DNA of 64,000 nucleotides from assembly GCA_021790195.1 (NCBI GenBank), contig JAJYIF010000006.1:1-64000 (forward strand), in the 5' to 3' direction. How positions within the stretch are numbered: position 1 is the stretch's first letter; every line of letters starts with the position of its first letter. Below the pieces are notes generated by a model. It searched no databases. It saw only the letters and a program-made list of their open reading frames with translations, and was not told the origin of the DNA. Of this stretch, positions 1 to 64,000 are shown in pieces. Source of the stretch: Nitrospirota bacterium (GTDB lineage: Bacteria > Nitrospirota > Thermodesulfovibrionia > Thermodesulfovibrionales > UBA9159). Made by a program: the position numbers and the translations under genes.

Positions 1-106
1 ACTCCGCCGAGTACCTGTTCCTTTTTGTCTTGCTCATTTCGGTGCGACCTCCTTGTCGTCTGTCGTATTTTACACCTTATACGACTGCCCGATTTCCGGG
101 GTCCAC
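1..106 (-). mobile_element. IS3-family insertion sequence, left end and start of orfA (partial)
   Basis: On the minus strand a reading frame opens with ATG at 37-35 and begins MSKTKRNRYSAE before leaving the window. This matches the start of the small HTH protein OrfA of IS3-family elements. Upstream of it, the minus strand carries GTGGACCCCGGAAATCGG (about 106-89), which resembles the terminal repeat and leader of such elements, so the element's end is placed near 106. An SD-like AAGGAGG lies about 13 bases before the ATG. The rest of the element, including the DDE transposase, lies outside the window. The exact end is inferred from where IS630 homology stops. Confidence 0.6.
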
Positions 107-111
107 CTCTC

Positions 112-656
112 TCCAAGTTCTCCTCACAAGCGGTGCCATCAAGAAGCCACTTTCGTCTATAAAAACAATATGGGCCTTCAGGAGGGCCGCTTTTTTTAAT
201 GCGAGGCCAATCAACCTTGATCCATTGCTTGATTGCATCCTCATTCCGCTCTATAGCGCGGCGCTCCGGCTTCTGCGGACTCCACCCCAACGCATGCAGG
301 AGCTTCCCTATATGATCAGCATGGTATTGAACGCCAAAAAGAGAGTCTATAACTTTAACAATACGAGGACATGTCCAGAGGTCGGTCGGGAATCCTGCTT
401 TTTGAGCACCTCGCAGCAGAGCTTTCTCAAGTTTATTAAGATTGCGCCGGTCAAGTTTTGGGGGTCTTCCGGATGCTGGAACTGCTTGAATGCCTCTTTG
501 TCCCTTCTTAAGGTATGCGGATCTCCAACGGCGAATGCTGCGTCGATCAACGCCAAGCATCTTAGCAATATCGACTGGCTGGTATCCTTCCCCAAGAAGA
601 CTGACAGCACGCTGACGACGTTCTTCCAATTCCTTTGGGTTTCCATGAGGTCTCAT
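112..656 (-). pseudogene. IS630-family transposase remnant, frameshifted and truncated
   Basis: The minus-strand frame starts at ATG 656-654 (MRPHGNPKELEERRQRAV). It shows the N-terminal helix-turn-helix region (about residues 15-50) and the start of the DDE domain, with the first catalytic Asp in the FIDESG motif. At seven A residues (191-197, read as T on the plus strand) the frame must move by one base (skip one A) to continue from DWPRIKK into AALLKAHIVFIDESG. This could be a slippage site or a plain mutation. Homology ends near RRTW (about 112), where IS3-like sequence begins, so the C-terminal half of the transposase is lost. The element's left end lies around 660-690, next to a broken AsmA-like gene. 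Confidence 0.75.
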
Positions 657-690
657 TATATACCTCCCACCCAAAGTATAGGACATTAAT

Positions 691-1044
691 TATGCAGGTA
701 TCAATAATACAATAGCCATAGAGGAAGGATCACTTGACGGGCCACACATAAGGTTGGCTTCTCAGGGATACGTTGATATTAAAGGGAAGAAGCTGGACAT
801 CAAAGTCCTTGTTTCTCCGCTCAGGACTGTCGACCGCATTGTCGAAAAGGTGCCTGTGCTTGGACGACTGCTGGGCAATACGGTGCTTTCTGTTCCTGTT
901 CGGGTGACCGGAGACCTGAAAGATCCGCAGGTAAATGTCTTCTTCCTCTCCCCGGCTGACTTGGGACTGCTGAGGATCATGAAGAATACCCTCTCTCTTC
1001 CAATAAAGGTGTTCGCGCCGGGTAAAAAGAACGGAGCAAAGTAA
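691..1044 (+). pseudogene. 3' remnant of an AsmA-like protein gene, cut by IS630
   Basis: An open frame runs from the IS630 edge to the stop at 1044, giving about 117 residues that start YAGINNTIAIEEGSL and end FAPGKKNGAK. The pattern (VDIKGKKLDIKVLVSPLRTVDR, then LGGxx-like VPVLGRLL, then a VTGDLKDPQV strand) resembles the C-terminal end of AsmA/YhdP-type inner-membrane proteins that span the periplasm and move lipids to the outer membrane. No start codon or ribosome-binding site is present at the left edge, where a stop in the same frame lies within the IS sequence. I read it as the tail of a gene whose front part was displaced by the transposon; an internal ATG-less product is unlikely. 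Confidence 0.6.
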
Positions 1045-1221
1045 GGGCTTGAGAATGCTATGTGAATCGAAAAGCAGAGCGTGAGCCGGCGTCCAATTTT
1101 GACCCCGAATCGGCACCTACCATAACCCACCTGCTCATTAAAGCAGAAATGCAGGTCAGTAGATCCTTATCAATAAAAGGTTTGCAAACAATTATTCTTG
1201 TAGACAGGCTTGAACACAAAC

Positions 1222-1253
1222 AAAAAAGGGCTTGCATCTCTGCAACCCCTTTT
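1222..1253 (-). terminator. Rho-independent terminator of the tRNA-Asn gene
   Basis: Read on the minus strand, AAAGGGGTTGCA and TGCAAGCCCTTT pair with a short GAGA-type loop and are followed by a run of T. It starts seven bases past the 3' CCA of the tRNA, so it most likely ends that transcript. Confidence 0.8.
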
Positions 1254-1259
1254 CGTTAT

Positions 1260-1335
1260 TGGCTCCTGGGGAGGGATTCGAACCCCCGACCAAGTGGTTA
1301 ACAGCCACCCGCTCTGCCGGCTGAGCTACCCAGGA
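1260..1335 (-). tRNA. tRNA-Asn (anticodon GTT)
   Basis: The minus strand folds as a tRNA: acceptor arms TCCTGGG / CCCAGGA, D-arm GCTC-AGC...GAGC, anticodon loop CTGTTAA giving GTT (Asn), T-arm with GGTTCGAATCC, discriminator G and an encoded CCA. Length is 76 nt. A -10/-35 pair lies upstream and a terminator downstream, so it is a one-gene unit. Confidence 0.95.
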
Positions 1336-1344
1336 ACGAGCAAT

Positions 1345-1374
1345 ATTATAGCCTAAAGGAAACTCTCAGGGCAA
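1345..1374 (-). promoter_or_regulatory. Sigma70-type promoter of tRNA-Asn
   Basis: On the minus strand TTGCCC (1374-1369) and a perfect TATAAT (1350-1345) are 18 bp apart. The -10 box ends nine bases before the tRNA 5' end at 1335, the right distance for initiation just ahead of the tRNA. Confidence 0.7.
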
Positions 1375-1521
1375 CGGGCGGGAACATGGCACCGGATGTA
1401 TAGGGGACCTGAATGATCCTGAATCTCTTCAAATTTCCTTCATCTTTACTTGATAACTTAATGTAAATTTGCAGTCGGAATCTAAGATTCAAGAAATGCT
1501 GATCATGTCAGGAGGACATCT

Positions 1522-2982
1522 ATGAGACATTTAAGGACATCCGCAATCTCTGGGCTTCTCGCAATTGCGGTTCTGCTGGCGGGCTTCTCGGCGTTCCAGG
1601 GCCTTCATCCCTTCTCCAGTGCATACGCTGGGGAGCCGAAGATTTCAAAACAGGACATCGACATACTTTCCAGGGCTAGCCAGGCGATGGCTGAGATCGC
1701 CTCGGCAGTCAAACCGGCGGTAGTGAACATCTCGACTACGAGGATCATAAAGACGCAGGGCGTTCAATCGCCGTTTTCCAACGATCCGTTCTTCAGGAAG
1801 TTTTTCGGCGACGAGTTCGGACAATCCGAAAGGCCCAGGGAGCAGAAGCAGGCGAGTCTCGGCTCCGGGGTCATTGTCGACAAGAAGGGCTACGTTCTGA
1901 CCAACAACCATGTCGTTCAGGGCGCCGACGAGATAAAGGTCAAGCTCTCGGACAAGAGGGAGTTTAAAGGGAAGGTGATCGGCGTCGATCCCAAGACCGA
2001 CATCGCCGTCGTCAAGATAGATGCGACCCATCTGCCTACCGTGAAGTGGGGAAACTCCGACAAGCTGAAGGCCGGTGAGACGGTGCTGGCGATCGGCAAC
2101 CCTTTCGGTCTGAACCAGACGGTCACCTCAGGAATCGTGAGCGCAACCGGGAGGGCCAATGTAGGCATAGCGGACTACGAGGACTTCATCCAGACCGACG
2201 CGCCGATCAATCCCGGGAACTCCGGCGGCGCTCTTGTGAATGTCAGGGGTGAACTCGTGGGGATCAACACCGCAATCTTCAGCACCTCGGGAGGATACCA
2301 GGGCATAGGCTTTGCCATTCCTAGCAACATGGCGAGGGTGGTAATGGACAGCCTTGTGAAACAGGGAAAGGTTGTCAGGGGCTGGCTTGGCGTGACCGTG
2401 CAGGAAGTTACGCACGATCTCGCGAAGCAGTTCCACATCTCAGGAGAGAAGGGCGTCCTTGTGGCCGATATCACTGAAAACAGTCCGGCCGAGAAAGCCG
2501 GTCTCAAGAGAGGCGACGTGATAGTCGAATACGATGGGAAAGAGGTGAACGAGCCGACAACGCTGAGGAACATGGTCGCGGATACGCCCCCCGGCAGAGA
2601 GGTGACCCTCAAGATAGTGCGGGACGGGAAGCCCAAGACCCTCAGCGCCTCCATCGCGGAGCTTCCCCTGGAAGCGCAGAGCGCTGGCAAGTTCAACAAC
2701 CTTCTCAGCGGCGTATACGTCCAAAACATCTCCCCAGAGATGAAGAGGGGACTCGGGATCTCGAAGAACCTCAACGGGGTCATAATAACGGAGATCCGGA
2801 ACGGCAGTCCCGCCTCTGGCATTCTCGCAAAGAATGACATCATACTGGAGATCAACAGAAAGAAGATTCGCTCCATGAAGGACTACAACTCTGTAGTTTC
2901 GAAGATCAAATCCGGCCAGAGCATCCTGCTCCTGATCCACAGGAACGGGTCGACTATATACACAACTCTATCTTCCCGGTAG
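1522..2982 (+). CDS. HtrA/DegP-family periplasmic serine protease (Do-like)
   Basis: A 486-residue protease and chaperone of the HtrA family, expected in the periplasm, where it degrades misfolded envelope proteins. A hydrophobic segment at residues 9-25 with a following AYAG looks like a signal peptide. The trypsin-like domain carries the triad His130 (TNNHVV), Asp160 (TDIAVV) and Ser234 (GNSGGA). Two PDZ domains follow at about 275-370 and 390-480, as in DegP/DegQ/MucD. The start is supported by AGGAGG eight bases ahead of ATG 1522. It is preceded by a 186-bp gap after the tRNA on the other strand and followed by a strong hairpin, so it is probably transcribed alone. I cannot tell DegP from DegQ/MucD by sequence alone. 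Confidence 0.95.
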   Translation: MRHLRTSAISGLLAIAVLLAGFSAFQGLHPFSSAYAGEPKISKQDIDILSRASQAMAEIASAVKPAVVNISTTRIIKTQGVQSPFSNDPFFRKFFGDEFGQSERPREQKQASLGSGVIVDKKGYVLTNNHVVQGADEIKVKLSDKREFKGKVIGVDPKTDIAVVKIDATHLPTVKWGNSDKLKAGETVLAIGNPFGLNQTVTSGIVSATGRANVGIADYEDFIQTDAPINPGNSGGALVNVRGELVGINTAIFSTSGGYQGIGFAIPSNMARVVMDSLVKQGKVVRGWLGVTVQEVTHDLAKQFHISGEKGVLVADITENSPAEKAGLKRGDVIVEYDGKEVNEPTTLRNMVADTPPGREVTLKIVRDGKPKTLSASIAELPLEAQSAGKFNNLLSGVYVQNISPEMKRGLGISKNLNGVIITEIRNGSPASGILAKNDIILEINRKKIRSMKDYNSVVSKIKSGQSILLLIHRNGSTIYTTLSSR

Positions 2983-2991
2983 CGCGCTCTA

Positions 2992-3032
2992 CGGCAAAAA
3001 GGGACGGGACCTGTCCCCGCCCCTTTTTGCCG
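2992..3032 (+). terminator. Strong hairpin terminator after the HtrA gene
   Basis: CGGCAAAAAGGG and CCCCTTTTTGCCG form a long stem; the A-run and T-run within the arms would let it work in both directions. It lies ten bases after the protease stop codon. Confidence 0.8.
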
Positions 3033-3059
3033 CACTGTATCGCCCCCGATTAATTTTTC

Positions 3060-3089
3060 TTAACAATTATTCTCCTCTTGGTGTAGAAT
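3060..3089 (+). promoter_or_regulatory. Sigma70-type promoter for the beta-lactamase-fold/NamZ gene
   Basis: TTAACA (3060-3065) and TAGAAT (3084-3089) are separated by 18 bp, 35 bases before the TTG start at 3125. Each box has one mismatch to consensus. Confidence 0.5.
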
Positions 3090-3124
3090 TAGTATCAATC
3101 GGTTTTCGCCGAAGGAGAAGGGTA

Positions 3125-5506
3125 TTGAGGCTGTCTTGCAGGGTTCTGTTTGTACTGATCTGCTTATTGATCGGACCCGTTTTCTTGGCCGGGGCGTCTG
3201 CCCGAGATTCCTCCTCGTTAATCAATCTCAACGAAAAGCAGCTTGATTCCATAGCCGGTATCGTCGAGGATTCCATAAACTCCGGCAAGATACCAGGAGC
3301 GGTCATCCTCATAGGGGACCGCGACAGGATAATCTATCGAAAGGCCTTCGGTTACCGTTCGATATTTCCTGAGCGTGTGGAGATGACGACAGACACAATC
3401 TTCGATCTCGCCTCTCTCACCAAGGTGGTGGCGACTACGACAGCTATCATGCAGCTCGAGGAAAGGGGCCTTCTGCGTATTGGTGACCCTGTGGCCAAGT
3501 ACTGGCCCGAATTCAAGGCCCACGGCAAGAGATACATAACCATAAAGGATCTGCTGACCCACTATTCCGGCCTGAGGCCCGACCTGAGCCTGAGGTCCGA
3601 CTGGACCGGTTACAAGGGGGCGCTTAAGAGAATCATAGAGGAGAGGCCTGTTTGTCCCCGCGACACGCGGTATATTTACAGCGACATAAATTTCGAGATC
3701 CTCGGAGAACTCGTGCGCAGGATATCCGGCCTGCCGCTCGATGTCTACTGCGAAGAGAATATCTTCAGGCCCCTCGGGATGAAGGACACCGGTTTCAACC
3801 CCGACGGCGCTCGTCTGGACAGGGTCGCCCCCACGCAATTTCTTAACGGCTCCGGCAAGATGCTCTGCGGAGAGGTCCATGACCCGGCAGCATACAGAAT
3901 GGGCGGCGTCGCGGGGCATGCAGGACTCTTTTCCACTGCCGATGATCTTTCTATTTTTGCGCGGATGCTTCTGGAAGGGGGCAGCCTTGACGGCGTGCAC
4001 ATCCTGAATAAGCGGACTGTCGAAAAGATGACCTCGCCGAATTCTCCAAGGAACGGCGGGCCGGTGCGCGGTCTCGGATGGTTTATCAATTCACCCTCGT
4101 CCGGACACCGGAGCATGCTTTTACCCCCCGGGACTTACGGGCACACAGGATACACAGGCACCTCCATGTGGATAGACCCCGCATCGGGCACTTACGGAAT
4201 TATTCTCACTAACCGGGTCCACCCCGATGGAAAAGGAGACGCTCGTCCTTTGCGTACCGGGATCTCGATGCTGATGGGAAAGGTCGTGGCGAGGGCGAAT
4301 GACCGGGCGCCCGAGACTGAGCATGCGATGAGAAATGTGAATGCGGTCAGTGACGGCAGCCGCATAGACGCCAAGGAAGAGAGGTTCCGGACCGGCATCG
4401 ACGTTCTCGAGGCTGAAAAGTTTGCCCCTCTTAAGGGGTTGCGCGTCGGTCTTATCACCAACCATTCAGGTCTCGACTCAAATGGCCGGAGCACGCTCGA
4501 TCTTCTGTACAGGGCCCCCGGGGTAAAGCTGAGGGCCATATTCTGCCCTGAGCATGGACTGTCAGGAAGGGTCGACAGGAAGATATCTTCGGCTGTGGAC
4601 GTTAAGACGGGGCTTCCCATTTATAGTCTGTACGGCGATTCGTACAGGCCGACAAGGAAGATGCTCAAGGGGCTGGATGCCCTCGTCTTTGACGTACAGG
4701 ATGCCGGTGTGCGTTTTTATACTTACATTTCCACGATGGGATATGCGATGGAAGAGGCCGCGAAGAAGGGCCTGGATTTTTATGTCCTTGACCGGCCCGA
4801 TCCGATTACGGCGTCGACCGTGCAGGGACCTGTGATGGATGAGAACATGAGGTCCTTTACCGGCTATTTTCCCCTGCCTGTCCGCTATGGCATGACTGTA
4901 GGAGAGCTTGCAAAGATGTTTAACAAAGAGTCCGGGATAGGAGCGAAACTCCATGTTATCAGGATGAGAGGATATGACCGCGATGACTGGTATGACCAGA
5001 CCGGATTGCCCTGGGTGAACCCGTCTCCAAACCTCAGGAGCCTGAAGGAGATGGTCCTCTACCCGGGGGTGGCCCTTGTGGAAGGAGCCAACGTAAGTGT
5101 CGGGAGGGGGACCCGAACCCCCTTTGAGCTCCTGGGAGCTCCCTGGATCAAGGCCGCGAGGCTGGCCTCATACCTGAATAAACGGAGGATCCGGGGGGTC
5201 GGCTTCAAGCCTGCGAATTTTGTCCCGAAGGCCGATCGTTATAAGAACAGGGAATGCCATGGGGTCCGCTTGATTCTGCTGGACCGCAAGAGGCTTGATC
5301 CCTCTGCCCTTGGGGTCGAGATCATCTCTGCGCTTCATAGATTATTTAAGAAGAAGTTTCATCTGAGCGAGACCTTGTCTCTCATAGGGTCGCGCAAGGT
5401 CCTCCAGTTGATCAAAGAAGGAAGAAGTCCGTCATCTATTGAGGGGCGATGGCAGAGGCAGCTTGCCCGGTTCCGGCAGTTGAGGGAGAAATACCTGCTT
5501 TATTGA
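3125..5506 (+). CDS. Fusion of a serine beta-lactamase-fold hydrolase and a NamZ-type exo-N-acetylmuramidase (DUF1343)
   Basis: A 793-residue exported protein with two enzyme domains. After a signal peptide (about 1-26), residues 40-390 are a class C beta-lactamase/esterase-fold domain with Ser97-Leu-Thr-Lys100, Tyr185-Ser-Asp187 and His340-Thr-Gly342 in the places of SxxK, YxN and KTG. Residues 420-793 match DUF1343, the NamZ family (GH171), which removes terminal MurNAc from peptidoglycan fragments; TNHSG, PEHGL and DVQDAG motifs are visible. NamZ and beta-lactamase-fold genes are neighbours in other genomes, so one chain is consistent with wall-fragment turnover or recycling. The TTG start is supported by AAGGAGAAGGG just upstream. 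The 3' end overlaps the convergent gene by 71 bp. Domain roles are from family knowledge; the substrate is inferred. Confidence 0.88.
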   Translation: MRLSCRVLFVLICLLIGPVFLAGASARDSSSLINLNEKQLDSIAGIVEDSINSGKIPGAVILIGDRDRIIYRKAFGYRSIFPERVEMTTDTIFDLASLTKVVATTTAIMQLEERGLLRIGDPVAKYWPEFKAHGKRYITIKDLLTHYSGLRPDLSLRSDWTGYKGALKRIIEERPVCPRDTRYIYSDINFEILGELVRRISGLPLDVYCEENIFRPLGMKDTGFNPDGARLDRVAPTQFLNGSGKMLCGEVHDPAAYRMGGVAGHAGLFSTADDLSIFARMLLEGGSLDGVHILNKRTVEKMTSPNSPRNGGPVRGLGWFINSPSSGHRSMLLPPGTYGHTGYTGTSMWIDPASGTYGIILTNRVHPDGKGDARPLRTGISMLMGKVVARANDRAPETEHAMRNVNAVSDGSRIDAKEERFRTGIDVLEAEKFAPLKGLRVGLITNHSGLDSNGRSTLDLLYRAPGVKLRAIFCPEHGLSGRVDRKISSAVDVKTGLPIYSLYGDSYRPTRKMLKGLDALVFDVQDAGVRFYTYISTMGYAMEEAAKKGLDFYVLDRPDPITASTVQGPVMDENMRSFTGYFPLPVRYGMTVGELAKMFNKESGIGAKLHVIRMRGYDRDDWYDQTGLPWVNPSPNLRSLKEMVLYPGVALVEGANVSVGRGTRTPFELLGAPWIKAARLASYLNKRRIRGVGFKPANFVPKADRYKNRECHGVRLILLDRKRLDPSALGVEIISALHRLFKKKFHLSETLSLIGSRKVLQLIKEGRSPSSIEGRWQRQLARFRQLREKYLLY

Positions 5507-6815
5507 ATTTGGCCAGGAACTGTCCTTTCTTCCTCAAACCTTCGGAAGAATACATGTTGCGGGGGTTCCAGAGCATCCAGCCATGAGAGCCGAATTTTTC
5601 TGCGGCCTTTATCTGTTCCATTACCCCCTGACCCTTGAATTCCCTTTTGTCAAAGGCGTAATCCCTGAAGGCCTGCAGCCACGGCCTGAAGCGCGTTGAG
5701 GGAAGATGGGTCCGTTCCTGCGCCCTCTTCAGCGAAAGGTAGACTATCTCCTGAGGATGGGCCACCGGTATCTTATAGCCAGGTATCCCGAACCGGAAAC
5801 CCGAAGGATAAAGCATGGGCGACATATAATCAAGGATGGGTGCGATTTCTTCCAGCTTCTGGCCGATCTGCGTGTCGTTGAGGTTCCAGCAGACGTATCC
5901 GAAAATGTCGGCCGAGAGGAACACGTTGTATGGACTTAACCTTTTCCTGGCCTCGGACAGAAATCCTGAGATAGCCTTGACCCTGTTCTCCTCGGTGTTG
6001 GGCATCGAAAAAGAGACCCCTGCGGAATCGGGGAAGCGGACATAGTCGAACTGTATTTCGTCGAACCCCAGCCTTGCAGCCTCTATGGCGATATCGATAT
6101 TATAATCCCATACGGCCTTCTTGAACGGGTCGACCCATAGCATATGCTCCTTGTCATGCCAGGCGCCGCCGGCGGATGTCTTCACAGCGAGGTCAGGTTT
6201 CGCTGCGGCAAGCAGGTTGTCCTTGAAGACGACAATCCTGGCGATAGTGTATATCCCCTTCTGTCTGAACTGACTTATGAGTTCCTTCATGTCCTTGACC
6301 ATTATTATCTTCTGCGCGCCTATTTCCGAAGCAAGCGGGATGGAGCTCTTATAGGGAATAATGCCACGGTCTCCCTTCACATCGATCACGAGCGCGTTGA
6401 GCTCGGTCTCGCCGATAAGCTTGACGGCAGCGTCCCGAAGCACCCTCGAACCTATCCCGTAGACCGTGAGATACAGGGCTTTCGGAGTAAAGGGCACGAG
6501 CTCTATCTGCTCAGGCGTCGTAAGAAAAGGGAGGGTGACAAAAGGCACCGAGATTGCGCGCTCGGTCCTCATATATCCTGTGGCCCTCACCCCGATCCTG
6601 TCAGGTGTCCCCTTCACCTTGAACATTCCTTTTTCGTCGGTCAGAACGACCTCATTGCCAGCTGTGACTATCGCGCCCTGGATCGGTTTTTTCGTGAAGA
6701 AGTCGATTACCTTGCCGGTTGTATATCCGACAGTGTATGCCCCGGAATAGGAAGGGACGATCAGCAGAAGGAGCAAGATCAAAAATATTCCGGTAACAGA
6801 GTGTATCTTTCTCAT
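5436..6815 (-). CDS. DUF4015 putative glycoside hydrolase, exported
   Basis: About 459 residues. The start at ATG 6815 (MRKIHSVTGIFLILLLL) gives a clean signal peptide; an upstream in-frame ATG at 6836 is possible, and neither has a clear ribosome-binding site. Residues about 30-90 form a carboxypeptidase-regulatory-like or transthyretin-like repeat (GKVIDFFTKKPIQGA...VVLTDEKGMFKV). The remainder is a TIM-barrel-like DUF4015 domain with DVKGDRG, EIQFDYVRFPD and DYMSPMLYPS motifs; the acidic residues there are candidate catalytic groups. Members of the family are predicted hydrolases without a settled substrate. It lies downstream of the deacetylase gene (46-bp gap at this start) on the same strand, so a shared role in envelope polysaccharide handling is an inference. 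Confidence 0.8.
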   Translation of the reverse strand: MRKIHSVTGIFLILLLLLIVPSYSGAYTVGYTTGKVIDFFTKKPIQGAIVTAGNEVVLTDEKGMFKVKGTPDRIGVRATGYMRTERAISVPFVTLPFLTTPEQIELVPFTPKALYLTVYGIGSRVLRDAAVKLIGETELNALVIDVKGDRGIIPYKSSIPLASEIGAQKIIMVKDMKELISQFRQKGIYTIARIVVFKDNLLAAAKPDLAVKTSAGGAWHDKEHMLWVDPFKKAVWDYNIDIAIEAARLGFDEIQFDYVRFPDSAGVSFSMPNTEENRVKAISGFLSEARKRLSPYNVFLSADIFGYVCWNLNDTQIGQKLEEIAPILDYMSPMLYPSGFRFGIPGYKIPVAHPQEIVYLSLKRAQERTHLPSTRFRPWLQAFRDYAFDKREFKGQGVMEQIKAAEKFGSHGWMLWNPRNMYSSEGLRKKGQFLAKFNKAGISPSTAGTGQAASAIAPQ

Positions 6816-6861
6816 AATGGCCGTATATTTTATCATAACTGCCGCAAGAAATCCGAATGCC

Positions 6862-7695
6862 TTAACGCCGGATCTTCTCTTCACGACTCCTGTCAAGCAA
6901 TCTCTCGAACGCCTTCCCCCTGTCTGCGTCAACCATTATATAGCGGGGAAGGGCCATAATATTATCGGAATTAGTCGTATGTCTCCTCTCAATGGAGAAC
7001 GCGGCGACATAGCCTGCAGAGGCAGCTCTCCGGATAAGCTGGTCGTCGTAAATGCCGAAGGGCCACGCCAGCATCGTAACTTTCGAGCCGAGTTCCTTTT
7101 CTATCTTTTCCTTTGACTTTCTCATCTGCATATCGACAAATTTTTTATATTCGGCAGGAGGCAGCCTCCTTTTGTCCTTCTTGAAGTTGGGGTGCCAGTA
7201 GGTGTGCGACTGGAAGTCAAAAAAACCCGAGTCTTTCAATTCCCGGAGCTGCTCCCATCTCATCGCATATGAGGCGTGGGATATCGCGGAGGGATAAATG
7301 AAAAGAGTAACGGGGATACGGTATTTCTTTACGAGGGGAAACATGTCCGTATAGACCGACTTGTGGCCGTCGTCCGAGACTATGACGACCGACCTAGCGG
7401 GAGGGGGAGGCCCTTTCCTGAGGTAATAATCGACGAGCTGTTTCAGTGGTATGACTGTGTACCGGTTGTCCCTGAGAAATTTCAGCTGCGACTCGAATAC
7501 CCTGGTCGTGACCGTCATGCTGTCTGCCACTGTCGGGCCAAAGCGGTGATAGAGTAAGATCGGGACGTGTAATTCAGGATACTTACCTTTGTTACCTGAC
7601 GCGCCCTCCGTATGGAGGCATAAAAGCAAGAAGCAGATCAACAGGACGACTGACAGACCATATCTCCGGACCTTCCGAATCATAAGGGTATTCAT
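6862..7695 (-). CDS. Polysaccharide deacetylase family protein (NodB homology)
   Basis: A 277-residue exported or membrane-anchored protein with a hydrophobic N-terminus (residues 12-30). The NodB domain has VSDDGH as motif 1 (the catalytic and metal-binding Asp pair is kept, though the usual first residue is Thr-Phe), SHTYWH as the metal-binding HxxxH motif and AWPFG as motif 3. PILLYHRF near residue 45 is typical of the PgaB/IcaB branch, which removes acetyl groups from N-acetylglucosamine polymers. The likely job is trimming an exopolysaccharide or wall glycan, but the substrate cannot be read from sequence. It is the first gene of a two-gene minus-strand unit with the DUF4015 protein. ATG 7695 gives the longest form; ATG 7683 is an alternative. 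Confidence 0.85.
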   Translation of the reverse strand: MNTLMIRKVRRYGLSVVLLICFLLLCLHTEGASGNKGKYPELHVPILLYHRFGPTVADSMTVTTRVFESQLKFLRDNRYTVIPLKQLVDYYLRKGPPPPARSVVIVSDDGHKSVYTDMFPLVKKYRIPVTLFIYPSAISHASYAMRWEQLRELKDSGFFDFQSHTYWHPNFKKDKRRLPPAEYKKFVDMQMRKSKEKIEKELGSKVTMLAWPFGIYDDQLIRRAASAGYVAAFSIERRHTTNSDNIMALPRYIMVDADRGKAFERLLDRSREEKIRR

Positions 7696-7806
7696 AATAT
7701 CACTTTCCAGGAGTTTTTTTAAATAGCGCTGTCGGATCTTCCGGCAGGATTATCCTGTCCGCCGGCTTTTTGATAAGATATTATGAGGTATTTATTCAGG
7801 CCAATA

Positions 7807-7836
7807 TTGACACAAGAAGGAATTTATGGTTAAATA
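7807..7836 (+). promoter_or_regulatory. Sigma70-type promoter of the pyr operon
   Basis: A perfect TTGACA (7807-7812) is followed after 17-18 bp by TTAAATA (7830-7836). Transcription would start near 7842, directly at the foot of the PyrR-binding hairpin. Confidence 0.75.
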
Positions 7837-7842
7837 ATCTTG

Positions 7843-7874
7843 CCTTTAAGAACAGCCCTGCGAGGCTGTGAAGG
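7843..7874 (+). promoter_or_regulatory. PyrR-binding loop (anti-antiterminator) in the pyr leader
   Basis: The RNA folds with an upper stem ACAGCC/GGCTGT (7852-7857 with 7864-7869) closing the hexaloop CTGCGA, and a lower stem CCTT/AAGG. The hexaloop fits the CNGNGA pattern and the arm-loop sequence fits the ARUCCNGNGAGGYU pattern known for PyrR-bound pyr leaders of Bacillus, with one substitution. PyrR bound to UMP would hold this structure and allow the downstream terminator to form. pyrR is the first gene of the operon, which supports the reading. Confidence 0.85.
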
Positions 7875-7910
7875 CGAAGGAGTCTGACCTGAGAAACTAC
7901 AACGATTTCG

Positions 7911-7943
7911 ACCTTCCTTGCGGTTCAGAGGGAAGGTTTTTTT
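7911..7943 (+). terminator. Attenuator terminator in the pyr leader
   Basis: ACCTTCC (7911-7917) pairs with GGAAGGT (7931-7937), followed by a run of seven T. It sits between the PyrR-binding loop and the pyrR start codon. The A/G-rich stretch at 7871-7882 (AAGGCGAAGGAG) could pair with the 5' arm and serve as antiterminator when PyrR is free. Confidence 0.85.
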
Positions 7944-7953
7944 GTGCCCTGAG

Positions 7954-8496
7954 ATGACCAAGGAACTTCTCAATAAGAAAGATATCGAAAGAATCCTCTC
8001 GCGTATGGCCCACGAGATCGTAGAAAAGAACAAGGGAACGAGCAACCTTTGCATAGTCGGGATTCAGCGCGGCGGAGTGCATCTGGCGGAAAGACTTTCA
8101 AAAAAGATCAAGGAGATAGAAGACAGAGACATTCAGGTCGGGTCTCTAGATATTGCCTTTTACAGAGACGATCTGAGCATCAGGAAGGAACAGCCTACGG
8201 TCAGGCAGACAAGCGTGCCGTTCGAGATCACTGACAAGAAGGTCGTCCTTGTGGACGACGTCCTCTTCACCGGCCGCTCTATAAGGGCCGCTATGGACGC
8301 CCTGATGGATTTCGGGAGGCCGGCTCAGATACAGCTCGCGGTGCTTCTTGACAGGGGGCACAGGGAGCTCCCCATCAGGGCCGATTACGTGGGAAAGAAC
8401 ATACCCACGTCGAGAGCTGAAAGCGTGGAGGTCCAGCTTGAGGAGGACGGCCTGGAGGACGCGGTCCTTATTGTATCGCCGGAGAAAGATGCTTAA
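7954..8496 (+). CDS. pyrR: PyrR: pyr operon attenuation regulator / uracil phosphoribosyltransferase
   Basis: A 180-residue type I phosphoribosyltransferase-fold protein. The PRPP-binding loop [14 protein letters not shown] is intact, and [13 protein letters not shown] is the usual N-terminal PyrR segment. PyrR senses UMP and binds pyr mRNA leaders; many members also convert uracil and PRPP to UMP. The ATG at 7954 gives the standard N-terminus ([15 protein letters not shown]) and follows the leader terminator by ten bases; a TTG at 7918 would start inside the terminator hairpin and is rejected. It overlaps pyrB by eight bases, and its own leader carries the binding site, so self-control of the operon is expected. 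Confidence 0.95.
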
Positions 8497-9403
8497 GGAC
8501 CTTGTCGGCATAAAAGACATTTCGAAGGGAGATATAGAGTCAGTCCTTGATACCGCTTCCTCCTTCAAGGACGTCCTTAAAAGGGATATAAAGAAAGTCC
8601 CTGCGCTGAGAGGAAAGACCGCGGTGAACCTTTTTTTTGAGCCCTCGACGAGGACAAGGACCTCCTTTGAATTGGCTGAAAAGAGGCTCAGCCTGGATGT
8701 CGTCAACATAGCTGCCACGACCAGCAGTCTTGTGAAGGGAGAGAGTCTGATCGATACCGCCCTCAATGTGCAGGCGCTCGGCGCGGACTTCATTATCATA
8801 AGACATCCGTCTTCCGGCTCGCCCCATCTGCTTTCGAGACACGTCCGCGCTTCGGTGATAAACGCGGGAGACGGAATAAACGAGCATCCCACACAGGCGC
8901 TCCTTGATGCATTCACCATAAAGGAAAAGATGGGCGGTATTGAAGGGCTCTCTATCGCTATCGTCGGCGATATCCTCCATAGCAGGGTTGCCAAGTCGAA
9001 CAGCTATCTCCTGACTAAGTTCGGGGCCGAAGTGAGGCTCATCGGGCCTCCCACTCTTGTGCCGAGGGATCTGGAGTCGCTCGGGGTGAAGGTCTTTCAC
9101 GATATGGAGGGAGGGCTGCGGGATGTCGATGTGGTCATGATGCTCAGGATCCAGATGGAGAGGCAGGACAAGGGTTTCTTCCCTTCGACACTTGAATATT
9201 CAAGATATTGGGGGCTGACTGCGGAACGCCTTTTGAAGGCCAAGAAGGAGGCGATCGTAATGCATCCCGGCCCGATGAACAGGGGAGTCGAGATAGCGTC
9301 GGAGATCGCCGACAGCGAAAGGTCGGTCATCCTCGACCAGGTCACGAATGGTCTGGCGGTGCGCATGGCGGTCATGTACCTCCTCGGCGGGGTCCGGGAA
9401 TGA
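8489..9403 (+). CDS. pyrB: Aspartate carbamoyltransferase catalytic subunit
   Basis: A 304-residue enzyme that joins carbamoyl phosphate and L-aspartate in the second step of UMP synthesis. The carbamoyl-phosphate motif [12 protein letters not shown] is at about residues 51-62; the 80s loop (SSLVKGES) and the [12 protein letters not shown] and [10 protein letters not shown] segments are present. ATG 8489 overlaps the pyrR stop and yields the usual length; longer in-frame starts would run back through pyrR. No pyrI regulatory subunit lies nearby, which is typical where pyrB is next to pyrC. The stop codon overlaps the pyrC start in an ATGA junction. Confidence 0.97.
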
Positions 9404-10755
9404 AGATAATCATCAAGAACGGGCGCATCATCGATCCATCGCAGGATATGGATGGTATCGGCGACATCCATATTGAGAATGGGAAGATAACGAAGATAGT
9501 GGTGCGGAGAAACGGAGAAACGGAGAAACGGAGAGCCGGAAAGACAGAAGGACCAAACGGGAAGAGCGTTGAAGGGAATGCAGAAGGCCACTCTGTCGCC
9601 GAGTCTCCGCGTCAAAGAGAAATTGATGCGGCAGGGCTGTTCGTTATGCCCGGCCTTATCGATATGCATACCCATCTGAGGGAGCCGGGGTTTGAATATA
9701 AGGAGACCATTAAGACAGGGACCGCGGCCGCTGTGAAGGGCGGGTTTACCGCGGTCTGCGCCATGCCGAACACGAACCCGGTGAACGACAACTCGAGTGT
9801 TACGGATTTCATAATCAGAAAGGCGATCCAGGAAGGCGCCTGCACGGTGTATCCCATAGGAGCAATAACGAGGGGGCAGAAGGGAGAAGAGCTTGCCGAG
9901 ATGGGGATAATGTTCGGCGAAGGCTGCGTGGCCTTTTCCGATGACGGAAGACCTGTCATGAACAGCCAGATTATGAGAAGGGCCCTGGAATACTCGAGAT
10001 CCTTTAATGTGCCGATCATTTCTCATTGCGAAGACCTCAACCTCTCCGAGGGAGGCGTTATGAATGAGGGTCTCTTATCTGTTACTCTCGGCCTGAGGGG
10101 GATCCCGGCCGAGGCCGAAGAGACGATGATCGCAAGGGACATAGCCCTTGCGGGTCTCGCAAGGGGAAGACTTCATATCGCCCACGTCTCGACAAGGGGG
10201 TCGGTGCGGCTGGTCAGAGAGGCCAAGGAACGCGGCATGGATATCACGGCGGAGACATGTCCTCATTATTTCAGTGCCGGTGAAAAGGCGGTCCTGGGAT
10301 ACAACACGAACGCAAAAGTTAATCCTCCCTTGAGAACCGAGGAGGATATGGAAGCGATAAAACTGGGGTTAAAGGACGGCACAATCGACGTTATCGCAAC
10401 CGACCACGCGCCTCACCACAGGGATGAGAAACTGATGGAATTCGATCATGCGCCCTTCGGCATATCAGGGCTCGAAACTGCACTGGGTTTGAGTCTGAGG
10501 CTTGTTGAAGAAGGTGTCCTGACAGTCGGTCAGCTTGTGAAGAAGATGGCGCTGAACCCGGCGAGGATTTTAGGATTGAATAAAGGGACGCTAAGGAGCG
10601 GATCTGATGCTGATATAACAATAGTGGATCTGAAGAAGGAATTCAGTGTCAAAGCGGAAGAGTTTGCATCAAAAGGAAAGAATACTCCATTTGATGGATG
10701 GATATTGAAAGGAACGCCGGTGCTGACTATGTGCAAGGGGAAGATCTATGAATAA
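9400..10755 (+). CDS. pyrC: Dihydroorotase, with an in-frame low-complexity insertion
   Basis: A 451-residue amidohydrolase of the class I dihydroorotase type, which cyclises carbamoyl-aspartate to dihydroorotate. Zinc-binding motifs are visible: DMHTHLRE (about 89-96), a later SHCEDLNLS segment, [10 protein letters not shown] and ATDHAPH. ATG 9400 forms an ATGA junction with pyrB. About 40 residues between the first beta-strands (near [16 protein letters not shown]) and [10 protein letters not shown] have no counterpart in ordinary dihydroorotases. They are encoded by an 8-bp tandem repeat plus adjoining sequence at roughly 9505-9625. The insertion lies in the N-terminal beta-sandwich, away from the active site, so the enzyme is probably active. 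Confidence 0.95.
9505..9535 (+). repeat. 8-bp tandem repeat (CGGAGAAA) inside pyrC
   Basis: Three copies of CGGAGAAA and a fourth nearly complete copy lie head to tail within the coding frame. The period is not a multiple of three, so each copy is read in a different frame ([11 protein letters not shown]), yet the overall insertion keeps the gene open. Confidence 0.85.
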
Positions 10756-11863
10756 GGCGTTGCTCGTTTTGGCCGACGGAGCGGTTTTTGAGGGGACGTC
10801 CTTCGGCGCCGAGGGCGAGACGATCGGCGAAGTCGTTTTCAACACTTCGATGACGGGTTACCAGGAGATCCTTACGGATTCCTCTTACAAGGGGCAGATA
10901 GTCACCATGACATATACGCAGATCGGCAATTACGGCATCAACGAAGAGGACATCGAGTCCCAGGGCGGCATAAAGGCCGAGGGGTTTGTCGTGAAGGAGG
11001 CGTGCGATCTTCCATCCAACTGGCGCTCGTCCTCGAGCCTCACGGAATATTTCGTAAAGCAAAATGTCGTAGGCATACAGGGTGTCGACACAAGGGCGCT
11101 GACAAAGTATCTGAGGGACCACGGAGCGCAGATGGGGATAATCTCCACAACGGATTTGAACCCCGGCAGTCTTCTTGAAAAAGTAAGGGCACATCCCGGG
11201 ATTTCGGCATTCGATCTGGTGAAGGATGTCACCACGCCGAGAATCTATCCCTGGACAGAAGGCTGCTGGAAGTGGTGCGTCGTTGAAAGAAGCAAGGCGG
11301 TCCTGAGGGTGGCTGTCTATGATTTCGGCGTCAAGTTCAATATACTGAGAAACTTTGTGGAGGCCGGATTTGAGGTGACTGTCGTGCCTGCGCAAACGCC
11401 CGCTGAAAAGGTGCTCGAAACGGACCCTGATGGAATCGTGCTGAGTAACGGTCCGGGGGACCCTGAGATGGTGACTTATGCTATTGAGAACACAAGAAAG
11501 CTCCTGGGCAGAAAACCGATCTTCGGGATCTGTCTCGGTCATCAGATACTGGGACTGGCGCTGGGCGGCAGAACGTATAAACTGAAATTCGGCCATCACG
11601 GCGGCAATCATCCTGTTAAGGATTTGTCTACGGGGAGAGTCGAGATAACGTCCCAGAACCACAACTACTGCGTGGACATTGAGAGCGTCAGGGGAAAGGC
11701 GAAACTCACTCATAAGAACCTTTACGACGGGACCGAGGAAGGGATGCAGCATGTGGAACTGCCGGTATTCTCCGTTCAGCATCATCCCGAGGCAGGTCCC
11801 GGCCCGAATGACTCCGTGCATCTGTTTAAGAGGTTCAGGGAGATGATCGAGGGCGGCAAATGA
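10748..11863 (+). CDS. carA: Carbamoyl-phosphate synthase small (glutaminase) subunit
   Basis: A 371-residue amidotransferase subunit that frees ammonia from glutamine for CarB. The N-terminal CPSase small-chain domain ([26 protein letters not shown]) is followed by a class I GATase domain with the nucleophile Cys in GICLGHQ and the His/Glu pair in [11 protein letters not shown]. It overlaps pyrC by eight bases. The large subunit gene carB is not next to it but 12 kb downstream, past the BREX island. The island's first reading frame starts in the ATGA of the carA stop, so the operon was cut or extended exactly at the end of carA without visible damage to the protein. Confidence 0.97.
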
Positions 11864-12111
11864 AGAAGGAACTCATTGTCGAATTGTTCAGAAAATTTGA
11901 AGAAGCCTGCTATCTATTCAATGATCTTGAATGCTGGAGCGCGCGTGAATTACAGGAGATATTGGGCTATACCGAATGGCGAAATTTCCTCAAGGTGGTA
12001 GACAAAGCAAGAATAGCCTGTGAAAATACGGGCATTTCTGTCACTGATCAGTTTGTTGATGTCAACAAAATGATCGAAAGCCATTTTGTCGGTTCTAATA
12101 ATAGGGCGTAG
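11860..12111 (+). pseudogene. N-terminal fragment of a DinD-like (DNA-damage-inducible protein D) gene
   Basis: 83 residues beginning [19 protein letters not shown], with WSARELQEILGYTEWRNF and a DQFVDVNKMIE segment. These match the N-terminal ~80 residues of DinD proteins, which relate to BRO/ANT-type phage antirepressor domains. Intact DinD proteins are around 270-290 residues, so two thirds are missing; the last residues (SHFVGSNNRA) are unlike the family. The matching C-terminal end occurs at 12960-13109, beyond a KilA-N gene. Its ATG overlaps the carA stop codon. It may still be made as a short domain protein, but I treat it as the front half of a split gene. Confidence 0.65.
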
Positions 12112-12135
12112 GAGAAAGATAGAAAGAAATTATCT

Positions 12136-12963
12136 ATGGCAAAAAATAAGACCATCAATGTTAAGGGGACTGAAATCGTTGTTATTAGTTCGCATGACAA
12201 TGATTACATTTCTCTAACGGATATTGCCCGTTATAAGGATCCGGAAAGAACCGATTACATCATCCAAAACTGGCTGCGAAACCGTAATACCATTGAACTG
12301 CTTGGATTCTGGGAGATGCTTTACAATCCCGATTTTAAACCCATCGAATTCGATGGGTTTAAAATGCGGGCTGGGTTAAATAGCTTTACTCTTACCGCGA
12401 AGCAATGGATTGAAAAGACGAAGGCGATCGGGATCATTTCAAGGTCGGGAAGATATGGAGGAACCTTTGCCCATCGGGATATTGCACTTGAATTTGCATC
12501 ATGGATCTCTATTGAATTTAAACTTTTTCTCATCAAAGAATTCCAACGCCTCAAAACAGATGAGAACGACAGATTAAAACTTGAATGGAATCTGCAGCGC
12601 ACTTTAGCAAAGGTCAATTACCATATCCATACAGATGCCATCAAAGAAAATCTTATTCCGTCAGAACTTACTAAACAGCAAATCAATTTCGTTTATGCCA
12701 ATGAAGCTGACATGCTGAATGTGGCCTTATTTGGAATGACCGCCAAACAATGGCGGGATGCTAATCCGAGAGCTCAGGGAAACATACGCGATGCTGCAAG
12801 CATTGAACAGTTAGTAGTGTTGAGCAACATGGAAAGCATCAATGCCGTGTTAATTCATCAGGGCCTGCCGCAAAATGAGCGGTTGGTGCAACTCAATAGA
12901 ATCGCAATCACACAGATGAAATCGCTTATTTCCAGCCGGCAAATTGCGAGACTCAAAAGGTGA
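12136..12963 (+). CDS. KilA-N domain protein
   Basis: 275 residues. The N-terminal ~110 residues form a KilA-N DNA-binding domain (YISLTDIARYK, DYIIQNWLRNRNTIELLGFWE, GRYGGTFAHRDIALEFASWIS). The rest is helical and shared by stand-alone bacterial KilA-N proteins often found near phage or defence genes (FVYANEADMLNVALFGMTAKQW). KilA-N proteins are usually linked to phage antirepression or regulation; the role here is unknown. It sits between the two halves of a DinD-like gene, 24 bases after the first and overlapping the second by four bases. Base composition is A+T-rich like the BREX genes downstream. Confidence 0.85.
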   Translation: MAKNKTINVKGTEIVVISSHDNDYISLTDIARYKDPERTDYIIQNWLRNRNTIELLGFWEMLYNPDFKPIEFDGFKMRAGLNSFTLTAKQWIEKTKAIGIISRSGRYGGTFAHRDIALEFASWISIEFKLFLIKEFQRLKTDENDRLKLEWNLQRTLAKVNYHIHTDAIKENLIPSELTKQQINFVYANEADMLNVALFGMTAKQWRDANPRAQGNIRDAASIEQLVVLSNMESINAVLIHQGLPQNERLVQLNRIAITQMKSLISSRQIARLKR

Positions 12964-13109
12964 AGAATAGAGCCGTGTGCAAAATGTTAATTGAGCGAGG
13001 CGTAAAACCTGAAGCCTTGCCCCCTGCCGATGATGTAAAGAAGACTCAGCGCAAGTTGGAGGGTGATGAAAAGAAGCTGTTGAATGATGTGAAAAGAAGG
13101 AAGAATTGA
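12960..13109 (+). pseudogene. C-terminal fragment of a DinD-like gene
   Basis: A 49-residue frame from GTG 12960 (VKNRAVCKMLIERGVKPE) to the TGA at 13107-13109. The pattern NRxVxxML-ERGxxPExLPxAxDVKKxxRKL is the signature C-terminal end of DinD proteins. It starts in the last codons of the KilA-N gene. Together with 11860-12111 it shows a dinD gene whose middle has been replaced by a complete KilA-N gene. Confidence 0.6.
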
Positions 13110-13116
13110 GGGTGCT

Positions 13117-13146
13117 TTGATGTGCTCTTTCTTAAGATAGGATAAT
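13117..13146 (+). promoter_or_regulatory. Possible promoter of the BREX operon
   Basis: TTGATG (13117-13122) and GATAAT (13141-13146) are 18 bp apart, 33 bases ahead of the brxP start. The match is moderate and the local A+T richness makes chance hits likely. Confidence 0.35.
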
Positions 13147-13179
13147 TTGTAGTTTTACGATAGTTTCAGTTCCTTTAAT

Positions 13180-15546
13180 ATGTTCAAGATAATTTGGGAT
13201 TATGAATCAAGAGGGGTGCTTCTTTCGTCAAATGACGACGGTGCCGACGTTATACTATTACCCCGCCCCGTTTTCTTCGAAGAGCTGGATATATTAGGAT
13301 TTGATCAATATTGGGACTACCCTAAAGTTGATAAACCTTTGCTTTGGGCTAATGGGCGGAGATATTACTACCGGGGTGAGTTCGTGGCAGAAGCCAAAGG
13401 TGGTGATATTTTTACTGCCCCGCAATTGATTTTCCATGAAGGGAAAGCGAAACTTTCCCTTAAACCTGTGAATGTAAAACTCATGCTTCAGAAGAACAAA
13501 GAGGCAATATTTATTTTAGAAAATGAAGCGATGGACTTTGTGGAGCATGTCTACAAAATTTATAAGAAGAAAACTGACTATTTTGCTGTTTCTTTTAGTG
13601 GTGGTAAAGATTCCCAGGTCGTACTCGACATCGTGAGTAGAGTTATTCCGCCAGATGAATATCATACGGTTTTTACTGATACAGATATGGAACTACCATC
13701 TACGTATGAAACTGTTAAGAAAACAAAAGAATACTATGCCGATATCTACCCAACTCTAAAATTTGAGATAGCGAAGAGTCCTTATGCCTCGGTAGAATTA
13801 TGGGAAAAGTTCGGCCCCCCGAGTAGACTTCAACGATGGTGCTGTTCCGTTTGTAAAACAACGCCTTTTGTCAGACTCATGAAACTATCTTTAAATGGAG
13901 CAAAACAACCTAAGATAGTAGTTTTTGATGGCGTCCGTAGTGATGAAAGTGCAAGAAGGGATTCTTATGGAAGGATTGCCAGTGGAGTAAAGCACCTGAA
14001 TATGATAAATAGCAGACCGATCATAAAATGGAATGAAACTGAGGTGTTCTTATATCTTTTTTACAGAAATATTCCTATTAATAAGGCATATAAATTTGGA
14101 TTGAACAGAGTGGGATGTAGTATTTGTCCTTTTGCCTCTGAATGGTCTGATTACCTGGTTAATAAGTTACATCCAGAAATTTCAGCAAAGTTTCTTGAGA
14201 TCATTAAGAAATATGTAAATCAAACAGGGATACGAGACAAAAAGGAGATATCGCAATATTTGATCGAAAGGCAATGGAAGAAAAGAGCAGGCGGCAAAGG
14301 GATGAGTCTTGACAACACGCGCGTAGATTTTACACAAAACAAATCAACCATAGAAGCTTTTCTTTCCAATCCAAAAGAAAATGTTCTTGAATGGCTAAAA
14401 ACGTTGGGAGATCTACTTTATAGAGAAAAAAATAACAAAATAGTGGGTGGGATCAAGATAAAGGAAGGCGTTTGTAATTTTGAATTTGAAAACAAAGCTG
14501 CGAATAAGAAATCGATTATCCGCATAAAAATTCCAGACCACAACAATTATGTGCTTATTAGTAGACTAAAAAACGCTATTTATAAGGCAACCTATTGTGT
14601 TCATTGTGGGACCTGTGAGGTTGAGTGCCCGAAGGCTGCTTTAAAGGTAATCCCTGAGGTGAAAATTAATTCGACAGCATGCAAAGCATGTGGCAGCTGC
14701 CTTACTTTTACTGACAAGGGTTGTCTGTTGGCAAAATCAGTGGCCGAAACCGGAGGAGGAGAAGGCATGAATTTGAAAAGTTCAAGCATTGATAGATATT
14801 CATCTTTTGGCATGAAAAAAGAATGGATCGATTTTTTCCTTAAAAATCCGGGGCAATGGTTTGCGGACAACAATCTGGGGCCAAAACAAGTTGCTGGTAT
14901 GGTCAATTGGTTGAAAGACTCAGAGTTACTTGAAAGAAAAGAAAAATCTCCAACTCGTATTTGCAATATTCTTAGGAATGTTTATCCCAAGGATGAGCTC
15001 CTCGTGTGGACTATTATGTGGATCAATCTGTTCTATAATTCACCAATTATCCGTTGGTATATTCTATATGTTGAATCCAACAAGGGATTTTCAAACAATG
15101 ATTTGCTTGAAATGATAAAAAGTAATTTCCCCAATCTTTCCGAAAGAACAATATATAATTCACTAAAGTCATTAATTATGCTATTTGAGCACAGCCCCTT
15201 CGGAAAAGAGCTACGCTTTGGAATTGTAGAGCAAAAAGGAAACAAGAGACATATCATAAGATTCGGAAATAATGAAATTAGCCCTCCCGCTATAGCTTAC
15301 TCGCTTTACAGGTACGCGAAGAGCAAGAAAAGATATTCATTGACCGTCAATGAATTTTATAATAATGACCAGGATGAGGGACCGCATCGCATTTTTCAAA
15401 TTTCAAGAGAGCGTCTTGAAAATATATTGCGATATCTTCAGGAGGATAAAGCGGACATTCTTAAGGTGGATCTCACCAAGGGGCTTGACAATATTAATCT
15501 GCGAGAGGAATTGGATTATATCGATGTTCTTCAACGTCTCGTATAA
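13180..15546 (+). CDS. brxP: BrxP: PAPS-reductase-family protein of type 4 BREX
   Basis: 788 residues, first gene of a four-gene defence operon. Residues 1-115 are a conserved leader domain; about 125-370 is an adenosine-phosphosulfate-reductase-like (N-type ATP pyrophosphatase) domain with the PP-loop SGGKDS at 140-145, as in the phosphorothioation protein DndC. From Cys473, two clusters CxxCxxCxxxC and CxxCxxC...C form a ferredoxin-like 2[4Fe-4S] segment. About 530-788 resembles DUF4007, a domain seen with DNA phosphorothioation and BREX genes. Type 4 BREX is defined by this gene and lacks the PglX methylase; sulphur-based marking of host DNA is therefore an attractive inference, not shown here. 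The ATG lacks a clear ribosome-binding site. Confidence 0.85.
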   Translation: MFKIIWDYESRGVLLSSNDDGADVILLPRPVFFEELDILGFDQYWDYPKVDKPLLWANGRRYYYRGEFVAEAKGGDIFTAPQLIFHEGKAKLSLKPVNVKLMLQKNKEAIFILENEAMDFVEHVYKIYKKKTDYFAVSFSGGKDSQVVLDIVSRVIPPDEYHTVFTDTDMELPSTYETVKKTKEYYADIYPTLKFEIAKSPYASVELWEKFGPPSRLQRWCCSVCKTTPFVRLMKLSLNGAKQPKIVVFDGVRSDESARRDSYGRIASGVKHLNMINSRPIIKWNETEVFLYLFYRNIPINKAYKFGLNRVGCSICPFASEWSDYLVNKLHPEISAKFLEIIKKYVNQTGIRDKKEISQYLIERQWKKRAGGKGMSLDNTRVDFTQNKSTIEAFLSNPKENVLEWLKTLGDLLYREKNNKIVGGIKIKEGVCNFEFENKAANKKSIIRIKIPDHNNYVLISRLKNAIYKATYCVHCGTCEVECPKAALKVIPEVKINSTACKACGSCLTFTDKGCLLAKSVAETGGGEGMNLKSSSIDRYSSFGMKKEWIDFFLKNPGQWFADNNLGPKQVAGMVNWLKDSELLERKEKSPTRICNILRNVYPKDELLVWTIMWINLFYNSPIIRWYILYVESNKGFSNNDLLEMIKSNFPNLSERTIYNSLKSLIMLFEHSPFGKELRFGIVEQKGNKRHIIRFGNNEISPPAIAYSLYRYAKSKKRYSLTVNEFYNNDQDEGPHRIFQISRERLENILRYLQEDKADILKVDLTKGLDNINLREELDYIDVLQRLV

Positions 15547-15570
15547 AGAAGGCATCATGGGGATAGAGTC

Positions 15571-18500
15571 ATGAAATATGCAGATATTATAGGCGTACAA
15601 AATTACTTCAGGGATGTCTATGACATAACTGATGAGCCCAAGGATTATTGGAAGCAGTTTATTCCTACCAGCAAATTTTACGATGTTCTGAATGCAACGA
15701 TAGAAAATTTGGATGCAGCAGAACCGAAGAATATTTGGGTTCAGGGCACATATGGAACTGGCAAGAGTCATTCCTCAGCAGTGATTAAGCACTTGCTTTG
15801 GGACGATCTGTCAGACATTGAATCCTACATAGATTTGCTTCGACCACAGACAAAACAAAGACTTAAGAATTATAGAAAAAAGAAACGAGTTTTCCCCGTC
15901 ATATTAAAAGGCATATCCGATATTACCGATAATAGAACTTTTTCTCTGGTTCTGGAAAGAGCTGTTAAAGATTCACTGAAAAAGAATGGAATTAAGCTTA
16001 CAACTGCCAGCGACTTTGAGATCATGATTGCCAAGTTACAGGATAATCTCATCAACTGGGATTCATTAATAGGGGAAAACCCGGAAATTAACATGTATGA
16101 GCAATCTACCTCGGGACTGATAAGGAGATTAGAACAACAAGATATAACTATATTGAAATCGTTGGAATCGGTACTCAGCAAGAAAGGTGTTCACTTTTCC
16201 TATTCTGACATATCTAAATGGCTCTCGGAACTTACAAAGGAGATCACGGATAAAAAAGAGGCAGATGTCTTGGCAATTTATTGGGATGAGTTTACCCCTT
16301 TACTCGAAATGAGCCGGAACAGTGAAATATTAAGCCAGTTGCAGAATATTGCCGAGCTGAGCAGGACAAATAAAATCTCTCTTTTCATCGTAAGCCATAG
16401 AAAGCCTTCACAAGCTGGCCTCCTTGCCGAAGATGCAAAAAAGGTATTTGATAGATTTCATATCAAAGATTATTCTATGGAGCCAATAACGACATACCAC
16501 ATTATTTCAACTGCAATAATGAAAAAAGATGATTCAAAATATTCAGAGTTAAAGAATGATTTTTTCAAGAACAATCCAAATATCGATTCTCTTATCAGGA
16601 GCATATCCGGAAATGAGAATGCCACGGTAACGGCAGAAATCAAAAATCTATTTCCCATTCATCCTTTCACAGCGTATGTTGCTACCTTCATAGCGAGAAA
16701 TTTGGGTTCCACACAAAGAAGCATTTTCAGTTTTCTCAATGACAAGGAGAATGGTTTTGCTAACTTTCTTAGTAAGGAGGTCGATGGCGATGTCCCTGTA
16801 CTAACTTCAGATTATCTATGGACTTTCTTCATCAATGAACTGAGAAATGATACATATGGCAAATTCTCCGCAATTATAAGCAAGTTTATCCTTCATAATG
16901 ACACCTTAGAGCAACAAGGTAATAATTATTCTGCAATCTTTAAAGGAGTACTCCTACTTAATGCTCTCCATACAATGATTGCAGTAGAAGAAGCAAGAGA
17001 AAGTCTAATTGCCCCTACTATGGAAAATGTGAAATTAATGTTTGCGGGAACCAGCATTGAACCACTCGTCGAATCGATATTGGAATATATAGATAGGAAC
17101 GAAATTATCCGCAAGAATCCGAGCAACTTATTCCTTATTTCATCAACGACATTGCCATTGCGCGAAGTCGAGGAAGAAAAAGAGAAAGTCAAAAATGAGT
17201 ACGAGGATATTATCAAGGTGCTGGATACCCAGAATTCAAAGAAAATAACAGAGCTGTTTGCTGGCAGTGTCATTCGCGCGACGGACGTCACGCTTTATTG
17301 GGCGGGTGAGAAAGAAAACGTCCTGAAGAACAGAATATTGAATAATAATACAGCGAAATCTTATTCATTGAATATTGCTGTAATGGTTTCAAAAACTGAA
17401 GCGGAATTAGCATCAATAAACTCTCTGGTCAAGAATCTATCAGGGAATGATATTAAAAATACAATATTTGTTATACCCGACGAACCCTTGGGAGAAGAAA
17501 GATTCTTACGATACGTAAGTTATATTGCGGAGGCAAGAGTTGCTCAAAGCCATAATGCTCAAGAAGAGGCAGTAAGAAGCCAGGGCGACGCAAGTAAGGT
17601 GATAGAAGGTTGGATCAGCGCTATTAAGATAAATTACTTTTCTATCTATCTGAATAGAGAGTCCTGGCGACAGATCCTGGGAGGTCTCGGCAGCTTAATA
17701 AATAATGTGTTGTCACCCACAATTTTTAAATTCGGCCTGGAGAACTTAAAAGAGCTAACAAAAAATCAGAACCTCTGGACATATCGAAATGCACAGGCAG
17801 CCGTTGAAATATTTCTGTTTGCCAATTCTCTTGATGAAATGAAGGCTAAGACTCGGGTGGCTCCAAATAGTTTTCTGAGAAAGTTGCTTATGAACAAACA
17901 GGGCAATTACTACATAACGGAAGATAATCTGGGAATCAAGGGAACGAGTTCTTCTGACCATCCTGTGATCAAAATAATGCAAGAGCTCGACACTCACTTT
18001 AAGGATATCAACGATTTAAATTTCCACCTGGGAGAGAAATTGAAGTTCCTGACAGAGCCGCCTTATGGAATATACAAGAATATGGTAAATATGGCTCTCG
18101 TGGGTTTCATAATGAGAAGATTTGTAGATAAATTATATGATGAGGGTACTGGTCGGCTGATAAGAAGCGACATCATGAGAGACAAAATATTGGAACTCTT
18201 TAAGTTCTGGGAGGGAAATTATTCAAGCAAATTAAGTGTCCGATTTGGAACTCTCGAAGAAAAGGCATTATGCGATATCCTTAAGAAATTGTTTACCATT
18301 GAAAATAAAGACGGCTTAAATAATATCCGGTGGGAAATAAAGGAATTTATAAATAGAAACGGTTACCCCATTTGGTCTCTCAAACTGCTCTCAAGAGGCG
18401 AGAGTATTAACAATTCCATTGATCAAATATTTCGATTAACAAAGTCGCTTGATAGCGAGATTAGTCTGGACGATGTAAAACAAATGTTAGCCGTAATACA

Positions 18501-18927
18501 GAATAATTCTTTTGATTTGGCTCTTTTGCTTAAGCCCGACAATTTCAGTGAAGGGTTCAAACTTTTTGTCAAGAATATTAAATCCGCGTGCATTCAGGAT
18601 AATGAATTTGATGAAGTCACAAGCTATTTGAACCAAAACATGCAGGAGTCTGTTTCATCATGGGAGGAGGAAAAGGTAAGAAGCAAGCTCATTGAATGGA
18701 GGCTTAACAAGGTTCGCCCGCCTATGCCGGGAAATGGCTTCTCTCCTGCTGAAGAGGGTGGGGGCTTTCCCGAAGGCAATTCAGTGTCGCCAGATGCAGA
18801 ATTCATTGCCGGGGTTAAGAATAGAATTGCTTCGTATCCGGGCGACCTTAAAGGATTAATTATTAGAATTATAGATGACAATCCTTCTTTTGCCTCCATT
18901 TTGAAGAAATATTTGGATAATGTTTGA
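15571..18927 (+). CDS. brxC: BrxC/PglY-family ATPase of type 4 BREX
   Basis: 1118 residues. A P-loop GTYGTGKSH at 59-67 and a Walker B segment ending in Asp239-Glu240 (AIYWDEF) mark the ATPase domain; the long remainder is helical with no clear catalytic motif. It matches BrxC/PglY, the large ATPase that, with PglZ, is common to BREX types and is needed for resistance. It starts 24 bases after brxP and its stop overlaps the pglZ start by eight bases. Codon use is A+T-rich relative to carA and carB. The type-specific name is supported by its place between brxP and pglZ. Confidence 0.85.
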   Translation: MKYADIIGVQNYFRDVYDITDEPKDYWKQFIPTSKFYDVLNATIENLDAAEPKNIWVQGTYGTGKSHSSAVIKHLLWDDLSDIESYIDLLRPQTKQRLKNYRKKKRVFPVILKGISDITDNRTFSLVLERAVKDSLKKNGIKLTTASDFEIMIAKLQDNLINWDSLIGENPEINMYEQSTSGLIRRLEQQDITILKSLESVLSKKGVHFSYSDISKWLSELTKEITDKKEADVLAIYWDEFTPLLEMSRNSEILSQLQNIAELSRTNKISLFIVSHRKPSQAGLLAEDAKKVFDRFHIKDYSMEPITTYHIISTAIMKKDDSKYSELKNDFFKNNPNIDSLIRSISGNENATVTAEIKNLFPIHPFTAYVATFIARNLGSTQRSIFSFLNDKENGFANFLSKEVDGDVPVLTSDYLWTFFINELRNDTYGKFSAIISKFILHNDTLEQQGNNYSAIFKGVLLLNALHTMIAVEEARESLIAPTMENVKLMFAGTSIEPLVESILEYIDRNEIIRKNPSNLFLISSTTLPLREVEEEKEKVKNEYEDIIKVLDTQNSKKITELFAGSVIRATDVTLYWAGEKENVLKNRILNNNTAKSYSLNIAVMVSKTEAELASINSLVKNLSGNDIKNTIFVIPDEPLGEERFLRYVSYIAEARVAQSHNAQEEAVRSQGDASKVIEGWISAIKINYFSIYLNRESWRQILGGLGSLINNVLSPTIFKFGLENLKELTKNQNLWTYRNAQAAVEIFLFANSLDEMKAKTRVAPNSFLRKLLMNKQGNYYITEDNLGIKGTSSSDHPVIKIMQELDTHFKDINDLNFHLGEKLKFLTEPPYGIYKNMVNMALVGFIMRRFVDKLYDEGTGRLIRSDIMRDKILELFKFWEGNYSSKLSVRFGTLEEKALCDILKKLFTIENKDGLNNIRWEIKEFINRNGYPIWSLKLLSRGESINNSIDQIFRLTKSLDSEISLDDVKQMLAVIQNNSFDLALLLKPDNFSEGFKLFVKNIKSACIQDNEFDEVTSYLNQNMQESVSSWEEEKVRSKLIEWRLNKVRPPMPGNGFSPAEEGGGFPEGNSVSPDAEFIAGVKNRIASYPGDLKGLIIRIIDDNPSFASILKKYLDNV

Positions 18928-21280
18928 CATGAAAAGTTTCTCTTCAATTCAGGAATTATTCGAAGAAATTGATAGCGATAAACTGTCGAATATTAATGAT
19001 CGATATCCAATTCGCTTTATTTTTTTGTCGTCAGTCCAATCGCTCAAGGAAGTAGTTAAGGCATTCGATAAGCATAGGATAAGCAGAGTTGAGCTTACGA
19101 CATTTCTTCCTCATGGGGATGGGTGGCTTACAGTTCATGAAATTATTAAAGCGTTATCTTCAATGGACGTTAATAAAGATGCCGTCATTTTGCCTCTCTC
19201 AGAATTAGTAAGATTCTTTGATAAGGATAGTTTCCTTTCAATATTTAATAGATTATCTGAGATAGAAAATGTGAGAAACAAAAAGAGAAGGCTTTATATT
19301 CCGCTGGTTGGTATATTTGAGAGGTTTAACCAGGAATTTTATAGTTTTTTCCATCGGAAAGATGAATGGGCACCAATATGGCAGATTTATGATGAGACAT
19401 TTGCGAAGAATAAAGTATATATCGTTGATTTCAAGGTGGATAATTTAACCCATGTTGATTTTATACAAAGCACCAAAGATTGGCTTAGCGCTTGGAAAAA
19501 AGACGATCTGAGTAACCTTCTGTGTTCATCAAAGAATTTGTCCGTTCTGTGTAAAAATACACTTCCGGATCAAGTTTTTGATGTCGATGAAATTCATAAC
19601 ATCAAAGAATTGTTGGCCAAAGTATATCGATTTGAAGTCCCCTTTGAATATGTAGAGACGGACAATCCTTTTTGGGAAAGGTTATTTAAAGAGGCTCTCA
19701 ATTTGCCTTCGAACGACTTTTCTCAGTTGGTAAAGAAGATTTGCGGCGTTGACAACATTGCTTCAAATGATATTCTCAGACTTTGGTTAGGGAGGCAGGA
19801 TACTTTCCATAAATGGCTATTGAGAAATTTTGTCGTTAGTAGAAACGAATGGAGCAAATCTTACTTGTGTCTTACCCTGGCTAATATAGACGAGATAGAT
19901 GATTTGGCATTATGCAGCAAATTGTGGTTGGCCATATTTGAATCGAACAATACTCTCCGTAAGAAGTCCTCTGAGGAACGCCGCGTGCTACTAAAGGACT
20001 TTTATGAAATTAAACCTCAGTTTCAAACGACATTTATTGAAGACGATTTGAAGGCAAGACTTGAAGGGATCCCCGACACTAATGAAAAACTGAGTCTATT
20101 GACTGATATCACTGGATTAGAGAGAGGCATATTACTTAATCTCTTTTCTCGCAATGAAGTGACAGAAGAAGCATTAAGGGACACTTATCAAGATCTCTAT
20201 TACTATCTTGATAATTTGATCCCAGATAACCTGCAACGCGATCACTGGCTTATTGAATATTTCAGGGAATATAAGATGTCCAAGCTTAAGGATGAAATTC
20301 TGCCGCCGCTGCAATCTTTGTTGCGCGAGAAGAACAATACCCAGGAAGAATTCTATAAGTGGTACTATTCTATTCAAAGCATATCTGATATTTTGCTATC
20401 GGAAAAAGTATCCAGAATATTTCTTATTGACGCAGTAGGAATGGAATGGCTGTCTTACTTATGCTATTTAATGGAAACAACCTGTGGATTAAACGTCGAC
20501 AAGAAATATATTGCGCGGGCAAATTTGCCATCCATTACCGAGTGCAATCGGATTCCAGATTCGGTCTACATCCAAAGTTTTGACAAAGATATTATTCATT
20601 CTGACTATAAGTATCCGGATACCTTTATACATCAACTGTCATTTCTCCGAGATATCGTCAGAAAATATATATTTATTTCCGGCAATGAAAAAATCGCCAT
20701 TTTATCAGATCATGGAACCACGGCGTTGGCAAGATTGGATAATCACTTGAAAAGCTATGATTTTGCTGAAGCATCGCATGAAGGCCGTTGCATGTGGTTA
20801 GACAAGCCCGAGGAGGTTAATGATCGGGATATTATCCTACATGAAGCTAATGGCCCGGCGATGCCACATAAGAGGTATTGTCTTATTACTCTGAACTATA
20901 CGTCGCTTTACCATAGGCCGAGACGTGAAACACATGGTGGAGGCACCCCGGAGGAGATTTTGGTGCCAGTCGTAATCGTGTCAAGGAAAAAAATATCTGA
21001 CTCCTTATCGTATATAATCGATCCAAAGGAAATCATCCTTTCTAAGAGGAATCCTGAACTCTTGCTACAGATATCACCCGTACCTAAAGAAGATCCAAGA
21101 CTTATTCTCGATAATAAGAATATTGGTAAACTTAAATACGATGCTGCTCAGGATAAGTGGTATATTAGATTGGATAAGCTGAAGAGCGGGTCTTATAACA
21201 TGGGCATAAGGATTGGTGATTGGCATTACAACATGAAAGTCGAAATAAAGGGTGGAATGCAGGAAAGTGACTTACTATGA
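18920..21280 (+). CDS. pglZ: PglZ: alkaline-phosphatase-superfamily protein of type 4 BREX
   Basis: 786 residues. The PglZ domain is in the second half: FLIDAVGMEWLSYL (about 500-515) carries the first metal-binding Asp, ILSDHGTT (about 593-601) the second metal site, and HGGGTPEEILVPVVIV the family's end signature. PglZ is one of the two hallmark genes of BREX (with BrxC) and is predicted to hydrolyse a phosphate or sulphate ester bond, substrate unknown. ATG 18920 overlaps brxC; ATG 18929 is an alternative. Its stop overlaps the brxL start as ATGA, so the two are probably translationally coupled. Confidence 0.88.
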   Translation: MFDMKSFSSIQELFEEIDSDKLSNINDRYPIRFIFLSSVQSLKEVVKAFDKHRISRVELTTFLPHGDGWLTVHEIIKALSSMDVNKDAVILPLSELVRFFDKDSFLSIFNRLSEIENVRNKKRRLYIPLVGIFERFNQEFYSFFHRKDEWAPIWQIYDETFAKNKVYIVDFKVDNLTHVDFIQSTKDWLSAWKKDDLSNLLCSSKNLSVLCKNTLPDQVFDVDEIHNIKELLAKVYRFEVPFEYVETDNPFWERLFKEALNLPSNDFSQLVKKICGVDNIASNDILRLWLGRQDTFHKWLLRNFVVSRNEWSKSYLCLTLANIDEIDDLALCSKLWLAIFESNNTLRKKSSEERRVLLKDFYEIKPQFQTTFIEDDLKARLEGIPDTNEKLSLLTDITGLERGILLNLFSRNEVTEEALRDTYQDLYYYLDNLIPDNLQRDHWLIEYFREYKMSKLKDEILPPLQSLLREKNNTQEEFYKWYYSIQSISDILLSEKVSRIFLIDAVGMEWLSYLCYLMETTCGLNVDKKYIARANLPSITECNRIPDSVYIQSFDKDIIHSDYKYPDTFIHQLSFLRDIVRKYIFISGNEKIAILSDHGTTALARLDNHLKSYDFAEASHEGRCMWLDKPEEVNDRDIILHEANGPAMPHKRYCLITLNYTSLYHRPRRETHGGGTPEEILVPVVIVSRKKISDSLSYIIDPKEIILSKRNPELLLQISPVPKEDPRLILDNKNIGKLKYDAAQDKWYIRLDKLKSGSYNMGIRIGDWHYNMKVEIKGGMQESDLL

Positions 21281-22698
21281 ATCCAATCGATGAAAAAATA
21301 AAAGATACGTTTCCTGATGAATCGGTATATAAAATGCCTGAACGGTATGGAGTTTTTTCAGGTAAGAACTTGCCTTCCTTCATTAAGGATTGGCTTATAA
21401 AGAAGTATACTGACAATGATGGAGATCTTGATACTCATGGTATCAAAAGCTTTTTAGAAGACCATATTCCATTGAAAGACAGCCGAATAAAGGGCAGACT
21501 TACAAATGATAATGAAGATGTTGTAGTCCTCACAAGAATTCTTATCGAACCGGATATCAAAGCCGGTGTCTTAAAGTTTTCTATCCCGGACATCGGCATA
21601 AAATTTAATGAGGGTGTGATTCCGTCTTATGTGGCAAAACAACATGCTGAGCTAAAGGGGGGAGAAATTTGGGGAGTTGTCAAATTGTCTTATCGCCCAC
21701 CTGATGGGCGGGAAAAAGGCGTAGTTGACCTCGTTGAATATAAGCCATTTAAACCATATGCCGTTGATTTGGAATATTACCGAACCATTAGAAAAGAATA
21801 CTCCACCGAAGAATGGATAGATTTATTAATAAGAGCTATGGAATATAATCCCCAAGGATTTGAGAATCTGACACAGAAATTGCTTTTCATTTCGAGGCTG
21901 CTTATATTTGTTGAACCGCGTCTAAATATAATCGAACTTGCGCCTAAGGGCACAGGCAAGTCTTATGTATTTGGCAACATCAGTAAATATGGCTGGCTAA
22001 TTAGTGGCGGAACCGTGTCGAGAGCAAAGCTATTTTATGATGTATCCAGGAGTACGATGGGTATTATTACTATATATGACTTCGTCGCAATGGATGAGAT
22101 CCAAACAATCAGGTTTTCTGATGAGAGTGAATTGAGAGGTGCATTAAAGAACTATCTTGAGTCAGGTGTCTTTACTGTAGCCAACGTGAGACAAACTTCC
22201 TCTGCTGGTTTGATGCTCTTGGGAAATATTCCCTTGGATAGTGGGAAAACCCCATTAAATCAAAAATACCTTGACGAATTACCTTTGTTCTTTCAAGATT
22301 CGGCATTGTTGGACCGCTTTCATGGTTTTATCGAGGGATGGAGGCTTCCACGGATGAATGAGAGTCTTAAGGTGCGTGGCTACACTCTTAATGTTGAATA
22401 TTTCTCTGAAATTTTGCATTGCTTACGGGAAAAACCTGATTATCCGAGTATCATAGATGAATTATTAGATATCCCTAGAAACGCTGATACACGTGATATC
22501 ACCGCGATAAAAAGATTGTCAAGCGCGTACCTTAAGCTTCTATTTCCTCAAGTTAAGAGCGGGCAAGATGTGAATAGGGACGATTTTAGTACATTCTGTC
22601 TAAACCCCGCTCTAACCATGAGAGGGATTGTTCGCAGGCAGATACATTTAATTGATAGGGAGTTTAAGGAGGAGCTTCCCCAGGTTAGCCTGAAATAG
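21277..22698 (+). CDS. brxL: BrxL-like AAA+ protein of type 4 BREX (short form)
   Basis: 473 residues. The AAA+ core has Walker A APKGTGKSYVFG (about 222-233) and Walker B IYDFVAMDE (about 266-274), followed by LLGNIPLD and a DRFHGFIEGW segment with the sensor and arginine-finger-type residues. Length and pattern match the ~470-residue BrxL relatives (formerly TIGR02688) rather than the ~680-residue type 1 BrxL, which adds a C-terminal Lon-like domain. That domain is absent, so the old label Lon protease would be misleading; type 1 BrxL itself acts on DNA. It is the last gene of the operon. After its stop, composition changes toward the host pattern within about 100 bases. Confidence 0.82.
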   Translation: MNPIDEKIKDTFPDESVYKMPERYGVFSGKNLPSFIKDWLIKKYTDNDGDLDTHGIKSFLEDHIPLKDSRIKGRLTNDNEDVVVLTRILIEPDIKAGVLKFSIPDIGIKFNEGVIPSYVAKQHAELKGGEIWGVVKLSYRPPDGREKGVVDLVEYKPFKPYAVDLEYYRTIRKEYSTEEWIDLLIRAMEYNPQGFENLTQKLLFISRLLIFVEPRLNIIELAPKGTGKSYVFGNISKYGWLISGGTVSRAKLFYDVSRSTMGIITIYDFVAMDEIQTIRFSDESELRGALKNYLESGVFTVANVRQTSSAGLMLLGNIPLDSGKTPLNQKYLDELPLFFQDSALLDRFHGFIEGWRLPRMNESLKVRGYTLNVEYFSEILHCLREKPDYPSIIDELLDIPRNADTRDITAIKRLSSAYLKLLFPQVKSGQDVNRDDFSTFCLNPALTMRGIVRRQIHLIDREFKEELPQVSLK

Positions 22699-22806
22699 AA
22701 AGATCGAATGCTCGTGAATTTAAATATTTGAGAAATGACTTTGTGAAATTCTTGGCCAATAGAATAGAGATGAGTGACGTTTGGATTTTATGAGAAAGCA
22801 AAATTA

Positions 22807-23331
22807 ATGCTGCAAGATGTTACGTCCGACATTTATCACCTCCTCCATCCGAAGATGGTCTTCTTCGTCACGAGCATCGACAAGAGCGGAAAGCCTAATG
22901 TCATGACATGCGCCTGGGCGACGCCTGTGAGCGAGGAGCCGCCTATTGTGATCGTCTGTATTTCAAAAGAGAGCTATACGGCCGAATTGATAAGACAGAC
23001 AAAGGAGTTTGTAATCAATATTCCGACAAAGAAACTCCTGAAGGCGCTGTGGACCTGCGGGAAGACATCCGGGAGAGATACGGACAAATTCAGGAAGGCA
23101 GGACTCAAGATCATGGATGCGAAGAAGGTCGGACCTCCGGCAGTCGCCGGCTGCGCCGGGTACATAGAATGCAAACTGTGGAAGACCGTTGACGCCGGAG
23201 AATGTCATGTCTTCTTCGGCAAAGTCCTCTCGGCCTATGCCGACGAAATATATGTTGAGAAGGGCCTGTGGAAAGGAAATGCGGAGATTCCTCTGCACCT
23301 AGGAGGGAGCAGGATAGTTTATTTCAGATAG
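22807..23331 (+). CDS. Flavin reductase family protein (FMN-binding split barrel)
   Basis: 174 residues from ATG 22807 (MLQDVTSDIYHLLHPK); a GTG at 22774 would add eleven residues. The split-barrel fold is indicated by FVTSIDKSGKPNVMTCAWATPVS, which binds FMN, and the later FVINIPTKKLL and HVFFGKVL segments. Proteins of this family reduce or bind flavin; the electron partner is unknown. It is the first gene right of the BREX island and has host-like composition and codon use, so the island's right edge should lie between 22698 and about 22830. Confidence 0.8.
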   Translation: MLQDVTSDIYHLLHPKMVFFVTSIDKSGKPNVMTCAWATPVSEEPPIVIVCISKESYTAELIRQTKEFVINIPTKKLLKALWTCGKTSGRDTDKFRKAGLKIMDAKKVGPPAVAGCAGYIECKLWKTVDAGECHVFFGKVLSAYADEIYVEKGLWKGNAEIPLHLGGSRIVYFR

Positions 23332-23345
23332 ATCGCGGGGGAATC

Positions 23346-23372
23346 GTCATGCCGGGTTGAGTTCGGCATGAC
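23346..23372. repeat. Short palindromic intergenic hairpin
   Basis: GTCATGCCG and CGGCATGAC form a perfect 9-bp stem around nine bases, 15 bases after the flavin reductase stop. It resembles common intergenic palindromic repeats and may act as a transcript end; there is no T-run. Confidence 0.6.
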
Positions 23373-23432
23373 AAATGAAAACCTCTTGGAAAAGAAGGGC
23401 TGAAAGTAATAGCAAAAGCATATCAGATAGAG

Positions 23433-24014
23433 ATGAAAGGAAACGAGCTTGTGTTCCGGACCGCATCTTTCAGTGCAGAGGGCAGGAGCATGCTCCATGG
23501 CGGCATTTATAACCGTGAGCTTTCGGCGAGCCTTGCCGCGGGCGCGGTAATCGTGGTGTCCGGACTTCTTCTGGCAGGTCATCTTAAGATCACAGCTCCT
23601 GTCTTTGTTGCATTCGTCATCCTGTTCGGCGCACTCTTTGTGATGTTCAGAATATATGTCTTTCGCGAACCGTCTCTCGAAGCGGTTTTTGACAAAGGAA
23701 AAGGAATTATCACCGTATCGAGGAGAAGGGCGGTCCGGAGCTTGGTGCGGTCATATGCGACGGGGGAGCTTTCCGGCATCAAGTTGGGCCATGTAACGGT
23801 TCAGCCTCAGAATATCGACGGCGTGGAATTTGTGGAAAAGATCGCGCTTCAACACGGGACCGTTATCCCGGGTTTTGGGAAAAGGGAAGATCTTTTTGTT
23901 GTGACGCTTGATTTTGGAGGAGACAAAGCCGTCATCTTCAGCTCCAGGGAAAGGCAGGAGGCTGAGGCGGTTTCGTCCGGATTGAAGAAATATATGGACA
24001 GTCACTACAGGTAA
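23433..24014 (+). CDS. Uncharacterised membrane protein with two transmembrane segments
   Basis: 193 residues that I do not recognise. Two hydrophobic segments at about residues 29-49 and 54-74 are separated by a short turn (HLKIT), leaving a short N-terminal and a C-terminal soluble domain of about 115 residues with alternating beta-like strands. The form resembles small bacterial PH-like or photosystem-assembly-like membrane proteins, but no motif settles it. ATG 23433 follows a weak purine stretch. Its stop codon coincides with the first base of the inverted-repeat element that precedes carB. Confidence 0.6.
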   Translation: MKGNELVFRTASFSAEGRSMLHGGIYNRELSASLAAGAVIVVSGLLLAGHLKITAPVFVAFVILFGALFVMFRIYVFREPSLEAVFDKGKGIITVSRRRAVRSLVRSYATGELSGIKLGHVTVQPQNIDGVEFVEKIALQHGTVIPGFGKREDLFVVTLDFGGDKAVIFSSRERQEAEAVSSGLKKYMDSHYR

Positions 24015-24170
24015 GAAATCAGGTGTACTTCAAAAGCTTTACACGCGATGTGTTTATTATATTGAGATATCATAACATGGAATTACAAAAGAGCTTGTTT
24101 CACGAAGTCCGGAATGTTGTTAATAAATCAATGTATCGCGGGTAAAGTTTTCTCATCACCCCTGATTTCT
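24014..24170. repeat. 157-bp element with 36-bp imperfect inverted arms (MITE-like or large stem-loop)
   Basis: The arm 24014-24049 (starting AGAAATCAGG, ending CGCGAT) and the reverse complement of 24135-24170 agree at 28 of 36 positions with no gaps. The 85 bases between them are A+T-rich and contain no frame of note. It starts at the stop of the preceding gene and ends 53 bases before carB. Long terminal inverted repeats around a short non-coding centre are typical of MITEs; no clear target duplication is seen. Alternatively the transcript forms one large hairpin that affects carB expression. Confidence 0.65.
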
Positions 24171-24222
24171 GTTGCAAGTTTTTTTGACGGACGGAATATA
24201 AAATTAGCGTTGAGAGGTGAGC

Positions 24223-27200
24223 GTGCCGAAAAGAACTGATATAGAGAAGATAATGCTGATAGGATCGGGTCCTATCGTTATCGGCCAGGCGTGCGAGTTT
24301 GATTATTCCGGTACACAGGCCTGCAAGGCCCTGCGGGAGGAGGGCTACAAGGTAGTGCTTGTGAATTCAAACCCCGCAACTATCATGACGGACCCCGAGA
24401 TGGCCGATGCTGTCTACATCGAGCCGCTTACCAGAGAGGTCCTCGAATTGATCATTGAGAAGGAAAAACCCGACGCTCTGCTTCCGACAATGGGAGGGCA
24501 GACAGCGCTGAACCTTGCGGTGGAGCTTGCCGAGTCCGGGGTCCTCGAAAAACACCGGGTGGAGCTCATAGGCGCCAAACTCCACGCCATAAAGAAGGCC
24601 GAGGACAGGGAGCTTTTCAAGGAGGCGATGGAGAAGATCGGACTTGAAGTGCCGAAAAGCGCTTATATTGGCAGCCTTCGCAAGGGGCTGGAGGCTGTTG
24701 AGGAGATCGGGTTTCCGGTCATACTGAGGCCTTCCTTCACCCTCGGCGGCATGGGCGGGGGCATCGCCTATAACATGGAGGAGTATGTGGAGATGCTCGA
24801 GAGGGGACTCAAGCTGAGCCCCGTCCACCAGGTCCTTGTGGAAGAGTCGGCGATAGGCTGGAAGGAATTCGAGCTCGAAGTGATGCGCGACATGAAGGAC
24901 AACGTCGTGATCATCTGCTCCATAGAGAATTTCGATCCCATGGGCGTTCATACCGGCGACTCGATCACTGTTGCGCCCGCCCAGACGCTCACCGACAAGG
25001 AATATCAGCGGATGAGGGACGCATCGATCGCCATTATCCGGGAGATAGGGGTCGACACCGGTGGATCAAATATACAATTTGCCCTTAATCCGGAGAACGG
25101 CAGGATGGTCGTCATAGAGATGAACCCGAGGGTCTCCCGGAGTTCGGCCTTGGCTAGCAAGGCTACCGGTTTCCCGATCGCCAAGATCGCGGCAAAGCTC
25201 GCGGTGGGGCTTGCGCTGGAGGAGATCCCTAACGATATCACAAAGGAGACCCCGGCGTCCTTTGAGCCGACGATCGATTACGTGGTGACAAAGTTCCCCC
25301 GTTTCGCCTTCGAGAAATTCCCCGAGGCCGATGTCACTTTGACCACCCAGATGAAGTCGGTCGGAGAGGTAATGTCCATAGGGAGGACGTTCAATGAGTC
25401 TCTGCAAAAGGCCTTAAGGAGTCTCGAAATCGGCAGCTACGGGTTCGAGGGGATTCGCGTGAGCAGCAGTGAGCTGAAAGCGAGATTGAAGATGCCTAAT
25501 GCGGAGAGGATATGGTACGTTGCCCAGGCGCTCAGGAACGGCATGTCTGTCGACGAGCTCTACAGCCTCACGATGATAGACCCGTGGTTTCTGAATAAAA
25601 TAAGGGATATTCTTTCCACAGAAGATGAGATCGAAGTTTATGCGAAGGGGATAAAGAGTGAAAAGACGAAGAGCCTTGCCCCCTATCTCCTTCCGAAGGA
25701 CCTCCTTGCGGAGGCAAAGGTGAAGGGTTTCTCCGACAGGGCCATCGCCGGGCTTCTTAAAGTGACGGAAGAGGACATAAGACACCTGAGAAGCCTGTGG
25801 AACATACGCGCCGTATATAAGATGGTCGATACGTGCGCTGCGGAGTTCAAGGCCCATACTCCTTATCTCTACTCGACGTATGAAAGACCGTTTTACAGAA
25901 TACAAGATGCAGGACGCAGGACGCAGGATACCCCGTTGGATCCCTCATCCCCAAGAGGGGAGTTCAAGGGTGAGGGTGCAATGCGCATCGTGAATCATGC
26001 ATCAGTCGAGAACGAATCTGACCCCACTGCAAGGAGAAAGGTCATTATTCTGGGTTCGGGTCCCAACAGGATCGGGCAGGGCATCGAATTCGACTATTGC
26101 TGCGTCCATGCAGTCTTTGCCCTGAAGGAGCTGGGATACGAAACCATCATGGTGAATTGTAACCCCGAGACCGTAAGCACGGACTATGATACTGCGGACA
26201 GGCTTTATTTCGAGCCTCTTACTATTGAGGACGTTCTCAACATTATAGATACCGAGAAGCCCGATGGAGTGATCGTTCAGTTTGGCGGTCAGACCCCCTT
26301 GAAGCTTGCCGTGCCGCTCGAAAGGGAGGGTGTGAAGATACTCGGCACATCGCCCGATTCCATCGACCGGGCGGAGGACAGGAAAAGGTTCAAGGAGCTT
26401 TTGCACAAACTCGACCTGAAACAGCCCGACAGCGACACCGCAATGTCCCCTGAGGAGGCCAGGGATATCGCAGGCAGGATTGGCTATCCTGTGATGGTAA
26501 GGCCTTCCTATGTTCTGGGCGGCAGGGCGATGGAGATAGTATACGACGAAAAGTCCCTTGCGGATTATATGGTGCGCGCGGTCAAGGCGTCCCCTGAGCA
26601 CCCCGTGCTCGTGGACAAGTATCTTGAGGACGCCATAGAGGTAGATGTAGATGCGGTTTCCGACGGGGTCGATGTAGTGGTCGGCGGCGTGATGGAGCAC
26701 ATAGAAGAAGCAGGTATACATTCCGGGGACTCGGCATGTTCTCTGCCCCCTTATTCCCTCAGCGGTCTCGTTGTCGATGAGATAAAGAGACAGACCATTG
26801 CCCTTGCGAATGACCTCCACGTTATCGGGTTGATGAACGTCCAGTTTGCGGTGAAAGAGGGCGACATTTACATACTCGAAGTCAATCCGAGGGCGTCGAG
26901 GACGGTGCCTTTTGTCTCAAAGGCGACAGGCGTGCCTCTGGCGAAGGTGGCAGCAAAGATCATGGGAGGATGCACGCTGAAGGAACTCGGCCTTACGTCT
27001 GAAAGGGAGATAAAGCACATCGCTGTCAAGGAGGCCGTTTTCCCTTTCGACAGGTTCCACGGCGTAGATACAATCCTGGGGCCGGAGATGAAATCTACTG
27101 GAGAGGCGATGGGGATCGACGAGGACTTCGGCCTCGCTTATGCAAAGGCCCAGGAATCGTGTAACAACAAGCTGCCTCTTTCCGGGAAGGTGTTTATCAG

Positions 27201-27588
27201 TGTGAAAGACAAGGACAAGCCCGGCACCTGCCGCATAGTGCAGAAGTTCCTGGAGATGGGGTTCGATGTCGTCGCCACGAGGGGGACGGCGGCTCATCTG
27301 GGAAGCAAAGGGATAGAGGTCGGCGTGGTCAACAAGGTAATGGAGGGGAGACCTCATATAGTCGATCTGATAAAGAACAAGGAAATCAGCTTTGTCATCA
27401 ACACTGTGACCGGGGCCCAGGCGCAAAGGGACTCCCTTTCCATCAGACGCAGTGCGCTGCAGTATCGCGTAGCGTTCACTACGACCCTGTCGGGCGCCAA
27501 TGCCGTTGTGAACGCCATCGAGAAGCTGCTCAAACGGAAAATCCAGATAAAATCCTTGAACGACTACCATAAAGATGTCGGGAAGTAG
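24223..27588 (+). CDS. carB: Carbamoyl-phosphate synthase large subunit, with an in-frame linker insertion
   Basis: 1121 residues. It makes carbamoyl phosphate from bicarbonate, two ATP and the ammonia supplied by CarA. The two halves each have an ATP-grasp synthetase unit ([17 protein letters not shown] at the start; [17 protein letters not shown] near residue 610), and an MGS-like regulatory domain ends the protein. GTG 24223 gives the usual [10 protein letters not shown] start, five bases after GAGAGG; GTG 24217 would add two residues. Between [10 protein letters not shown] and the second half lie about 40 extra residues encoded around a 7-bp tandem repeat at 25906-25930. They fall in the inter-domain linker, so function is likely kept. 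It is separated from carA by the BREX island. Confidence 0.96.
25906..25930 (+). repeat. 7-bp tandem repeat (GACGCAG) inside carB
   Basis: GATGCAG, GACGCAG, GACGCAG and a partial GATAC follow head to tail and encode QDAGRRTQD in the linker between the two synthetase halves. With the sequence up to about 26035 it forms an insertion not found in ordinary CarB. Confidence 0.8.
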
Positions 27589-27645
27589 GAAACGGTTGCA
27601 AAACTATTGAACTTTTCCGGTTAAGTATGGTTAAGTAATCACACT

Positions 27646-28605
27646 ATGGCAAAGGCGCGAATACTTGTTGTGGAGGACAGCAAACCCCAGGCTGATGTCA
27701 CAAAGGAGTTCCTGGAAAGGAATGCTTACGAAGTCATATGGGCCAGGGATGGAGCAGCCGCCATCAAGGCCGCCAAGACAATGTCCCTCGACGTCATACT
27801 CCTGGACCTCGTCCTTCCGGACATAAGCGGGAATGAGGTCTGCCGGTGGCTGAAGCTTAACAACGAGACCAAAGGCATCCCCATAATCATGCTCACCGTC
27901 AAGAGCTCTTTAAAAGACAAAGTCGCGTCTATCGAGGCCGGAGCTGACGAGTATCTTCCCAAGCCGTACAACGAGGTCGAACTCAATGCCGTAATATACG
28001 CCGCACTGCGAACAAAGGCCCTCCAGGATGAGTTGAGGCAGAGGAACAAGCAAATGGAGGAGCTGCTTGCCAGGGTCGAGCTCCTTGCCATCACCGATCC
28101 GCTCACCGGTCTTTTCAACAGGAGGCACTTCGAGGTTATACTCAAACAGGAATTGACCGAAAGGAAAAGGTATAAGTACGACATCGCCTGTCTTATGATC
28201 GATATTGACCATTTCAAGCGCATCAACGATTCGTATGGACACGAGGCGGGTGATTTGGTCCTCAGGGACACGGCGCAATTGCTGAAGCAGTCTATGAGGG
28301 AGGTGGATACGATCGCCAGATGGGGAGGTGAAGAGTTTATCGCTGTGATGCCGCGCGTGAACCGGGACCACGCCATGGAGCCCGCCTCAAGGATGCTTCA
28401 TGCGATTTCGGACAAGAGTTTCGATCTGATACCCGCCGAGAAGATCACTGTGAGTATCGGGATCGCTTGTGCGGAGCCGGGAAGAGAGACGCTCGAAACC
28501 CTCATCGGAGCAGCGGATTCAGCTCTTTATGAAGCAAAACGGCTGGGGAGAAACAGGGTAGCCTTTGCTCCGAAGGAAGGCACATCCGAAGAAGCTGGAA
28601 ACTAA
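27646..28605 (+). CDS. Response regulator with active-type GGDEF domain (PleD/WspR-like diguanylate cyclase)
   Basis: 319 residues. REC domain 1-122 has the phospho-acceptor Asp54 (LLDLVLPD), the acidic pair ED near the start and Lys106. A coiled linker (about 125-145) leads to a GGDEF domain with GGEEF at 227-231, and the inhibitory I-site RxxD at 218-221. All residues needed for making cyclic di-GMP appear present, with product feedback. Control by phosphorylation is expected, but no sensor kinase is adjacent. It starts 58 bases after carB in the same direction and could be read through from it. Confidence 0.9.
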   Translation: MAKARILVVEDSKPQADVTKEFLERNAYEVIWARDGAAAIKAAKTMSLDVILLDLVLPDISGNEVCRWLKLNNETKGIPIIMLTVKSSLKDKVASIEAGADEYLPKPYNEVELNAVIYAALRTKALQDELRQRNKQMEELLARVELLAITDPLTGLFNRRHFEVILKQELTERKRYKYDIACLMIDIDHFKRINDSYGHEAGDLVLRDTAQLLKQSMREVDTIARWGGEEFIAVMPRVNRDHAMEPASRMLHAISDKSFDLIPAEKITVSIGIACAEPGRETLETLIGAADSALYEAKRLGRNRVAFAPKEGTSEEAGN

Positions 28606-28659
28606 ACCCGCTGTCTGGTCGCGATACGCTTCTTTCAGCTCAGGCAGCTGCCCCGGCAA

Positions 28660-29460
28660 TCAGAGCAGTTTCAGTTCCGAGGCGTACTTCCTGAATAGTT
28701 CAAGTCCCTTCTTGTGCCCGTCGTCAAGGTCGTATGAAATGCCCTGCCAGTAGGATACTATCTCGCTCTCGGACAGGACGGTGATGAGAGAGGACTCCCT
28801 CGCAATGCCTTTCAGATCTTTCAGGGCCTCGATCTTGGCGGCGTCGAGGTCTTTCCTGAATTCTTCAAAAAGCACCGGCTCGCCCGAGCGAAAATCGTTT
28901 CTTGCAATCCAGAGCGCAAAAACAAAGGGGAGCCCCGTGTTCCTGTACCAGATATCTCCAAGGTCATAGATATAGAGACGGGGCCACCTGAGGGCCTCTC
29001 TCAAGGCGTCATCCCCGATGAGCATATACGCTGAATGCGATTCCATGCCTTTTGAGAGGGGCGCCGAGGTAGACTTCAGCGTACACTGAAAATCATAAAA
29101 CTTGGTGAGGATAACATTCAGGAGTGCCACAGAGGTCTCCGATTGCGAGGATGTCAGGATAACCAGACCGTCAAGGGTCTCGATCGGCCTTTTGCTGAAA
29201 AGGAGGATACTGCCTATCGGCCCTCTGGAGCTTATCGAGTGCCCCTCCAAGAGCCCGTAAATCTTCTCATACCTGAGATATTCTATGGAGGAGGACGGAC
29301 TTACATGGACTTCTCCGTCGCGCAGGAGCTTGTTGACCGCCGAGGGAACGCCTTCGACGAATTCGTACTGCCGGCTGCGGGCGATCTTTTCAAGCGAATG
29401 GAAGATCGGGAAGAGATTGGCATAGTGGATTCTTCCTATTCTTACACATGCGCCTTTCAA
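28660..29460 (-). CDS. mqnA: Chorismate dehydratase MqnA (futalosine pathway)
   Basis: 266 residues from a TTG start at 29460 (MKGACVRIGRIHYANLFPIF); the frame stays open upstream but that part is within the rrf2 region and unlike the family. The periplasmic-binding-protein-like fold is shown by EGVPSAVNKLL, VSPSSSIEYLR and FVFALWIARND. MqnA turns chorismate into 3-enolpyruvylbenzoate, the first step of menaquinone synthesis through futalosine. A GAGG lies about ten bases before the TTG. Other mqn genes are not in this window. It lies 30 bases downstream of the Rrf2 gene on the same strand, so it may be under that regulator. Confidence 0.82.
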   Translation of the reverse strand: MKGACVRIGRIHYANLFPIFHSLEKIARSRQYEFVEGVPSAVNKLLRDGEVHVSPSSSIEYLRYEKIYGLLEGHSISSRGPIGSILLFSKRPIETLDGLVILTSSQSETSVALLNVILTKFYDFQCTLKSTSAPLSKGMESHSAYMLIGDDALREALRWPRLYIYDLGDIWYRNTGLPFVFALWIARNDFRSGEPVLFEEFRKDLDAAKIEALKDLKGIARESSLITVLSESEIVSYWQGISYDLDDGHKKGLELFRKYASELKLL

Positions 29461-29489
29461 TCCGGCATATCCTCGATAATGGGATGGAG

Positions 29490-29903
29490 CTATTTGACCG
29501 CGTCCCGGCCGAGCCGCAAGCCGGCGAAAGTCTTCTTTTTCAATATCTTCTCCACTTCCCGTCTCACTTCTACCCAGACGGGATGAATGGAGCATGTGCT
29601 GCTGAAATCGCAGAGACCCTCGTCGAGGGCGCAGAGGTTCATGGCTATCGGCCCCTGCACTGCTTCGATCACATCGAGAAGGTTTATTTTGCCGGGATGC
29701 CTAGAAAGCTCGAAACCGCCCTTTACGCCCCTGTAAGATGTAACGAGGGACGCCTTGCTCAGCTTCTGAAGAATCTTCGCCAGAAAGCTCTTGGGAATAC
29801 ACATCTCCCTTGATATCTCATCCACCATGGTCACTTCTCCCCGCTTGCCGGAAAGATAATAAACACAGCGTATAGCATAATCGGTCTCGCGGGTTATCTG
29901 CAT
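29490..29903 (-). CDS. Rrf2-family Fe-S transcription regulator
   Basis: 137 residues. The winged helix (ITRETDYAIRCVYYL, VDEISREMCIPKSFLAKILQKL) is typical of Rrf2 proteins. Three cysteines at 91, 98 and 104 follow nearly the spacing of IscR (92, 98, 104), so an Fe-S cluster that senses oxygen, nitric oxide or iron status is likely. The gene lies between the cydAB operon and mqnA on the same strand, and a palindrome overlaps the cydA promoter. Control of the oxidase genes by this protein is a reasonable inference, not shown. Confidence 0.88.
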   Translation of the reverse strand: MQITRETDYAIRCVYYLSGKRGEVTMVDEISREMCIPKSFLAKILQKLSKASLVTSYRGVKGGFELSRHPGKINLLDVIEAVQGPIAMNLCALDEGLCDFSSTCSIHPVWVEVRREVEKILKKKTFAGLRLGRDAVK

Positions 29904-29973
29904 AAAGTATTTTAACAGTTTGACCGCATTTTTTCCCGCTGAAAATGTCTTGTCCGATCAAATCAGGAAGTCT

Positions 29974-30012
29974 GCATAAACCCGTCCCAGGCTAAGAGGG
30001 GCGGGTTTATGC
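29974..30012 (-). terminator. Strong hairpin after cydB
   Basis: GCATAAACCCGTCCC and GGGGCGGGTTTATGC form a 15-bp stem with one G-T-type mismatch and a nine-base loop. It lies 28 bases past the cydB stop and before the Rrf2 gene. There is no strong T-run, so it may end or stabilise the cydAB transcript. Confidence 0.55.
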
Positions 30013-30039
30013 CATTGATGAAGGGTCCTCGCAAACCGA

Positions 30040-31068
30040 TCAATAAAAGCCGCTTTCTTCTTCAGCGTCGACCGGAGTCGTCTTGTGGCGGAAGACCCGG
30101 TAGGTCCATATCTGATAGGCTATGACTATGGGTACGAATATCAGCGCCACGACCGTCATTATCTTCAGCGTATAGATGCTGGACGATGAATTGAATATCG
30201 TCAGGCTGTGCTCAGGCGACATGCTCGAAGGGATAAGATTGGGGTAAAGGCCGATGACGCCGGTAAAGGTCACCATAACTATGGTGAGACAAGACGAGTA
30301 GAAAGCCTTCAGGTAATCCGCTTTCAACGCGAAGAATTTTATCGCCAGCAGGGATATGACGGCAATGGCCGGCACTATGCAGAGGATGAGATTCTGGAGA
30401 TAGTTTGCATAGAGTTTCGTGGCGAAGGCCGTTGCTGCGAGGAAGAGCACTGCCACGATCAGAAGCGCATACCAGAGCCTGTTCGACAGACTCGCAGACC
30501 TTTCGCCAAGGGAATCGCCGGTCTTCACGGCCAGCCAGAGCGATCCGTGCTGCAGGAACAAAAGGACAAACAGAACCCCCGTGAGCAGCCCGTATGGGTT
30601 GAGGAGCGTGAACAGAGTTCCGTGGTAACCGTTTTCGTCCATCGGAAGCCCCTGGAATATATTTCCGAAGGCGACGCCGAAGAGCAGAGAGGGAAGGAAA
30701 CTGCCGAGAAATATTCCCAGGTCCCACCCCTTTCTCCAGGCGCTGCTTTCAACCTTCCCTCTGAACTCCAATGAGACCCCGCGGAGGATCAGTGAAAAAA
30801 GCACAAGGAGGAGCGCTGTATATAGGTAGCTGAACATCAGGGCATATGTGGTCGGGAACGCGGCAAATGTGGCGCCTCCCGCGGTCAGCAGCCATACCTC
30901 ATTGCCGCTCCAGACAGGACCGACCGTCTTCATGACCATTCTCTTCTCGGTCTCGTTCCTGGCTATGAAATTGTAAAGCGTGCCAGCGCCGAAATCGAAG
31001 CCGTCGAGCATGAAATAGACCGCCCAGAGAACGCCCCACAAAATGAACCATATGATTTGGAATTCCAT
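30040..31068 (-). CDS. cydB: Cytochrome bd ubiquinol/menaquinol oxidase subunit II
   Basis: 342 residues with eight or nine transmembrane segments. The N-terminal QIIWFILWGVLWAVYFMLDGFDFG and VWSGNEVWLLTAGG are signature segments. It is the partner of CydA in the terminal oxidase that reduces oxygen to water at high affinity with quinol as donor. It follows cydA after a single base (TGA-T-ATG), so the two are translationally coupled. No small cydX frame is visible after it. Confidence 0.95.
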   Translation of the reverse strand: MEFQIIWFILWGVLWAVYFMLDGFDFGAGTLYNFIARNETEKRMVMKTVGPVWSGNEVWLLTAGGATFAAFPTTYALMFSYLYTALLLVLFSLILRGVSLEFRGKVESSAWRKGWDLGIFLGSFLPSLLFGVAFGNIFQGLPMDENGYHGTLFTLLNPYGLLTGVLFVLLFLQHGSLWLAVKTGDSLGERSASLSNRLWYALLIVAVLFLAATAFATKLYANYLQNLILCIVPAIAVISLLAIKFFALKADYLKAFYSSCLTIVMVTFTGVIGLYPNLIPSSMSPEHSLTIFNSSSSIYTLKIMTVVALIFVPIVIAYQIWTYRVFRHKTTPVDAEEESGFY

Positions 31069-31069
31069 A

Positions 31070-32419
31070 TCACACCCCCTTAGTCCTTGCCGCTTTCGGG
31101 ATCCCGGAGAGGTCGTCGGGGCCCTTCTTAGCGGACCTTGTGAGAAGGTAGACGTCTACCACGGCAAGCAGACCGTAAAGCAAGGTGAAGCCGATAAGCG
31201 AAGCCCAAACCTGAGTGTCGTTGACGGCTTTGGACACGGCGTCGGATGTTTTTAGGACACCGTATACGATCCACGGCTGTCTACCGACCTCCGCCACTAT
31301 CCAGCCAAGCTGGCCGGCAAGGTACGGCAATGGCAGGGCATACAGCATTATTCTGAGTAAGGCCGGGCTCGTCTCAAGTTTGTCCCTTTTTGCTGTTATA
31401 TAGGCCGTCAATGACAGGAGCACAAACAGTACGCCGAGGCCCGCCATAAGTCTGAAGCTCAGGAACGTGGGGAGAACGGGAGGTCGGTCTTCCCGCGGGA
31501 ATTCTTTAAGGCCCCGTATCTTGGCCTGTCCGTCTCCGAAGGCAAGAAAGCTGAGCATCCCCTGTATCTTCACCGCCTCGACGCTGTTTCTTTCATTTTC
31601 GGGGTCCGGAACGACAACGAGATTAAGGGGCGCCTCCGTCTTTGTCTCCCACAAAGATTCCATCGCGGCAAATTTTGTGGGCTGTGTGCTTGCGACGCCT
31701 TTGGCGTGAAAATCACCCACGACTACGACAAGGAGAGAGCTGACAAGCCCGAAGGTCGCCGCGATTCTGAAAGATCTCTTGAAGAAGTCGAGATTGCTTT
31801 TCTTCATAATATGATAGGCGGCTATGCCCATCATAAAGAATGCTGCAATTACATAGCCGGAGAAAAGCGTATGGAAGAACTTCAGCCATCCATATGCATT
31901 GCCGACAACCGCCGCAAAGTCCACCATCTCGGCCCTGTTGTTCTTAAGAGCATATCCGACCGGGTGCTGCATCCATCCGTTTGCAAGTAGTATCCATAAA
32001 GCGGACAGGTTTGTGGCGATGGCCACAAGCCAGATCGAAAGGGCGTGTGCGCCCTTTGATATCTTCTTCCAGCCGAAGACCCACAAGCCTATGAATGTGG
32101 ATTCGAGGAAGAATGCGACCGTTGCCTCTATTGCCAGCGGCGCGCCAAAGATGTCTCCGACATATTTCGAATACTCCGACCAGTTCATGCCGAACTGGAA
32201 TTCCATTGTAATCCCGGTCACCACTCCGAGTGCAAAGTTTATGAGGAACAGCTTGCCCCAGAACTTCGTCATCATCAGGTATATTTCATCCCCTGTTCGT
32301 ACGTATCGGGTCTCCATATATGCTGTGAGGATCGAAAGACCGAGGGTCAGGGGAACGAAGATGAAGTGAAACATGCTGGTTACTGCAAACTGCAGCCTGC
32401 TGAGCGCTAAGGCGTCCAT
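31070..32419 (-). CDS. cydA: Cytochrome bd oxidase subunit I
   Basis: 449 residues, an integral membrane protein that carries haems b558, b595 and d. The N-terminal LSRLQFAVTSMFHFIFVPLT contains the haem b595 ligand His; GRQPWIVYGVLKTSDAVS is the signature of the quinol side. The length is below that of the E. coli protein (about 520), which fits the short Q-loop branch. GGAGGGA precedes the ATG. A 14-bp-stem hairpin lies 20 bases upstream of the start and a strong promoter with palindromic operator lies 130-180 bases upstream, so expression is probably tightly controlled. Confidence 0.95.
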   Translation of the reverse strand: MDALALSRLQFAVTSMFHFIFVPLTLGLSILTAYMETRYVRTGDEIYLMMTKFWGKLFLINFALGVVTGITMEFQFGMNWSEYSKYVGDIFGAPLAIEATVAFFLESTFIGLWVFGWKKISKGAHALSIWLVAIATNLSALWILLANGWMQHPVGYALKNNRAEMVDFAAVVGNAYGWLKFFHTLFSGYVIAAFFMMGIAAYHIMKKSNLDFFKRSFRIAATFGLVSSLLVVVVGDFHAKGVASTQPTKFAAMESLWETKTEAPLNLVVVPDPENERNSVEAVKIQGMLSFLAFGDGQAKIRGLKEFPREDRPPVLPTFLSFRLMAGLGVLFVLLSLTAYITAKRDKLETSPALLRIMLYALPLPYLAGQLGWIVAEVGRQPWIVYGVLKTSDAVSKAVNDTQVWASLIGFTLLYGLLAVVDVYLLTRSAKKGPDDLSGIPKAARTKGV

Positions 32420-32439
32420 AAGGCATCCCTCCTTTCTGC

Positions 32440-32483
32440 GGGATAGGCAGAGCGGCGCCCTCTGCGTCTGCTCTGCCTATCCC
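32440..32483 (-). promoter_or_regulatory. Perfect 14-bp hairpin in the cydA leader
   Basis: GGGATAGGCAGAGC and GCTCTGCCTATCCC pair without mismatch around 16 bases, ending about 20 bases before the cydA start codon and next to its ribosome-binding site. It may stabilise the mRNA 5' end or serve as a regulated structure. Confidence 0.7.
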
Positions 32484-32549
32484 CAGTTTAGGTTATTTAA
32501 AGAACCTGTCAAGGAGCCCTTTACAAACCTCCCCGGTCCAAAAGCAAAA

Positions 32550-32597
32550 ATAGGATTTAATTAGTCCTATTTTAGAAGATATTAAATAAGTTGTCAA
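32550..32597 (-). promoter_or_regulatory. cydAB promoter with overlapping palindromic operator
   Basis: On the minus strand TTGACA (32597-32592), a 17-bp spacer and TAAAAT (32574-32569) form a near-perfect sigma70 promoter. The palindrome ATAGGA-N9-TCCTAT (32550-32570) overlaps the -10 box and start site, so a bound protein would block transcription. The Fe-S Rrf2 protein encoded at 29490-29903 is the nearest candidate; the pairing is inferred. Confidence 0.75.
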
Positions 32598-32810
32598 GCT
32601 CCCGACAAAAAATATGAGATGTTATATCCAGCCCGTCCAGAGATTGGGTGGGCGCGGGCAAGATTTTATATATTTGATACCCCAATGCAGATCGGAGGAG
32701 CGCGAAGATTATGTCAGCCGAAAAGCGGCAGGCAGGTTATAAAGGCTCAGTCGGACAGGTAAGTGCGGCCCTGTCTCCGGCTCAGAAGCAGGGCCTCTCT
32801 TTTATAAGTG

Positions 32811-33269
32811 CTACTTTCTCCATCCTGCCCAGGCCGGAATTCCTGCGGCGTCCCGTAAAACGAGAACCTGGTCGCCCTTCCTGACCCGAGCGGCGATTAA
32901 TGCCGGCTTGCCCATGATCGTTACTTTGGAGCCTTTGACCTCGATTCTGTCACCCTTCTCAATCTTTGAATCAAGTCTCTCAACATACCATGCAGGGCCG
33001 AGATGGACCGAAAGGGTCTCCTTGTCGGTCTTCATCAAGAGATGAATGCCGTAAGACATTCCCTTTACGGGTGTAATCCTTTCGACGGCCAATACCTCTC
33101 CGGAGAGCGACACGACAGTAGCAGGATCGTATATCCTCTGATAGCCGCTTCCCATACCCCAGCCTCCGCTTCCCCTCCACCCCCTCATCGGCTGTGCGAA
33201 GGCAAAAGAGACAGATAAAAGCAGTGACAAAACGACGATAAAGACCATAGCATGTTTTCTCGTTCCCAT
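32811..33269 (-). CDS. Small exported protein, OB-fold-like, function unknown
   Basis: 152 residues. A signal peptide (residues 5-25, ending FAFAQ) is followed by a Gly/Trp-rich stretch and a beta-rich domain (VVSLSGEVLAVERITP, SVHLGPAWYVE, IEVKGSKVTIMGKPALIA), which suggests a small OB-like barrel in the periplasm. AAGGAGG precedes the ATG. I do not recognise a named family with certainty. It lies between the cyd promoter region and osmC on the same strand, with its own gap of 78 bases. Confidence 0.65.
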   Translation of the reverse strand: MGTRKHAMVFIVVLSLLLSVSFAFAQPMRGWRGSGGWGMGSGYQRIYDPATVVSLSGEVLAVERITPVKGMSYGIHLLMKTDKETLSVHLGPAWYVERLDSKIEKGDRIEVKGSKVTIMGKPALIAARVRKGDQVLVLRDAAGIPAWAGWRK

Positions 33270-33347
33270 GAAGTCCTCCTTGAGCCGGATTCCTATATCA
33301 TACGCGTCGCACTCCCCCGGTCATCCGGGGAAGAGCTACTCTAATGA

Positions 33348-33842
33348 TTATCGTCCCTGAGTTTCCCAGTCCGGACCTCCTCCTTCTATCACGTACCTCA
33401 CGTTAAGGTCGATATCCCCTCTTAACGAATTGTAGACCGAGCAATATTTTTCACGCGACAGGGTGACGGCATGTTCGATCTTCCTGGAGTTGAGATTATC
33501 GCCTGCCATGTGAATGACCATGTCCACGCTTTTGAAATACTGGGGAGGAGAAGGATTCCTCTTGCCGACCATCTCTATCCTGAATTTCGAAAGGTCCATT
33601 CTCATCTTCTGCAGGAACATGACTATATCTATACCCATGCAGCCGGCAAGACTCAACAACAGGGAATCGGTCGGCTTGCAGCCCCATTGGACATGGGCGT
33701 CGAACTCCATTTCGTATCCTTCCTGAGTCCTGCCCGTGAAAATCAAATCTTTGTCCCATGTGAGGCTCACTTTTACGGAAGGGTTGATCTTCTCCTTGTA
33801 TCCCTTCAGGGATTCTTCGTTCAAGTCTCTAAAATCCGTCAT
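33348..33842 (-). CDS. OsmC/Ohr-family peroxide-reducing protein
   Basis: 164 residues. The two active cysteines are present: SLAGCMGID (about residue 67) and EKYCSVYNS (about residue 133). Together they reduce organic or hydrogen peroxide in this family. The longer N-terminus and the GYEMEFDAHVQWG segment fit the OsmC branch more than Ohr. AGGAACT precedes the ATG. It is 24 bases after the TlpA-like gene on the same strand, which suggests a shared redox-defence transcript. Confidence 0.85.
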   Translation of the reverse strand: MTDFRDLNEESLKGYKEKINPSVKVSLTWDKDLIFTGRTQEGYEMEFDAHVQWGCKPTDSLLLSLAGCMGIDIVMFLQKMRMDLSKFRIEMVGKRNPSPPQYFKSVDMVIHMAGDNLNSRKIEHAVTLSREKYCSVYNSLRGDIDLNVRYVIEGGGPDWETQGR

Positions 33843-33866
33843 AGTTCCTCATTTCTTATTGATTTA

Positions 33867-34382
33867 CTATTCCGCCAGTTTTTTCAAGCGCTTGACTATG
33901 TCTTCTTCGAAGCCCTTTCCCTTATATACGATGACGCCCCGTTTGTCGATAAGCAAGTTTGTCTGGATCTGCGCGCCAAAGGCTCCGGCTATCTTATTCC
34001 CTTCGTCATAGACAATGGGAAAGCTCAGTTTCTTTTCCCTGACAAACCTGCCTATTTTATTTTTGATGCCGAGGCTCACCCCGATGAACTCCACGCGGTC
34101 GCCATACTTCTTATAAAGTTCCTCAATCTGGGGAAGTTCGACCTTGCAATATGGGCACCAGGTTGTCCAGAAGACCAGATAAACAGGCTTCTTGCCCTTA
34201 AGGTCCCTGTCATAGGAGATCTGTTCTCCTTTGATGGTAACCGCCCGAAAATCCGGCGACCTCTCGCCGACTCCCAAGGCGTAAACTCTCATGGGAAATA
34301 GAAACAGCGACAAGAGCAAAATGCCCTTTATCACCAAACCCACATGTATACGTTCTTTATTGAAACAAAGCTTTCTTGTCAT
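33867..34382 (-). CDS. TlpA-like membrane-anchored thioredoxin-fold protein
   Basis: 171 residues from ATG 34382 (MTRKLCFNKERIHVGL), which has AAGGA upstream; the frame stays open further 5' but would then overlap the NifX-like gene. One hydrophobic segment (about 15-31) anchors or exports it, and the AhpC/TSA-like thioredoxin domain has the redox motif WCPYC at about residue 76. Such proteins reduce disulfides outside the cytoplasmic membrane, often for cytochrome c or stress repair. Partner unknown. Confidence 0.82.
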   Translation of the reverse strand: MTRKLCFNKERIHVGLVIKGILLLSLFLFPMRVYALGVGERSPDFRAVTIKGEQISYDRDLKGKKPVYLVFWTTWCPYCKVELPQIEELYKKYGDRVEFIGVSLGIKNKIGRFVREKKLSFPIVYDEGNKIAGAFGAQIQTNLLIDKRGVIVYKGKGFEEDIVKRLKKLAE

Positions 34383-34437
34383 AAACCGAGTCCTTTTCCA
34401 CGAAAGGGAATTGCTTCTTTCGTCTCCGTTGTTTTCT

Positions 34438-34812
34438 TTAATGAGAACAGCCTCCGCCGTGCCCTGAACAGACGTGGCCCGGTTGAAACTGGGGTAGTCT
34501 CTTTTCATTGAAAAGTTCAATGTTTTCCCTCACTGTGCGCCCCAGTGCCTGGTAAACACGAATTCCGGCCCCGTTCAATTTTACTAGCGCACCTCCTCCA
34601 ATGCCGCCTACCACTACGACATCCACTTTACTACCTTCAAGCGCTGCAACAGGATTGCACGCGCCGTGCGCATGATGCAGGTCTGAATTGTCGATTACCG
34701 CTATGGTCTCCGTATCTGAATCCACAAGCATGAAAGCCGGCGCGGAACCGAAATGTCCGTATACCTCGCTCTCGAGACCGAATGTCTTTTGCACCGGAAA
34801 ACAGAGTTTCAT
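34438..34812 (-). CDS. NifX/NafY-like dinitrogenase iron-molybdenum cofactor family protein
   Basis: 124 residues of the ribonuclease-H-like NifX/NifB C-terminal fold (VYGHFGSAPAFMLVD, VDVVVVGGIGGGALVKLNGAGIRVY). A C-terminal tail with Cys and several His (CSGHGGGCSH) may bind metal. These proteins are not restricted to nitrogen fixers; stand-alone members commonly lie beside DUF134 regulators and Mrp/ParA-type ATPases. Here the DUF134 gene is ten bases upstream, in one transcript. GGAGGAAAG precedes the ATG. Confidence 0.82.
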   Translation of the reverse strand: MKLCFPVQKTFGLESEVYGHFGSAPAFMLVDSDTETIAVIDNSDLHHAHGACNPVAALEGSKVDVVVVGGIGGGALVKLNGAGIRVYQALGRTVRENIELFNEKRLPQFQPGHVCSGHGGGCSH

Positions 34813-34822
34813 TTCTTTCCTC

Positions 34823-35113
34823 CTACTTCAATATGTTTTTTTCGCAAACAAGCGCCTTACACTCTGAAAGGGCCATTGCCACCTTCCTACGCGCCCCCGC
34901 AAGGATCCTTTGTACAGTCCCTCTCGAGATGCCCATCCTCCTTCCCGCATCTTCCTGGGTCAGACCGTCAAGGTCGCAGAGCTTCAAGGCTTCCAGTTCA
35001 TCCACGTATAGAGGGATCTTCTCGATATCGGCAATCGGTATTCCCGTGGGTTTGAACGCCTTGCCGCGGAACTTGCATCCGCAGAGCCTTGGTTTCTTAT
35101 ATCTGGGGGACAT
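34823..35113 (-). CDS. DUF134 helix-turn-helix protein
   Basis: 96 residues. The N-terminus PRYKKPRLCGCKFRG contains a CxC pair, and LTQEDAGRRMGISRGTVQRIL is a sigma-factor-region-4-like helix-turn-helix. DUF134 proteins are predicted DNA-binding regulators of the NifX-like gene that follows. A perfect 16-bp palindrome over its own promoter suggests autoregulation, perhaps with the cysteines as a sensor; that is inference. Confidence 0.85.
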   Translation of the reverse strand: MSPRYKKPRLCGCKFRGKAFKPTGIPIADIEKIPLYVDELEALKLCDLDGLTQEDAGRRMGISRGTVQRILAGARRKVAMALSECKALVCEKNILK

Positions 35114-35133
35114 CAGCCTTTAAGACGGTTATT

Positions 35134-35176
35134 ATGTGCATATGCACATTTTAAACTTTTCGCAAAAAGTTGTCAA
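35134..35176 (-). promoter_or_regulatory. Promoter of the DUF134/NifX-like operon with perfect palindrome
   Basis: On the minus strand TTGACA (35176-35171), 17 bp, and TAAAAT (35153-35148) are followed by the perfect 16-bp palindrome ATGTGCATATGCACAT (35149-35134), which overlaps the end of the -10 box. The spacer itself holds AACTTTT/AAAAGTT inverted arms. The palindrome is a likely operator of the DUF134 protein. Confidence 0.78.
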
Positions 35177-35325
35177 GCCTTGGAATCGGTGGCGTCCACG
35201 TCACGACCGGCAAGTCCATGAAAGGCTGCAATTTAAAATATGTCTTCATAGGCGGGTTCCCGGCCCACGGCGAAGCTTTTTCCCGGAGCTTTCTGCGCTG
35301 CTTCGAGATCCAATATTTTATCTGT

Positions 35326-35361
35326 TATATTGTGTCCTAAGGATATGAATAACACAATATA
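35326..35361. promoter_or_regulatory. 10-bp inverted repeat upstream of the dcw promoter
   Basis: TATATTGTGT (35326-35335) and ACACAATATA (35352-35361) are perfect inverted arms 16 bp apart, ending 30 bases before the -35 box of mraZ. The layout fits a dimeric or tetrameric regulator site. The rest of the 35177-35391 gap shows no gene or known RNA. Confidence 0.55.
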
Positions 35362-35391
35362 TAGTAATAAATTTAATGACCAAATTTTTTC

Positions 35392-35420
35392 TTGACAACA
35401 ATATCTCTTTCCTATATATT
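35392..35420 (+). promoter_or_regulatory. Sigma70-type promoter of the dcw cluster (Pmra)
   Basis: TTGACA (35392-35397) and TATATT (35415-35420) are 17 bp apart and lie 33 bases before the mraZ start. MraZ boxes follow at once. Confidence 0.82.
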
Positions 35421-35421
35421 G

Positions 35422-35446
35422 GTGGTAAATTGTGGTAAAAAGTGGG
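35422..35446 (+). promoter_or_regulatory. Three MraZ boxes, 10-bp phased
   Basis: GTGGT (35422), GTGGT (35432) and GTGGG (35442) recur exactly every 10 bp between the -10 box and the mraZ ATG. MraZ is known to bind GTGG-type direct repeats with this spacing and to repress its own operon, so the site fits autoregulation. Confidence 0.85.
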
Positions 35447-35452
35447 GGATAG

Positions 35453-35905
35453 ATGCCAGCTTTTTCAGGCAGACATTATTATACTGTTGACGAAAAGGGG
35501 AGACTCATGATGCCAGCTCCCTTCAGAGAAATACTTTCCGCCCAGTATGGTTCAAGGTTGTGCATTACGAACGCCGCGTTCGACCGCTGTCTGCATATCT
35601 ATCCTCACGATGAATGGGTAAAGCTCGAAGAAAAGGTCAGGGCGCTTCCGAAGATGCTGGAAGAGGTCCGCTTTTTTATGAGGCGCGTGATTGCATCGGC
35701 GCAGGAATGTTCTTTCGACAAGCAGGGCAGACTCCTGATTCCTGCCGCACAAAGGGAGGATGCCGGCATTAAGGGGGACGTTGTAATCGTAGGTCAGATC
35801 GAGAAGATCGAGGTATGGGACAGAGTCGAATGGAACAATGTCATCGATCCGACCAAGATAGACAGAAAGGCCGCAGAAGAACGCCTTGCAGCTTACGGCC
35901 TCTAA
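35453..35905 (+). CDS. mraZ: MraZ transcriptional regulator of the dcw cluster
   Basis: 150 residues with two SpoVT/AbrB-like halves: FSGRHYYTVDEKGRLMMPAPFRE (5-27) and ASAQECSFDKQGRLLIPAAQRE (81-102), each carrying the DxxGR motif for DNA contact. It is the first gene of the division and cell-wall cluster, behind a consensus promoter and three GTGG repeats. The rsmH start follows its stop directly. Confidence 0.95.
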   Translation: MPAFSGRHYYTVDEKGRLMMPAPFREILSAQYGSRLCITNAAFDRCLHIYPHDEWVKLEEKVRALPKMLEEVRFFMRRVIASAQECSFDKQGRLLIPAAQREDAGIKGDVVIVGQIEKIEVWDRVEWNNVIDPTKIDRKAAEERLAAYGL

Positions 35906-36778
35906 ATGATCGCACATCTTCCGGTCATGACGAGGGAGGTAGTGGAATTGCTTGACGTACAGCCACGGGGAACATATGTGGACGCAACGGTCGGCCTTGG
36001 CGGGCATGCCCGTGAGATCCTTAAAACTCTCGGTCCGGAAGGAAGACTGGTCGGTGTCGACAGGGACGAGGAGGCGTTGAGAATTGCGGAGGAGAAGTTG
36101 GACGACGCAAGGGTAGTTCTAAGGAAGGGAAGTTTCTCCGGGCTGGAAGATACTCTCCTGTCGGCTGGAGCGAGAGAACCCGACGGCATCTTGTTTGATT
36201 TCGGGGTCTCGATGATGCAGCTCAGGGACATGAGAAGAGGGTTCAGCTTCAGCTCCGACGAAGTCCTGGATATGCGTATGGACAAGTCGCAGCCGCTGAC
36301 TGCGGAGGCCATTGTAAATACTTATCCCGAGGCGGAATTGGAAAAGATCCTGCTTGAGTACGGGGAAGAGCCTTTCGCGAGAAAGATCTCAAGGGCGATA
36401 GCCGCCTGCAGGGCGGGGAAACGCATCCGCACCTGCCGTGAGCTCGCCGAAATCGTCAGCTCTGTCTGCAGGAGAAGGGGAAGGCACCACCCGGCCACAA
36501 AGACCTTCCAGGCCCTGAGGATAGCCGTGAACGATGAGTTGAATGAGATCAAGGCAGGACTCAATGCGGCTCAGACTCTCCTGAGGAAGGGAGGGCGTCT
36601 CTGCGCTATCTCTTATCATTCTCTTGAGGACAGGATCGTGAAAAATTTCATAAGGGATGCCGCGAAAGAGGGAACGCTGGCCGCCCTTACAAAGAAGCCC
36701 TTAACCCCCTCTTATGAGGAGAGAAGAGTTAACCCCTCATCGAGAAGCGCCAAGTTGCGCGGAGCGGAAAAACTGTGA
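35906..36778 (+). CDS. rsmH: 16S rRNA (cytosine-1402-N4)-methyltransferase
   Basis: 290 residues (formerly MraW). The SAM-binding motif VDATVGLGGHAREIL is at about 22-36; DGILFDFGVSMMQL is the catalytic/ligand segment and GRLCAISYHSLEDRIVK closes the domain. It methylates C1402 of 16S rRNA with RsmI. Start ATG 35906 touches the mraZ stop; its end overlaps the FtsL-like gene by four bases. Confidence 0.96.
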   Translation: MIAHLPVMTREVVELLDVQPRGTYVDATVGLGGHAREILKTLGPEGRLVGVDRDEEALRIAEEKLDDARVVLRKGSFSGLEDTLLSAGAREPDGILFDFGVSMMQLRDMRRGFSFSSDEVLDMRMDKSQPLTAEAIVNTYPEAELEKILLEYGEEPFARKISRAIAACRAGKRIRTCRELAEIVSSVCRRRGRHHPATKTFQALRIAVNDELNEIKAGLNAAQTLLRKGGRLCAISYHSLEDRIVKNFIRDAAKEGTLAALTKKPLTPSYEERRVNPSSRSAKLRGAEKL

Positions 36779-37191
36779 TCAGGCTCAGACAGAAGAGTGT
36801 GTTATTATATCTGATAAAACCTTTTTTTGCTCTTGTTGTCCTCTTCGGCATCTTTGGAATCATTTGGCTAAGATCGAGCATCATCTCCATGGAATACTCA
36901 ATCAGCGAACTCGAGAGCAAAAGAATGGACAAGTTGAGACAGGCAAAAGAATTGATGGCCGAAGAGGCTTCTCTCCTCTCTGCGCAAAGGGTTGAGAGAA
37001 CCGCCGTGCGGGACCTTGGCTTGGTGCTTGCGGACAGGACAAGGTTGGTGTATGTCAGGTCCGAAAAATCGGGTCCGTCGAGGGCGTCTTTGCGCTCGGA
37101 ATCGAACGGATATCAGGGGGACGCTGGATCTCCGGGCAAGACCGTGAGGGAAGCCAAGGCCGGAGAAGATATTTACGGCGGCTACCGATGA
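36775..37191 (+). CDS. ftsL: FtsL-like division protein
   Basis: 138 residues from GTG 36775. A short N-terminal tail, one transmembrane segment (about 12-30, FFALVVLFGIFGIIWL), then a leucine- and glutamate-rich coiled segment (MEYSISELESKRMDKLRQAKELMAEE) give the FtsL layout. FtsL pairs with FtsB and FtsQ at the septum. The sequence is weakly conserved, so the call rests on topology and its place between rsmH and ftsI. The C-terminal 35 residues are low-complexity. Confidence 0.75.
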   Translation: MIRLRQKSVLLYLIKPFFALVVLFGIFGIIWLRSSIISMEYSISELESKRMDKLRQAKELMAEEASLLSAQRVERTAVRDLGLVLADRTRLVYVRSEKSGPSRASLRSESNGYQGDAGSPGKTVREAKAGEDIYGGYR

Positions 37192-38879
37192 GGAAGCGGG
37201 CGGTTGTACTGAATACGGTGATATGTTTCGGTTTCTTCGTCGTCGCGATGCGTCTTGCGGACATAATGATATTGAACCACGACAGACTTTATGCAAAGGC
37301 CAGGATGCAGCAGTCGAAGGGGGAGGACGTCAGGGTCAGACGCGGAGTAATATTCGACAGGCAGGGAAGGGAATTGGCGGTGAATCTCGATCTGGAGTCT
37401 TTATATTGCGATCCGGCTGAAGTGAATGCGCCCGAAAAAAGCGCATTGGAACTGTCAACTTTCACCGGCAGGTCTTCGGGTGTTATGCTTGCCAAGCTGT
37501 CTTCCGGGGGCCATTTCGTTTGGCTCGAAAGAAAACTGGAGCCTGACACTGTCAGGAGAATAAAAGATGCGAAGATCAGTGGAATCGGCTTTGTTCCCGA
37601 TGCCAAAAGGGTCTACCCCAAAGGTTCGGTGGCTTCTCAGGTGCTGGGGTTTGTGAATGTGGACAACAAGGGCATCGACGGCGTTGAGCTTAAATACGAT
37701 AAATATCTCAGCACCGGCGGAGGCAAGGTCGTGCTCACAAGAGACGCCAGCGGAAGGACATTGTCCCAAGGCGTGAGCATGGAATCGGTGGGCAACAACC
37801 TCGTTCTCACAATCGATGAGTGGATGCAATACACGGTGGAAGACGAACTCGACAGGGTAATGAGCGAATCCCACGCCAGGGCGGCAACCGTCATTGTAAT
37901 GGACCCTTCGACCGGTGAGATACTCGCCATGGCAAACAGGCCGTCCTTCAATCCCAATTCGCCGGCGGAGAGCAAGGCTTCCGAAAGAAGGAACAGGGCG
38001 ATCACGGATTGTTATGAGCCCGGTTCCACTTTCAAGATAGTCATTGGAACGGCGGCGCTTGAAGAAGGTATTGTCTCGCCGGGCTCAAAGTTCGATTGCA
38101 GCAGGGGATTTATCGAAATCGGGAGAAGGATAGTGCACGACGACCATAGGCACGGGGTGTTGACCTTTGAAGAGGTGATTCAGAAGTCCTCCAACGTCGG
38201 GTCCATCATGATCGGAATGAAGCTCGGCAAGGACAGGATATACAAGTACGCCAGGGCCCTTGGCTTCGGAGAGAAGACAGGGATCGATCTGCCCGGCGAG
38301 GTGTCGGGTCTGATAAGAGCTCCGGAGAGATGGTCCGGGGTGTCCATAGGCTCCGTGCCTATAGGGCAGGAGGTCGCTGTGACGCCCCTTCAGGTGCTGC
38401 GCGCATATTGCGCGGTTGCAAACGGAGGATTTCTTGTGACGCCTCACGTGGTGTCGAGGATAGTGAGTCCTGACGGACATGACCTGTGGACGGCGAATTA
38501 CCGGTCGGAAAGGGTCTTGTCCCGGAAGACGGCGGAGACGTTTAGAGATATATTGAAGACCGTTACGGAAGATGGCGGCACGGCGAAAGACGCTGCGGTT
38601 GACGGAAATAATGTTGCGGGAAAAACCGGGACTGCCCAGATGGTGGACCCTGCTACGAAAAGATATTCCAAGGACAAGTATGTAAGCTCTTTTGTCGGCT
38701 TCGTGCCCGCGGACAATCCCAAGATAGCCATGATCGTAGTGGTCTATGAGCCGAAAGGACAGCACTATGGCGGTCTTGTTGCCGCGCCTGTCTTCAAGAG
38801 AATCGCAGAGAAGGCGCTCTCGTATTTGGAAGTGCCGAGAGACGACGGCTACAAGAACACGCTGGTGGTAGCGAGATGA
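37188..38879 (+). CDS. ftsI: Penicillin-binding protein 3-type transpeptidase (FtsI)
   Basis: 563 residues. One N-terminal membrane segment, a PBP dimerisation domain (about 45-200), and a transpeptidase domain with Ser280-Thr-Phe-Lys283, the SSN motif (about 336-338) and Lys479-Thr-Gly481. It cross-links septal peptidoglycan with FtsW. No PASTA domains follow, which separates it from sporulation-type homologues of Firmicutes. ATG 37188 overlaps the FtsL-like gene and its end overlaps murE by four bases. Confidence 0.95.
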   Translation: MRKRAVVLNTVICFGFFVVAMRLADIMILNHDRLYAKARMQQSKGEDVRVRRGVIFDRQGRELAVNLDLESLYCDPAEVNAPEKSALELSTFTGRSSGVMLAKLSSGGHFVWLERKLEPDTVRRIKDAKISGIGFVPDAKRVYPKGSVASQVLGFVNVDNKGIDGVELKYDKYLSTGGGKVVLTRDASGRTLSQGVSMESVGNNLVLTIDEWMQYTVEDELDRVMSESHARAATVIVMDPSTGEILAMANRPSFNPNSPAESKASERRNRAITDCYEPGSTFKIVIGTAALEEGIVSPGSKFDCSRGFIEIGRRIVHDDHRHGVLTFEEVIQKSSNVGSIMIGMKLGKDRIYKYARALGFGEKTGIDLPGEVSGLIRAPERWSGVSIGSVPIGQEVAVTPLQVLRAYCAVANGGFLVTPHVVSRIVSPDGHDLWTANYRSERVLSRKTAETFRDILKTVTEDGGTAKDAAVDGNNVAGKTGTAQMVDPATKRYSKDKYVSSFVGFVPADNPKIAMIVVVYEPKGQHYGGLVAAPVFKRIAEKALSYLEVPRDDGYKNTLVVAR

Positions 38880-40543
38880 AGCTGGCCGAGGTCCTTGCAG
38901 ACTGCCCTTGCGAGCTAGTGACGAGTAAAAAGTCGCAGGCGGCAAACAGGAATTCACGGGACTTGTTACATGCCCATGGCTCGATTGGTGATATTGATAT
39001 ATCCGCAATCGCTTACGATTCGAGGAAGGTGACGGATAATGGGCTCTTCGTTGCGGTCAGGGGCGGAAGTTCTGACGGGCACGATTTCATAGGAGATGCG
39101 ATAAAAAGAGGCGCTGCTGCCGTGGTGTGCGAAAAGAAAGCGCCGGGTAACGGACTGCGGGCGACAAGCAAGAATTCGGCAAGTCAGGACTCGCGAGACT
39201 GGTCATCCGGTGTTAATGTGTCATCGCCGGTCACTATCCTTGTTGACGACAGCAGGGAAACGCTTGCATGTGTCTCAAATAATTTTTATCATCGGCCTTC
39301 GGAGGGACTCTCTGTCATCGGCGTGACAGGGACGAACGGGAAGACGACTACAACCTATCTCATCAAGTCCGTTCTGGAGGCCTGGGGAAAGGGAGCTGGT
39401 CTTATCGGCACCATAACCTACATTATAGGAGACAGACACTATACGGCGACTCACACGACGCCGGAGTCGCCGGAGTTCCAGTCTCTCCTTGCCGAGATGG
39501 CGTCGGCCGGGTGTTCCCATGTTGTGACCGAGGTCTCGTCGCATTCACTGGCCCAAAAGAGAGTGGATCATACCAGGTTTGCCGTAGTAGTTTTCACCAA
39601 CCTCACGAGAGACCATCTGGATTTTCACGGGACTATGGAAGCCTATTTTGTCTCCAAAGAGAGACTGTTTACGGAACTTCTCTCCCGGCAGGGTGTTGCG
39701 GTAATTAATGTCGATGACGAATGGGGAAGAAGGCTGGGGAACGACGTCGGTAATGTCCGTGGAAAGGGCATGGGACCCTCCGTGGTCACTTACGGTCTGA
39801 ACGAGGAAGCGGACGTTTCGGCCTCGGATATCACGGCTTCGGGGTCCGGCATCAGCTTTGTCCTCAAACATGGGCTTGCATCATTCAGGATCGATTCCCC
39901 GCTGGTCGGAATGCCCAATGTCTATAATCTGCTCGCTGCGGCCTCTGCAGGCATAGCGCTGGGAGTCCCAACGGACGTGATACGTGCAGGGCTCGCGAAA
40001 GTCGGTCTCGTAAAGGGGAGACTCGAAACAGTCGAGGCCGGACAGGATTTCCTTTGCATCATCGATTACGCTCATACGCCCGATGCGCTGGAAAGGCTCC
40101 TTCGCACGGCAAGAGAACTCCTGGACGAAGCTCGGAAGGCAAAAGACAAAGCGCCAAAAACTGAGAATAAGATCGTCGTTGTCTTCGGCTGTGGCGGCGA
40201 CAGGGACAGGGGTAAGAGGCCGCTTATGGGCGAGATCGCCGCAAGGTTGGGCGATTATGTCATAATAACTTCAGACAACCCCAGAAGCGAAGATCCTGAG
40301 CAGATCATCAAAGAAGTAATCTCCGGCATTTCGAACGACAACTGCCATCCGATTTCAGACAGACGGAATGCGATCGTCAGGGCAGTGGACATGGCTGGGC
40401 CTGGCGACGTCGTTGTTATAGCAGGTAAGGGGCACGAGGATTATCAGGAGATAGGGGGAAGGAGATACAAGTTCAGCGACAGGGAGGTCGCCGAGGAGGC
40501 GATCAGGAACAGACTGAAGAGTTGTGAAACAGGGGGGCCGTGA
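38876..40543 (+). CDS. murE: UDP-N-acetylmuramoyl-tripeptide synthetase MurE
   Basis: 555 residues, longer than typical MurE (about 490). ATP-binding [11 protein letters not shown] is at about 153-163; the substrate-recognition segment TSDNPRSEDP near residue 465 matches the DNPR motif of meso-diaminopimelate-adding enzymes. Extra stretches, about 20-25 residues near 18-40 (TSKKSQAANRNSRDLL) and about 30 residues near 95-125 (LRATSKNSASQDSRDWSS), are not in most homologues and account for the extra length. The ATG overlaps the ftsI stop. Confidence 0.95.
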   Translation: MKLAEVLADCPCELVTSKKSQAANRNSRDLLHAHGSIGDIDISAIAYDSRKVTDNGLFVAVRGGSSDGHDFIGDAIKRGAAAVVCEKKAPGNGLRATSKNSASQDSRDWSSGVNVSSPVTILVDDSRETLACVSNNFYHRPSEGLSVIGVTGTNGKTTTTYLIKSVLEAWGKGAGLIGTITYIIGDRHYTATHTTPESPEFQSLLAEMASAGCSHVVTEVSSHSLAQKRVDHTRFAVVVFTNLTRDHLDFHGTMEAYFVSKERLFTELLSRQGVAVINVDDEWGRRLGNDVGNVRGKGMGPSVVTYGLNEEADVSASDITASGSGISFVLKHGLASFRIDSPLVGMPNVYNLLAAASAGIALGVPTDVIRAGLAKVGLVKGRLETVEAGQDFLCIIDYAHTPDALERLLRTARELLDEARKAKDKAPKTENKIVVVFGCGGDRDRGKRPLMGEIAARLGDYVIITSDNPRSEDPEQIIKEVISGISNDNCHPISDRRNAIVRAVDMAGPGDVVVIAGKGHEDYQEIGGRRYKFSDREVAEEAIRNRLKSCETGGP

Positions 40544-40598
40544 CCGGACCGGCTGCGTAATCACAGATAGGGTATACAAGGGCAGATAAAGAGGAACA

Positions 40599-42011
40599 AT
40601 GAGCAGGCTGAAGGTAAGCGAGATAATCGAGGCGACAGGGGGAAGAGTAGTTTCCGGGGGCAAAGGGGAGGCTTTTTTCCCAGGCGTCTCTATAGACTCC
40701 AGGACCATAAGAGAAGGCGAGCTTTTCATTGCGCTTAAGGGCGAGAGATTCGATGGGCACGACTTTCTTGCCGGCGCCATGGGCAGGGCAGGCGGGGCCG
40801 TAGTCAGTTCCCTTTCTGCTCCGGCTGCCGGAGGAAAGATTGTGGTATTGGTGAAGGACACCCTGAAGGCCCTTCAGGATATCGCCCGTTTTGTGCGGAT
40901 GAAAGGACCTGTTACCGTCATCGGCATCACCGGGACAAACGGAAAGACGACCACAAAGGAGTTGATCGCATCGATTCTGGGGACGAAGCACAGGATAATG
41001 AAGAATACGGGGAATCTCAATAATCATATAGGTCTTCCCTTGAGCCTGACAAGGATGGAAAACGGTGATGAATTTGCGGTCCTGGAGATGGGCGCTAGCG
41101 CCGGCGGCGACATAAGGCAGCTTTGCGATATTGCCGCGCCGGACTACGGGGTCATAACCAATATCGGGCCAGGTCACCTTGAGGGGTTCGGAAATCTTGA
41201 CGGCGTAAGGAGAGCAAAGCTAGAACTTATGGACTCCGTGAAGACCGTTGCCGCCAACGGCGATGACGGTTTTCTTATGGAGGGAATTCGTCAGAGAAGG
41301 AGTTCTTCGGGACCGGAGATTATCACCTTCGGGATCGGCGGCGGGGGGGACGTTCGGGCGAAAGACGTTGCCCTTCAGGAAAGGTCTTCGGCCTTCAGTA
41401 TATGTCTCCCCGACGGCGGCTGCGCCGAGGTCTTCCTTCGTCTGGGAGGCAAGTTCAATATTTATAACGCCCTTGCCGCGGCGTCCGTCTGTTATGCGGC
41501 GGGGGCGGGAATCGGCGAGATAAGGGAAGGCATCGAGTCTTTCAGGGGTGTGCCCATGAGACTCGAGGTCAAAGAGCTCTTCGGCGCCACTGTGATAAGC
41601 GACGTCTATAACGCAAATCCGGCGTCTATGGAAGAAGGGATAAAGGAGCTTGTGAGACTGAGGAAGAAGAGGGCTATAGCCGTTCTCGGCGATATGCTCG
41701 AACTTGGGACATACGCTGAAGAGGCGCACAGAAAATTAGGCAGATGGATGTCCGGCCTTCCCGTTGACGTGTTTATCGCCGCCGGGCCGCTGATGTCGAG
41801 CGCAGCCTTTGAGTTTTCGGCCGGGGACGACACCGGCCGGAAACAGGCCGTTGCCGTTTCCGACAGCTCGGAGGCGAGGAGAAAGCTCCTTAGAATCTGC
41901 AGAGAAGGTGATACTATACTTGTAAAGGGATCGAGAGGGATGCACATGGAAGAAGTGACGGAAGAAGCCGGACTTTGTGTGGGTCCGGCAGGGGGCGGAG
42001 ATGCTCTATAG
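40599..42011 (+). CDS. murF: UDP-N-acetylmuramoyl-tripeptide-D-alanyl-D-alanine ligase MurF
   Basis: 470 residues. ATP loop [14 protein letters not shown] at about 109-122, and the central-domain motifs [13 protein letters not shown] and [10 protein letters not shown]. It adds D-Ala-D-Ala to the UDP-MurNAc-tripeptide in the cytoplasm. It follows murE after 55 bases and overlaps mraY by 11 bases. Confidence 0.96.
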
Positions 42012-43083
42012 TCTCCTGTTCGGTCTCCATGAATGGATTTCTCCGTTCAACGTCTTCAGGTATATAACCTTCAGAGCCGCTGTTTCCATAATGACCGCCA
42101 TGTTGGTCACTTTCCTGTTCGGACCGTCGGTTGTGGGAAGGCTGAGGAGATTGAGCGTAACGCAGCAGATCAGGGAGGACGGTCCCGGCACTCACGCGGC
42201 AAAATCCGGCACTCCGACCATGGGGGGCATACTCATCATCGGGTCGATAATCCTTACGATGCTTCTATGGGGGGATCTTAAGAACGGCTATATATGGATC
42301 ATGCTCGCGTCTCTGGCGGGATTCGGCGCCATCGGCCTGGCGGACGACTATCTGAAGGTGACGAGGAGGAACCACAAAGGTCTGCGCGCCTGGTACAAGT
42401 TCGGTGCGCAGCTGCTCTTTGCCCTGCTGCTGGGGGTGTTCCTGTATCTGAATCCGAAGGACCCTTACTCCGACGTCCTTATCATCCCCTTTTTCAAGAG
42501 GTGGCTGATAGATCTCGGATGGTTCTACATACCTTTTTCGATGGTGGTCATCGTGGGCTCTTCCAATGCGGTGAACCTGACCGACGGCATCGACGGCCTC
42601 GCTATCGGCCTCGTCGGGATCGCTGTTCTTGCAAACGGCGTACTCGTTTATATATCCGGGAACAAGAACCTTGCCCAGTACCTTCAGGTGCTGTATCTGC
42701 CCGGGACCGGCGAACTGACCGTATTCTGCGGCGCCATGCTCGGCGCCTGTCTCGGATTTCTGTGGTATAACGCCTATCCTGCCGATGTCTTTATGGGAGA
42801 CGTGGGGTCCCTTGGACTCGGAGGGGCGCTGGGCACGCTTGCCGTTATCACAAAACATGAGATCGTTCTTGCGGTTGTGGGAGGTATCTTTGTCATAGAG
42901 ACGCTGTCGGTTATCCTCCAGGTTGCCTCGTTCAAGCTTACCGGAAAGAGGATCTTCAGGATGGCGCCGATCCATCATCATTTTGAATTGAAGGGGTGGC
43001 CTGAGCCCAAAGTCATAGTGAGATTCTGGATTGTAGGCATTATGCTCGCCCTTCTGAGCTTAACGACATTGAAGGTGAGGTAG
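42001..43083 (+). CDS. mraY: Phospho-N-acetylmuramoyl-pentapeptide transferase MraY
   Basis: 360 residues with ten transmembrane segments. It links the MurNAc-pentapeptide to undecaprenyl phosphate to form lipid I. Motifs: [31 protein letters not shown] (Mg-binding Asp), [12 protein letters not shown] and [12 protein letters not shown] 42001 ([12 protein letters not shown]) follows GGGGGCGGAG and gives the standard length; a GTG at 41977 adds eight residues unlike the family. Confidence 0.97.
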
Positions 43084-43087
43084 ACGT

Positions 43088-44236
43088 ATGGAAGAAAAGT
43101 TCAAGGTCCGAGGTCCGAAGTTTAATGTCAATGGAGGGGGAAAATTCTTTTTTGCAGTTTTTTTTCTGTTTAGTTTTTGCTGTGTGCCGTTTGTCGTCCA
43201 TGCCGATGAGATCCTCTCGCGCGCAGCCATCGTCATGGAGGCGTCGACGGGAAGGATCCTTTACGGGAAGAACCCTAACCTCAGGCTGCTGCCTGCAAGC
43301 ACCACGAAGCTGATGACTGCCATGGTGACCCTCGACAGGGTAAACCCCGGTGATACAGTGGTAATCAGCAGGAATGCCGAAAGCTGCTCCCCTGTGAAGG
43401 CTAGGTTCAGGGTCGGCGAGAAGGTAACGGTCGAAACTCTTCTCAATGCTGCCCTGATCAAATCGGCCAATGACGCGGCATTGGCCCTGGCCGAGGGCGT
43501 GGCCGGCAGCGAGGAGAAGTTTGTGGAAATGATGAACGAGAAGGCCATCGCCCTCGGAATGGCAGACACAAGATTCGTCAACGCCACCGGACTACCGGCC
43601 GAAGGGCAGTACATCACGGCCTATGATCTCGCGAGGATGTTGAGGCAGGCCCTTAAGTATCCCCTTATTAAGGAGATCATAAGCACTAAGGCGAGCCGCA
43701 TCTCAACGGAGGACGGCAGACAGATCTTTATCAAGAACAGCAACAAGCTCCTGTGGTCCGATGACACGGTGCTCGGCGGCAAGACGGGTTACACCCGCGC
43801 TGCAAAGCACTGTTTTGTCTGCGCCAGCGAGCAGGGCAGCGAGACAGTCATAGCCGCGGTGCTGGGGGCCCCCTACAGGGAGCGTCTATGGAAGGAATCG
43901 GAGATCTTGATAGAAAAGGGTTTTTCGATTGCTGCCGGAAAAGAAGAGCCGGTAATGTATTTCACGAGGGCCGATTATAGATCGTCTGTTCAGCCTGCGT
44001 CTTATAAGACGGGCTCGACCGAGATGAAGACCGTCTCTTATACCCGGCACAAACAGGTGCACAAGAAGGCCCTTCACAAGCACGTGCGCAAGAAGATCGT
44101 TCACAGGAAGATCGTGCACAATAAAGCCCATAGGAAGAAATCAAAAAAAGCCAGGACTAACAAGTACGTAAAGAAACATAGGACCGGAGACGGCACTCAT
44201 GCCGACGCGGGGGAATCTGGTGGAGACGAAGGGTAG
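43088..44236 (+). CDS. D-alanyl-D-alanine carboxypeptidase (PBP5/DacF-like) with a basic His/Lys tail
   Basis: 382 residues. A membrane or signal segment (about 20-38), then a peptidase S11 domain with Ser71-Thr-Thr-Lys74, Ser126-Ala-Asn128 and Lys232-Thr-Gly234. It trims the terminal D-Ala from stem peptides in the periplasm. The C-terminal 60 residues (from about 320) are nearly all Lys, Arg and His (for example HKHVRKKIVHRK), where PBP5 relatives have a beta-rich domain and an amphipathic anchor; binding to wall polymers, membrane or metal are options. It stands between mraY and murD, a place not used in most dcw clusters, four bases after mraY and overlapping murD. Confidence 0.9.
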   Translation: MEEKFKVRGPKFNVNGGGKFFFAVFFLFSFCCVPFVVHADEILSRAAIVMEASTGRILYGKNPNLRLLPASTTKLMTAMVTLDRVNPGDTVVISRNAESCSPVKARFRVGEKVTVETLLNAALIKSANDAALALAEGVAGSEEKFVEMMNEKAIALGMADTRFVNATGLPAEGQYITAYDLARMLRQALKYPLIKEIISTKASRISTEDGRQIFIKNSNKLLWSDDTVLGGKTGYTRAAKHCFVCASEQGSETVIAAVLGAPYRERLWKESEILIEKGFSIAAGKEEPVMYFTRADYRSSVQPASYKTGSTEMKTVSYTRHKQVHKKALHKHVRKKIVHRKIVHNKAHRKKSKKARTNKYVKKHRTGDGTHADAGESGGDEG

Positions 44237-45653
44237 GAAAGTTATAGTCTTCGGTCTTGCGAGGAGCGGGGCCGGCGCTGCAAACCTTCTTTCTCTGATG
44301 GGATCCGAGGTTACGGTTACCGACAGGAAGCCGGCTGCGGACCTTGAGGGCTATATCCGTCGACTTTCGCCTGATGTAAGGCTCCGATTGGGCGGTTATC
44401 CCGAAGGTCTTGACGGGACGGACCTCATAGTGGCGAGTCCCGGCGTGCCTCTGACGATCGAGCCCCTCGTTAAGGCCAGGGGAAAGGGGATCAAGATAAT
44501 AGGCGAGTTCGAGCTTGCATATCGGCTGATGAGTTCAAACTTGTCTACGGATTTGGGCGCCCCGAAGTTCCTGGCCGTGACAGGGACGAACGGAAAATCC
44601 ACAACGACTACGCTGCTCGACCGGATGCTCAGGAAGGGCGGAAGCGGGACGCTTTTCGGGGGAAACATAGGAAACGCGTTGACGGAGGAAATAGTTAAAA
44701 AGGTTGAGGCTAAGGCTGAAAACAGGCAAGACCTCGACCTTAACCTTGATTTTGTAGTCGCCGAGGTATCGAGCTTTCAACTCGAAACGATAGATAAATT
44801 CAGACCGTTCGGCGCCTCGATTCTCAACATAACGCCTGACCACCTCGACAGATACGATTCCATGTCGGATTATATCGACGCCAAATGCAGGATATTTGAG
44901 AACCAGGGGCAGGACGATTTCCTTGTGCTGAATGCGGACGACCCGGTTACGCCCGAGATAGCGAGAAGGATGGGCAGGCAGGGAGCAAAGGGCAAGGAGA
45001 TGCCCCGGATCTATTATTTCAGCAGGAGACATAAGGTGAAGGGCGCGTTCCTCAGAGACGGCGCTGTCTCTTTTAGCTTGCCCGGCGTGCCGGATTCATT
45101 TGCCCTTCAAACTCAATCTTTCAGGATCAAAGGGGTCCATAACCTGGAGAACGCCATGGCCTCCGCGGTCATGGCTCTCCTTGCAGGATGTCCTCCCTCT
45201 TCGGTGCAAGAGGCGCTTGCAGAGTTCCCCGGACTCGAACACAGACTTGAATTCGTGAGAGAGCTCGACGGAGTCAGGTATATAAACGATTCGAAGGGGA
45301 CGAATGTGGGCGCCGTAATGAAATCGCTTGAGGGATTTTCGGAGAGAGTAGTCCTTATTGCGGGCGGCAGAGACAAGGCCGGCGACTTCAAGCCTTTGCG
45401 GCCCCTTGTGAAGGAAAAGGTCAGGACGCTTGTGCTCATCGGTGAGGCGGCCGCAAAGATGCGTGACTCGCTCGGAGAACTGACCGAGACCCTTCTTGCA
45501 GCGGACCTGAAGGAAGCTGTCGACATTGCGAGAAAGAGCGCCGGGAAGGGAGATATTGTCCTGCTCTCTCCTGCATGCGCGAGTTTCGACATGTTCAAGG
45601 ATTATGAGGACAGAGGGCGGCAGTTCAAAGAGATCGTCGGGGGGTTGTCATAG
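44220..45653 (+). CDS. murD: UDP-N-acetylmuramoyl-L-alanine-D-glutamate ligase MurD
   Basis: 477 residues from GTG 44220 (METKGRKVIVFGLARSG), six bases after GGGGGA; a start at 44199 would add seven residues and is less like the family. ATP loop VTGTNGKSTTTTLL; HRLEFVRELDGVRYINDSKGTN and LIAGGRDKAGDF are later family motifs. It adds D-glutamate to UDP-MurNAc-L-Ala. It overlaps the carboxypeptidase gene by 17 bases. Confidence 0.95.
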   Translation: METKGRKVIVFGLARSGAGAANLLSLMGSEVTVTDRKPAADLEGYIRRLSPDVRLRLGGYPEGLDGTDLIVASPGVPLTIEPLVKARGKGIKIIGEFELAYRLMSSNLSTDLGAPKFLAVTGTNGKSTTTTLLDRMLRKGGSGTLFGGNIGNALTEEIVKKVEAKAENRQDLDLNLDFVVAEVSSFQLETIDKFRPFGASILNITPDHLDRYDSMSDYIDAKCRIFENQGQDDFLVLNADDPVTPEIARRMGRQGAKGKEMPRIYYFSRRHKVKGAFLRDGAVSFSLPGVPDSFALQTQSFRIKGVHNLENAMASAVMALLAGCPPSSVQEALAEFPGLEHRLEFVRELDGVRYINDSKGTNVGAVMKSLEGFSERVVLIAGGRDKAGDFKPLRPLVKEKVRTLVLIGEAAAKMRDSLGELTETLLAADLKEAVDIARKSAGKGDIVLLSPACASFDMFKDYEDRGRQFKEIVGGLS

Positions 45654-45654
45654 G

Positions 45655-46872
45655 ATGGTCAACAGCCCTCGCTGCGACCGGTGGCTTCTGCTAATAACAT
45701 CGGTCCTTGTGTTGTTCGGAATGATCATGATATACAGTTCGACTTCGGTAGTGACGCCCCTTTTGGCAAAGAAGAACATCACGCCCTTCTTCTATGTCAG
45801 AAGGCATCTTTTCACCGTTCTGATGGGCGCCCTGTTTATGTACACGGCATTCAGGACGAGTCCCGAGACTCTCAGGAAGGCCTCGATCTACCTCCTGGTC
45901 TTTTCGTTCATTCTTCTCGTCCTTGTCTTTGTGCCGAAGATAGGTATCAGTGCGGGAGGCGCCAGGAGATGGCTGAGACTCTGGCCGTCGACCTTTCAGC
46001 CGTCCGAGCTGGTGAAACTTTCGATGGTCATATTTCTCGCGCGGTTTATGTCCATGCCTGAGTACAGGACCGACAGTATCTATTGCTTTATTATCCCCGT
46101 CGCCGTAATGGGGGTTTTCCAGGTCGTCTTCCTGAAACAGCCCGATTTCGGCTCGACCATGAGTCTTTTCCTGCTTACGATCTCCATGCTGGTCCTTTCC
46201 GGCGCCATGCTCAGGTACATCATGCTCCTTTCGGTCCTCCTTGTGCCGGTCTCGGTAAAACTCCTGATGGAACCGTACCGGCTGAAGAGGATACTTGCGT
46301 TCCTCGATCCGTGGAAGGACCCGCAGGGAGCGGGGTTTCAGCTTGTCCAATCCTTTATCGCGCTCGGAAGCGGCGGCCTTGCTGGCATCGGCCTCGGCGA
46401 AAGCAGGCAGAAGCTCTCCTTTCTCCCTGAGTCCCATACGGATTTTATCTTTTCGCTGGTCGGAGAGGAGCTCGGCTTTATCGGCGTCTTCTTTCTTGTT
46501 TCCCTGTTCTTCGCGCTTTTTCTGAGGGGCATATCCATCGCAAACAGGACGAAGGACCTTTTCGGATATTATCTCGCATCGGGTCTTTCGATGATGATAG
46601 CGCTCCAGGCCCTGATAAACTTTTCCGTTACTGCTGGACTTGTTCCCACTAAGGGTCTGCCCCTTCCGTTTGTCAGCTACGGCGGCTCTTCGCTTCTCGT
46701 GAACATGACAGCGATCGGGATTCTCCTCAGGTTGTCCAGGGGAGAAGATGTGAGGGAGGTCGTGGACAAGACAGAGGACTTGATAAAGAGGAAAAAGGCA
46801 TTTATGTCCGTATACGGGCAGAGACGGGCGCTATCCGGCCGTGGAAGAGCGAATGGCCGGGAGCTTTCATGA
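45655..46872 (+). CDS. ftsW: FtsW: SEDS-family septal peptidoglycan glycosyltransferase
   Basis: 405 residues with ten transmembrane segments. The SEDS signature GGARRWLRLWPSTFQPSE, the catalytic-loop Asp segment (about residue 270-285, LPESHTDFIFS) and the C-terminal PFVSYGGSSLLVNM are present. FtsW polymerises lipid II with FtsI at the septum. The ATG 45655 is one base after the murD stop; longer in-frame starts run through murD and are rejected. Ends four bases into murG. Confidence 0.96.
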   Translation: MVNSPRCDRWLLLITSVLVLFGMIMIYSSTSVVTPLLAKKNITPFFYVRRHLFTVLMGALFMYTAFRTSPETLRKASIYLLVFSFILLVLVFVPKIGISAGGARRWLRLWPSTFQPSELVKLSMVIFLARFMSMPEYRTDSIYCFIIPVAVMGVFQVVFLKQPDFGSTMSLFLLTISMLVLSGAMLRYIMLLSVLLVPVSVKLLMEPYRLKRILAFLDPWKDPQGAGFQLVQSFIALGSGGLAGIGLGESRQKLSFLPESHTDFIFSLVGEELGFIGVFFLVSLFFALFLRGISIANRTKDLFGYYLASGLSMMIALQALINFSVTAGLVPTKGLPLPFVSYGGSSLLVNMTAIGILLRLSRGEDVREVVDKTEDLIKRKKAFMSVYGQRRALSGRGRANGRELS

Positions 46873-47981
46873 AGGTTGTAATGGCCGGCGGAGGGACAGG
46901 CGGACATCTCTTCCCGGGTATTGCGGTGGCGGAGGAACTTATCAGGCGGAACGCAACTATGGAGGTGTGTTTCATCGGCACTACGCATGGAATTGAGGCG
47001 TCTATCGTCCCGCTCGAAGGATATCCCATAAAATATCTGAGGGCTGAAGGAGTGGTAGGGAAGACCTTGCTGAAGACCGTGAAGGCCGTGATGAAAATGT
47101 CCTTGTCCGTAATCGATTCTTACCGCCTGCTCAAGGGACTGAGGCCGGATGCCCTTGTCGGCCTGGGAGGATACGCCTCTTTCGGGCCGGTTTTTGCCGG
47201 ATCGTTGATGTCGATCCCCACGGTAATAATGGAACAGAACTCGGTGCCCGGTCTCGCAAACAAGCTCCTGGCAAGGATCGCCAAGGTGATCTGCGTGACC
47301 TACCACGAAAGCATCTCTTTCTTTCCCAAGAGCAAGACTTTTATCACCGGGAACCCCGTGAGACGGAGGATCACCACGGCAAGAAGATCGGATGCGTATG
47401 AAATCTTCGGCCTTGAAAAGGGAAAGTTCACCATCTTCGTGTTCGGGGGGAGCGCAGGGGCGAGGAAGATAAACAGCGTCCTTTGCGGCGCCTTCACCCA
47501 TCTGAACGATATCAAGGACAAGATACAGTTCCTCCACCAGACAGGGAAGGACGATTTCGAGACTGTGAGAGAGACATACAGGAAATGGGGTTTCAAGGGT
47601 GCAGTGACTGCATTCATCAGACAGATGCCGGAGGCGTATGCGGCGGCGGACCTCGTGGTCTCGAGGGCAGGCGCCACTACGCTCGCGGAGCTGACCGCGG
47701 TGGGCAGGCCGGCGATTCTCATCCCTTATCCATATTCCGCAGGACATCACCAGGAGCTCAACGCGCAGAGGCTTTCGGAGATGGGTGCGGCGCGTCTTAT
47801 ACTCGACCGCGACCTGGACGGCGAGACCCTCTCGAAGAGCATCAGAGAGCTTTTTGAGAACGCTGAGATGAGGACGGAGATGGAGCGGGCGAGCAAATCG
47901 CTCGGGAAGCCCGAGGCCGCGCAGAAGGTCGCCGAGATCGTCATGAGCCTCGTGAAGCTGGAGGACAGGAAAGGTGTTTGA
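46869..47981 (+). CDS. murG: Lipid II synthase MurG
   Basis: 370 residues, a GT-B glycosyltransferase on the inner face of the membrane that adds GlcNAc to lipid I. The N-terminal GGGTGGHLFPGIAVAEEL loop, GGYASFGPV, FGGSAGARKIN and the C-terminal VSRAGATTLAEL/PYPYSAGHHQ UDP-GlcNAc-binding segments are all present. Overlaps ftsW by four and murC by eight bases. Confidence 0.97.
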   Translation: MKVVMAGGGTGGHLFPGIAVAEELIRRNATMEVCFIGTTHGIEASIVPLEGYPIKYLRAEGVVGKTLLKTVKAVMKMSLSVIDSYRLLKGLRPDALVGLGGYASFGPVFAGSLMSIPTVIMEQNSVPGLANKLLARIAKVICVTYHESISFFPKSKTFITGNPVRRRITTARRSDAYEIFGLEKGKFTIFVFGGSAGARKINSVLCGAFTHLNDIKDKIQFLHQTGKDDFETVRETYRKWGFKGAVTAFIRQMPEAYAAADLVVSRAGATTLAELTAVGRPAILIPYPYSAGHHQELNAQRLSEMGAARLILDRDLDGETLSKSIRELFENAEMRTEMERASKSLGKPEAAQKVAEIVMSLVKLEDRKGV

Positions 47982-49368
47982 GCGCTTCAGGACCATCCAT
48001 TTCGTCGGCATAGGGGGCATAGGGATGAGCGGAATCGCCGAGGTCCTCCACAATCTGGGGTATGAGGTGACCGGCTCCGATCTGAGAGAGTCCGACACTA
48101 CTGAGAGACTGCGGGGACTCGGGGTCAGGGTCTATATAGGGCATAAGCCAGGAAACATCGACAATGCGCACGTGGTGGTCATATCATCCGCGGTCTCGGG
48201 GACCAACAGCGAGGTTGCCGAGGCCAAAGGGAGGAACATCCCCGTGATCCCGAGGGCCGAGATGCTGGCCGAACTGGGAAGACTTAAATACGGCGTGCTC
48301 GTTGCGGGCGCCCACGGCAAGACCACCACGACCTCACTCATTTCGACGATGCTGGGTCATGCCGGGCTCGACCCTACGATCGTTATAGGCGGCAAACTCG
48401 CTGCAACGGGAAGCAACGCCAGGCTCGGAAGGGGAGAATTCTTCGTAGCCGAGGCGGACGAAAGCGACGGTTCTTTTCTCAAGCTCTCACCGACCATTGC
48501 CGTGGTCACGAATATCGACAGGGAGCACATGGATTTCTTCAGGAACATGGATGCGTTGAAGGACGCTTTTCTCTCATTTATGAATAAGGTCCCTTTCTAC
48601 GGGTTGTCCATCCTCTGCAGCGAGAACGAGCATATAAGGGAGCTTCTGCCCAGGGTCCACAGAAGATATCTGACCTACGGATTTTCTGATGAAGCGGATA
48701 TCGTCGCGTCCAATTTAAGGAAAGGGTTTATGTCTGTGACCTTTGACGTTACGTTCAAGGGACAGGACCTGGGGACGTTTTCTGTCCCTATGCCGGGATC
48801 GCACAGCGTTCTGAATAGTCTTGCAAGCATCGCCGTCGGCATTGAATTGAAGGTAACCGTCGGGCAGATAAAAGAGGCACTGAGGGGTTTCAAGGGAATA
48901 CAGAGGAGATTCGAATTCAAAGGAGAAGCCGGGGGAGTGAGGTTTTTTGACGACTACGGACACCACCCTGCAGAGATACGCGCCACCCTCAGGGCCGCAA
49001 GAGAGTCCCTTTCGGGTCAGGGCGCAAAGGGCGGCAGGCTCGTGGTCCTGTTTCAGCCCCACCGGTATACGAGGACGAGAGACCTCATCAGAGAATTCGG
49101 ATCTTCCTTCTCGGACGCCGAGGTCCTTTGCATAATGGATATTTATCCTGCCGGCGAGAAGCCGATAGAAGGCGTAGATTCAGCGGCGCTTCTTCAGTCG
49201 GTCAGTGAAAACGGACATGCCGACGCAACACACATACCCGGGAGAGATTCCCTGATACCGGCCCTGATGAGCAAACTCAGACCCGACGATCTCTTTATCA
49301 CCGTAGGGGCCGGCGATGTCTGGAAGACCGGCGAGGAGCTTTTAAAGAGGATGAGGGAAAATGTATAA
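47974..49368 (+). CDS. murC: UDP-N-acetylmuramate-L-alanine ligase MurC
   Basis: 464 residues from a GTG start (MFERFRTIHFVGIGGIGMSG). The dinucleotide-like GIGGIGMSGIAEVL, the ATP loop GAHGKTTTTSL, EADESDGSF and DDYGHHPAEI motifs fix the call. It adds L-alanine to UDP-MurNAc as the first Mur ligase. Overlaps murG by eight and murB by eight bases. Confidence 0.97.
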   Translation: MFERFRTIHFVGIGGIGMSGIAEVLHNLGYEVTGSDLRESDTTERLRGLGVRVYIGHKPGNIDNAHVVVISSAVSGTNSEVAEAKGRNIPVIPRAEMLAELGRLKYGVLVAGAHGKTTTTSLISTMLGHAGLDPTIVIGGKLAATGSNARLGRGEFFVAEADESDGSFLKLSPTIAVVTNIDREHMDFFRNMDALKDAFLSFMNKVPFYGLSILCSENEHIRELLPRVHRRYLTYGFSDEADIVASNLRKGFMSVTFDVTFKGQDLGTFSVPMPGSHSVLNSLASIAVGIELKVTVGQIKEALRGFKGIQRRFEFKGEAGGVRFFDDYGHHPAEIRATLRAARESLSGQGAKGGRLVVLFQPHRYTRTRDLIREFGSSFSDAEVLCIMDIYPAGEKPIEGVDSAALLQSVSENGHADATHIPGRDSLIPALMSKLRPDDLFITVGAGDVWKTGEELLKRMRENV

Positions 49369-50293
49369 GACCATAATGGGGGAGCTGACGAGAAAGGACG
49401 CCTTTGACGGTGACCTCCTGGTCGATGAACCCATGAGACGCCACACGACTCTCCGGATAGGCGGCCCGGCAGATGTATATGCGGCCCCGGCAGACATGGT
49501 CTCTTTGAAGAACCTGCTCGCCTCGCTGAGGGATGAGAATGTTCCTGCAATGCCTCTGGGAGGAGGGAGCAATCTGCTCGTCTCGGACGAGGGAATAGAG
49601 GGCGCGGTTATCTCGACGGCCTCGCTCAATAATATCGAGGTCATCGAAGAAGATGATTTGCAGGCGAGGCTTTTTGCCGAGGCGGGGGTCCCTCTGAGCA
49701 GGCTGATGAATCTCGCAAAGCAAAAGGGCTGGAAGGGGATCGAAGGTCTGGCAGGCATCCCGGGGTCCCTTGGGGGCGCTGTCCGGGGCAACGCCGGCTC
49801 GTTCGGATATGAGATGAAAAATGTGATCGAGTCGGTGACGGTGATCGACGGGAAAGGGAATATTCTTCCCATAAGCAGAGAGCATCTCGGCTTCGGCTAC
49901 AGGGCGGCGAATATTCCTGACGGAGCAGTCATCCTGAGTGCAAACATGAGGTTTCAGAAAGACGATGAGCAGAAGGTCGCAAGCAGGGTGAACGACTTCC
50001 TCCGTGAAAAGCTGGCCAAACAGCCGGTGTCGCAGCTCTCCGCGGGATGCGTATTCAGGAACCCCCGGGGGTCTCACGCGGGTATGCTGATCGACCGGGC
50101 CGGCTGCAAAGGGATGAGAAGAGGGGATATCGAGGTGAGCGGACTCCATGCGAATTTCTTTGTGAACATGGGCAGCGGGACATGCGCAGATTTTGCCGCG
50201 CTTATGGAAGAAGTCCGGGAGAGAGTCTTGAAATCGTCGGGGATCGAGCTGGAGCCGGAGATAAAGATTGCCGGAAGAAATGCTGAAAGATAA
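49361..50293 (+). CDS. murB: UDP-N-acetylenolpyruvoylglucosamine reductase MurB
   Basis: 310 residues. FAD-binding motifs [29 protein letters not shown] and [16 protein letters not shown], and the C-terminal [15 protein letters not shown] segment of type II MurB. It reduces the enolpyruvyl group to make UDP-MurNAc with NADPH. Being beside murC is common in clusters of this type. Confidence 0.96.
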
Positions 50294-51236
50294 GAAGATA
50301 GGCGTGCTGATGGGAGGAGTCTCAGCGGAACGGGAAGTCTCGCTGAGGAGCGGGACGGCGGTATTCAATGCGCTGAAGGGTCTCGGCTATAACGTTGTAG
50401 CCGTTGACGCCGGACCCGACATCTGCGAAGTATTGAAGAAGGAGAGGATAGAGACTGCCTTCCTGACTCTCCACGGCGGGCATGGAGAGAACGGGGCTCT
50501 TCAAGGGCTCCTTGAGGTCATGGGGATTCAGTACACAGGTTCGGGTGTCCTTGCCTCCGCGCTCGCAATGGACAAGGAGGCATCAAAGAAGGTATTTCTC
50601 TACCACGGTATACCGGTGCCGCCGTTTGCAATGGTTCAAGGTTCAAGGTTCAAGGTTCAAGGTTCGGGAAAGGGCCTTGATCTGACAACTCTGAGCTCTG
50701 AATTGAAGATTGATTTCGGTCTGCCCTGGGCCATAAAACCGGCGGCGGAGGGCTCGAGCATAGGCGTCAATATAGCAAAAGAAGCGTCTTCCGTGGCTGC
50801 GGCAATGGAAGAGGCCCTGAGATTTTCGGACAGGGTGATCGTTGAAAGCTTCGTCTCAGGGAAGGAGATACAGACGGGTATTCTTAATGACTCCATCTTA
50901 GGCTCTGTGGAGGTGAGACCGAAGGTGGGGTTCTACAGTTACGAGGCCAAGTACACGCCCGGCCTTACCGAGTATGTTCTTCCGCCGGAGCTCCAGCCGG
51001 AGATTCTTCAGGAAACGGAAAAGGCGGCCCTGGCGGCTCACAGGGCGCTGGGATGCAAAGGCGCAACAAGGGTGGACCTGATAGTGGATGCCGATGGCGC
51101 CCCTTTCGTCCTTGAAGTGAACACCATCCCCGGCATGACAGAGACCAGTCTCCTCCCGAAGATCGCCGCCACGGCCGGACTCGATTTCCGTTCTCTTGTG
51201 GAGGCGATACTGGAAGCAGTGGAAGGAAGAAGATAG
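50280..51236 (+). CDS. ddl: D-alanine-D-alanine ligase, with an in-frame tandem-repeat insertion
   Basis: 318 residues. ATP-grasp enzyme that joins two D-alanines: [14 protein letters not shown] at the start, [17 protein letters not shown], and the late [16 protein letters not shown] metal/ATP segment. ATG 50280 overlaps murB by 14 bases and gives the usual [13 protein letters not shown] start; a TTG at 50268 adds four residues. After VPPFAMV about 20 residues ([15 protein letters not shown]...) are encoded by four and a half copies of a 7-bp repeat plus flanking sequence; they lie in the central-domain loop and are not found in ordinary Ddl proteins. Confidence 0.95.
50633..50665 (+). repeat. 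7-bp tandem repeat (GGTTCAA) inside ddl
   Basis: Four exact GGTTCAA units and a partial fifth (GGTTC) sit in frame in ddl and are read as [12 protein letters not shown] related but weaker pattern (AAGTTCAAGGTCCGAGGTCCG) occurs in the first codons of the carboxypeptidase gene at about 43100. Confidence 0.85.
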
Positions 51237-51238
51237 AC

Positions 51239-52021
51239 ATGAAACGCTCCGGCCGGAAAGATAAGGTTTCACAGAGGCGGGAACCGGGAAGAATCTGGAA
51301 GACCTTCTTTGGAAAACGGACCCTTGTGATTGCTGCCGCGCTTCTCATCGCATGCTCCCTTGCGGCAGGCGGAGTGCGGCTCTACAGGATAAGCGCGGAG
51401 CTTTTTCCCATCAGGGAGATCGTCTTCCATGGAAATATGCACTTGTCGGACGGGGACCTTAAGTCTCTGATCGGCAGCAACCCGAAGGAGGGGCTTTTCC
51501 GGCTGTCAGCAAGGGGAATTTCGGAGAAGCTCCTGAAGTCTCCGTGGATCAGGGACGTGAGTGTGCGGAAGGATTTTCCGGACAGGGTCTCGGTTAGGGT
51601 CCGTGAGGCTTCTCCGTTTGCGATTCTCGAGCTGAAAGGACGCGCCTTTCTCATCGATGAAAAAGGGAGGATGCTGGAGGAGATGAAAGGGGCGGTGCCG
51701 TTTCTTCCAGTGATTACGGCAGACCCTTTCAATAACCAAGACGTCTTTAAGGAGGCGATTCGCCTTGCCGGGGTGTTGAAAGAGAAGAGGATCGCGACCG
51801 AGAGGAACGTGGAGATAGTCGCCGACAAGACCCCCGAGAGTATCTCGATCATATTGGACAACGTCCTTGTCAAGATCGGCCAGGGGGATTATGAGGAGAA
51901 ACTGAACAGGCTATTTCAGTTAGAGGACGAGATAAAGAAAAGGGCGATCTCTGTGGATTATGTGGACCTCAGATTCGTAAACAGGGTTGTGGTCAAGCCG
52001 ATCAGCGAGGTGGTGAAATGA
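51239..52021 (+). CDS. ftsQ: FtsQ/DivIB-type division protein
   Basis: 260 residues. A basic N-terminal tail, one transmembrane segment (about 30-48), a POTRA domain (about 58-128: FPIREIVFHGNMHLSDGDLKSLIG) and an FtsQ beta domain. It joins FtsL/FtsB to the septal ring. It starts three bases after ddl and overlaps ftsA by four bases. Confidence 0.92.
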   Translation: MKRSGRKDKVSQRREPGRIWKTFFGKRTLVIAAALLIACSLAAGGVRLYRISAELFPIREIVFHGNMHLSDGDLKSLIGSNPKEGLFRLSARGISEKLLKSPWIRDVSVRKDFPDRVSVRVREASPFAILELKGRAFLIDEKGRMLEEMKGAVPFLPVITADPFNNQDVFKEAIRLAGVLKEKRIATERNVEIVADKTPESISIILDNVLVKIGQGDYEEKLNRLFQLEDEIKKRAISVDYVDLRFVNRVVVKPISEVVK

Positions 52022-53265
52022 GCCGCAACGGTGATTTTGCGGTCGGCCTCGACATAGGCACGACCAAGATATGCGCCATATACGGCAGATGGGAAAAAGA
52101 GAGGGTCAATATCGTTTCCGTCGGGTCATGTCCGTCCCTTGGATTGAGAAAGGGCATAGTGGTGGATATGGATATGACGGCCGATTCGGTCAAGAGGGCG
52201 CTGAGGTGCGCCGGAGAAGGGACAGGAGCGGCTGCGATACGATCCGTCGTGGTCGGCATCGCCGGGGGTCATATCAAGGGGTTTACGGGTTATGGCGCGA
52301 TAGGCATAAGGGGCGGCGTGGTCAGACAGGACGACGTCGACAGGCTTGTCGACTCCGCGGGCGCCGTCTGCGTCCCGGTGGACCGCGAGATACTCCACGT
52401 CATCCCCTCCGGCTTCAGGATTGACGGCAGCAACGGCATAAACGACCCAGTGGGATTGCGCGCGGAGAGACTGGAGGCGGACGTCCATATCGTCACAGGC
52501 TCGGTCACTTCCGTCAGGAACCTCATCAAGTGCTGCGAGATGGCCGAGGTGAGGGTGAAGGACATCGTGCTTGAGCCCCTTGCCTCGGCCGACGCGGTGC
52601 TTGCAGAGGATGAGAAGAACAGGGGTGTAGTTCTTATAGATATAGGCGGGGGGACTACCGACATTGCTGTTTACAAGGACGGGATGCTTAAACATACTGC
52701 CGTCCTCGCACTGGGCGGAAATCATATAACGAACGACATAGCTCTGGGGCTGGGGATCTCCTCGGACGAGGCTGAGAGGATAAAGAAACTGTCCGGCTAC
52801 AGCATGACCGGAATGGCGGATGAAAACGGAAGTGTAGAGATTAGAAGAGAAGAGAACAAGGCGGAGAAACTGCCGCTGAGACGGCTCACCGAAATTATAG
52901 AGCCGAGATGCGAGGAGCTTATGCTGCTCATAAAGAAGGAAGTTGATATCGCGGCAAGGGAAGGCGCGGGGGACAGAAAGATGTCTTCGCGCTTTTCCGG
53001 AGTTGTGCTCACAGGAGGCACCGCGCTGCTCAAGGGCATCGACAGCATGGCGAAGCTGACCCTCGGTCTTCCCGTGAGGATCGGGACGCCCGCTGGCGTC
53101 GTGAACAAGGGTTTTGTGAACGGCCCCGAGTTCGCCACCGGAGTCGGACTTCTTCGCTACGGCCTTGAAAGTCAGGACGGAGACGACGAATGGTCCGATG
53201 CTCCGCTCACGGCAAACGGCATATTCGAAAAGATGAAATATTGGGTCAAAGGACTTTTTCAATAA
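52018..53265 (+). CDS. ftsA: Cell division protein FtsA
   Basis: 415 residues of the actin-like family. VGLDIGTTKICAIYG (phosphate 1), the SHS2 1C domain (about 85-165), VVLIDIGGGTTDIAVYKDG (phosphate 2) and VVLTGGTALLKGI (adenosine) motifs are present, and the amphipathic C-terminal helix (IFEKMKYWVKGLFQ) would bind the membrane. FtsA anchors FtsZ filaments. Confidence 0.97.
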   Translation: MSRNGDFAVGLDIGTTKICAIYGRWEKERVNIVSVGSCPSLGLRKGIVVDMDMTADSVKRALRCAGEGTGAAAIRSVVVGIAGGHIKGFTGYGAIGIRGGVVRQDDVDRLVDSAGAVCVPVDREILHVIPSGFRIDGSNGINDPVGLRAERLEADVHIVTGSVTSVRNLIKCCEMAEVRVKDIVLEPLASADAVLAEDEKNRGVVLIDIGGGTTDIAVYKDGMLKHTAVLALGGNHITNDIALGLGISSDEAERIKKLSGYSMTGMADENGSVEIRREENKAEKLPLRRLTEIIEPRCEELMLLIKKEVDIAAREGAGDRKMSSRFSGVVLTGGTALLKGIDSMAKLTLGLPVRIGTPAGVVNKGFVNGPEFATGVGLLRYGLESQDGDDEWSDAPLTANGIFEKMKYWVKGLFQ

Positions 53266-53288
53266 TAAAGGAGAAAGGAGGAGTGAAG

Positions 53289-54446
53289 ATGTTTGAGATC
53301 GATGATGTGAAAGGGCAGGCAGCGAGGTTGAAGGTTGTTGGGGTGGGAGGCGCCGGAGGCAATGCGATAAACAATATGATCGCCTCCAATCTCCAGGGAG
53401 TAGAGTTCATAGCGATAAATACGGACACCCAGGTCCTCGATACTTCCTTTGCGCCGACAAAGGTGCAGATAGGGGCCTCCATCACAAAGGGGCTCGGGGC
53501 GGGGTCCAACCCCGAGATCGGCAAGCAGTCGGCTCTGGAAGACCGCGCCTCCATAGCCGAGAGACTCGAAGGCTCCGACATGGTCTTCATCACCGCGGGA
53601 ATGGGCGGCGGAACGGGCACGGGCGCGTCTCCGGTTGTTGCCGACGTGGCCCGGGAAATGGGGGCGCTGACTGTTGCGATAGTGACCAAGCCCTTTTTCT
53701 ACGAGGCAAAGATAAGGGCGATAAACGCCGAGGAAGGGATCAGGGAGCTCAGGAACCATGTGGACACGCTCATCGTGATCCCCAATGACAGGATAGCCCT
53801 CGTGGTGGAGAAGAACACTCCCCTGCTCAAGAGTTTCAGCATAGCAAACGACGTCCTCAGACAGGCGATTCAGGGTATTTCCGACATAATCATAAAGCCG
53901 GGACTCATCAACGTGGACTTTGCCGATGTCAGGACCATTATGCAGAATACGGGCAAGGCGGTCATGGGGACCGGCGTGGGTAAAGGAGAGGGCGGCGCTG
54001 CCGAGGCGGCCAAGAAGGCGATCTCGAACCCGCTTCTCGAGGACTCCTCCATCGAGGGCGCCAGAGGTATCCTGCTCAACATCACCGGCGGAATCAATCT
54101 CTCGCTGAGCGACGTGCAGGAGGCCGCATCCATAGTTTATGACTCGGCCCACGAGAATGCCGCGATAATAATCGGCAATGTCATAGACCCCGATGTAGAG
54201 GATGAGGTGAGGATCACCGTCATCGCTACGGGCTTTGAAGAGAAAAAGGAGAAGGCGGAGCTGCCGCAGATAAGGAAGTGGGTGCCGGTCAACGAGTCCG
54301 TGAATTACAGGGCCGCCGGAAGGGTCCTCGCCAAGAATTTAAGACAGGGCATCATGGTGGACAAGATCTCGACGGACCTTATGCCGTATGAGGACCCGCT
54401 CGACGTTCCGACATTCATGAGGAATATGCCGCAAAGAGACCAGTAG
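53289..54446 (+). CDS. ftsZ: Cell division protein FtsZ
   Basis: 385 residues. ATG 53289 follows GGAGGAGTG and gives the usual start (MFEIDDVKGQAARLKVVGVGGAGGNAIN). The GTP-binding GGGTGTGASPVVAD signature and the T7-loop segment NVDFADVRTIM are intact. The C-terminal peptide DPLDVPTFMRNM is the conserved FtsA-binding tail. It is the last gene of the dcw cluster, 23 bases after ftsA. Confidence 0.98.
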   Translation: MFEIDDVKGQAARLKVVGVGGAGGNAINNMIASNLQGVEFIAINTDTQVLDTSFAPTKVQIGASITKGLGAGSNPEIGKQSALEDRASIAERLEGSDMVFITAGMGGGTGTGASPVVADVAREMGALTVAIVTKPFFYEAKIRAINAEEGIRELRNHVDTLIVIPNDRIALVVEKNTPLLKSFSIANDVLRQAIQGISDIIIKPGLINVDFADVRTIMQNTGKAVMGTGVGKGEGGAAEAAKKAISNPLLEDSSIEGARGILLNITGGINLSLSDVQEAASIVYDSAHENAAIIIGNVIDPDVEDEVRITVIATGFEEKKEKAELPQIRKWVPVNESVNYRAAGRVLAKNLRQGIMVDKISTDLMPYEDPLDVPTFMRNMPQRDQ

Positions 54447-54468
54447 TTTGTAGTTTCCCTCCGCACAA

Positions 54469-54497
54469 GGGGCCTCCTTCTCCCCCAGGGAGGCCCC
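54469..54497 (+). terminator. Hairpin after ftsZ
   Basis: GGGGCCTCC and GGAGGCCCC form a perfect 9-bp stem around 11 bases, 22 bases past the ftsZ stop, followed by C-rich rather than T-rich sequence. It probably marks the end of the dcw transcript. The remaining stretch to 54682 shows no gene. Confidence 0.5.
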
Positions 54498-54682
54498 ACC
54501 CCCCCCTAATCAAGGGAGCAGAATCATCATGTGGTTCACTTCGTCTTACTTGATGTTACAGACTGAGACAGGACATTAGGAAAAGTCAGCTTTTTCAGCT
54601 TAACCGTGTTTGTTGTCTAGTGAGCGTGAAGATGAATGATGGGTGGTTTGGGGGCTGGGATTAGCTACCCCAGGCTACCCGG

Positions 54683-55021
54683 TTATGCCCCAATTATTTC
54701 AATCAGTCCTTCGACAACCCGTTCGATTTCCTCGGGCGAAACTCGTCCGATTATCTTTCCAATTCTCTCAACGGACAATGTCCGAATCTGGCTTATCTTT
54801 ACCCATGATTGTTTCGGCAAACTTCCCGTTTTCAATTCAAGGGTAAGAGGAAATCCCGCTTTTTGAGGCTGACTGATTAGGGCTACGGCAATAACCGTAC
54901 CTGATCGCTCATTGAAAATGTCCTGACTTATAATCATAACAGGTCGTAGGCCTGCTTGCTCATGGCCCCGCGCCGGGTTCAAGTCGGCCCACCTTATGTC
55001 ACCTCTCAGTATTCTGGCCAT
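54683..55021 (-). CDS. MazF/PemK-type toxin (endoribonuclease)
   Basis: 112 residues. The start RGDIRWADLNPARGHEQAGLRPVMIIS is the MazF/PemK core with the conserved GxExxxxRPxxIIS pattern; KQSWVKISQIRTL and a C-terminal helix complete the fold. Members cut mRNA in a ribosome-free or ribosome-bound way when the antitoxin decays. The gene overlaps the antitoxin gene by 16 bases. Confidence 0.92.
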   Translation of the reverse strand: MARILRGDIRWADLNPARGHEQAGLRPVMIISQDIFNERSGTVIAVALISQPQKAGFPLTLELKTGSLPKQSWVKISQIRTLSVERIGKIIGRVSPEEIERVVEGLIEIIGA

Positions 55022-55248
55022 TGGCCCAAATCCTCATTCAATCCTTCATCTGCCATTGCCTTCTCAAAGGCCGGATCAAGTTTCGCGCATTCTTTAGCCA
55101 AACGGGTGCGTTTTATCCTGGCAATTTTTTCCCTTACAGCCTCTTGAATGGCCTGGCTACGATTCTGAAAGATATGTTTACTGACAAAAGTGTCCAACTG
55201 ATCGATGTATTGTTCATCCAGCGTGATAGCAATCTTTGCTTTGCCCAT
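55006..55248 (-). CDS. Ribbon-helix-helix antitoxin (MazE-like)
   Basis: 80 residues. KIAITLDEQYIDQLDTFV...NRSQAIQEAVREKI is a CopG/MetJ-type ribbon-helix-helix domain; the acidic C-terminus (DPAFEKAMADEGLNEDLGQW) would wrap the toxin. ACCGGAGGTGAGTT precedes the ATG. It lies upstream of and overlaps the toxin gene, as expected for such pairs, and likely represses the promoter at 55267-55295. Confidence 0.9.
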   Translation of the reverse strand: MGKAKIAITLDEQYIDQLDTFVSKHIFQNRSQAIQEAVREKIARIKRTRLAKECAKLDPAFEKAMADEGLNEDLGQWPEY

Positions 55249-55260
55249 AAACTCACCTCC

Positions 55261-55295
55261 GGTATTACTTTATATCATACCGTTAATCTTGTCAA
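55261..55295 (-). promoter_or_regulatory. Promoter and operator of the toxin-antitoxin operon
   Basis: On the minus strand TTGACA (55295-55290), 17 bp, TAAAGT (55272-55267). The inverted repeat GGTAT-N11-ATACC (55261-55281) covers the -10 box and would suit the ribbon-helix-helix antitoxin. The following stretch up to 55465 has no gene. Confidence 0.7.
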
Positions 55296-55465
55296 TTAAG
55301 CATTTCGCAATTGCTATTCTCACGTAAGCATCAGATGCGGCCTAAGGAGCTTGCAGGCGGGAGGGACAATTAATTACCGTCCCTTACCCGATCAAGCCGA
55401 CCGCGGTATGGTATTATCTGTAAGTCAGGAACGATACTGAAATCATGCTTTGTTCGGAGGGTGTA

Positions 55466-55603
55466 TGAGACGCAACGCATTGGTCTTTCTTTTTGCCTAT
55501 TTCTTTTTCCTCTTATTCCTGAATACTGCTTATGCCGGAGATGAGGCGTCGGTCGAGATGTTTTCGCGTTCGTCCATAGGGCGCCGGAGAAATTGGATAT
55601 AAT
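55466..55603 (+). pseudogene. Short frame with signal peptide, probable remnant of an exported protein
   Basis: 45 residues: MRRNALVFLFAYFFFLLFLN followed by TAYAGDEASVE and a short Arg-rich end. A CGGAGG ribosome-binding site lies four bases ahead of the ATG and the signal peptide with an AYA-G cleavage site is convincing, but only about 20 residues would remain after cleavage. A deletion or frameshift after EMFSRSS is likely; a genuine tiny exported peptide cannot be excluded. It lies 31 bases before the next response regulator gene. Confidence 0.4.
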
Positions 55604-55634
55604 ATAGACAGGCCGGCTGGAGTCAAGAAAAGAA

Positions 55635-56489
55635 ATGAACCAGACAAATTCTGCGATAATCGTGGACAACGACAGGGTCCTGCTCAAAATGATAAAAGAG
55701 GGACTTATGCAGGAAGGATACCGGTGCGAAACCTTTACAAGTTCGAAAGCGGCCCTTGAGCTTGTCCGCGAGACGCCTTTCGACATTATGGTGACTGACA
55801 TCGTTATGCCCGGTCTCGACGGCTTTGAGCTTACCGAGAACGCCAAGAAGCTGAGACCGGAGATGACCGTTATAATCATGACCGGCTTTATTGATGATTT
55901 CTCGTATGACCGTGCGCTCGATGCCGGGGCGTCCGATTTCATAAAAAAACCGTTTACTCTGAAAGAGATGAAGATGAAACTGAGACAGCTCGCCTTGCAG
56001 GAGAGCCTTCGAGAGGCATCGATCAGCGATGAACTGACCGGGGTCTGTAACAGAAAAGGCTTTTCGGTCCTGACTGAGCAACAGCTGAAGCTCGCCCGGC
56101 GGTATAAAAAGGGCATTTTTGCGCTGTATGCCGTGTTAGACAACGTCGGGGACATCGAGGATGCGTCCGGAATCAAGGAGGCAGATCAGGCCTTGATCGA
56201 TACGGCCGGGATTCTGAAAGCTACATTCCGCGAGGCCGACGTCATTGCGCGCATAGGACGGAATGAGTTCGTAGTCGTCCCTGCGGCATTGGAAGGAGAC
56301 GACGTTAAGATGGCAGAGGATTTGCTGCAGATGAATCTCGACAGATACAATGTCAAGAAGGCGGGCAGAGAGTTGATCGTGGACTATGGCATAGCCTATT
56401 ATGACCCTGATAATCCCTGTTCAATTGAGGAGCTTGTCTCGCAGGCGAACAAGACGGCGCGACGAAAGAAGGCCCCGGGACGGGCTTAG
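55635..56489 (+). CDS. Response regulator with degenerate GGDEF domain
   Basis: 284 residues. REC domain 1-120 has Asp55 (MVTDIVMPG) and Lys105. The second domain is GGDEF-like but has GRNEF (208-212) in place of GGDEF and lost most Mg-binding residues (LYAVLDNVGD instead of MIDIDHFK), so it should not make cyclic di-GMP. The RxxD inhibitory site (199-202) is kept, so it may still bind cyclic di-GMP as a receptor. Same layout as the active protein at 27646-28605. No kinase is adjacent. Confidence 0.85.
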   Translation: MNQTNSAIIVDNDRVLLKMIKEGLMQEGYRCETFTSSKAALELVRETPFDIMVTDIVMPGLDGFELTENAKKLRPEMTVIIMTGFIDDFSYDRALDAGASDFIKKPFTLKEMKMKLRQLALQESLREASISDELTGVCNRKGFSVLTEQQLKLARRYKKGIFALYAVLDNVGDIEDASGIKEADQALIDTAGILKATFREADVIARIGRNEFVVVPAALEGDDVKMAEDLLQMNLDRYNVKKAGRELIVDYGIAYYDPDNPCSIEELVSQANKTARRKKAPGRA

Positions 56490-56582
56490 AAGAATTGTCT
56501 TGTGTCTTCATACCCGATATCCGCTTTCCTGTAATTTCGGGGTCTGATTGACAAACAACAAGGGCGTGATATCATTCCTCTT

Positions 56583-57134
56583 ATGGTTCGTCTGACAAAG
56601 CTGAATAATAGATATGTGGTTTTAGCTTTAGCATTCACAACGGTCCTGTTGACTTCGCCGAGGGCCGCGGCAGGCGATTTCGAGATTGCCGGCGGAGGCG
56701 GAATGAGTATAAACGCCCTCCAGCCTCTTCATACTGCGCAGGGAATTCTCCTCGGGGCGTGGATAACTAGGCTCTGCGGGTCCCTGGATCTCAGGGTAGA
56801 GCCTAACGTGGAATTCATCTCCACTACTACGGGCAAATCCATGTTTCTGGGCGGCGTGACGCCCGTCCTCAGGCTCCACACGCACGGACATAACCTGAAC
56901 CCTTTTGTGGATATAGGCGCGGGGGTGAGCATCGGTTCGAGAAAATCATTCGAGGGGTGGAATATGGGTGGCAATTTTTTCTTCAGTCCGACGGGCGGAG
57001 TCGGCGTCAAGTTCGGCAAGTCGGAAAGAGGCGTAAGTCTTTTTGCAAGGTTCCTGCATCACTCAAATGCCAACCTGTTTCATCCCAATCAGAGTCTGAA
57101 TTCAGTTTATTTCCTGCTCGGCTATAGGTTTTGA
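56583..57134 (+). CDS. PagL-like lipid A 3-O-deacylase / acyloxyacyl hydrolase family protein
   Basis: 183 residues. A signal peptide (about 11-30, ending RAAAG) is followed by alternating beta-strands of an eight-stranded outer-membrane barrel. FLHHSNANLF near residue 160 has the His-Ser pair of PagL, and the chain ends in YFLLGYRF with a C-terminal aromatic residue as in outer-membrane proteins. PagL removes the 3-O acyl chain of lipid A. Function is from the family; it fits a diderm envelope. Confidence 0.8.
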   Translation: MVRLTKLNNRYVVLALAFTTVLLTSPRAAAGDFEIAGGGGMSINALQPLHTAQGILLGAWITRLCGSLDLRVEPNVEFISTTTGKSMFLGGVTPVLRLHTHGHNLNPFVDIGAGVSIGSRKSFEGWNMGGNFFFSPTGGVGVKFGKSERGVSLFARFLHHSNANLFHPNQSLNSVYFLLGYRF

Positions 57135-57240
57135 TTGGTTTTATCCGGACTTAACCCAAACGCGTATCCCGTTTAACATGAAGGCCTTCTTTCTTGCACT
57201 GCACGGTTAAGCATTATTAGTTCCGCCTTGGTTAGAATAT

Positions 57241-59115
57241 ATGGTGATTCAGGTCAGCAATCTAACCAAGGCATACGGCACACAGGTCCTCTTCGAGGAC
57301 GTAGGTTTTTCTGTAAACGCCGGAGAGCGTATCGGTCTCGTGGGCAGAAACGGCCATGGAAAGACCACACTCCTCAGGATGATAACAGGGGAAGAAAAAC
57401 CGGATGACGGAATCATTGGCATTCCCAACGGCTACACTGTAGGATATCTTTCACAACACCTTGCCTTTAGCGAAGACACCGTCCTCGGAGAGGCGTGTCT
57501 CGGTCTCAGACCTTCGGACGACGGCGCGGACGAATCCTACAAGGCTGAGACAATATTGATGGGACTCGGTTTTTCGACGGACGATTTCTTGCGTTACCCC
57601 CTTGATCTGTCCGGAGGGTATCAGGTCCGCCTGAACCTCGCGAAGCTGCTCGTATCTCAGCCCAACCTGCTTTTGCTCGATGAGCCCACAAATTATCTCG
57701 ATATCGTTTCGATACGCTGGCTCATGAGTTTCCTGAAAAGCTGGAAGGAAGAGCTTATCCTGATCACCCACGACAGGGAGTTCATGGACAGTGTTACGAC
57801 TCATACCATGGGCATCCATCGCACCAGGATACGCAAGATAGAAGGTCCCACCGACAAGCTCTATCAACAAATACTGCTGGAGGAAGAGGTCTACGAGCAG
57901 ACGAGGATAAACGAGGAAAAGAAGCGCAAAGAGGTGGAGCAGTTCATAAGCAGGTTCAGGGCACAGGCGACCAGGGCCCGCGCGGTACAGTCTAAGATAA
58001 AGGCTCTTCAAAAGAGAGAAAGAATTGAAAAGATGTCAGACATAAAAGACCTGGAGTTTGAATTTGTCCCCGCGCCTTTCACCGGCAAGGCGCTGCTCGA
58101 AGCAAGGACCCTGACCTTCTCCTTCGATGCCGGTGGGCCTCCGCTCATAGAAGATCTCGATCTCGTTATCGGTAAGAGAGACCGCATAGCAGTAATCGGG
58201 AAGAACGGAAAAGGCAAGACGACCCTTCTGAACCTTCTCGCGGGGGAGCTGCAGCCACTTAAGGGCGAGGTGGTCCGTCACTCGCAGCTGAAGACCGCTT
58301 ATTTCGGCCAGACCAACATACAGCGGCTTTCACCGTCCAAGACCGTGGAGGAAGAGATACTGGATGTGCTGCCTGTCTACAGCAAAGGAACAGCCCGTAA
58401 CATATGCGGTGTAATGATGTTCGAGGGCGACGCCGCCCTCAAGAAGGTCAGTGTGCTCTCGGGAGGAGAAAAGAGCAGGGTGCTTCTCGGAAAACTTATT
58501 GTGAGTCCCGCCAATCTCCTTCTTCTGGATGAACCTACCAACCACCTCGACATGGAATCAATAGACTCTCTGCTTGAGGCCATTGACGCCTTCGAAGGCG
58601 CGGTTGTGATAGTTACGCACAGCGAGATGATCCTGAATGCCGTTGCCGCAAGGCTTGTAGTTTTCGATGCAGGCAGTGTAAAGGTCTTTGAAGGCACATA
58701 CCGGGACTTCCTCGAAAGGAGAGGGTGGAAGGATGAGGCCGAGGTCCTCGATCGTGATAAGAAGGATGTCATCAAGAAAAACAGCAGCGCGAACAGGAAG
58801 GAACTCAAGAGGCTAAAGGCGGAATTGATCAATGACAGGTCGAGAATTCTGACTCCACTTCAGAGGAGGATTCCCGAAGTTGAAGAGGAGATTACGCGTC
58901 TTGAAGAACAGATGAATAAAGATACGCATGCCCTTGTCAAGGCATCAACAAAAGGAGACGGGGATTCAATAAGACGGCTCTCAATGTCTATCCACGAGTC
59001 GCGGGGAAAGATAGACGCCCTCTTCGACGAGCTTGAGACCCTGACCAATGAGCTCAACGCGAGGGCGAAAGAATTTGAAGAGAGGTTCGAGGCATTGAAG
59101 GTCGAGGGTGTATAG
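57241..59115 (+). CDS. ABC-F family ATPase (Uup/EttA-like)
   Basis: 624 residues, two ABC modules in one chain and no membrane segment. First module: GRNGHGKTTLLR, LSGGYQVRLNLAKLL, LLLLDEPTNYLD; second: GKNGKGKTTLLN, LSGGEKSRVLLGKLI, LLLLDEPTNHLD. Between them lies the ABC-F linker (about 215-270, KKRKEVEQFISRFRAQATRARAVQSK), which reaches into the ribosomal E site. The C-terminal coiled-coil (about 545-624) resembles Uup. ABC-F proteins act on ribosomes; which branch this is needs a tree. No resistance role can be assumed. Confidence 0.93.
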   Translation: MVIQVSNLTKAYGTQVLFEDVGFSVNAGERIGLVGRNGHGKTTLLRMITGEEKPDDGIIGIPNGYTVGYLSQHLAFSEDTVLGEACLGLRPSDDGADESYKAETILMGLGFSTDDFLRYPLDLSGGYQVRLNLAKLLVSQPNLLLLDEPTNYLDIVSIRWLMSFLKSWKEELILITHDREFMDSVTTHTMGIHRTRIRKIEGPTDKLYQQILLEEEVYEQTRINEEKKRKEVEQFISRFRAQATRARAVQSKIKALQKRERIEKMSDIKDLEFEFVPAPFTGKALLEARTLTFSFDAGGPPLIEDLDLVIGKRDRIAVIGKNGKGKTTLLNLLAGELQPLKGEVVRHSQLKTAYFGQTNIQRLSPSKTVEEEILDVLPVYSKGTARNICGVMMFEGDAALKKVSVLSGGEKSRVLLGKLIVSPANLLLLDEPTNHLDMESIDSLLEAIDAFEGAVVIVTHSEMILNAVAARLVVFDAGSVKVFEGTYRDFLERRGWKDEAEVLDRDKKDVIKKNSSANRKELKRLKAELINDRSRILTPLQRRIPEVEEEITRLEEQMNKDTHALVKASTKGDGDSIRRLSMSIHESRGKIDALFDELETLTNELNARAKEFEERFEALKVEGV

Positions 59116-59192
59116 AAGATACCGTTGAAAGTGGAAAGGTCTCTTTGATAGAGTAAATGGCTTTAATATTGGAATAATGATGAGGTGAAGGA

Positions 59193-59510
59193 ATGGACGA
59201 GTTTAGAGGTGTGTCGGTAGTCAAAAAAGCAAATGTTTATTTTGACGGCAAGGTGACAAGCAGGACGGTCGTATTTGCCGATGGCTCGAAGAAGACCCTG
59301 GGTGTGATGTTGCCAGGTGAGTATGAGTTTAATACGGGTGACAAAGAGGTAATGGAAATCTTCTCTGGGAATCTGGAAGTCCTCCTTCCGGGCGAGACAG
59401 AATGGAAGAAAATAGAAGGCGGAATGTCCTTCGATGTGGCTGCAAACTCGAAATTCAAGCTCAGGGTAAAGACCCTGACAGATTACTGCTGTTCATTCAT
59501 TGCGGCGTAG
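59193..59510 (+). CDS. ppnP: Pyrimidine/purine nucleoside phosphorylase PpnP (DUF1255)
   Basis: 105 residues, a single cupin. [23 protein letters not shown] at the start and [21 protein letters not shown] are typical of the family, which splits nucleosides with phosphate to base and ribose-1-phosphate. GGTGAAGG precedes the ATG. Stand-alone gene, 78 bases after the ABC-F gene. Confidence 0.93.
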
Positions 59511-59678
59511 TCTCGAAACTGGCGGATAGAGGGGAAATGTTTTGACTGAGGAGTTCGCCGACAAACTATCGGGTTTGGATAAGCAAAAAACTTTATGAAG
59601 AATATGACCGGGACAAGATGTACTGCGTGTTGGTTCTCGGGGAGACCGAAAGGGCGATGTAGATGGTAAGCCGCTATC

Positions 59679-59894
59679 TCATTTATCTGCGTCCTTGTCC
59701 CCTTTCTTTTCCGTCTCTTCTTTTTTGAGTTCCTCTTTTTTTGGTGTAATGTCTATTTCGTCTGGCTCGGATAAGCCCTTCTTGAAATTCCTGATGCCGT
59801 CCCCGATCCCTCGCCCCAGTTCCGGCAGCTTCTTTCCCCCAAAAAGAACTGCAACAATGGCCAATATTACCAATAAATCTTGAGTGCTCAGCAT
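59679..59894 (-). CDS. tatA: Twin-arginine translocase subunit TatA/TatE
   Basis: 71 residues. One transmembrane helix (5-19), the [23 protein letters not shown] amphipathic segment and a charged Lys/Glu tail are diagnostic of TatA. It would form the pore for folded protein export. tatC is not in this window. The separation from tatB-type relatives rests on shortness only. Confidence 0.93.
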
Positions 59895-60197
59895 AGCTGC
59901 CTCCTTATTGCTCTTTCGGTGAACGAGATATGTTTTTACAGCTCATCAACGTCCGACCACCAATACTGAGAAGCTGCCCGCCACCATTATCGGACGTCGT
60001 CTAGATTCCTTCGCAGCAGGCTCCGCTTTTTCAAATTGTGCGGCAGGGGTTCCCACGGTGACGCTCAGGCATTCCTTGGCGCCATTATTGAGATTTCTCA
60101 CGACAAAAATAAGAAGTTTACTTCGCAGACTTTGCATGTGTATAGGATAGCAGAAGACGAAAAAAGAGGACAGGGCTATATTGATTGCCGTATCTGT
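59895..60197. other. Gene-free stretch between tatA and a hypothetical gene
   Basis: 303 bases. A 63-residue minus-strand frame (59946-60137) has no family likeness, no ribosome-binding site and an unusual composition, so I do not call a gene. I see no tRNA, known RNA or clear promoter other than the A+T-rich sequence before tatA. Confidence 0.5.
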
Positions 60198-60872
60198 TTA
60201 TGATGTCGTGCACTTGCCCCCCGCTTTTTCAGCAAAGGCCATATTGAGGGCTATCATCTCGCGCTTGAGCGCCGCGTAATCCAGGCCGAAGGCAGCCTGA
60301 AGTCCGATGCCGATTTCGGAATACCTGCCGAACAGCTCTCCGAGGCGTGCTAGTGAGTAATGGTGAGAAAAATAAGGGCACAACCTGTCGGCGTCCTCTC
60401 CCTCCCAATACGGCGTCTTCGCAAGCGCCCCTTCTATTTGGCCGGCGATCTTCTTTTTCACATCATCCGTCTCTTCGCCTTCCGCGCGACGCCTGAAGAG
60501 GTCTCCGAGGACAGACAGATGCGGAAGATCAATGCAGTCGTTGAAGCGCACGCAATTGGCACAGCAGCAGCGCAGCTCATCTTTCATTGTTTCGATAAGA
60601 CAGGTATTGAGGACTCCTTTGAAGAGTTCGTCTTTGTTCGGGTCGGCAATGGCAGCAAGCTTTGAGACGAACTCCTCGCCGTCTTTGGCCACACCTGCGG
60701 GGACTTCCTTCATCCGTTTGGCATTTTCAGCGCCTATAATGCCGCTTGCGAGGATGAAGTAATAGCGCAGCTCTTTAGGAAAAAAATCGAGTTTCCTTCT
60801 GAAGTCCCGGCTGCTCAGCTCGTACAGTATCGCGTACGAGGCATATTCTACGTTTTCATTCGCTTCCGTCAT
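60198..60872 (-). CDS. Hypothetical cytoplasmic protein with a Cys cluster
   Basis: 224 residues that I do not recognise. The chain is mainly helical and has a striking cysteine cluster near residues 103-114 (RCCCANCVRFNDC: five Cys) and another Cys with His at about 166 (LCPYFSHHYS), so binding of zinc or an Fe-S cluster is plausible. No signal peptide or membrane segment. It starts nine bases after the stop of the NtrX-like regulator gene on the same strand and is probably co-transcribed with it. Confidence 0.65.
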   Translation of the reverse strand: MTEANENVEYASYAILYELSSRDFRRKLDFFPKELRYYFILASGIIGAENAKRMKEVPAGVAKDGEEFVSKLAAIADPNKDELFKGVLNTCLIETMKDELRCCCANCVRFNDCIDLPHLSVLGDLFRRRAEGEETDDVKKKIAGQIEGALAKTPYWEGEDADRLCPYFSHHYSLARLGELFGRYSEIGIGLQAAFGLDYAALKREMIALNMAFAEKAGGKCTTS

Positions 60873-60880
60873 GAGGACGC

Positions 60881-62236
60881 TTATTTCTCCGATTCGCCGG
60901 TCTGGATGCCGTATGCCTTGATCTTCCTGTGCAGGTTGCTTCTTTCTATGTCGAGGATTTCAGCGGTCCTCGAGATGTTCCAGTTGTTTTCGGCGAGCTT
61001 CTTGAGGATGAAATCCTTTTCAAAGGCCTCACGCGCCTCTTTGAGGTTCTGATAGGTGAAATAATCCGACCCCTCGTTCTTACCTGTAAGCAGGAAGTCC
61101 TTTGCGTCTATTGTCGATGAGGGCGTCATTATCACCAGCCTCTCGACGAGGTTCTTGAGCTCCCGTATGTTTCCGGGCCAGTCATGGCTCTGGAGACTGC
61201 TGATAGCCTCCGGGGTCATCTTTTTCGGGGCCTGCCCATACTCTATGGCCACAGACCTCAAGAAATACTCAACGAGGGCAGGGATGTCCTCCTTATGCTC
61301 TCTGAGGGCAGGGACAGTTATGGGGATCACGTTCAGTCTGAAGAAAAGGTCTTCCCTGAAGGTGTCTCTTCTCACCTCTTCCGTAAGGTTCTTGTTGGTC
61401 GCCGCGATGATCCTGACATCGACCTTTATATTGACATTGCCTCCGACCCTCTGGAATTCCTGGGTCTCCAGCACCCGCAAGACCTTCGCTTGGGTCTGAA
61501 GAGACATGTCCCCGATCTCATCGAGAAACAAAGTGCCCCCGTCGGCAAGCTCGAACTTCCCCTTCTTTTTTTCGAAGGCGCCGGTAAAGGACCCCTTCTC
61601 GTGGCCGAACAGCTCGCTCTCTATCAGCTCGTAAGGAATTGCGGCACAGTTCACCTCGATAAAGGGCTTTTCATCGCGACTTCCCATCCCGTGCAGAAGA
61701 CGCGCCACGAGTTCTTTTCCAGAGCCGCTCTCGCCGGTGATAAGGACCCTGCTGTTGCTTTGCGCAGCCATTCCGATCTGCGCCTGGAGGCCTTTCATGA
61801 GGGGGGACTCCCCTATCAGCCTCCATTTCCTGCCCAGGTCTTCCCTTAGGTCCCTGTTTTCTCTCCTGAGGGCGCTCCGCTCCAGGGCCCTCTTCGAGCT
61901 GAGCAGCACCCTTTCGAGGGAAAGGGGCTTTTCAAGAAAGTCGTATGCCCCCATCTTCGTCGCCTTCACCGCGACCTCTATGTTGCCGTGTCCCGAGATC
62001 ATTATGACAGGTATCTCCCTCTTTGAAGAGTTGAGCTCCTGGAGGGCCTGAAGCCCGTCCATTTCAGGGAGCCAGACATCGAGGAGGACGAGGTCGGGCG
62101 GTTGCTCCCGCACGATCCCGAGGGCCTTCTCCCCGGTTTCAGCGGTGACAACGCTATACCCCTCGTCCTCAAATATCCCGGAAAGACTCTCTCTTATTCC
62201 TTCTTCATCGTCGACTATGAGCACAACCGGCTGCAA
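60881..62236 (-). CDS. NtrC/NtrX-family sigma54-dependent response regulator
   Basis: 451 residues. REC domain 1-120 with Asp53 ([10 protein letters not shown]); AAA+ domain about 140-375 with Walker A GESGSGKE and the sigma54-contact loop GSFTGAF (in place of GAFTGA); C-terminal Fis-type helix-turn-helix [23 protein letters not shown]. It activates promoters read by RNA polymerase with sigma54. One base separates it from the kinase gene upstream, so the two form a pair. The layout and the kinase type point to NtrYX; target genes are unknown. Confidence 0.93.
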
Positions 62237-62237
62237 G

Positions 62238-64000
62238 CTAACCCTCCTTGATCGGCATCTCTATAGTAAAGACCGTCCCGTGAGGCTCGTTGTCCCTCAC
62301 TCGCAGATAACCCATATGCTCCTTTATGATCTTGCTGGCAATCGCGAGGCCGAGCCCTGTCCCTCCATCTTTCGTGGAAAAGTAGGGAAGGAAGAGTTTT
62401 TCCTTGTCTTCCTCCCTGATCCCGGGGCCGTCGTCGGCCACATGTATAAAGACCCGGTTTGCCGGGACGTCAAAGTCGGATGTCACCGTTATGCCGCCGC
62501 CGTTTTTCATGGCCTGGAACGCATTTTCGAAGAGGTTTATCAACACACGTTTGAATTGCTCCCCGTCCACGTCTACAAGAGGCCCATCGGGGGGCACAGA
62601 GACCCGTATAACAAAGCCCTTGTAATCTCTGTAAAGGTTTACGACCTCATCTATTATACCAGCAAGAGAGGTCGGCGCCTTGGTTATTTCCGGCATCTTC
62701 CCGAAGCGCGAGAATTCATCCACGAGATTTCTCAGACTGTCCACCTCTTTGATGATCGTCTTCGTGGAACGCTCAAAGACCTGGGCAAAATCGTCGTCCT
62801 TGTGCTCCCATTTCTTGAGCATCCTCTCGGTGGAGAGCCTTATAGGCGTCAGGGGGTTCTTTATCTCGTGCGCTATCCTCCGGGCCACCTCCTGCCAGGC
62901 CAGGGCCCTCTGGGCCTTGATAACATTAGTAAGGTCATCGAACACCACGAGAAGCCCGAGGTAGCCGGACTGGTCTCTCAGCCCCATGATCGAGACCCTG
63001 AGCGTTACCCGCTTCCCTCTTATGATCGCAGAGACCTCTTTTTCCACGGTCTGTAAGGTCTTTAGCCTTATGCCGCTGATCATCTCCTGGAGGGAATCGG
63101 ACCTTATGTACGAAAGGATCTCCCTGTAATTCTTCCCCATGACGTCCTGCACGGTCACATTGAGGATAGAGCAGGCAGCGCTGTTGATCGTGATGATAGT
63201 GCCGTCCGCGTCGAGAGAGATGACGCCGCTCTGTATGTTTTCGAGGATGTTCTCCATACAGAGCCTTCTTCTGTCCGATTCCGCATATGCAGACTGCAGG
63301 GATTCCTTGCTGTCCTTAAGCTCTTTGACCATGTGGTTAAAGGAGTCGATGAGGAGCCCCACCTCGTCGTCCCGTTTCAGGCCGACATTTACATCAAAGT
63401 TCCCGGATGCAATCTCTTCCGTGGCCTCGGCAAGCTTCTGGATAGGCTCCGAGATCGCCTTTGCAATCCTGAGAGAGGCCCACAGCGCCGTAAAGATGAC
63501 AATGAGAGTGAAGAAGCCGAGGAAGATCTGATAATTCAGCTTGAGAGGCTGTTTCCATGACTCGAGCTTCAAGTAGTCTTCGTAGGTGTTCTTGATCCTC
63601 TCCACATTTGTGGTGATATCGCGCGGGAGATGAGACTCAACGATCACGACGCCGGTTATCCTGCCCCCCGACTTTTCAGGGACAACGGCCCGAACAATAT
63701 CTCCCTTTTCTCCCGAAACCACCTCCGTCCCCTCAATCCCGTCGAACGCCTCTTTAACAACGTCCGAGGGATTATCCGGTAGCTTCGAGAGGTATCTGAC
63801 GTCGTATTCCATCGGCACGTTCCCTCTCGCCACCAACGATCTTGCGGCTTCGAGGGTCTTCTTCCGTTCGATATCATATATCGCCCTGGCTATATTCAGC
63901 GTGCTCTCGATCGGCTGTCTGAACTGGGGCGTGAACCATCTGTCGATATAGTTCGTAACAAGGCCGCTTGCGGCCAGGAAGAGAAGGACCGAAGGTATTG
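62238..64000 (-). CDS. NtrY-like sensor histidine kinase, 5' end outside the window
   Basis: The frame is open from the window edge (minus strand) to the stop at 62238, about 587 residues. In order: a periplasmic part with FTPQFRQPIESTLNIARAIYD, a transmembrane segment (LNYQIFLGFFTLIVIFTALW), a HAMP domain (EPIQKLAEATEEIASG), a PAS domain (ILENIQSGVISLDADGTIITIN), HisKA with the phospho-acceptor His (RIAHEIKNPLTPI), and HATPase c with DDGPGIREED and GGTGLGLAIASKII. The order TM-HAMP-PAS-HisKA-HATPase with a sigma54 partner fits NtrY. The signal it senses cannot be read from sequence. Confidence 0.93.
   Translation of the reverse strand, partial: IPSVLLFLAASGLVTNYIDRWFTPQFRQPIESTLNIARAIYDIERKKTLEAARSLVARGNVPMEYDVRYLSKLPDNPSDVVKEAFDGIEGTEVVSGEKGDIVRAVVPEKSGGRITGVVIVESHLPRDITTNVERIKNTYEDYLKLESWKQPLKLNYQIFLGFFTLIVIFTALWASLRIAKAISEPIQKLAEATEEIASGNFDVNVGLKRDDEVGLLIDSFNHMVKELKDSKESLQSAYAESDRRRLCMENILENIQSGVISLDADGTIITINSAACSILNVTVQDVMGKNYREILSYIRSDSLQEMISGIRLKTLQTVEKEVSAIIRGKRVTLRVSIMGLRDQSGYLGLLVVFDDLTNVIKAQRALAWQEVARRIAHEIKNPLTPIRLSTERMLKKWEHKDDDFAQVFERSTKTIIKEVDSLRNLVDEFSRFGKMPEITKAPTSLAGIIDEVVNLYRDYKGFVIRVSVPPDGPLVDVDGEQFKRVLINLFENAFQAMKNGGGITVTSDFDVPANRVFIHVADDGPGIREEDKEKLFLPYFSTKDGGTGLGLAIASKIIKEHMGYLRVRDNEPHGTVFTIEMPIKEG

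What the first reader, a model, noticed from the sequence alone, without database searches (positions are those of the whole stretch)
13180..22698. Complete type 4 BREX operon (brxP-brxC-pglZ-brxL) inserted between carA and carB
Seen: four overlapping or closely spaced genes with a PP-loop reductase-like protein, a large P-loop ATPase, a PglZ-domain protein and a short BrxL-like AAA+ protein. Known: this content and order define type 4 BREX, a rare and little-studied branch with no PglX methylase. All catalytic motifs I can check are intact, so the system could be active. The location within a pyrimidine operon is unusual.
Basis: partly seen in the sequence, partly recalled or inferred. Interest (0 to 1): 0.8.

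Follow-up and report, generated by a model that had tools for sequence, protein, structure and literature searches.

The report
Type 4 BREX inside pyrimidine operon
A complete, intact set of genes for a known anti-virus system that probably tags DNA with sulphur has landed inside a bacterium's pyrimidine-synthesis operon, and related bacteria repeatedly carry other DNA-cutting or DNA-modifying defence systems at the same spot, which looks like a previously unnoticed landing site.

Summary
Window 13180-22698 (+) encodes an intact brxP-brxC-pglZ-brxL (brxPCZL) operon. Every protein matches the type 4 BREX models over its full length, and the catalytic residues are conserved across distant relatives. 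Type 4 BREX is already described: it installs DNA phosphorothioate in place of PglX methylation. This is therefore a new member of a known kind. It is horizontally acquired (38% GC against 53%; nearest BrxP, 50% identical, is in Desulfonema magnum).

Relatives without the insert run pyrB-pyrC-carA-(flavin reductase)-(hypothetical)-carB, so a roughly 10.9 kb block (dinD remnants, KilA-N gene, BREX-4) entered directly behind the carA stop. Of 101 genomes of the order with carA and carB on one contig, eleven have gaps over 1.7 kb, and eight of these hold restriction-modification genes or BREX, all on the operon strand and all different. The pyrC-carA junction next door gave 0 of 6 (Fisher one-sided p = 0.007). 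The carA-carB interval thus looks like a recurrent defence landing site inside a housekeeping operon; I found no earlier report of it. Numbers are small, and any functional link to pyrimidine synthesis is speculation.

The parts
10748..11863 (+). carA, carbamoyl-phosphate synthase small subunit; left flank of the insertion (stop TGA 11861-11863)
   Evidence: TIGR01368 500 bits; syntenic in relatives
11860..12111 (+). dinD N-terminal fragment (83 aa, about DinD residues 1-74), start codon overlapping the carA stop (ATGA)
   Evidence: NF008573 75 bits, profile 1-75 of 288; PADLOC PDC-S13 84 bits; sequence
12136..12963 (+). KilA-N domain gene (275 aa), PADLOC candidate family PDC-S22, sitting in place of the middle of dinD
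   Evidence: PF04383 83 bits; PDLC04962 461 bits over residues 1-274
12951..13109 (+). dinD C-terminal remnant (matches DinD profile positions 240-284)
   Evidence: frame read; NF008573 E 3.6e-6
13180..15546 (+). brxP: PAPS-reductase/PP-loop domain (SGGKDS 140-145), 8-Cys ferredoxin-like region (473-515), C-terminal DUF4007 (SspB-like)
   Evidence: PDLC02510 956 bits; PF01507, PF13182; conserved residues in an alignment of 19; model pLDDT 87.7 matches PAPS reductases and SspB
15571..18927 (+). brxC: large P-loop ATPase, short form (1118 aa); Walker A GTYGTGKS 59-66, Walker B WDEFT 238-242
   Evidence: PDLC02472 939 bits over 1-1116; motif residues conserved in an alignment of 12
18920..21280 (+). 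pglZ, type 4: AAA/ORC-like N-terminal domain without a Walker A motif (about 7-160), PglZ/alkaline-phosphatase-type domain (about 415-690), C-terminal Ig-like domain (about 691-779)
   Evidence: NF033445 541 bits; invariant D504, T540, D555, D597, H598, H672; model pLDDT 87.3, PorX Z 16.6, Acinetobacter BREX PglZ Z 15.2
21277..22698 (+). brxL, short form (473 aa) without the Lon protease C-terminus; Walker A PKGTGKS 223-229, Walker B DE 273-274
   Evidence: TIGR02688 476 bits, PF13337 379 bits; solved BrxL 8emc/8emh E 4.7e-53
22807..23331 (+). native flavin-reductase-like gene, right flank; native ATG at 22807 by comparison with relatives; the insertion's right junction lies somewhere in 22699-22806
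   Evidence: PF01613 122 bits; alignment of starts in relatives
23433..24014 (+). native 193-aa hypothetical gene, conserved between carA and carB in relatives
   Evidence: tblastn synteny
24217..27588 (+). carB, carbamoyl-phosphate synthase large subunit
   Evidence: NF003671 1735 bits

Best explanation
This is a complete, probably functional type 4 BREX (brxPCZL) anti-phage system that was acquired horizontally and inserted between carA and the flavin-reductase gene of a pyrB-pyrC-carA-x-y-carB operon. Likely mechanism: a housekeeping cysteine desulfurase supplies sulphur. BrxP, a PP-loop ATP pyrophosphatase with iron-sulphur centres and an SspB-like DNA-binding tail, together with the BrxC ATPase, installs phosphorothioates at short host DNA sites and so marks self. 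PglZ, an alkaline-phosphatase-superfamily phosphodiesterase/nickase with an inactive AAA-type N-terminal sensor domain, and the BrxL AAA+ motor block replication of unmarked phage DNA. Gene content, domains, intact motifs, horizontal origin and insertion point are shown here. Phosphorothioate chemistry and phage defence come from the literature on the family. Activity in this organism is inferred. The insertion site appears to be a recurrent landing place for restriction-type defence genes in this order.
For: Full-length family matches for all four proteins. The same four-gene order occurs in about 40 loci of other genomes and in an annotated Methanosphaera plasmid. PP-loop, eight ferredoxin-type cysteines, PglZ metal/nucleophile residues and Walker motifs are invariant or near-invariant in alignments of 5-19 proteins reaching down to 17-30% identity. 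Predicted folds match PAPS reductase/SspB and PorX/BREX PglZ. BrxP carries the only PAPS-reductase domain in the genome, so no other such sulfurtransferase was seen; three NifS/IscS/DndA-like cysteine desulfurases lie elsewhere. Insert GC 0.387 against 0.531; nearest BrxP relatives are in other phyla; only 5 of 296 genomes of the phylum carry BrxP. Empty sites in relatives. Different defence cargo at the same site in seven other genomes.
Against: No activity data. No cysteine desulfurase gene in the operon (literature: present in 56% of type 4 taxa, PMC12839542). No convincing promoter in front of brxP: consensus sites occur at the chance rate. The upstream dinD/KilA-N block shows that part of the insert has been rearranged. 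The landing-site claim rests on 8 insertions and was formed after seeing the first ones.
Confidence: 0.9

Rival explanations
1. It is an Ssp-type (SspBCD) phosphorothioation system rather than BREX type 4, since BrxP, BrxC and DUF4007 are homologous to SspD, SspC and SspB.
For: Weaker PADLOC matches to SspD (54 bits), SspC (81) and SspB (18); the BrxP model matches solved SspB.
Against: BREX models score more than ten times higher and full length. PglZ (type 4 exception model) and BrxL are present; no Ssp effector model is hit in the insert.
Confidence: 0.03
2. The operon is a decaying or silent relic: intact by chance after recent arrival, not expressed or not functional without its own cysteine desulfurase and promoter.
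For: No desulfurase in the operon; no clear promoter; neighbouring dinD is broken.
Against: 9.5 kb of coding sequence without a frameshift or stop, tight gene overlaps, all catalytic residues kept; suitable desulfurases exist in the genome; the operon could be read from the pyr promoter because every gene is on the same strand.
Confidence: 0.1
3. The location means nothing: the carA-carB defence cargo in several genomes is the normal background of mobile genes landing in a gap that happens to tolerate inserts.
For: Small numbers; two of the eleven long gaps are rearranged housekeeping genes and one holds only a short nucleotidyltransferase-like ORF; the pyrC-carA junction also takes inserts, including a MntA/HepT-type pair; the flavin-reductase gene is often lost, so the gap is permissive.
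Against: 8 of 11 long carA-carB gaps hold DNA restriction/modification/BREX genes, all co-oriented and all of different type, against 0 of 6 at pyrC-carA (p = 0.007). After the first 31 genomes suggested the idea, 5 of 7 further long gaps fitted it.
Confidence: 0.35

Closest known systems
BREX type 4 (brxPCZL) as described in human gut bacteria (Yuan et al., cited in PMC11931770 and PMC12839542; paper itself not held)
   Same: Gene content and order, BrxP with fused DUF4007, type 4 PglZ, short BrxL, no PglX
   Different: Host is a GC-richer bacterium of a phylum where the system is rare (5 of 296 genomes); no cysteine desulfurase in the operon; inserted inside a pyrimidine operon next to KilA-N and dinD remnants
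BREX-4 of Methanosphaera sp. ISO3-F5 plasmid pNP174 (annotated PglZ 'BREX-4 system phosphatase')
   Same: Same four genes in the same order; BrxP 42%, BrxC 35%, PglZ 34%, BrxL 58% identical
   Different: Plasmid-borne in an archaeon, different flanks, BrxC has an extra C-terminal repeat stretch
BREX-4 of Desulfonema magnum and Candidatus Aminicenantes
   Same: Closest BrxP relatives (50 and 47-48%), same order, same short BrxC (about 1130 aa)
   Different: Different phyla; the stretches held around them gave no match to the window's dinD or KilA-N gene
SspABCD-SspE / SspFGH and Dnd phosphorothioation systems
   Same: Homologous PAPS-reductase, ATPase and DUF4007/SspB components; DNA phosphorothioate
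   Different: Different effectors; no PglZ or BrxL
Defence islands/hotspots of E. coli (PMC10121019, abstract only)
   Same: Conserved genome positions at which different defence systems are exchanged
   Different: Here the site is inside a housekeeping operon, cargo is co-oriented with it, and no integrase was seen

Membership tests
BREX type 4 | BrxP: PAPS-reductase domain with DUF4007 | tested here: met
   PDLC02510 956 bits full length; PF01507 and PF13182 above cut-off
BREX type 4 | BrxC/PglY P-loop ATPase | tested here: met
   PDLC02472 939 bits, residues 1-1116; Walker motifs conserved
BREX type 4 | PglZ of the type 4 subfamily | tested here: met
   NF033445 541 bits against cut-off 140; fold match to PorX and BREX PglZ
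BREX type 4 | BrxL, short AAA+ form | tested here: met
   TIGR02688 476 bits against cut-off 329
BREX type 4 | Gene order brxP-brxC-pglZ-brxL | tested here: met
BREX type 4 | No PglX methyltransferase in the operon | tested here: met
   No methyltransferase among the ORFs of the insert; PglX elsewhere in the genome was not searched
BREX type 4 | DNA phosphorothioation | not testable with these tools
   Needs mass spectrometry or PT-seq; machinery present
BREX type 4 | Phage exclusion | not testable with these tools
   Needs plaque and efficiency-of-plating assays
Ssp phosphorothioation system | SspBCD proteins with SspE or SspFGH effector | tested here: not met
   BREX models outscore Ssp models more than tenfold and no Ssp effector model is hit in the insert
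Defence hotspot (operon-internal) | Same flanking genes, different defence cargo in several genomes, empty sites in others | tested here: met
   Eight genomes with cargo, 90 with gaps of 1.7 kb or less
Defence hotspot (operon-internal) | More defence genes than at a control junction | tested here: inconclusive
   8/11 against 0/6 long gaps, p = 0.007, small numbers, one control junction, hypothesis partly formed on the same data
Defence hotspot (operon-internal) | Integrase or other mobility mechanism | tested here: inconclusive
   No integrase among the insert's annotated ORFs; no direct repeat longer than 8 nt across the junctions

The most novel reading that the evidence does not exclude
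The carA-carB interval of the pyrimidine operon in this bacterial order is a recurrent, operon-internal landing site for restriction-modification and BREX systems. Incoming systems are always co-oriented, and often start on the carA stop codon, so that they are expressed with pyrimidine synthesis.
Probability: 0.55. Interest if true: 0.55.

Novelty: new member of a known kind. Interest (0 to 1): 0.42.

Why it matters
The operon itself adds a well-preserved example of phosphorothioate-type BREX from a host whose genome shows no other PAPS-reductase-type sulfurtransferase, so any phosphorothioate in its DNA could be assigned to BrxP. If the landing site holds up, it gives a concrete place to look for new defence systems in this order. 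It also raises a testable question: whether coupling defence genes to a nucleotide-synthesis operon is selected for or only tolerated.

Tried and rejected
Single-protein scan of genome contigs with BrxP found nothing; the alignment-based scan worked. An Ssp system was considered and rejected on scores. Terminal direct repeats or an att site for the insertion: only an 8-nt chance match. RNA families or riboswitches in the window: only the tRNA-Asn. Promoters/terminators in the insert: at the shuffled rate, so uninformative. The idea that pyrC-carA is an equal defence site: its inserts are a MntA/HepT-type pair, pRiA4b-like proteins, a heme-protein-like gene, pyrK/pyrD and a PIN gene, not restriction systems (the pRiA4b, heme, pyrK/pyrD and PIN names are read from the sequences by eye). 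BREX-4 of two other genomes of the order (G160, G263): found, but on contigs other than those of carA and only 29-38% identical, so independent acquisitions. A further blind test in family f10 added six short gaps and no insert. The primary BREX-4 paper is not held. Literature searches for a carA-carB defence hotspot found nothing.
Full report
Observation. Four ORFs lie at the stated coordinates on the + strand with the overlaps described: brxP 13180-15546, brxC 15571-18927, pglZ 18920-21280, brxL 21277-22698. All four match type 4 BREX models over their full length: PADLOC BrxP 956 bits, BrxC 939, PglZ 432, BrxL 737; NCBIfam BREX-4 PglZ NF033445 541 bits (cut-off 140) and BrxL TIGR02688 476 (cut-off 329); Pfam PAPS_reduct and DUF4007 in BrxP and BrxL_N/BrxL_ATPase in BrxL. 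Chance is not an issue at these scores. Pfam alone would have missed BrxC and PglZ.

Integrity. Across 19 aligned BrxP proteins (28-50% identical to this one) the PP-loop SGGKDS (G141 near-invariant), C221, C313/C316 and the eight ferredoxin-type cysteines 473, 476, 479, 483, 501, 504, 507, 515 are conserved. In 17 PglZ proteins D504, T540, D555, D597, H598 and H672 are invariant, as expected for a PglZ/alkaline-phosphatase active site. BrxC Walker A/B residues are conserved in 12 proteins and BrxL Walker A/B in five.

Predicted folds. The PglZ model (pLDDT 87) matches PorX, a PglZ-domain phosphodiesterase, at Z 16.6 over residues 401-690, and the solved Acinetobacter BREX PglZ at Z 15.2. Its N-terminus (7-160) resembles AAA/ORC-type ATPases and I see no Walker A motif there, in line with the inactive STAND domain proposed for type 4 PglZ (PMC12839542). 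The BrxP model (pLDDT 88) matches PAPS reductases and solved SspB.

Family context. [quoted passage not shown] PMC12839542 counts 457 type 4 taxa, with a cysteine desulfurase in 56%. Here no desulfurase is in the operon, but the genome has three NifS/IscS/DndA-like enzymes elsewhere, and BrxP holds the only PAPS-reductase domain in the assembly, so no second such machinery was seen. The same gene order occurs in about 40 loci fetched from other genomes and in an annotated Methanosphaera plasmid.

Origin. The insert is 38.7% GC against 53.1% for the rest of the window. BrxP is nearest to Desulfonema magnum (50% identity) and Candidatus Aminicenantes (47-48%), within a well-supported set dominated by Bacteroidota. 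Only 5 of 296 genomes of the phylum carry it. Two of the other carriers, G160 and G263, have distant versions of it.

Insertion. In relatives the order is pyrB-pyrC-carA-(flavin reductase)-(193-aa hypothetical)-carB, with small or no gaps. In the window everything from the carA stop (11863) to near the native start of the flavin-reductase gene (22807) is extra. The first inserted gene overlaps the carA stop (ATGA). It is the N-terminal part of dinD; the C-terminal part of dinD reappears at 12951-13109 (NF008573 positions 240-284, E 3.6e-6), with a KilA-N gene (PADLOC candidate family PDC-S22, 461 bits) in place of the middle. So the block was built in steps: dinD, then KilA-N replacing its middle, with BREX-4 beside it. 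The order of arrival of BREX is not known.

A landing site. In the first 31 genomes two others had defence genes in the same interval: an Mrr-type type IV enzyme (G008) and a type II methyltransferase (G021). I then measured carA-carB gaps from coordinates in 101 genomes of the order with both genes on one contig (82 new from 64/65, 6 new from 85/86). Eleven gaps exceed 1.7 kb. Eight hold restriction/modification or BREX genes: this window; G189 (EcoRV-like enzyme, N6/N4 methylase, D12 methylase, Mrr_cat-like protein); G131 (Eco57I-type methylase and BsuBI/PstI enzyme); G310 (N6/N4 methylase and an unknown); G021; G008; G315 (N6/N4 methylase and MvaI/BcnI enzyme); G211 (N6/N4 and D12 methylases and an unknown). 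The exceptions are two housekeeping rearrangements (G234, G236) and one short nucleotidyltransferase-like ORF (G024).

Features of the site. The restriction/BREX cargo is on the operon strand in all eight, is of lower GC than its surroundings, and in four cases begins on or inside the end of carA. The flavin-reductase gene is reduced to fragments in G131 and G310, which suggests the interval is dispensable. The pyrC-carA junction in the same genomes gave six gaps over 1.7 kb, none with restriction or BREX genes; two homologous ones carry a MntA/HepT-type pair. Fisher one-sided p = 0.007. After the first 31 genomes had suggested the idea, 5 of 7 further long gaps fitted it. The gap lists were tallied by hand from the tool output.

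Caveats. The hotspot numbers are small, only one control junction was tested, genomes are mostly draft assemblies, and the two 'unknown' partners are only presumed restriction enzymes. No integrase or repeat marks the site, so the mechanism of insertion is unknown. A link between pyrimidine supply and defence is speculation. The order's name was not available; the group looks like Nitrospirota/Thermodesulfovibrionales from my own knowledge, not from a test.

Verdict. The finding is correct: a new member of a known kind. The added value is the insertion site.

Noticed in passing
window 11860-13109: dinD is split: its N-terminal and C-terminal parts flank a complete KilA-N gene of a PADLOC candidate defence family (PDC-S22), so one gene has replaced the middle of another.
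   Followed up: partly
L141, L142, L143, L154, L157, L034, L036 (between carA and carB): Different restriction-modification systems at the same operon position in other genomes of the order, on the operon strand and often starting on the carA stop codon.
   Followed up: yes
L143:2229-3497 and L157:1570-2757: Two proteins of unknown family (423 and 396 aa; no match in Pfam, and none in PADLOC for the first) lie next to DNA methyltransferases in the carA-carB gap and may be undescribed restriction enzymes.
   Followed up: no
L147 and L148 (between pyrC and carA): A MntA/HepT-type nucleotidyltransferase pair with a DUF7309/DUF6930 protein sits between pyrC and carA in two genomes of one genus.
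   Followed up: partly
window brxC 15571-18927: BrxC length splits BREX-4 into short (about 1120-1190 aa) and long (about 1380-1430 aa) forms, roughly along the BrxP tree; the window has the short form.
   Followed up: partly
L047:196-1317: A 373-aa gene just upstream of a distant BREX-4 in genome G263 matches PADLOC candidate family PDC-S57.
   Followed up: no
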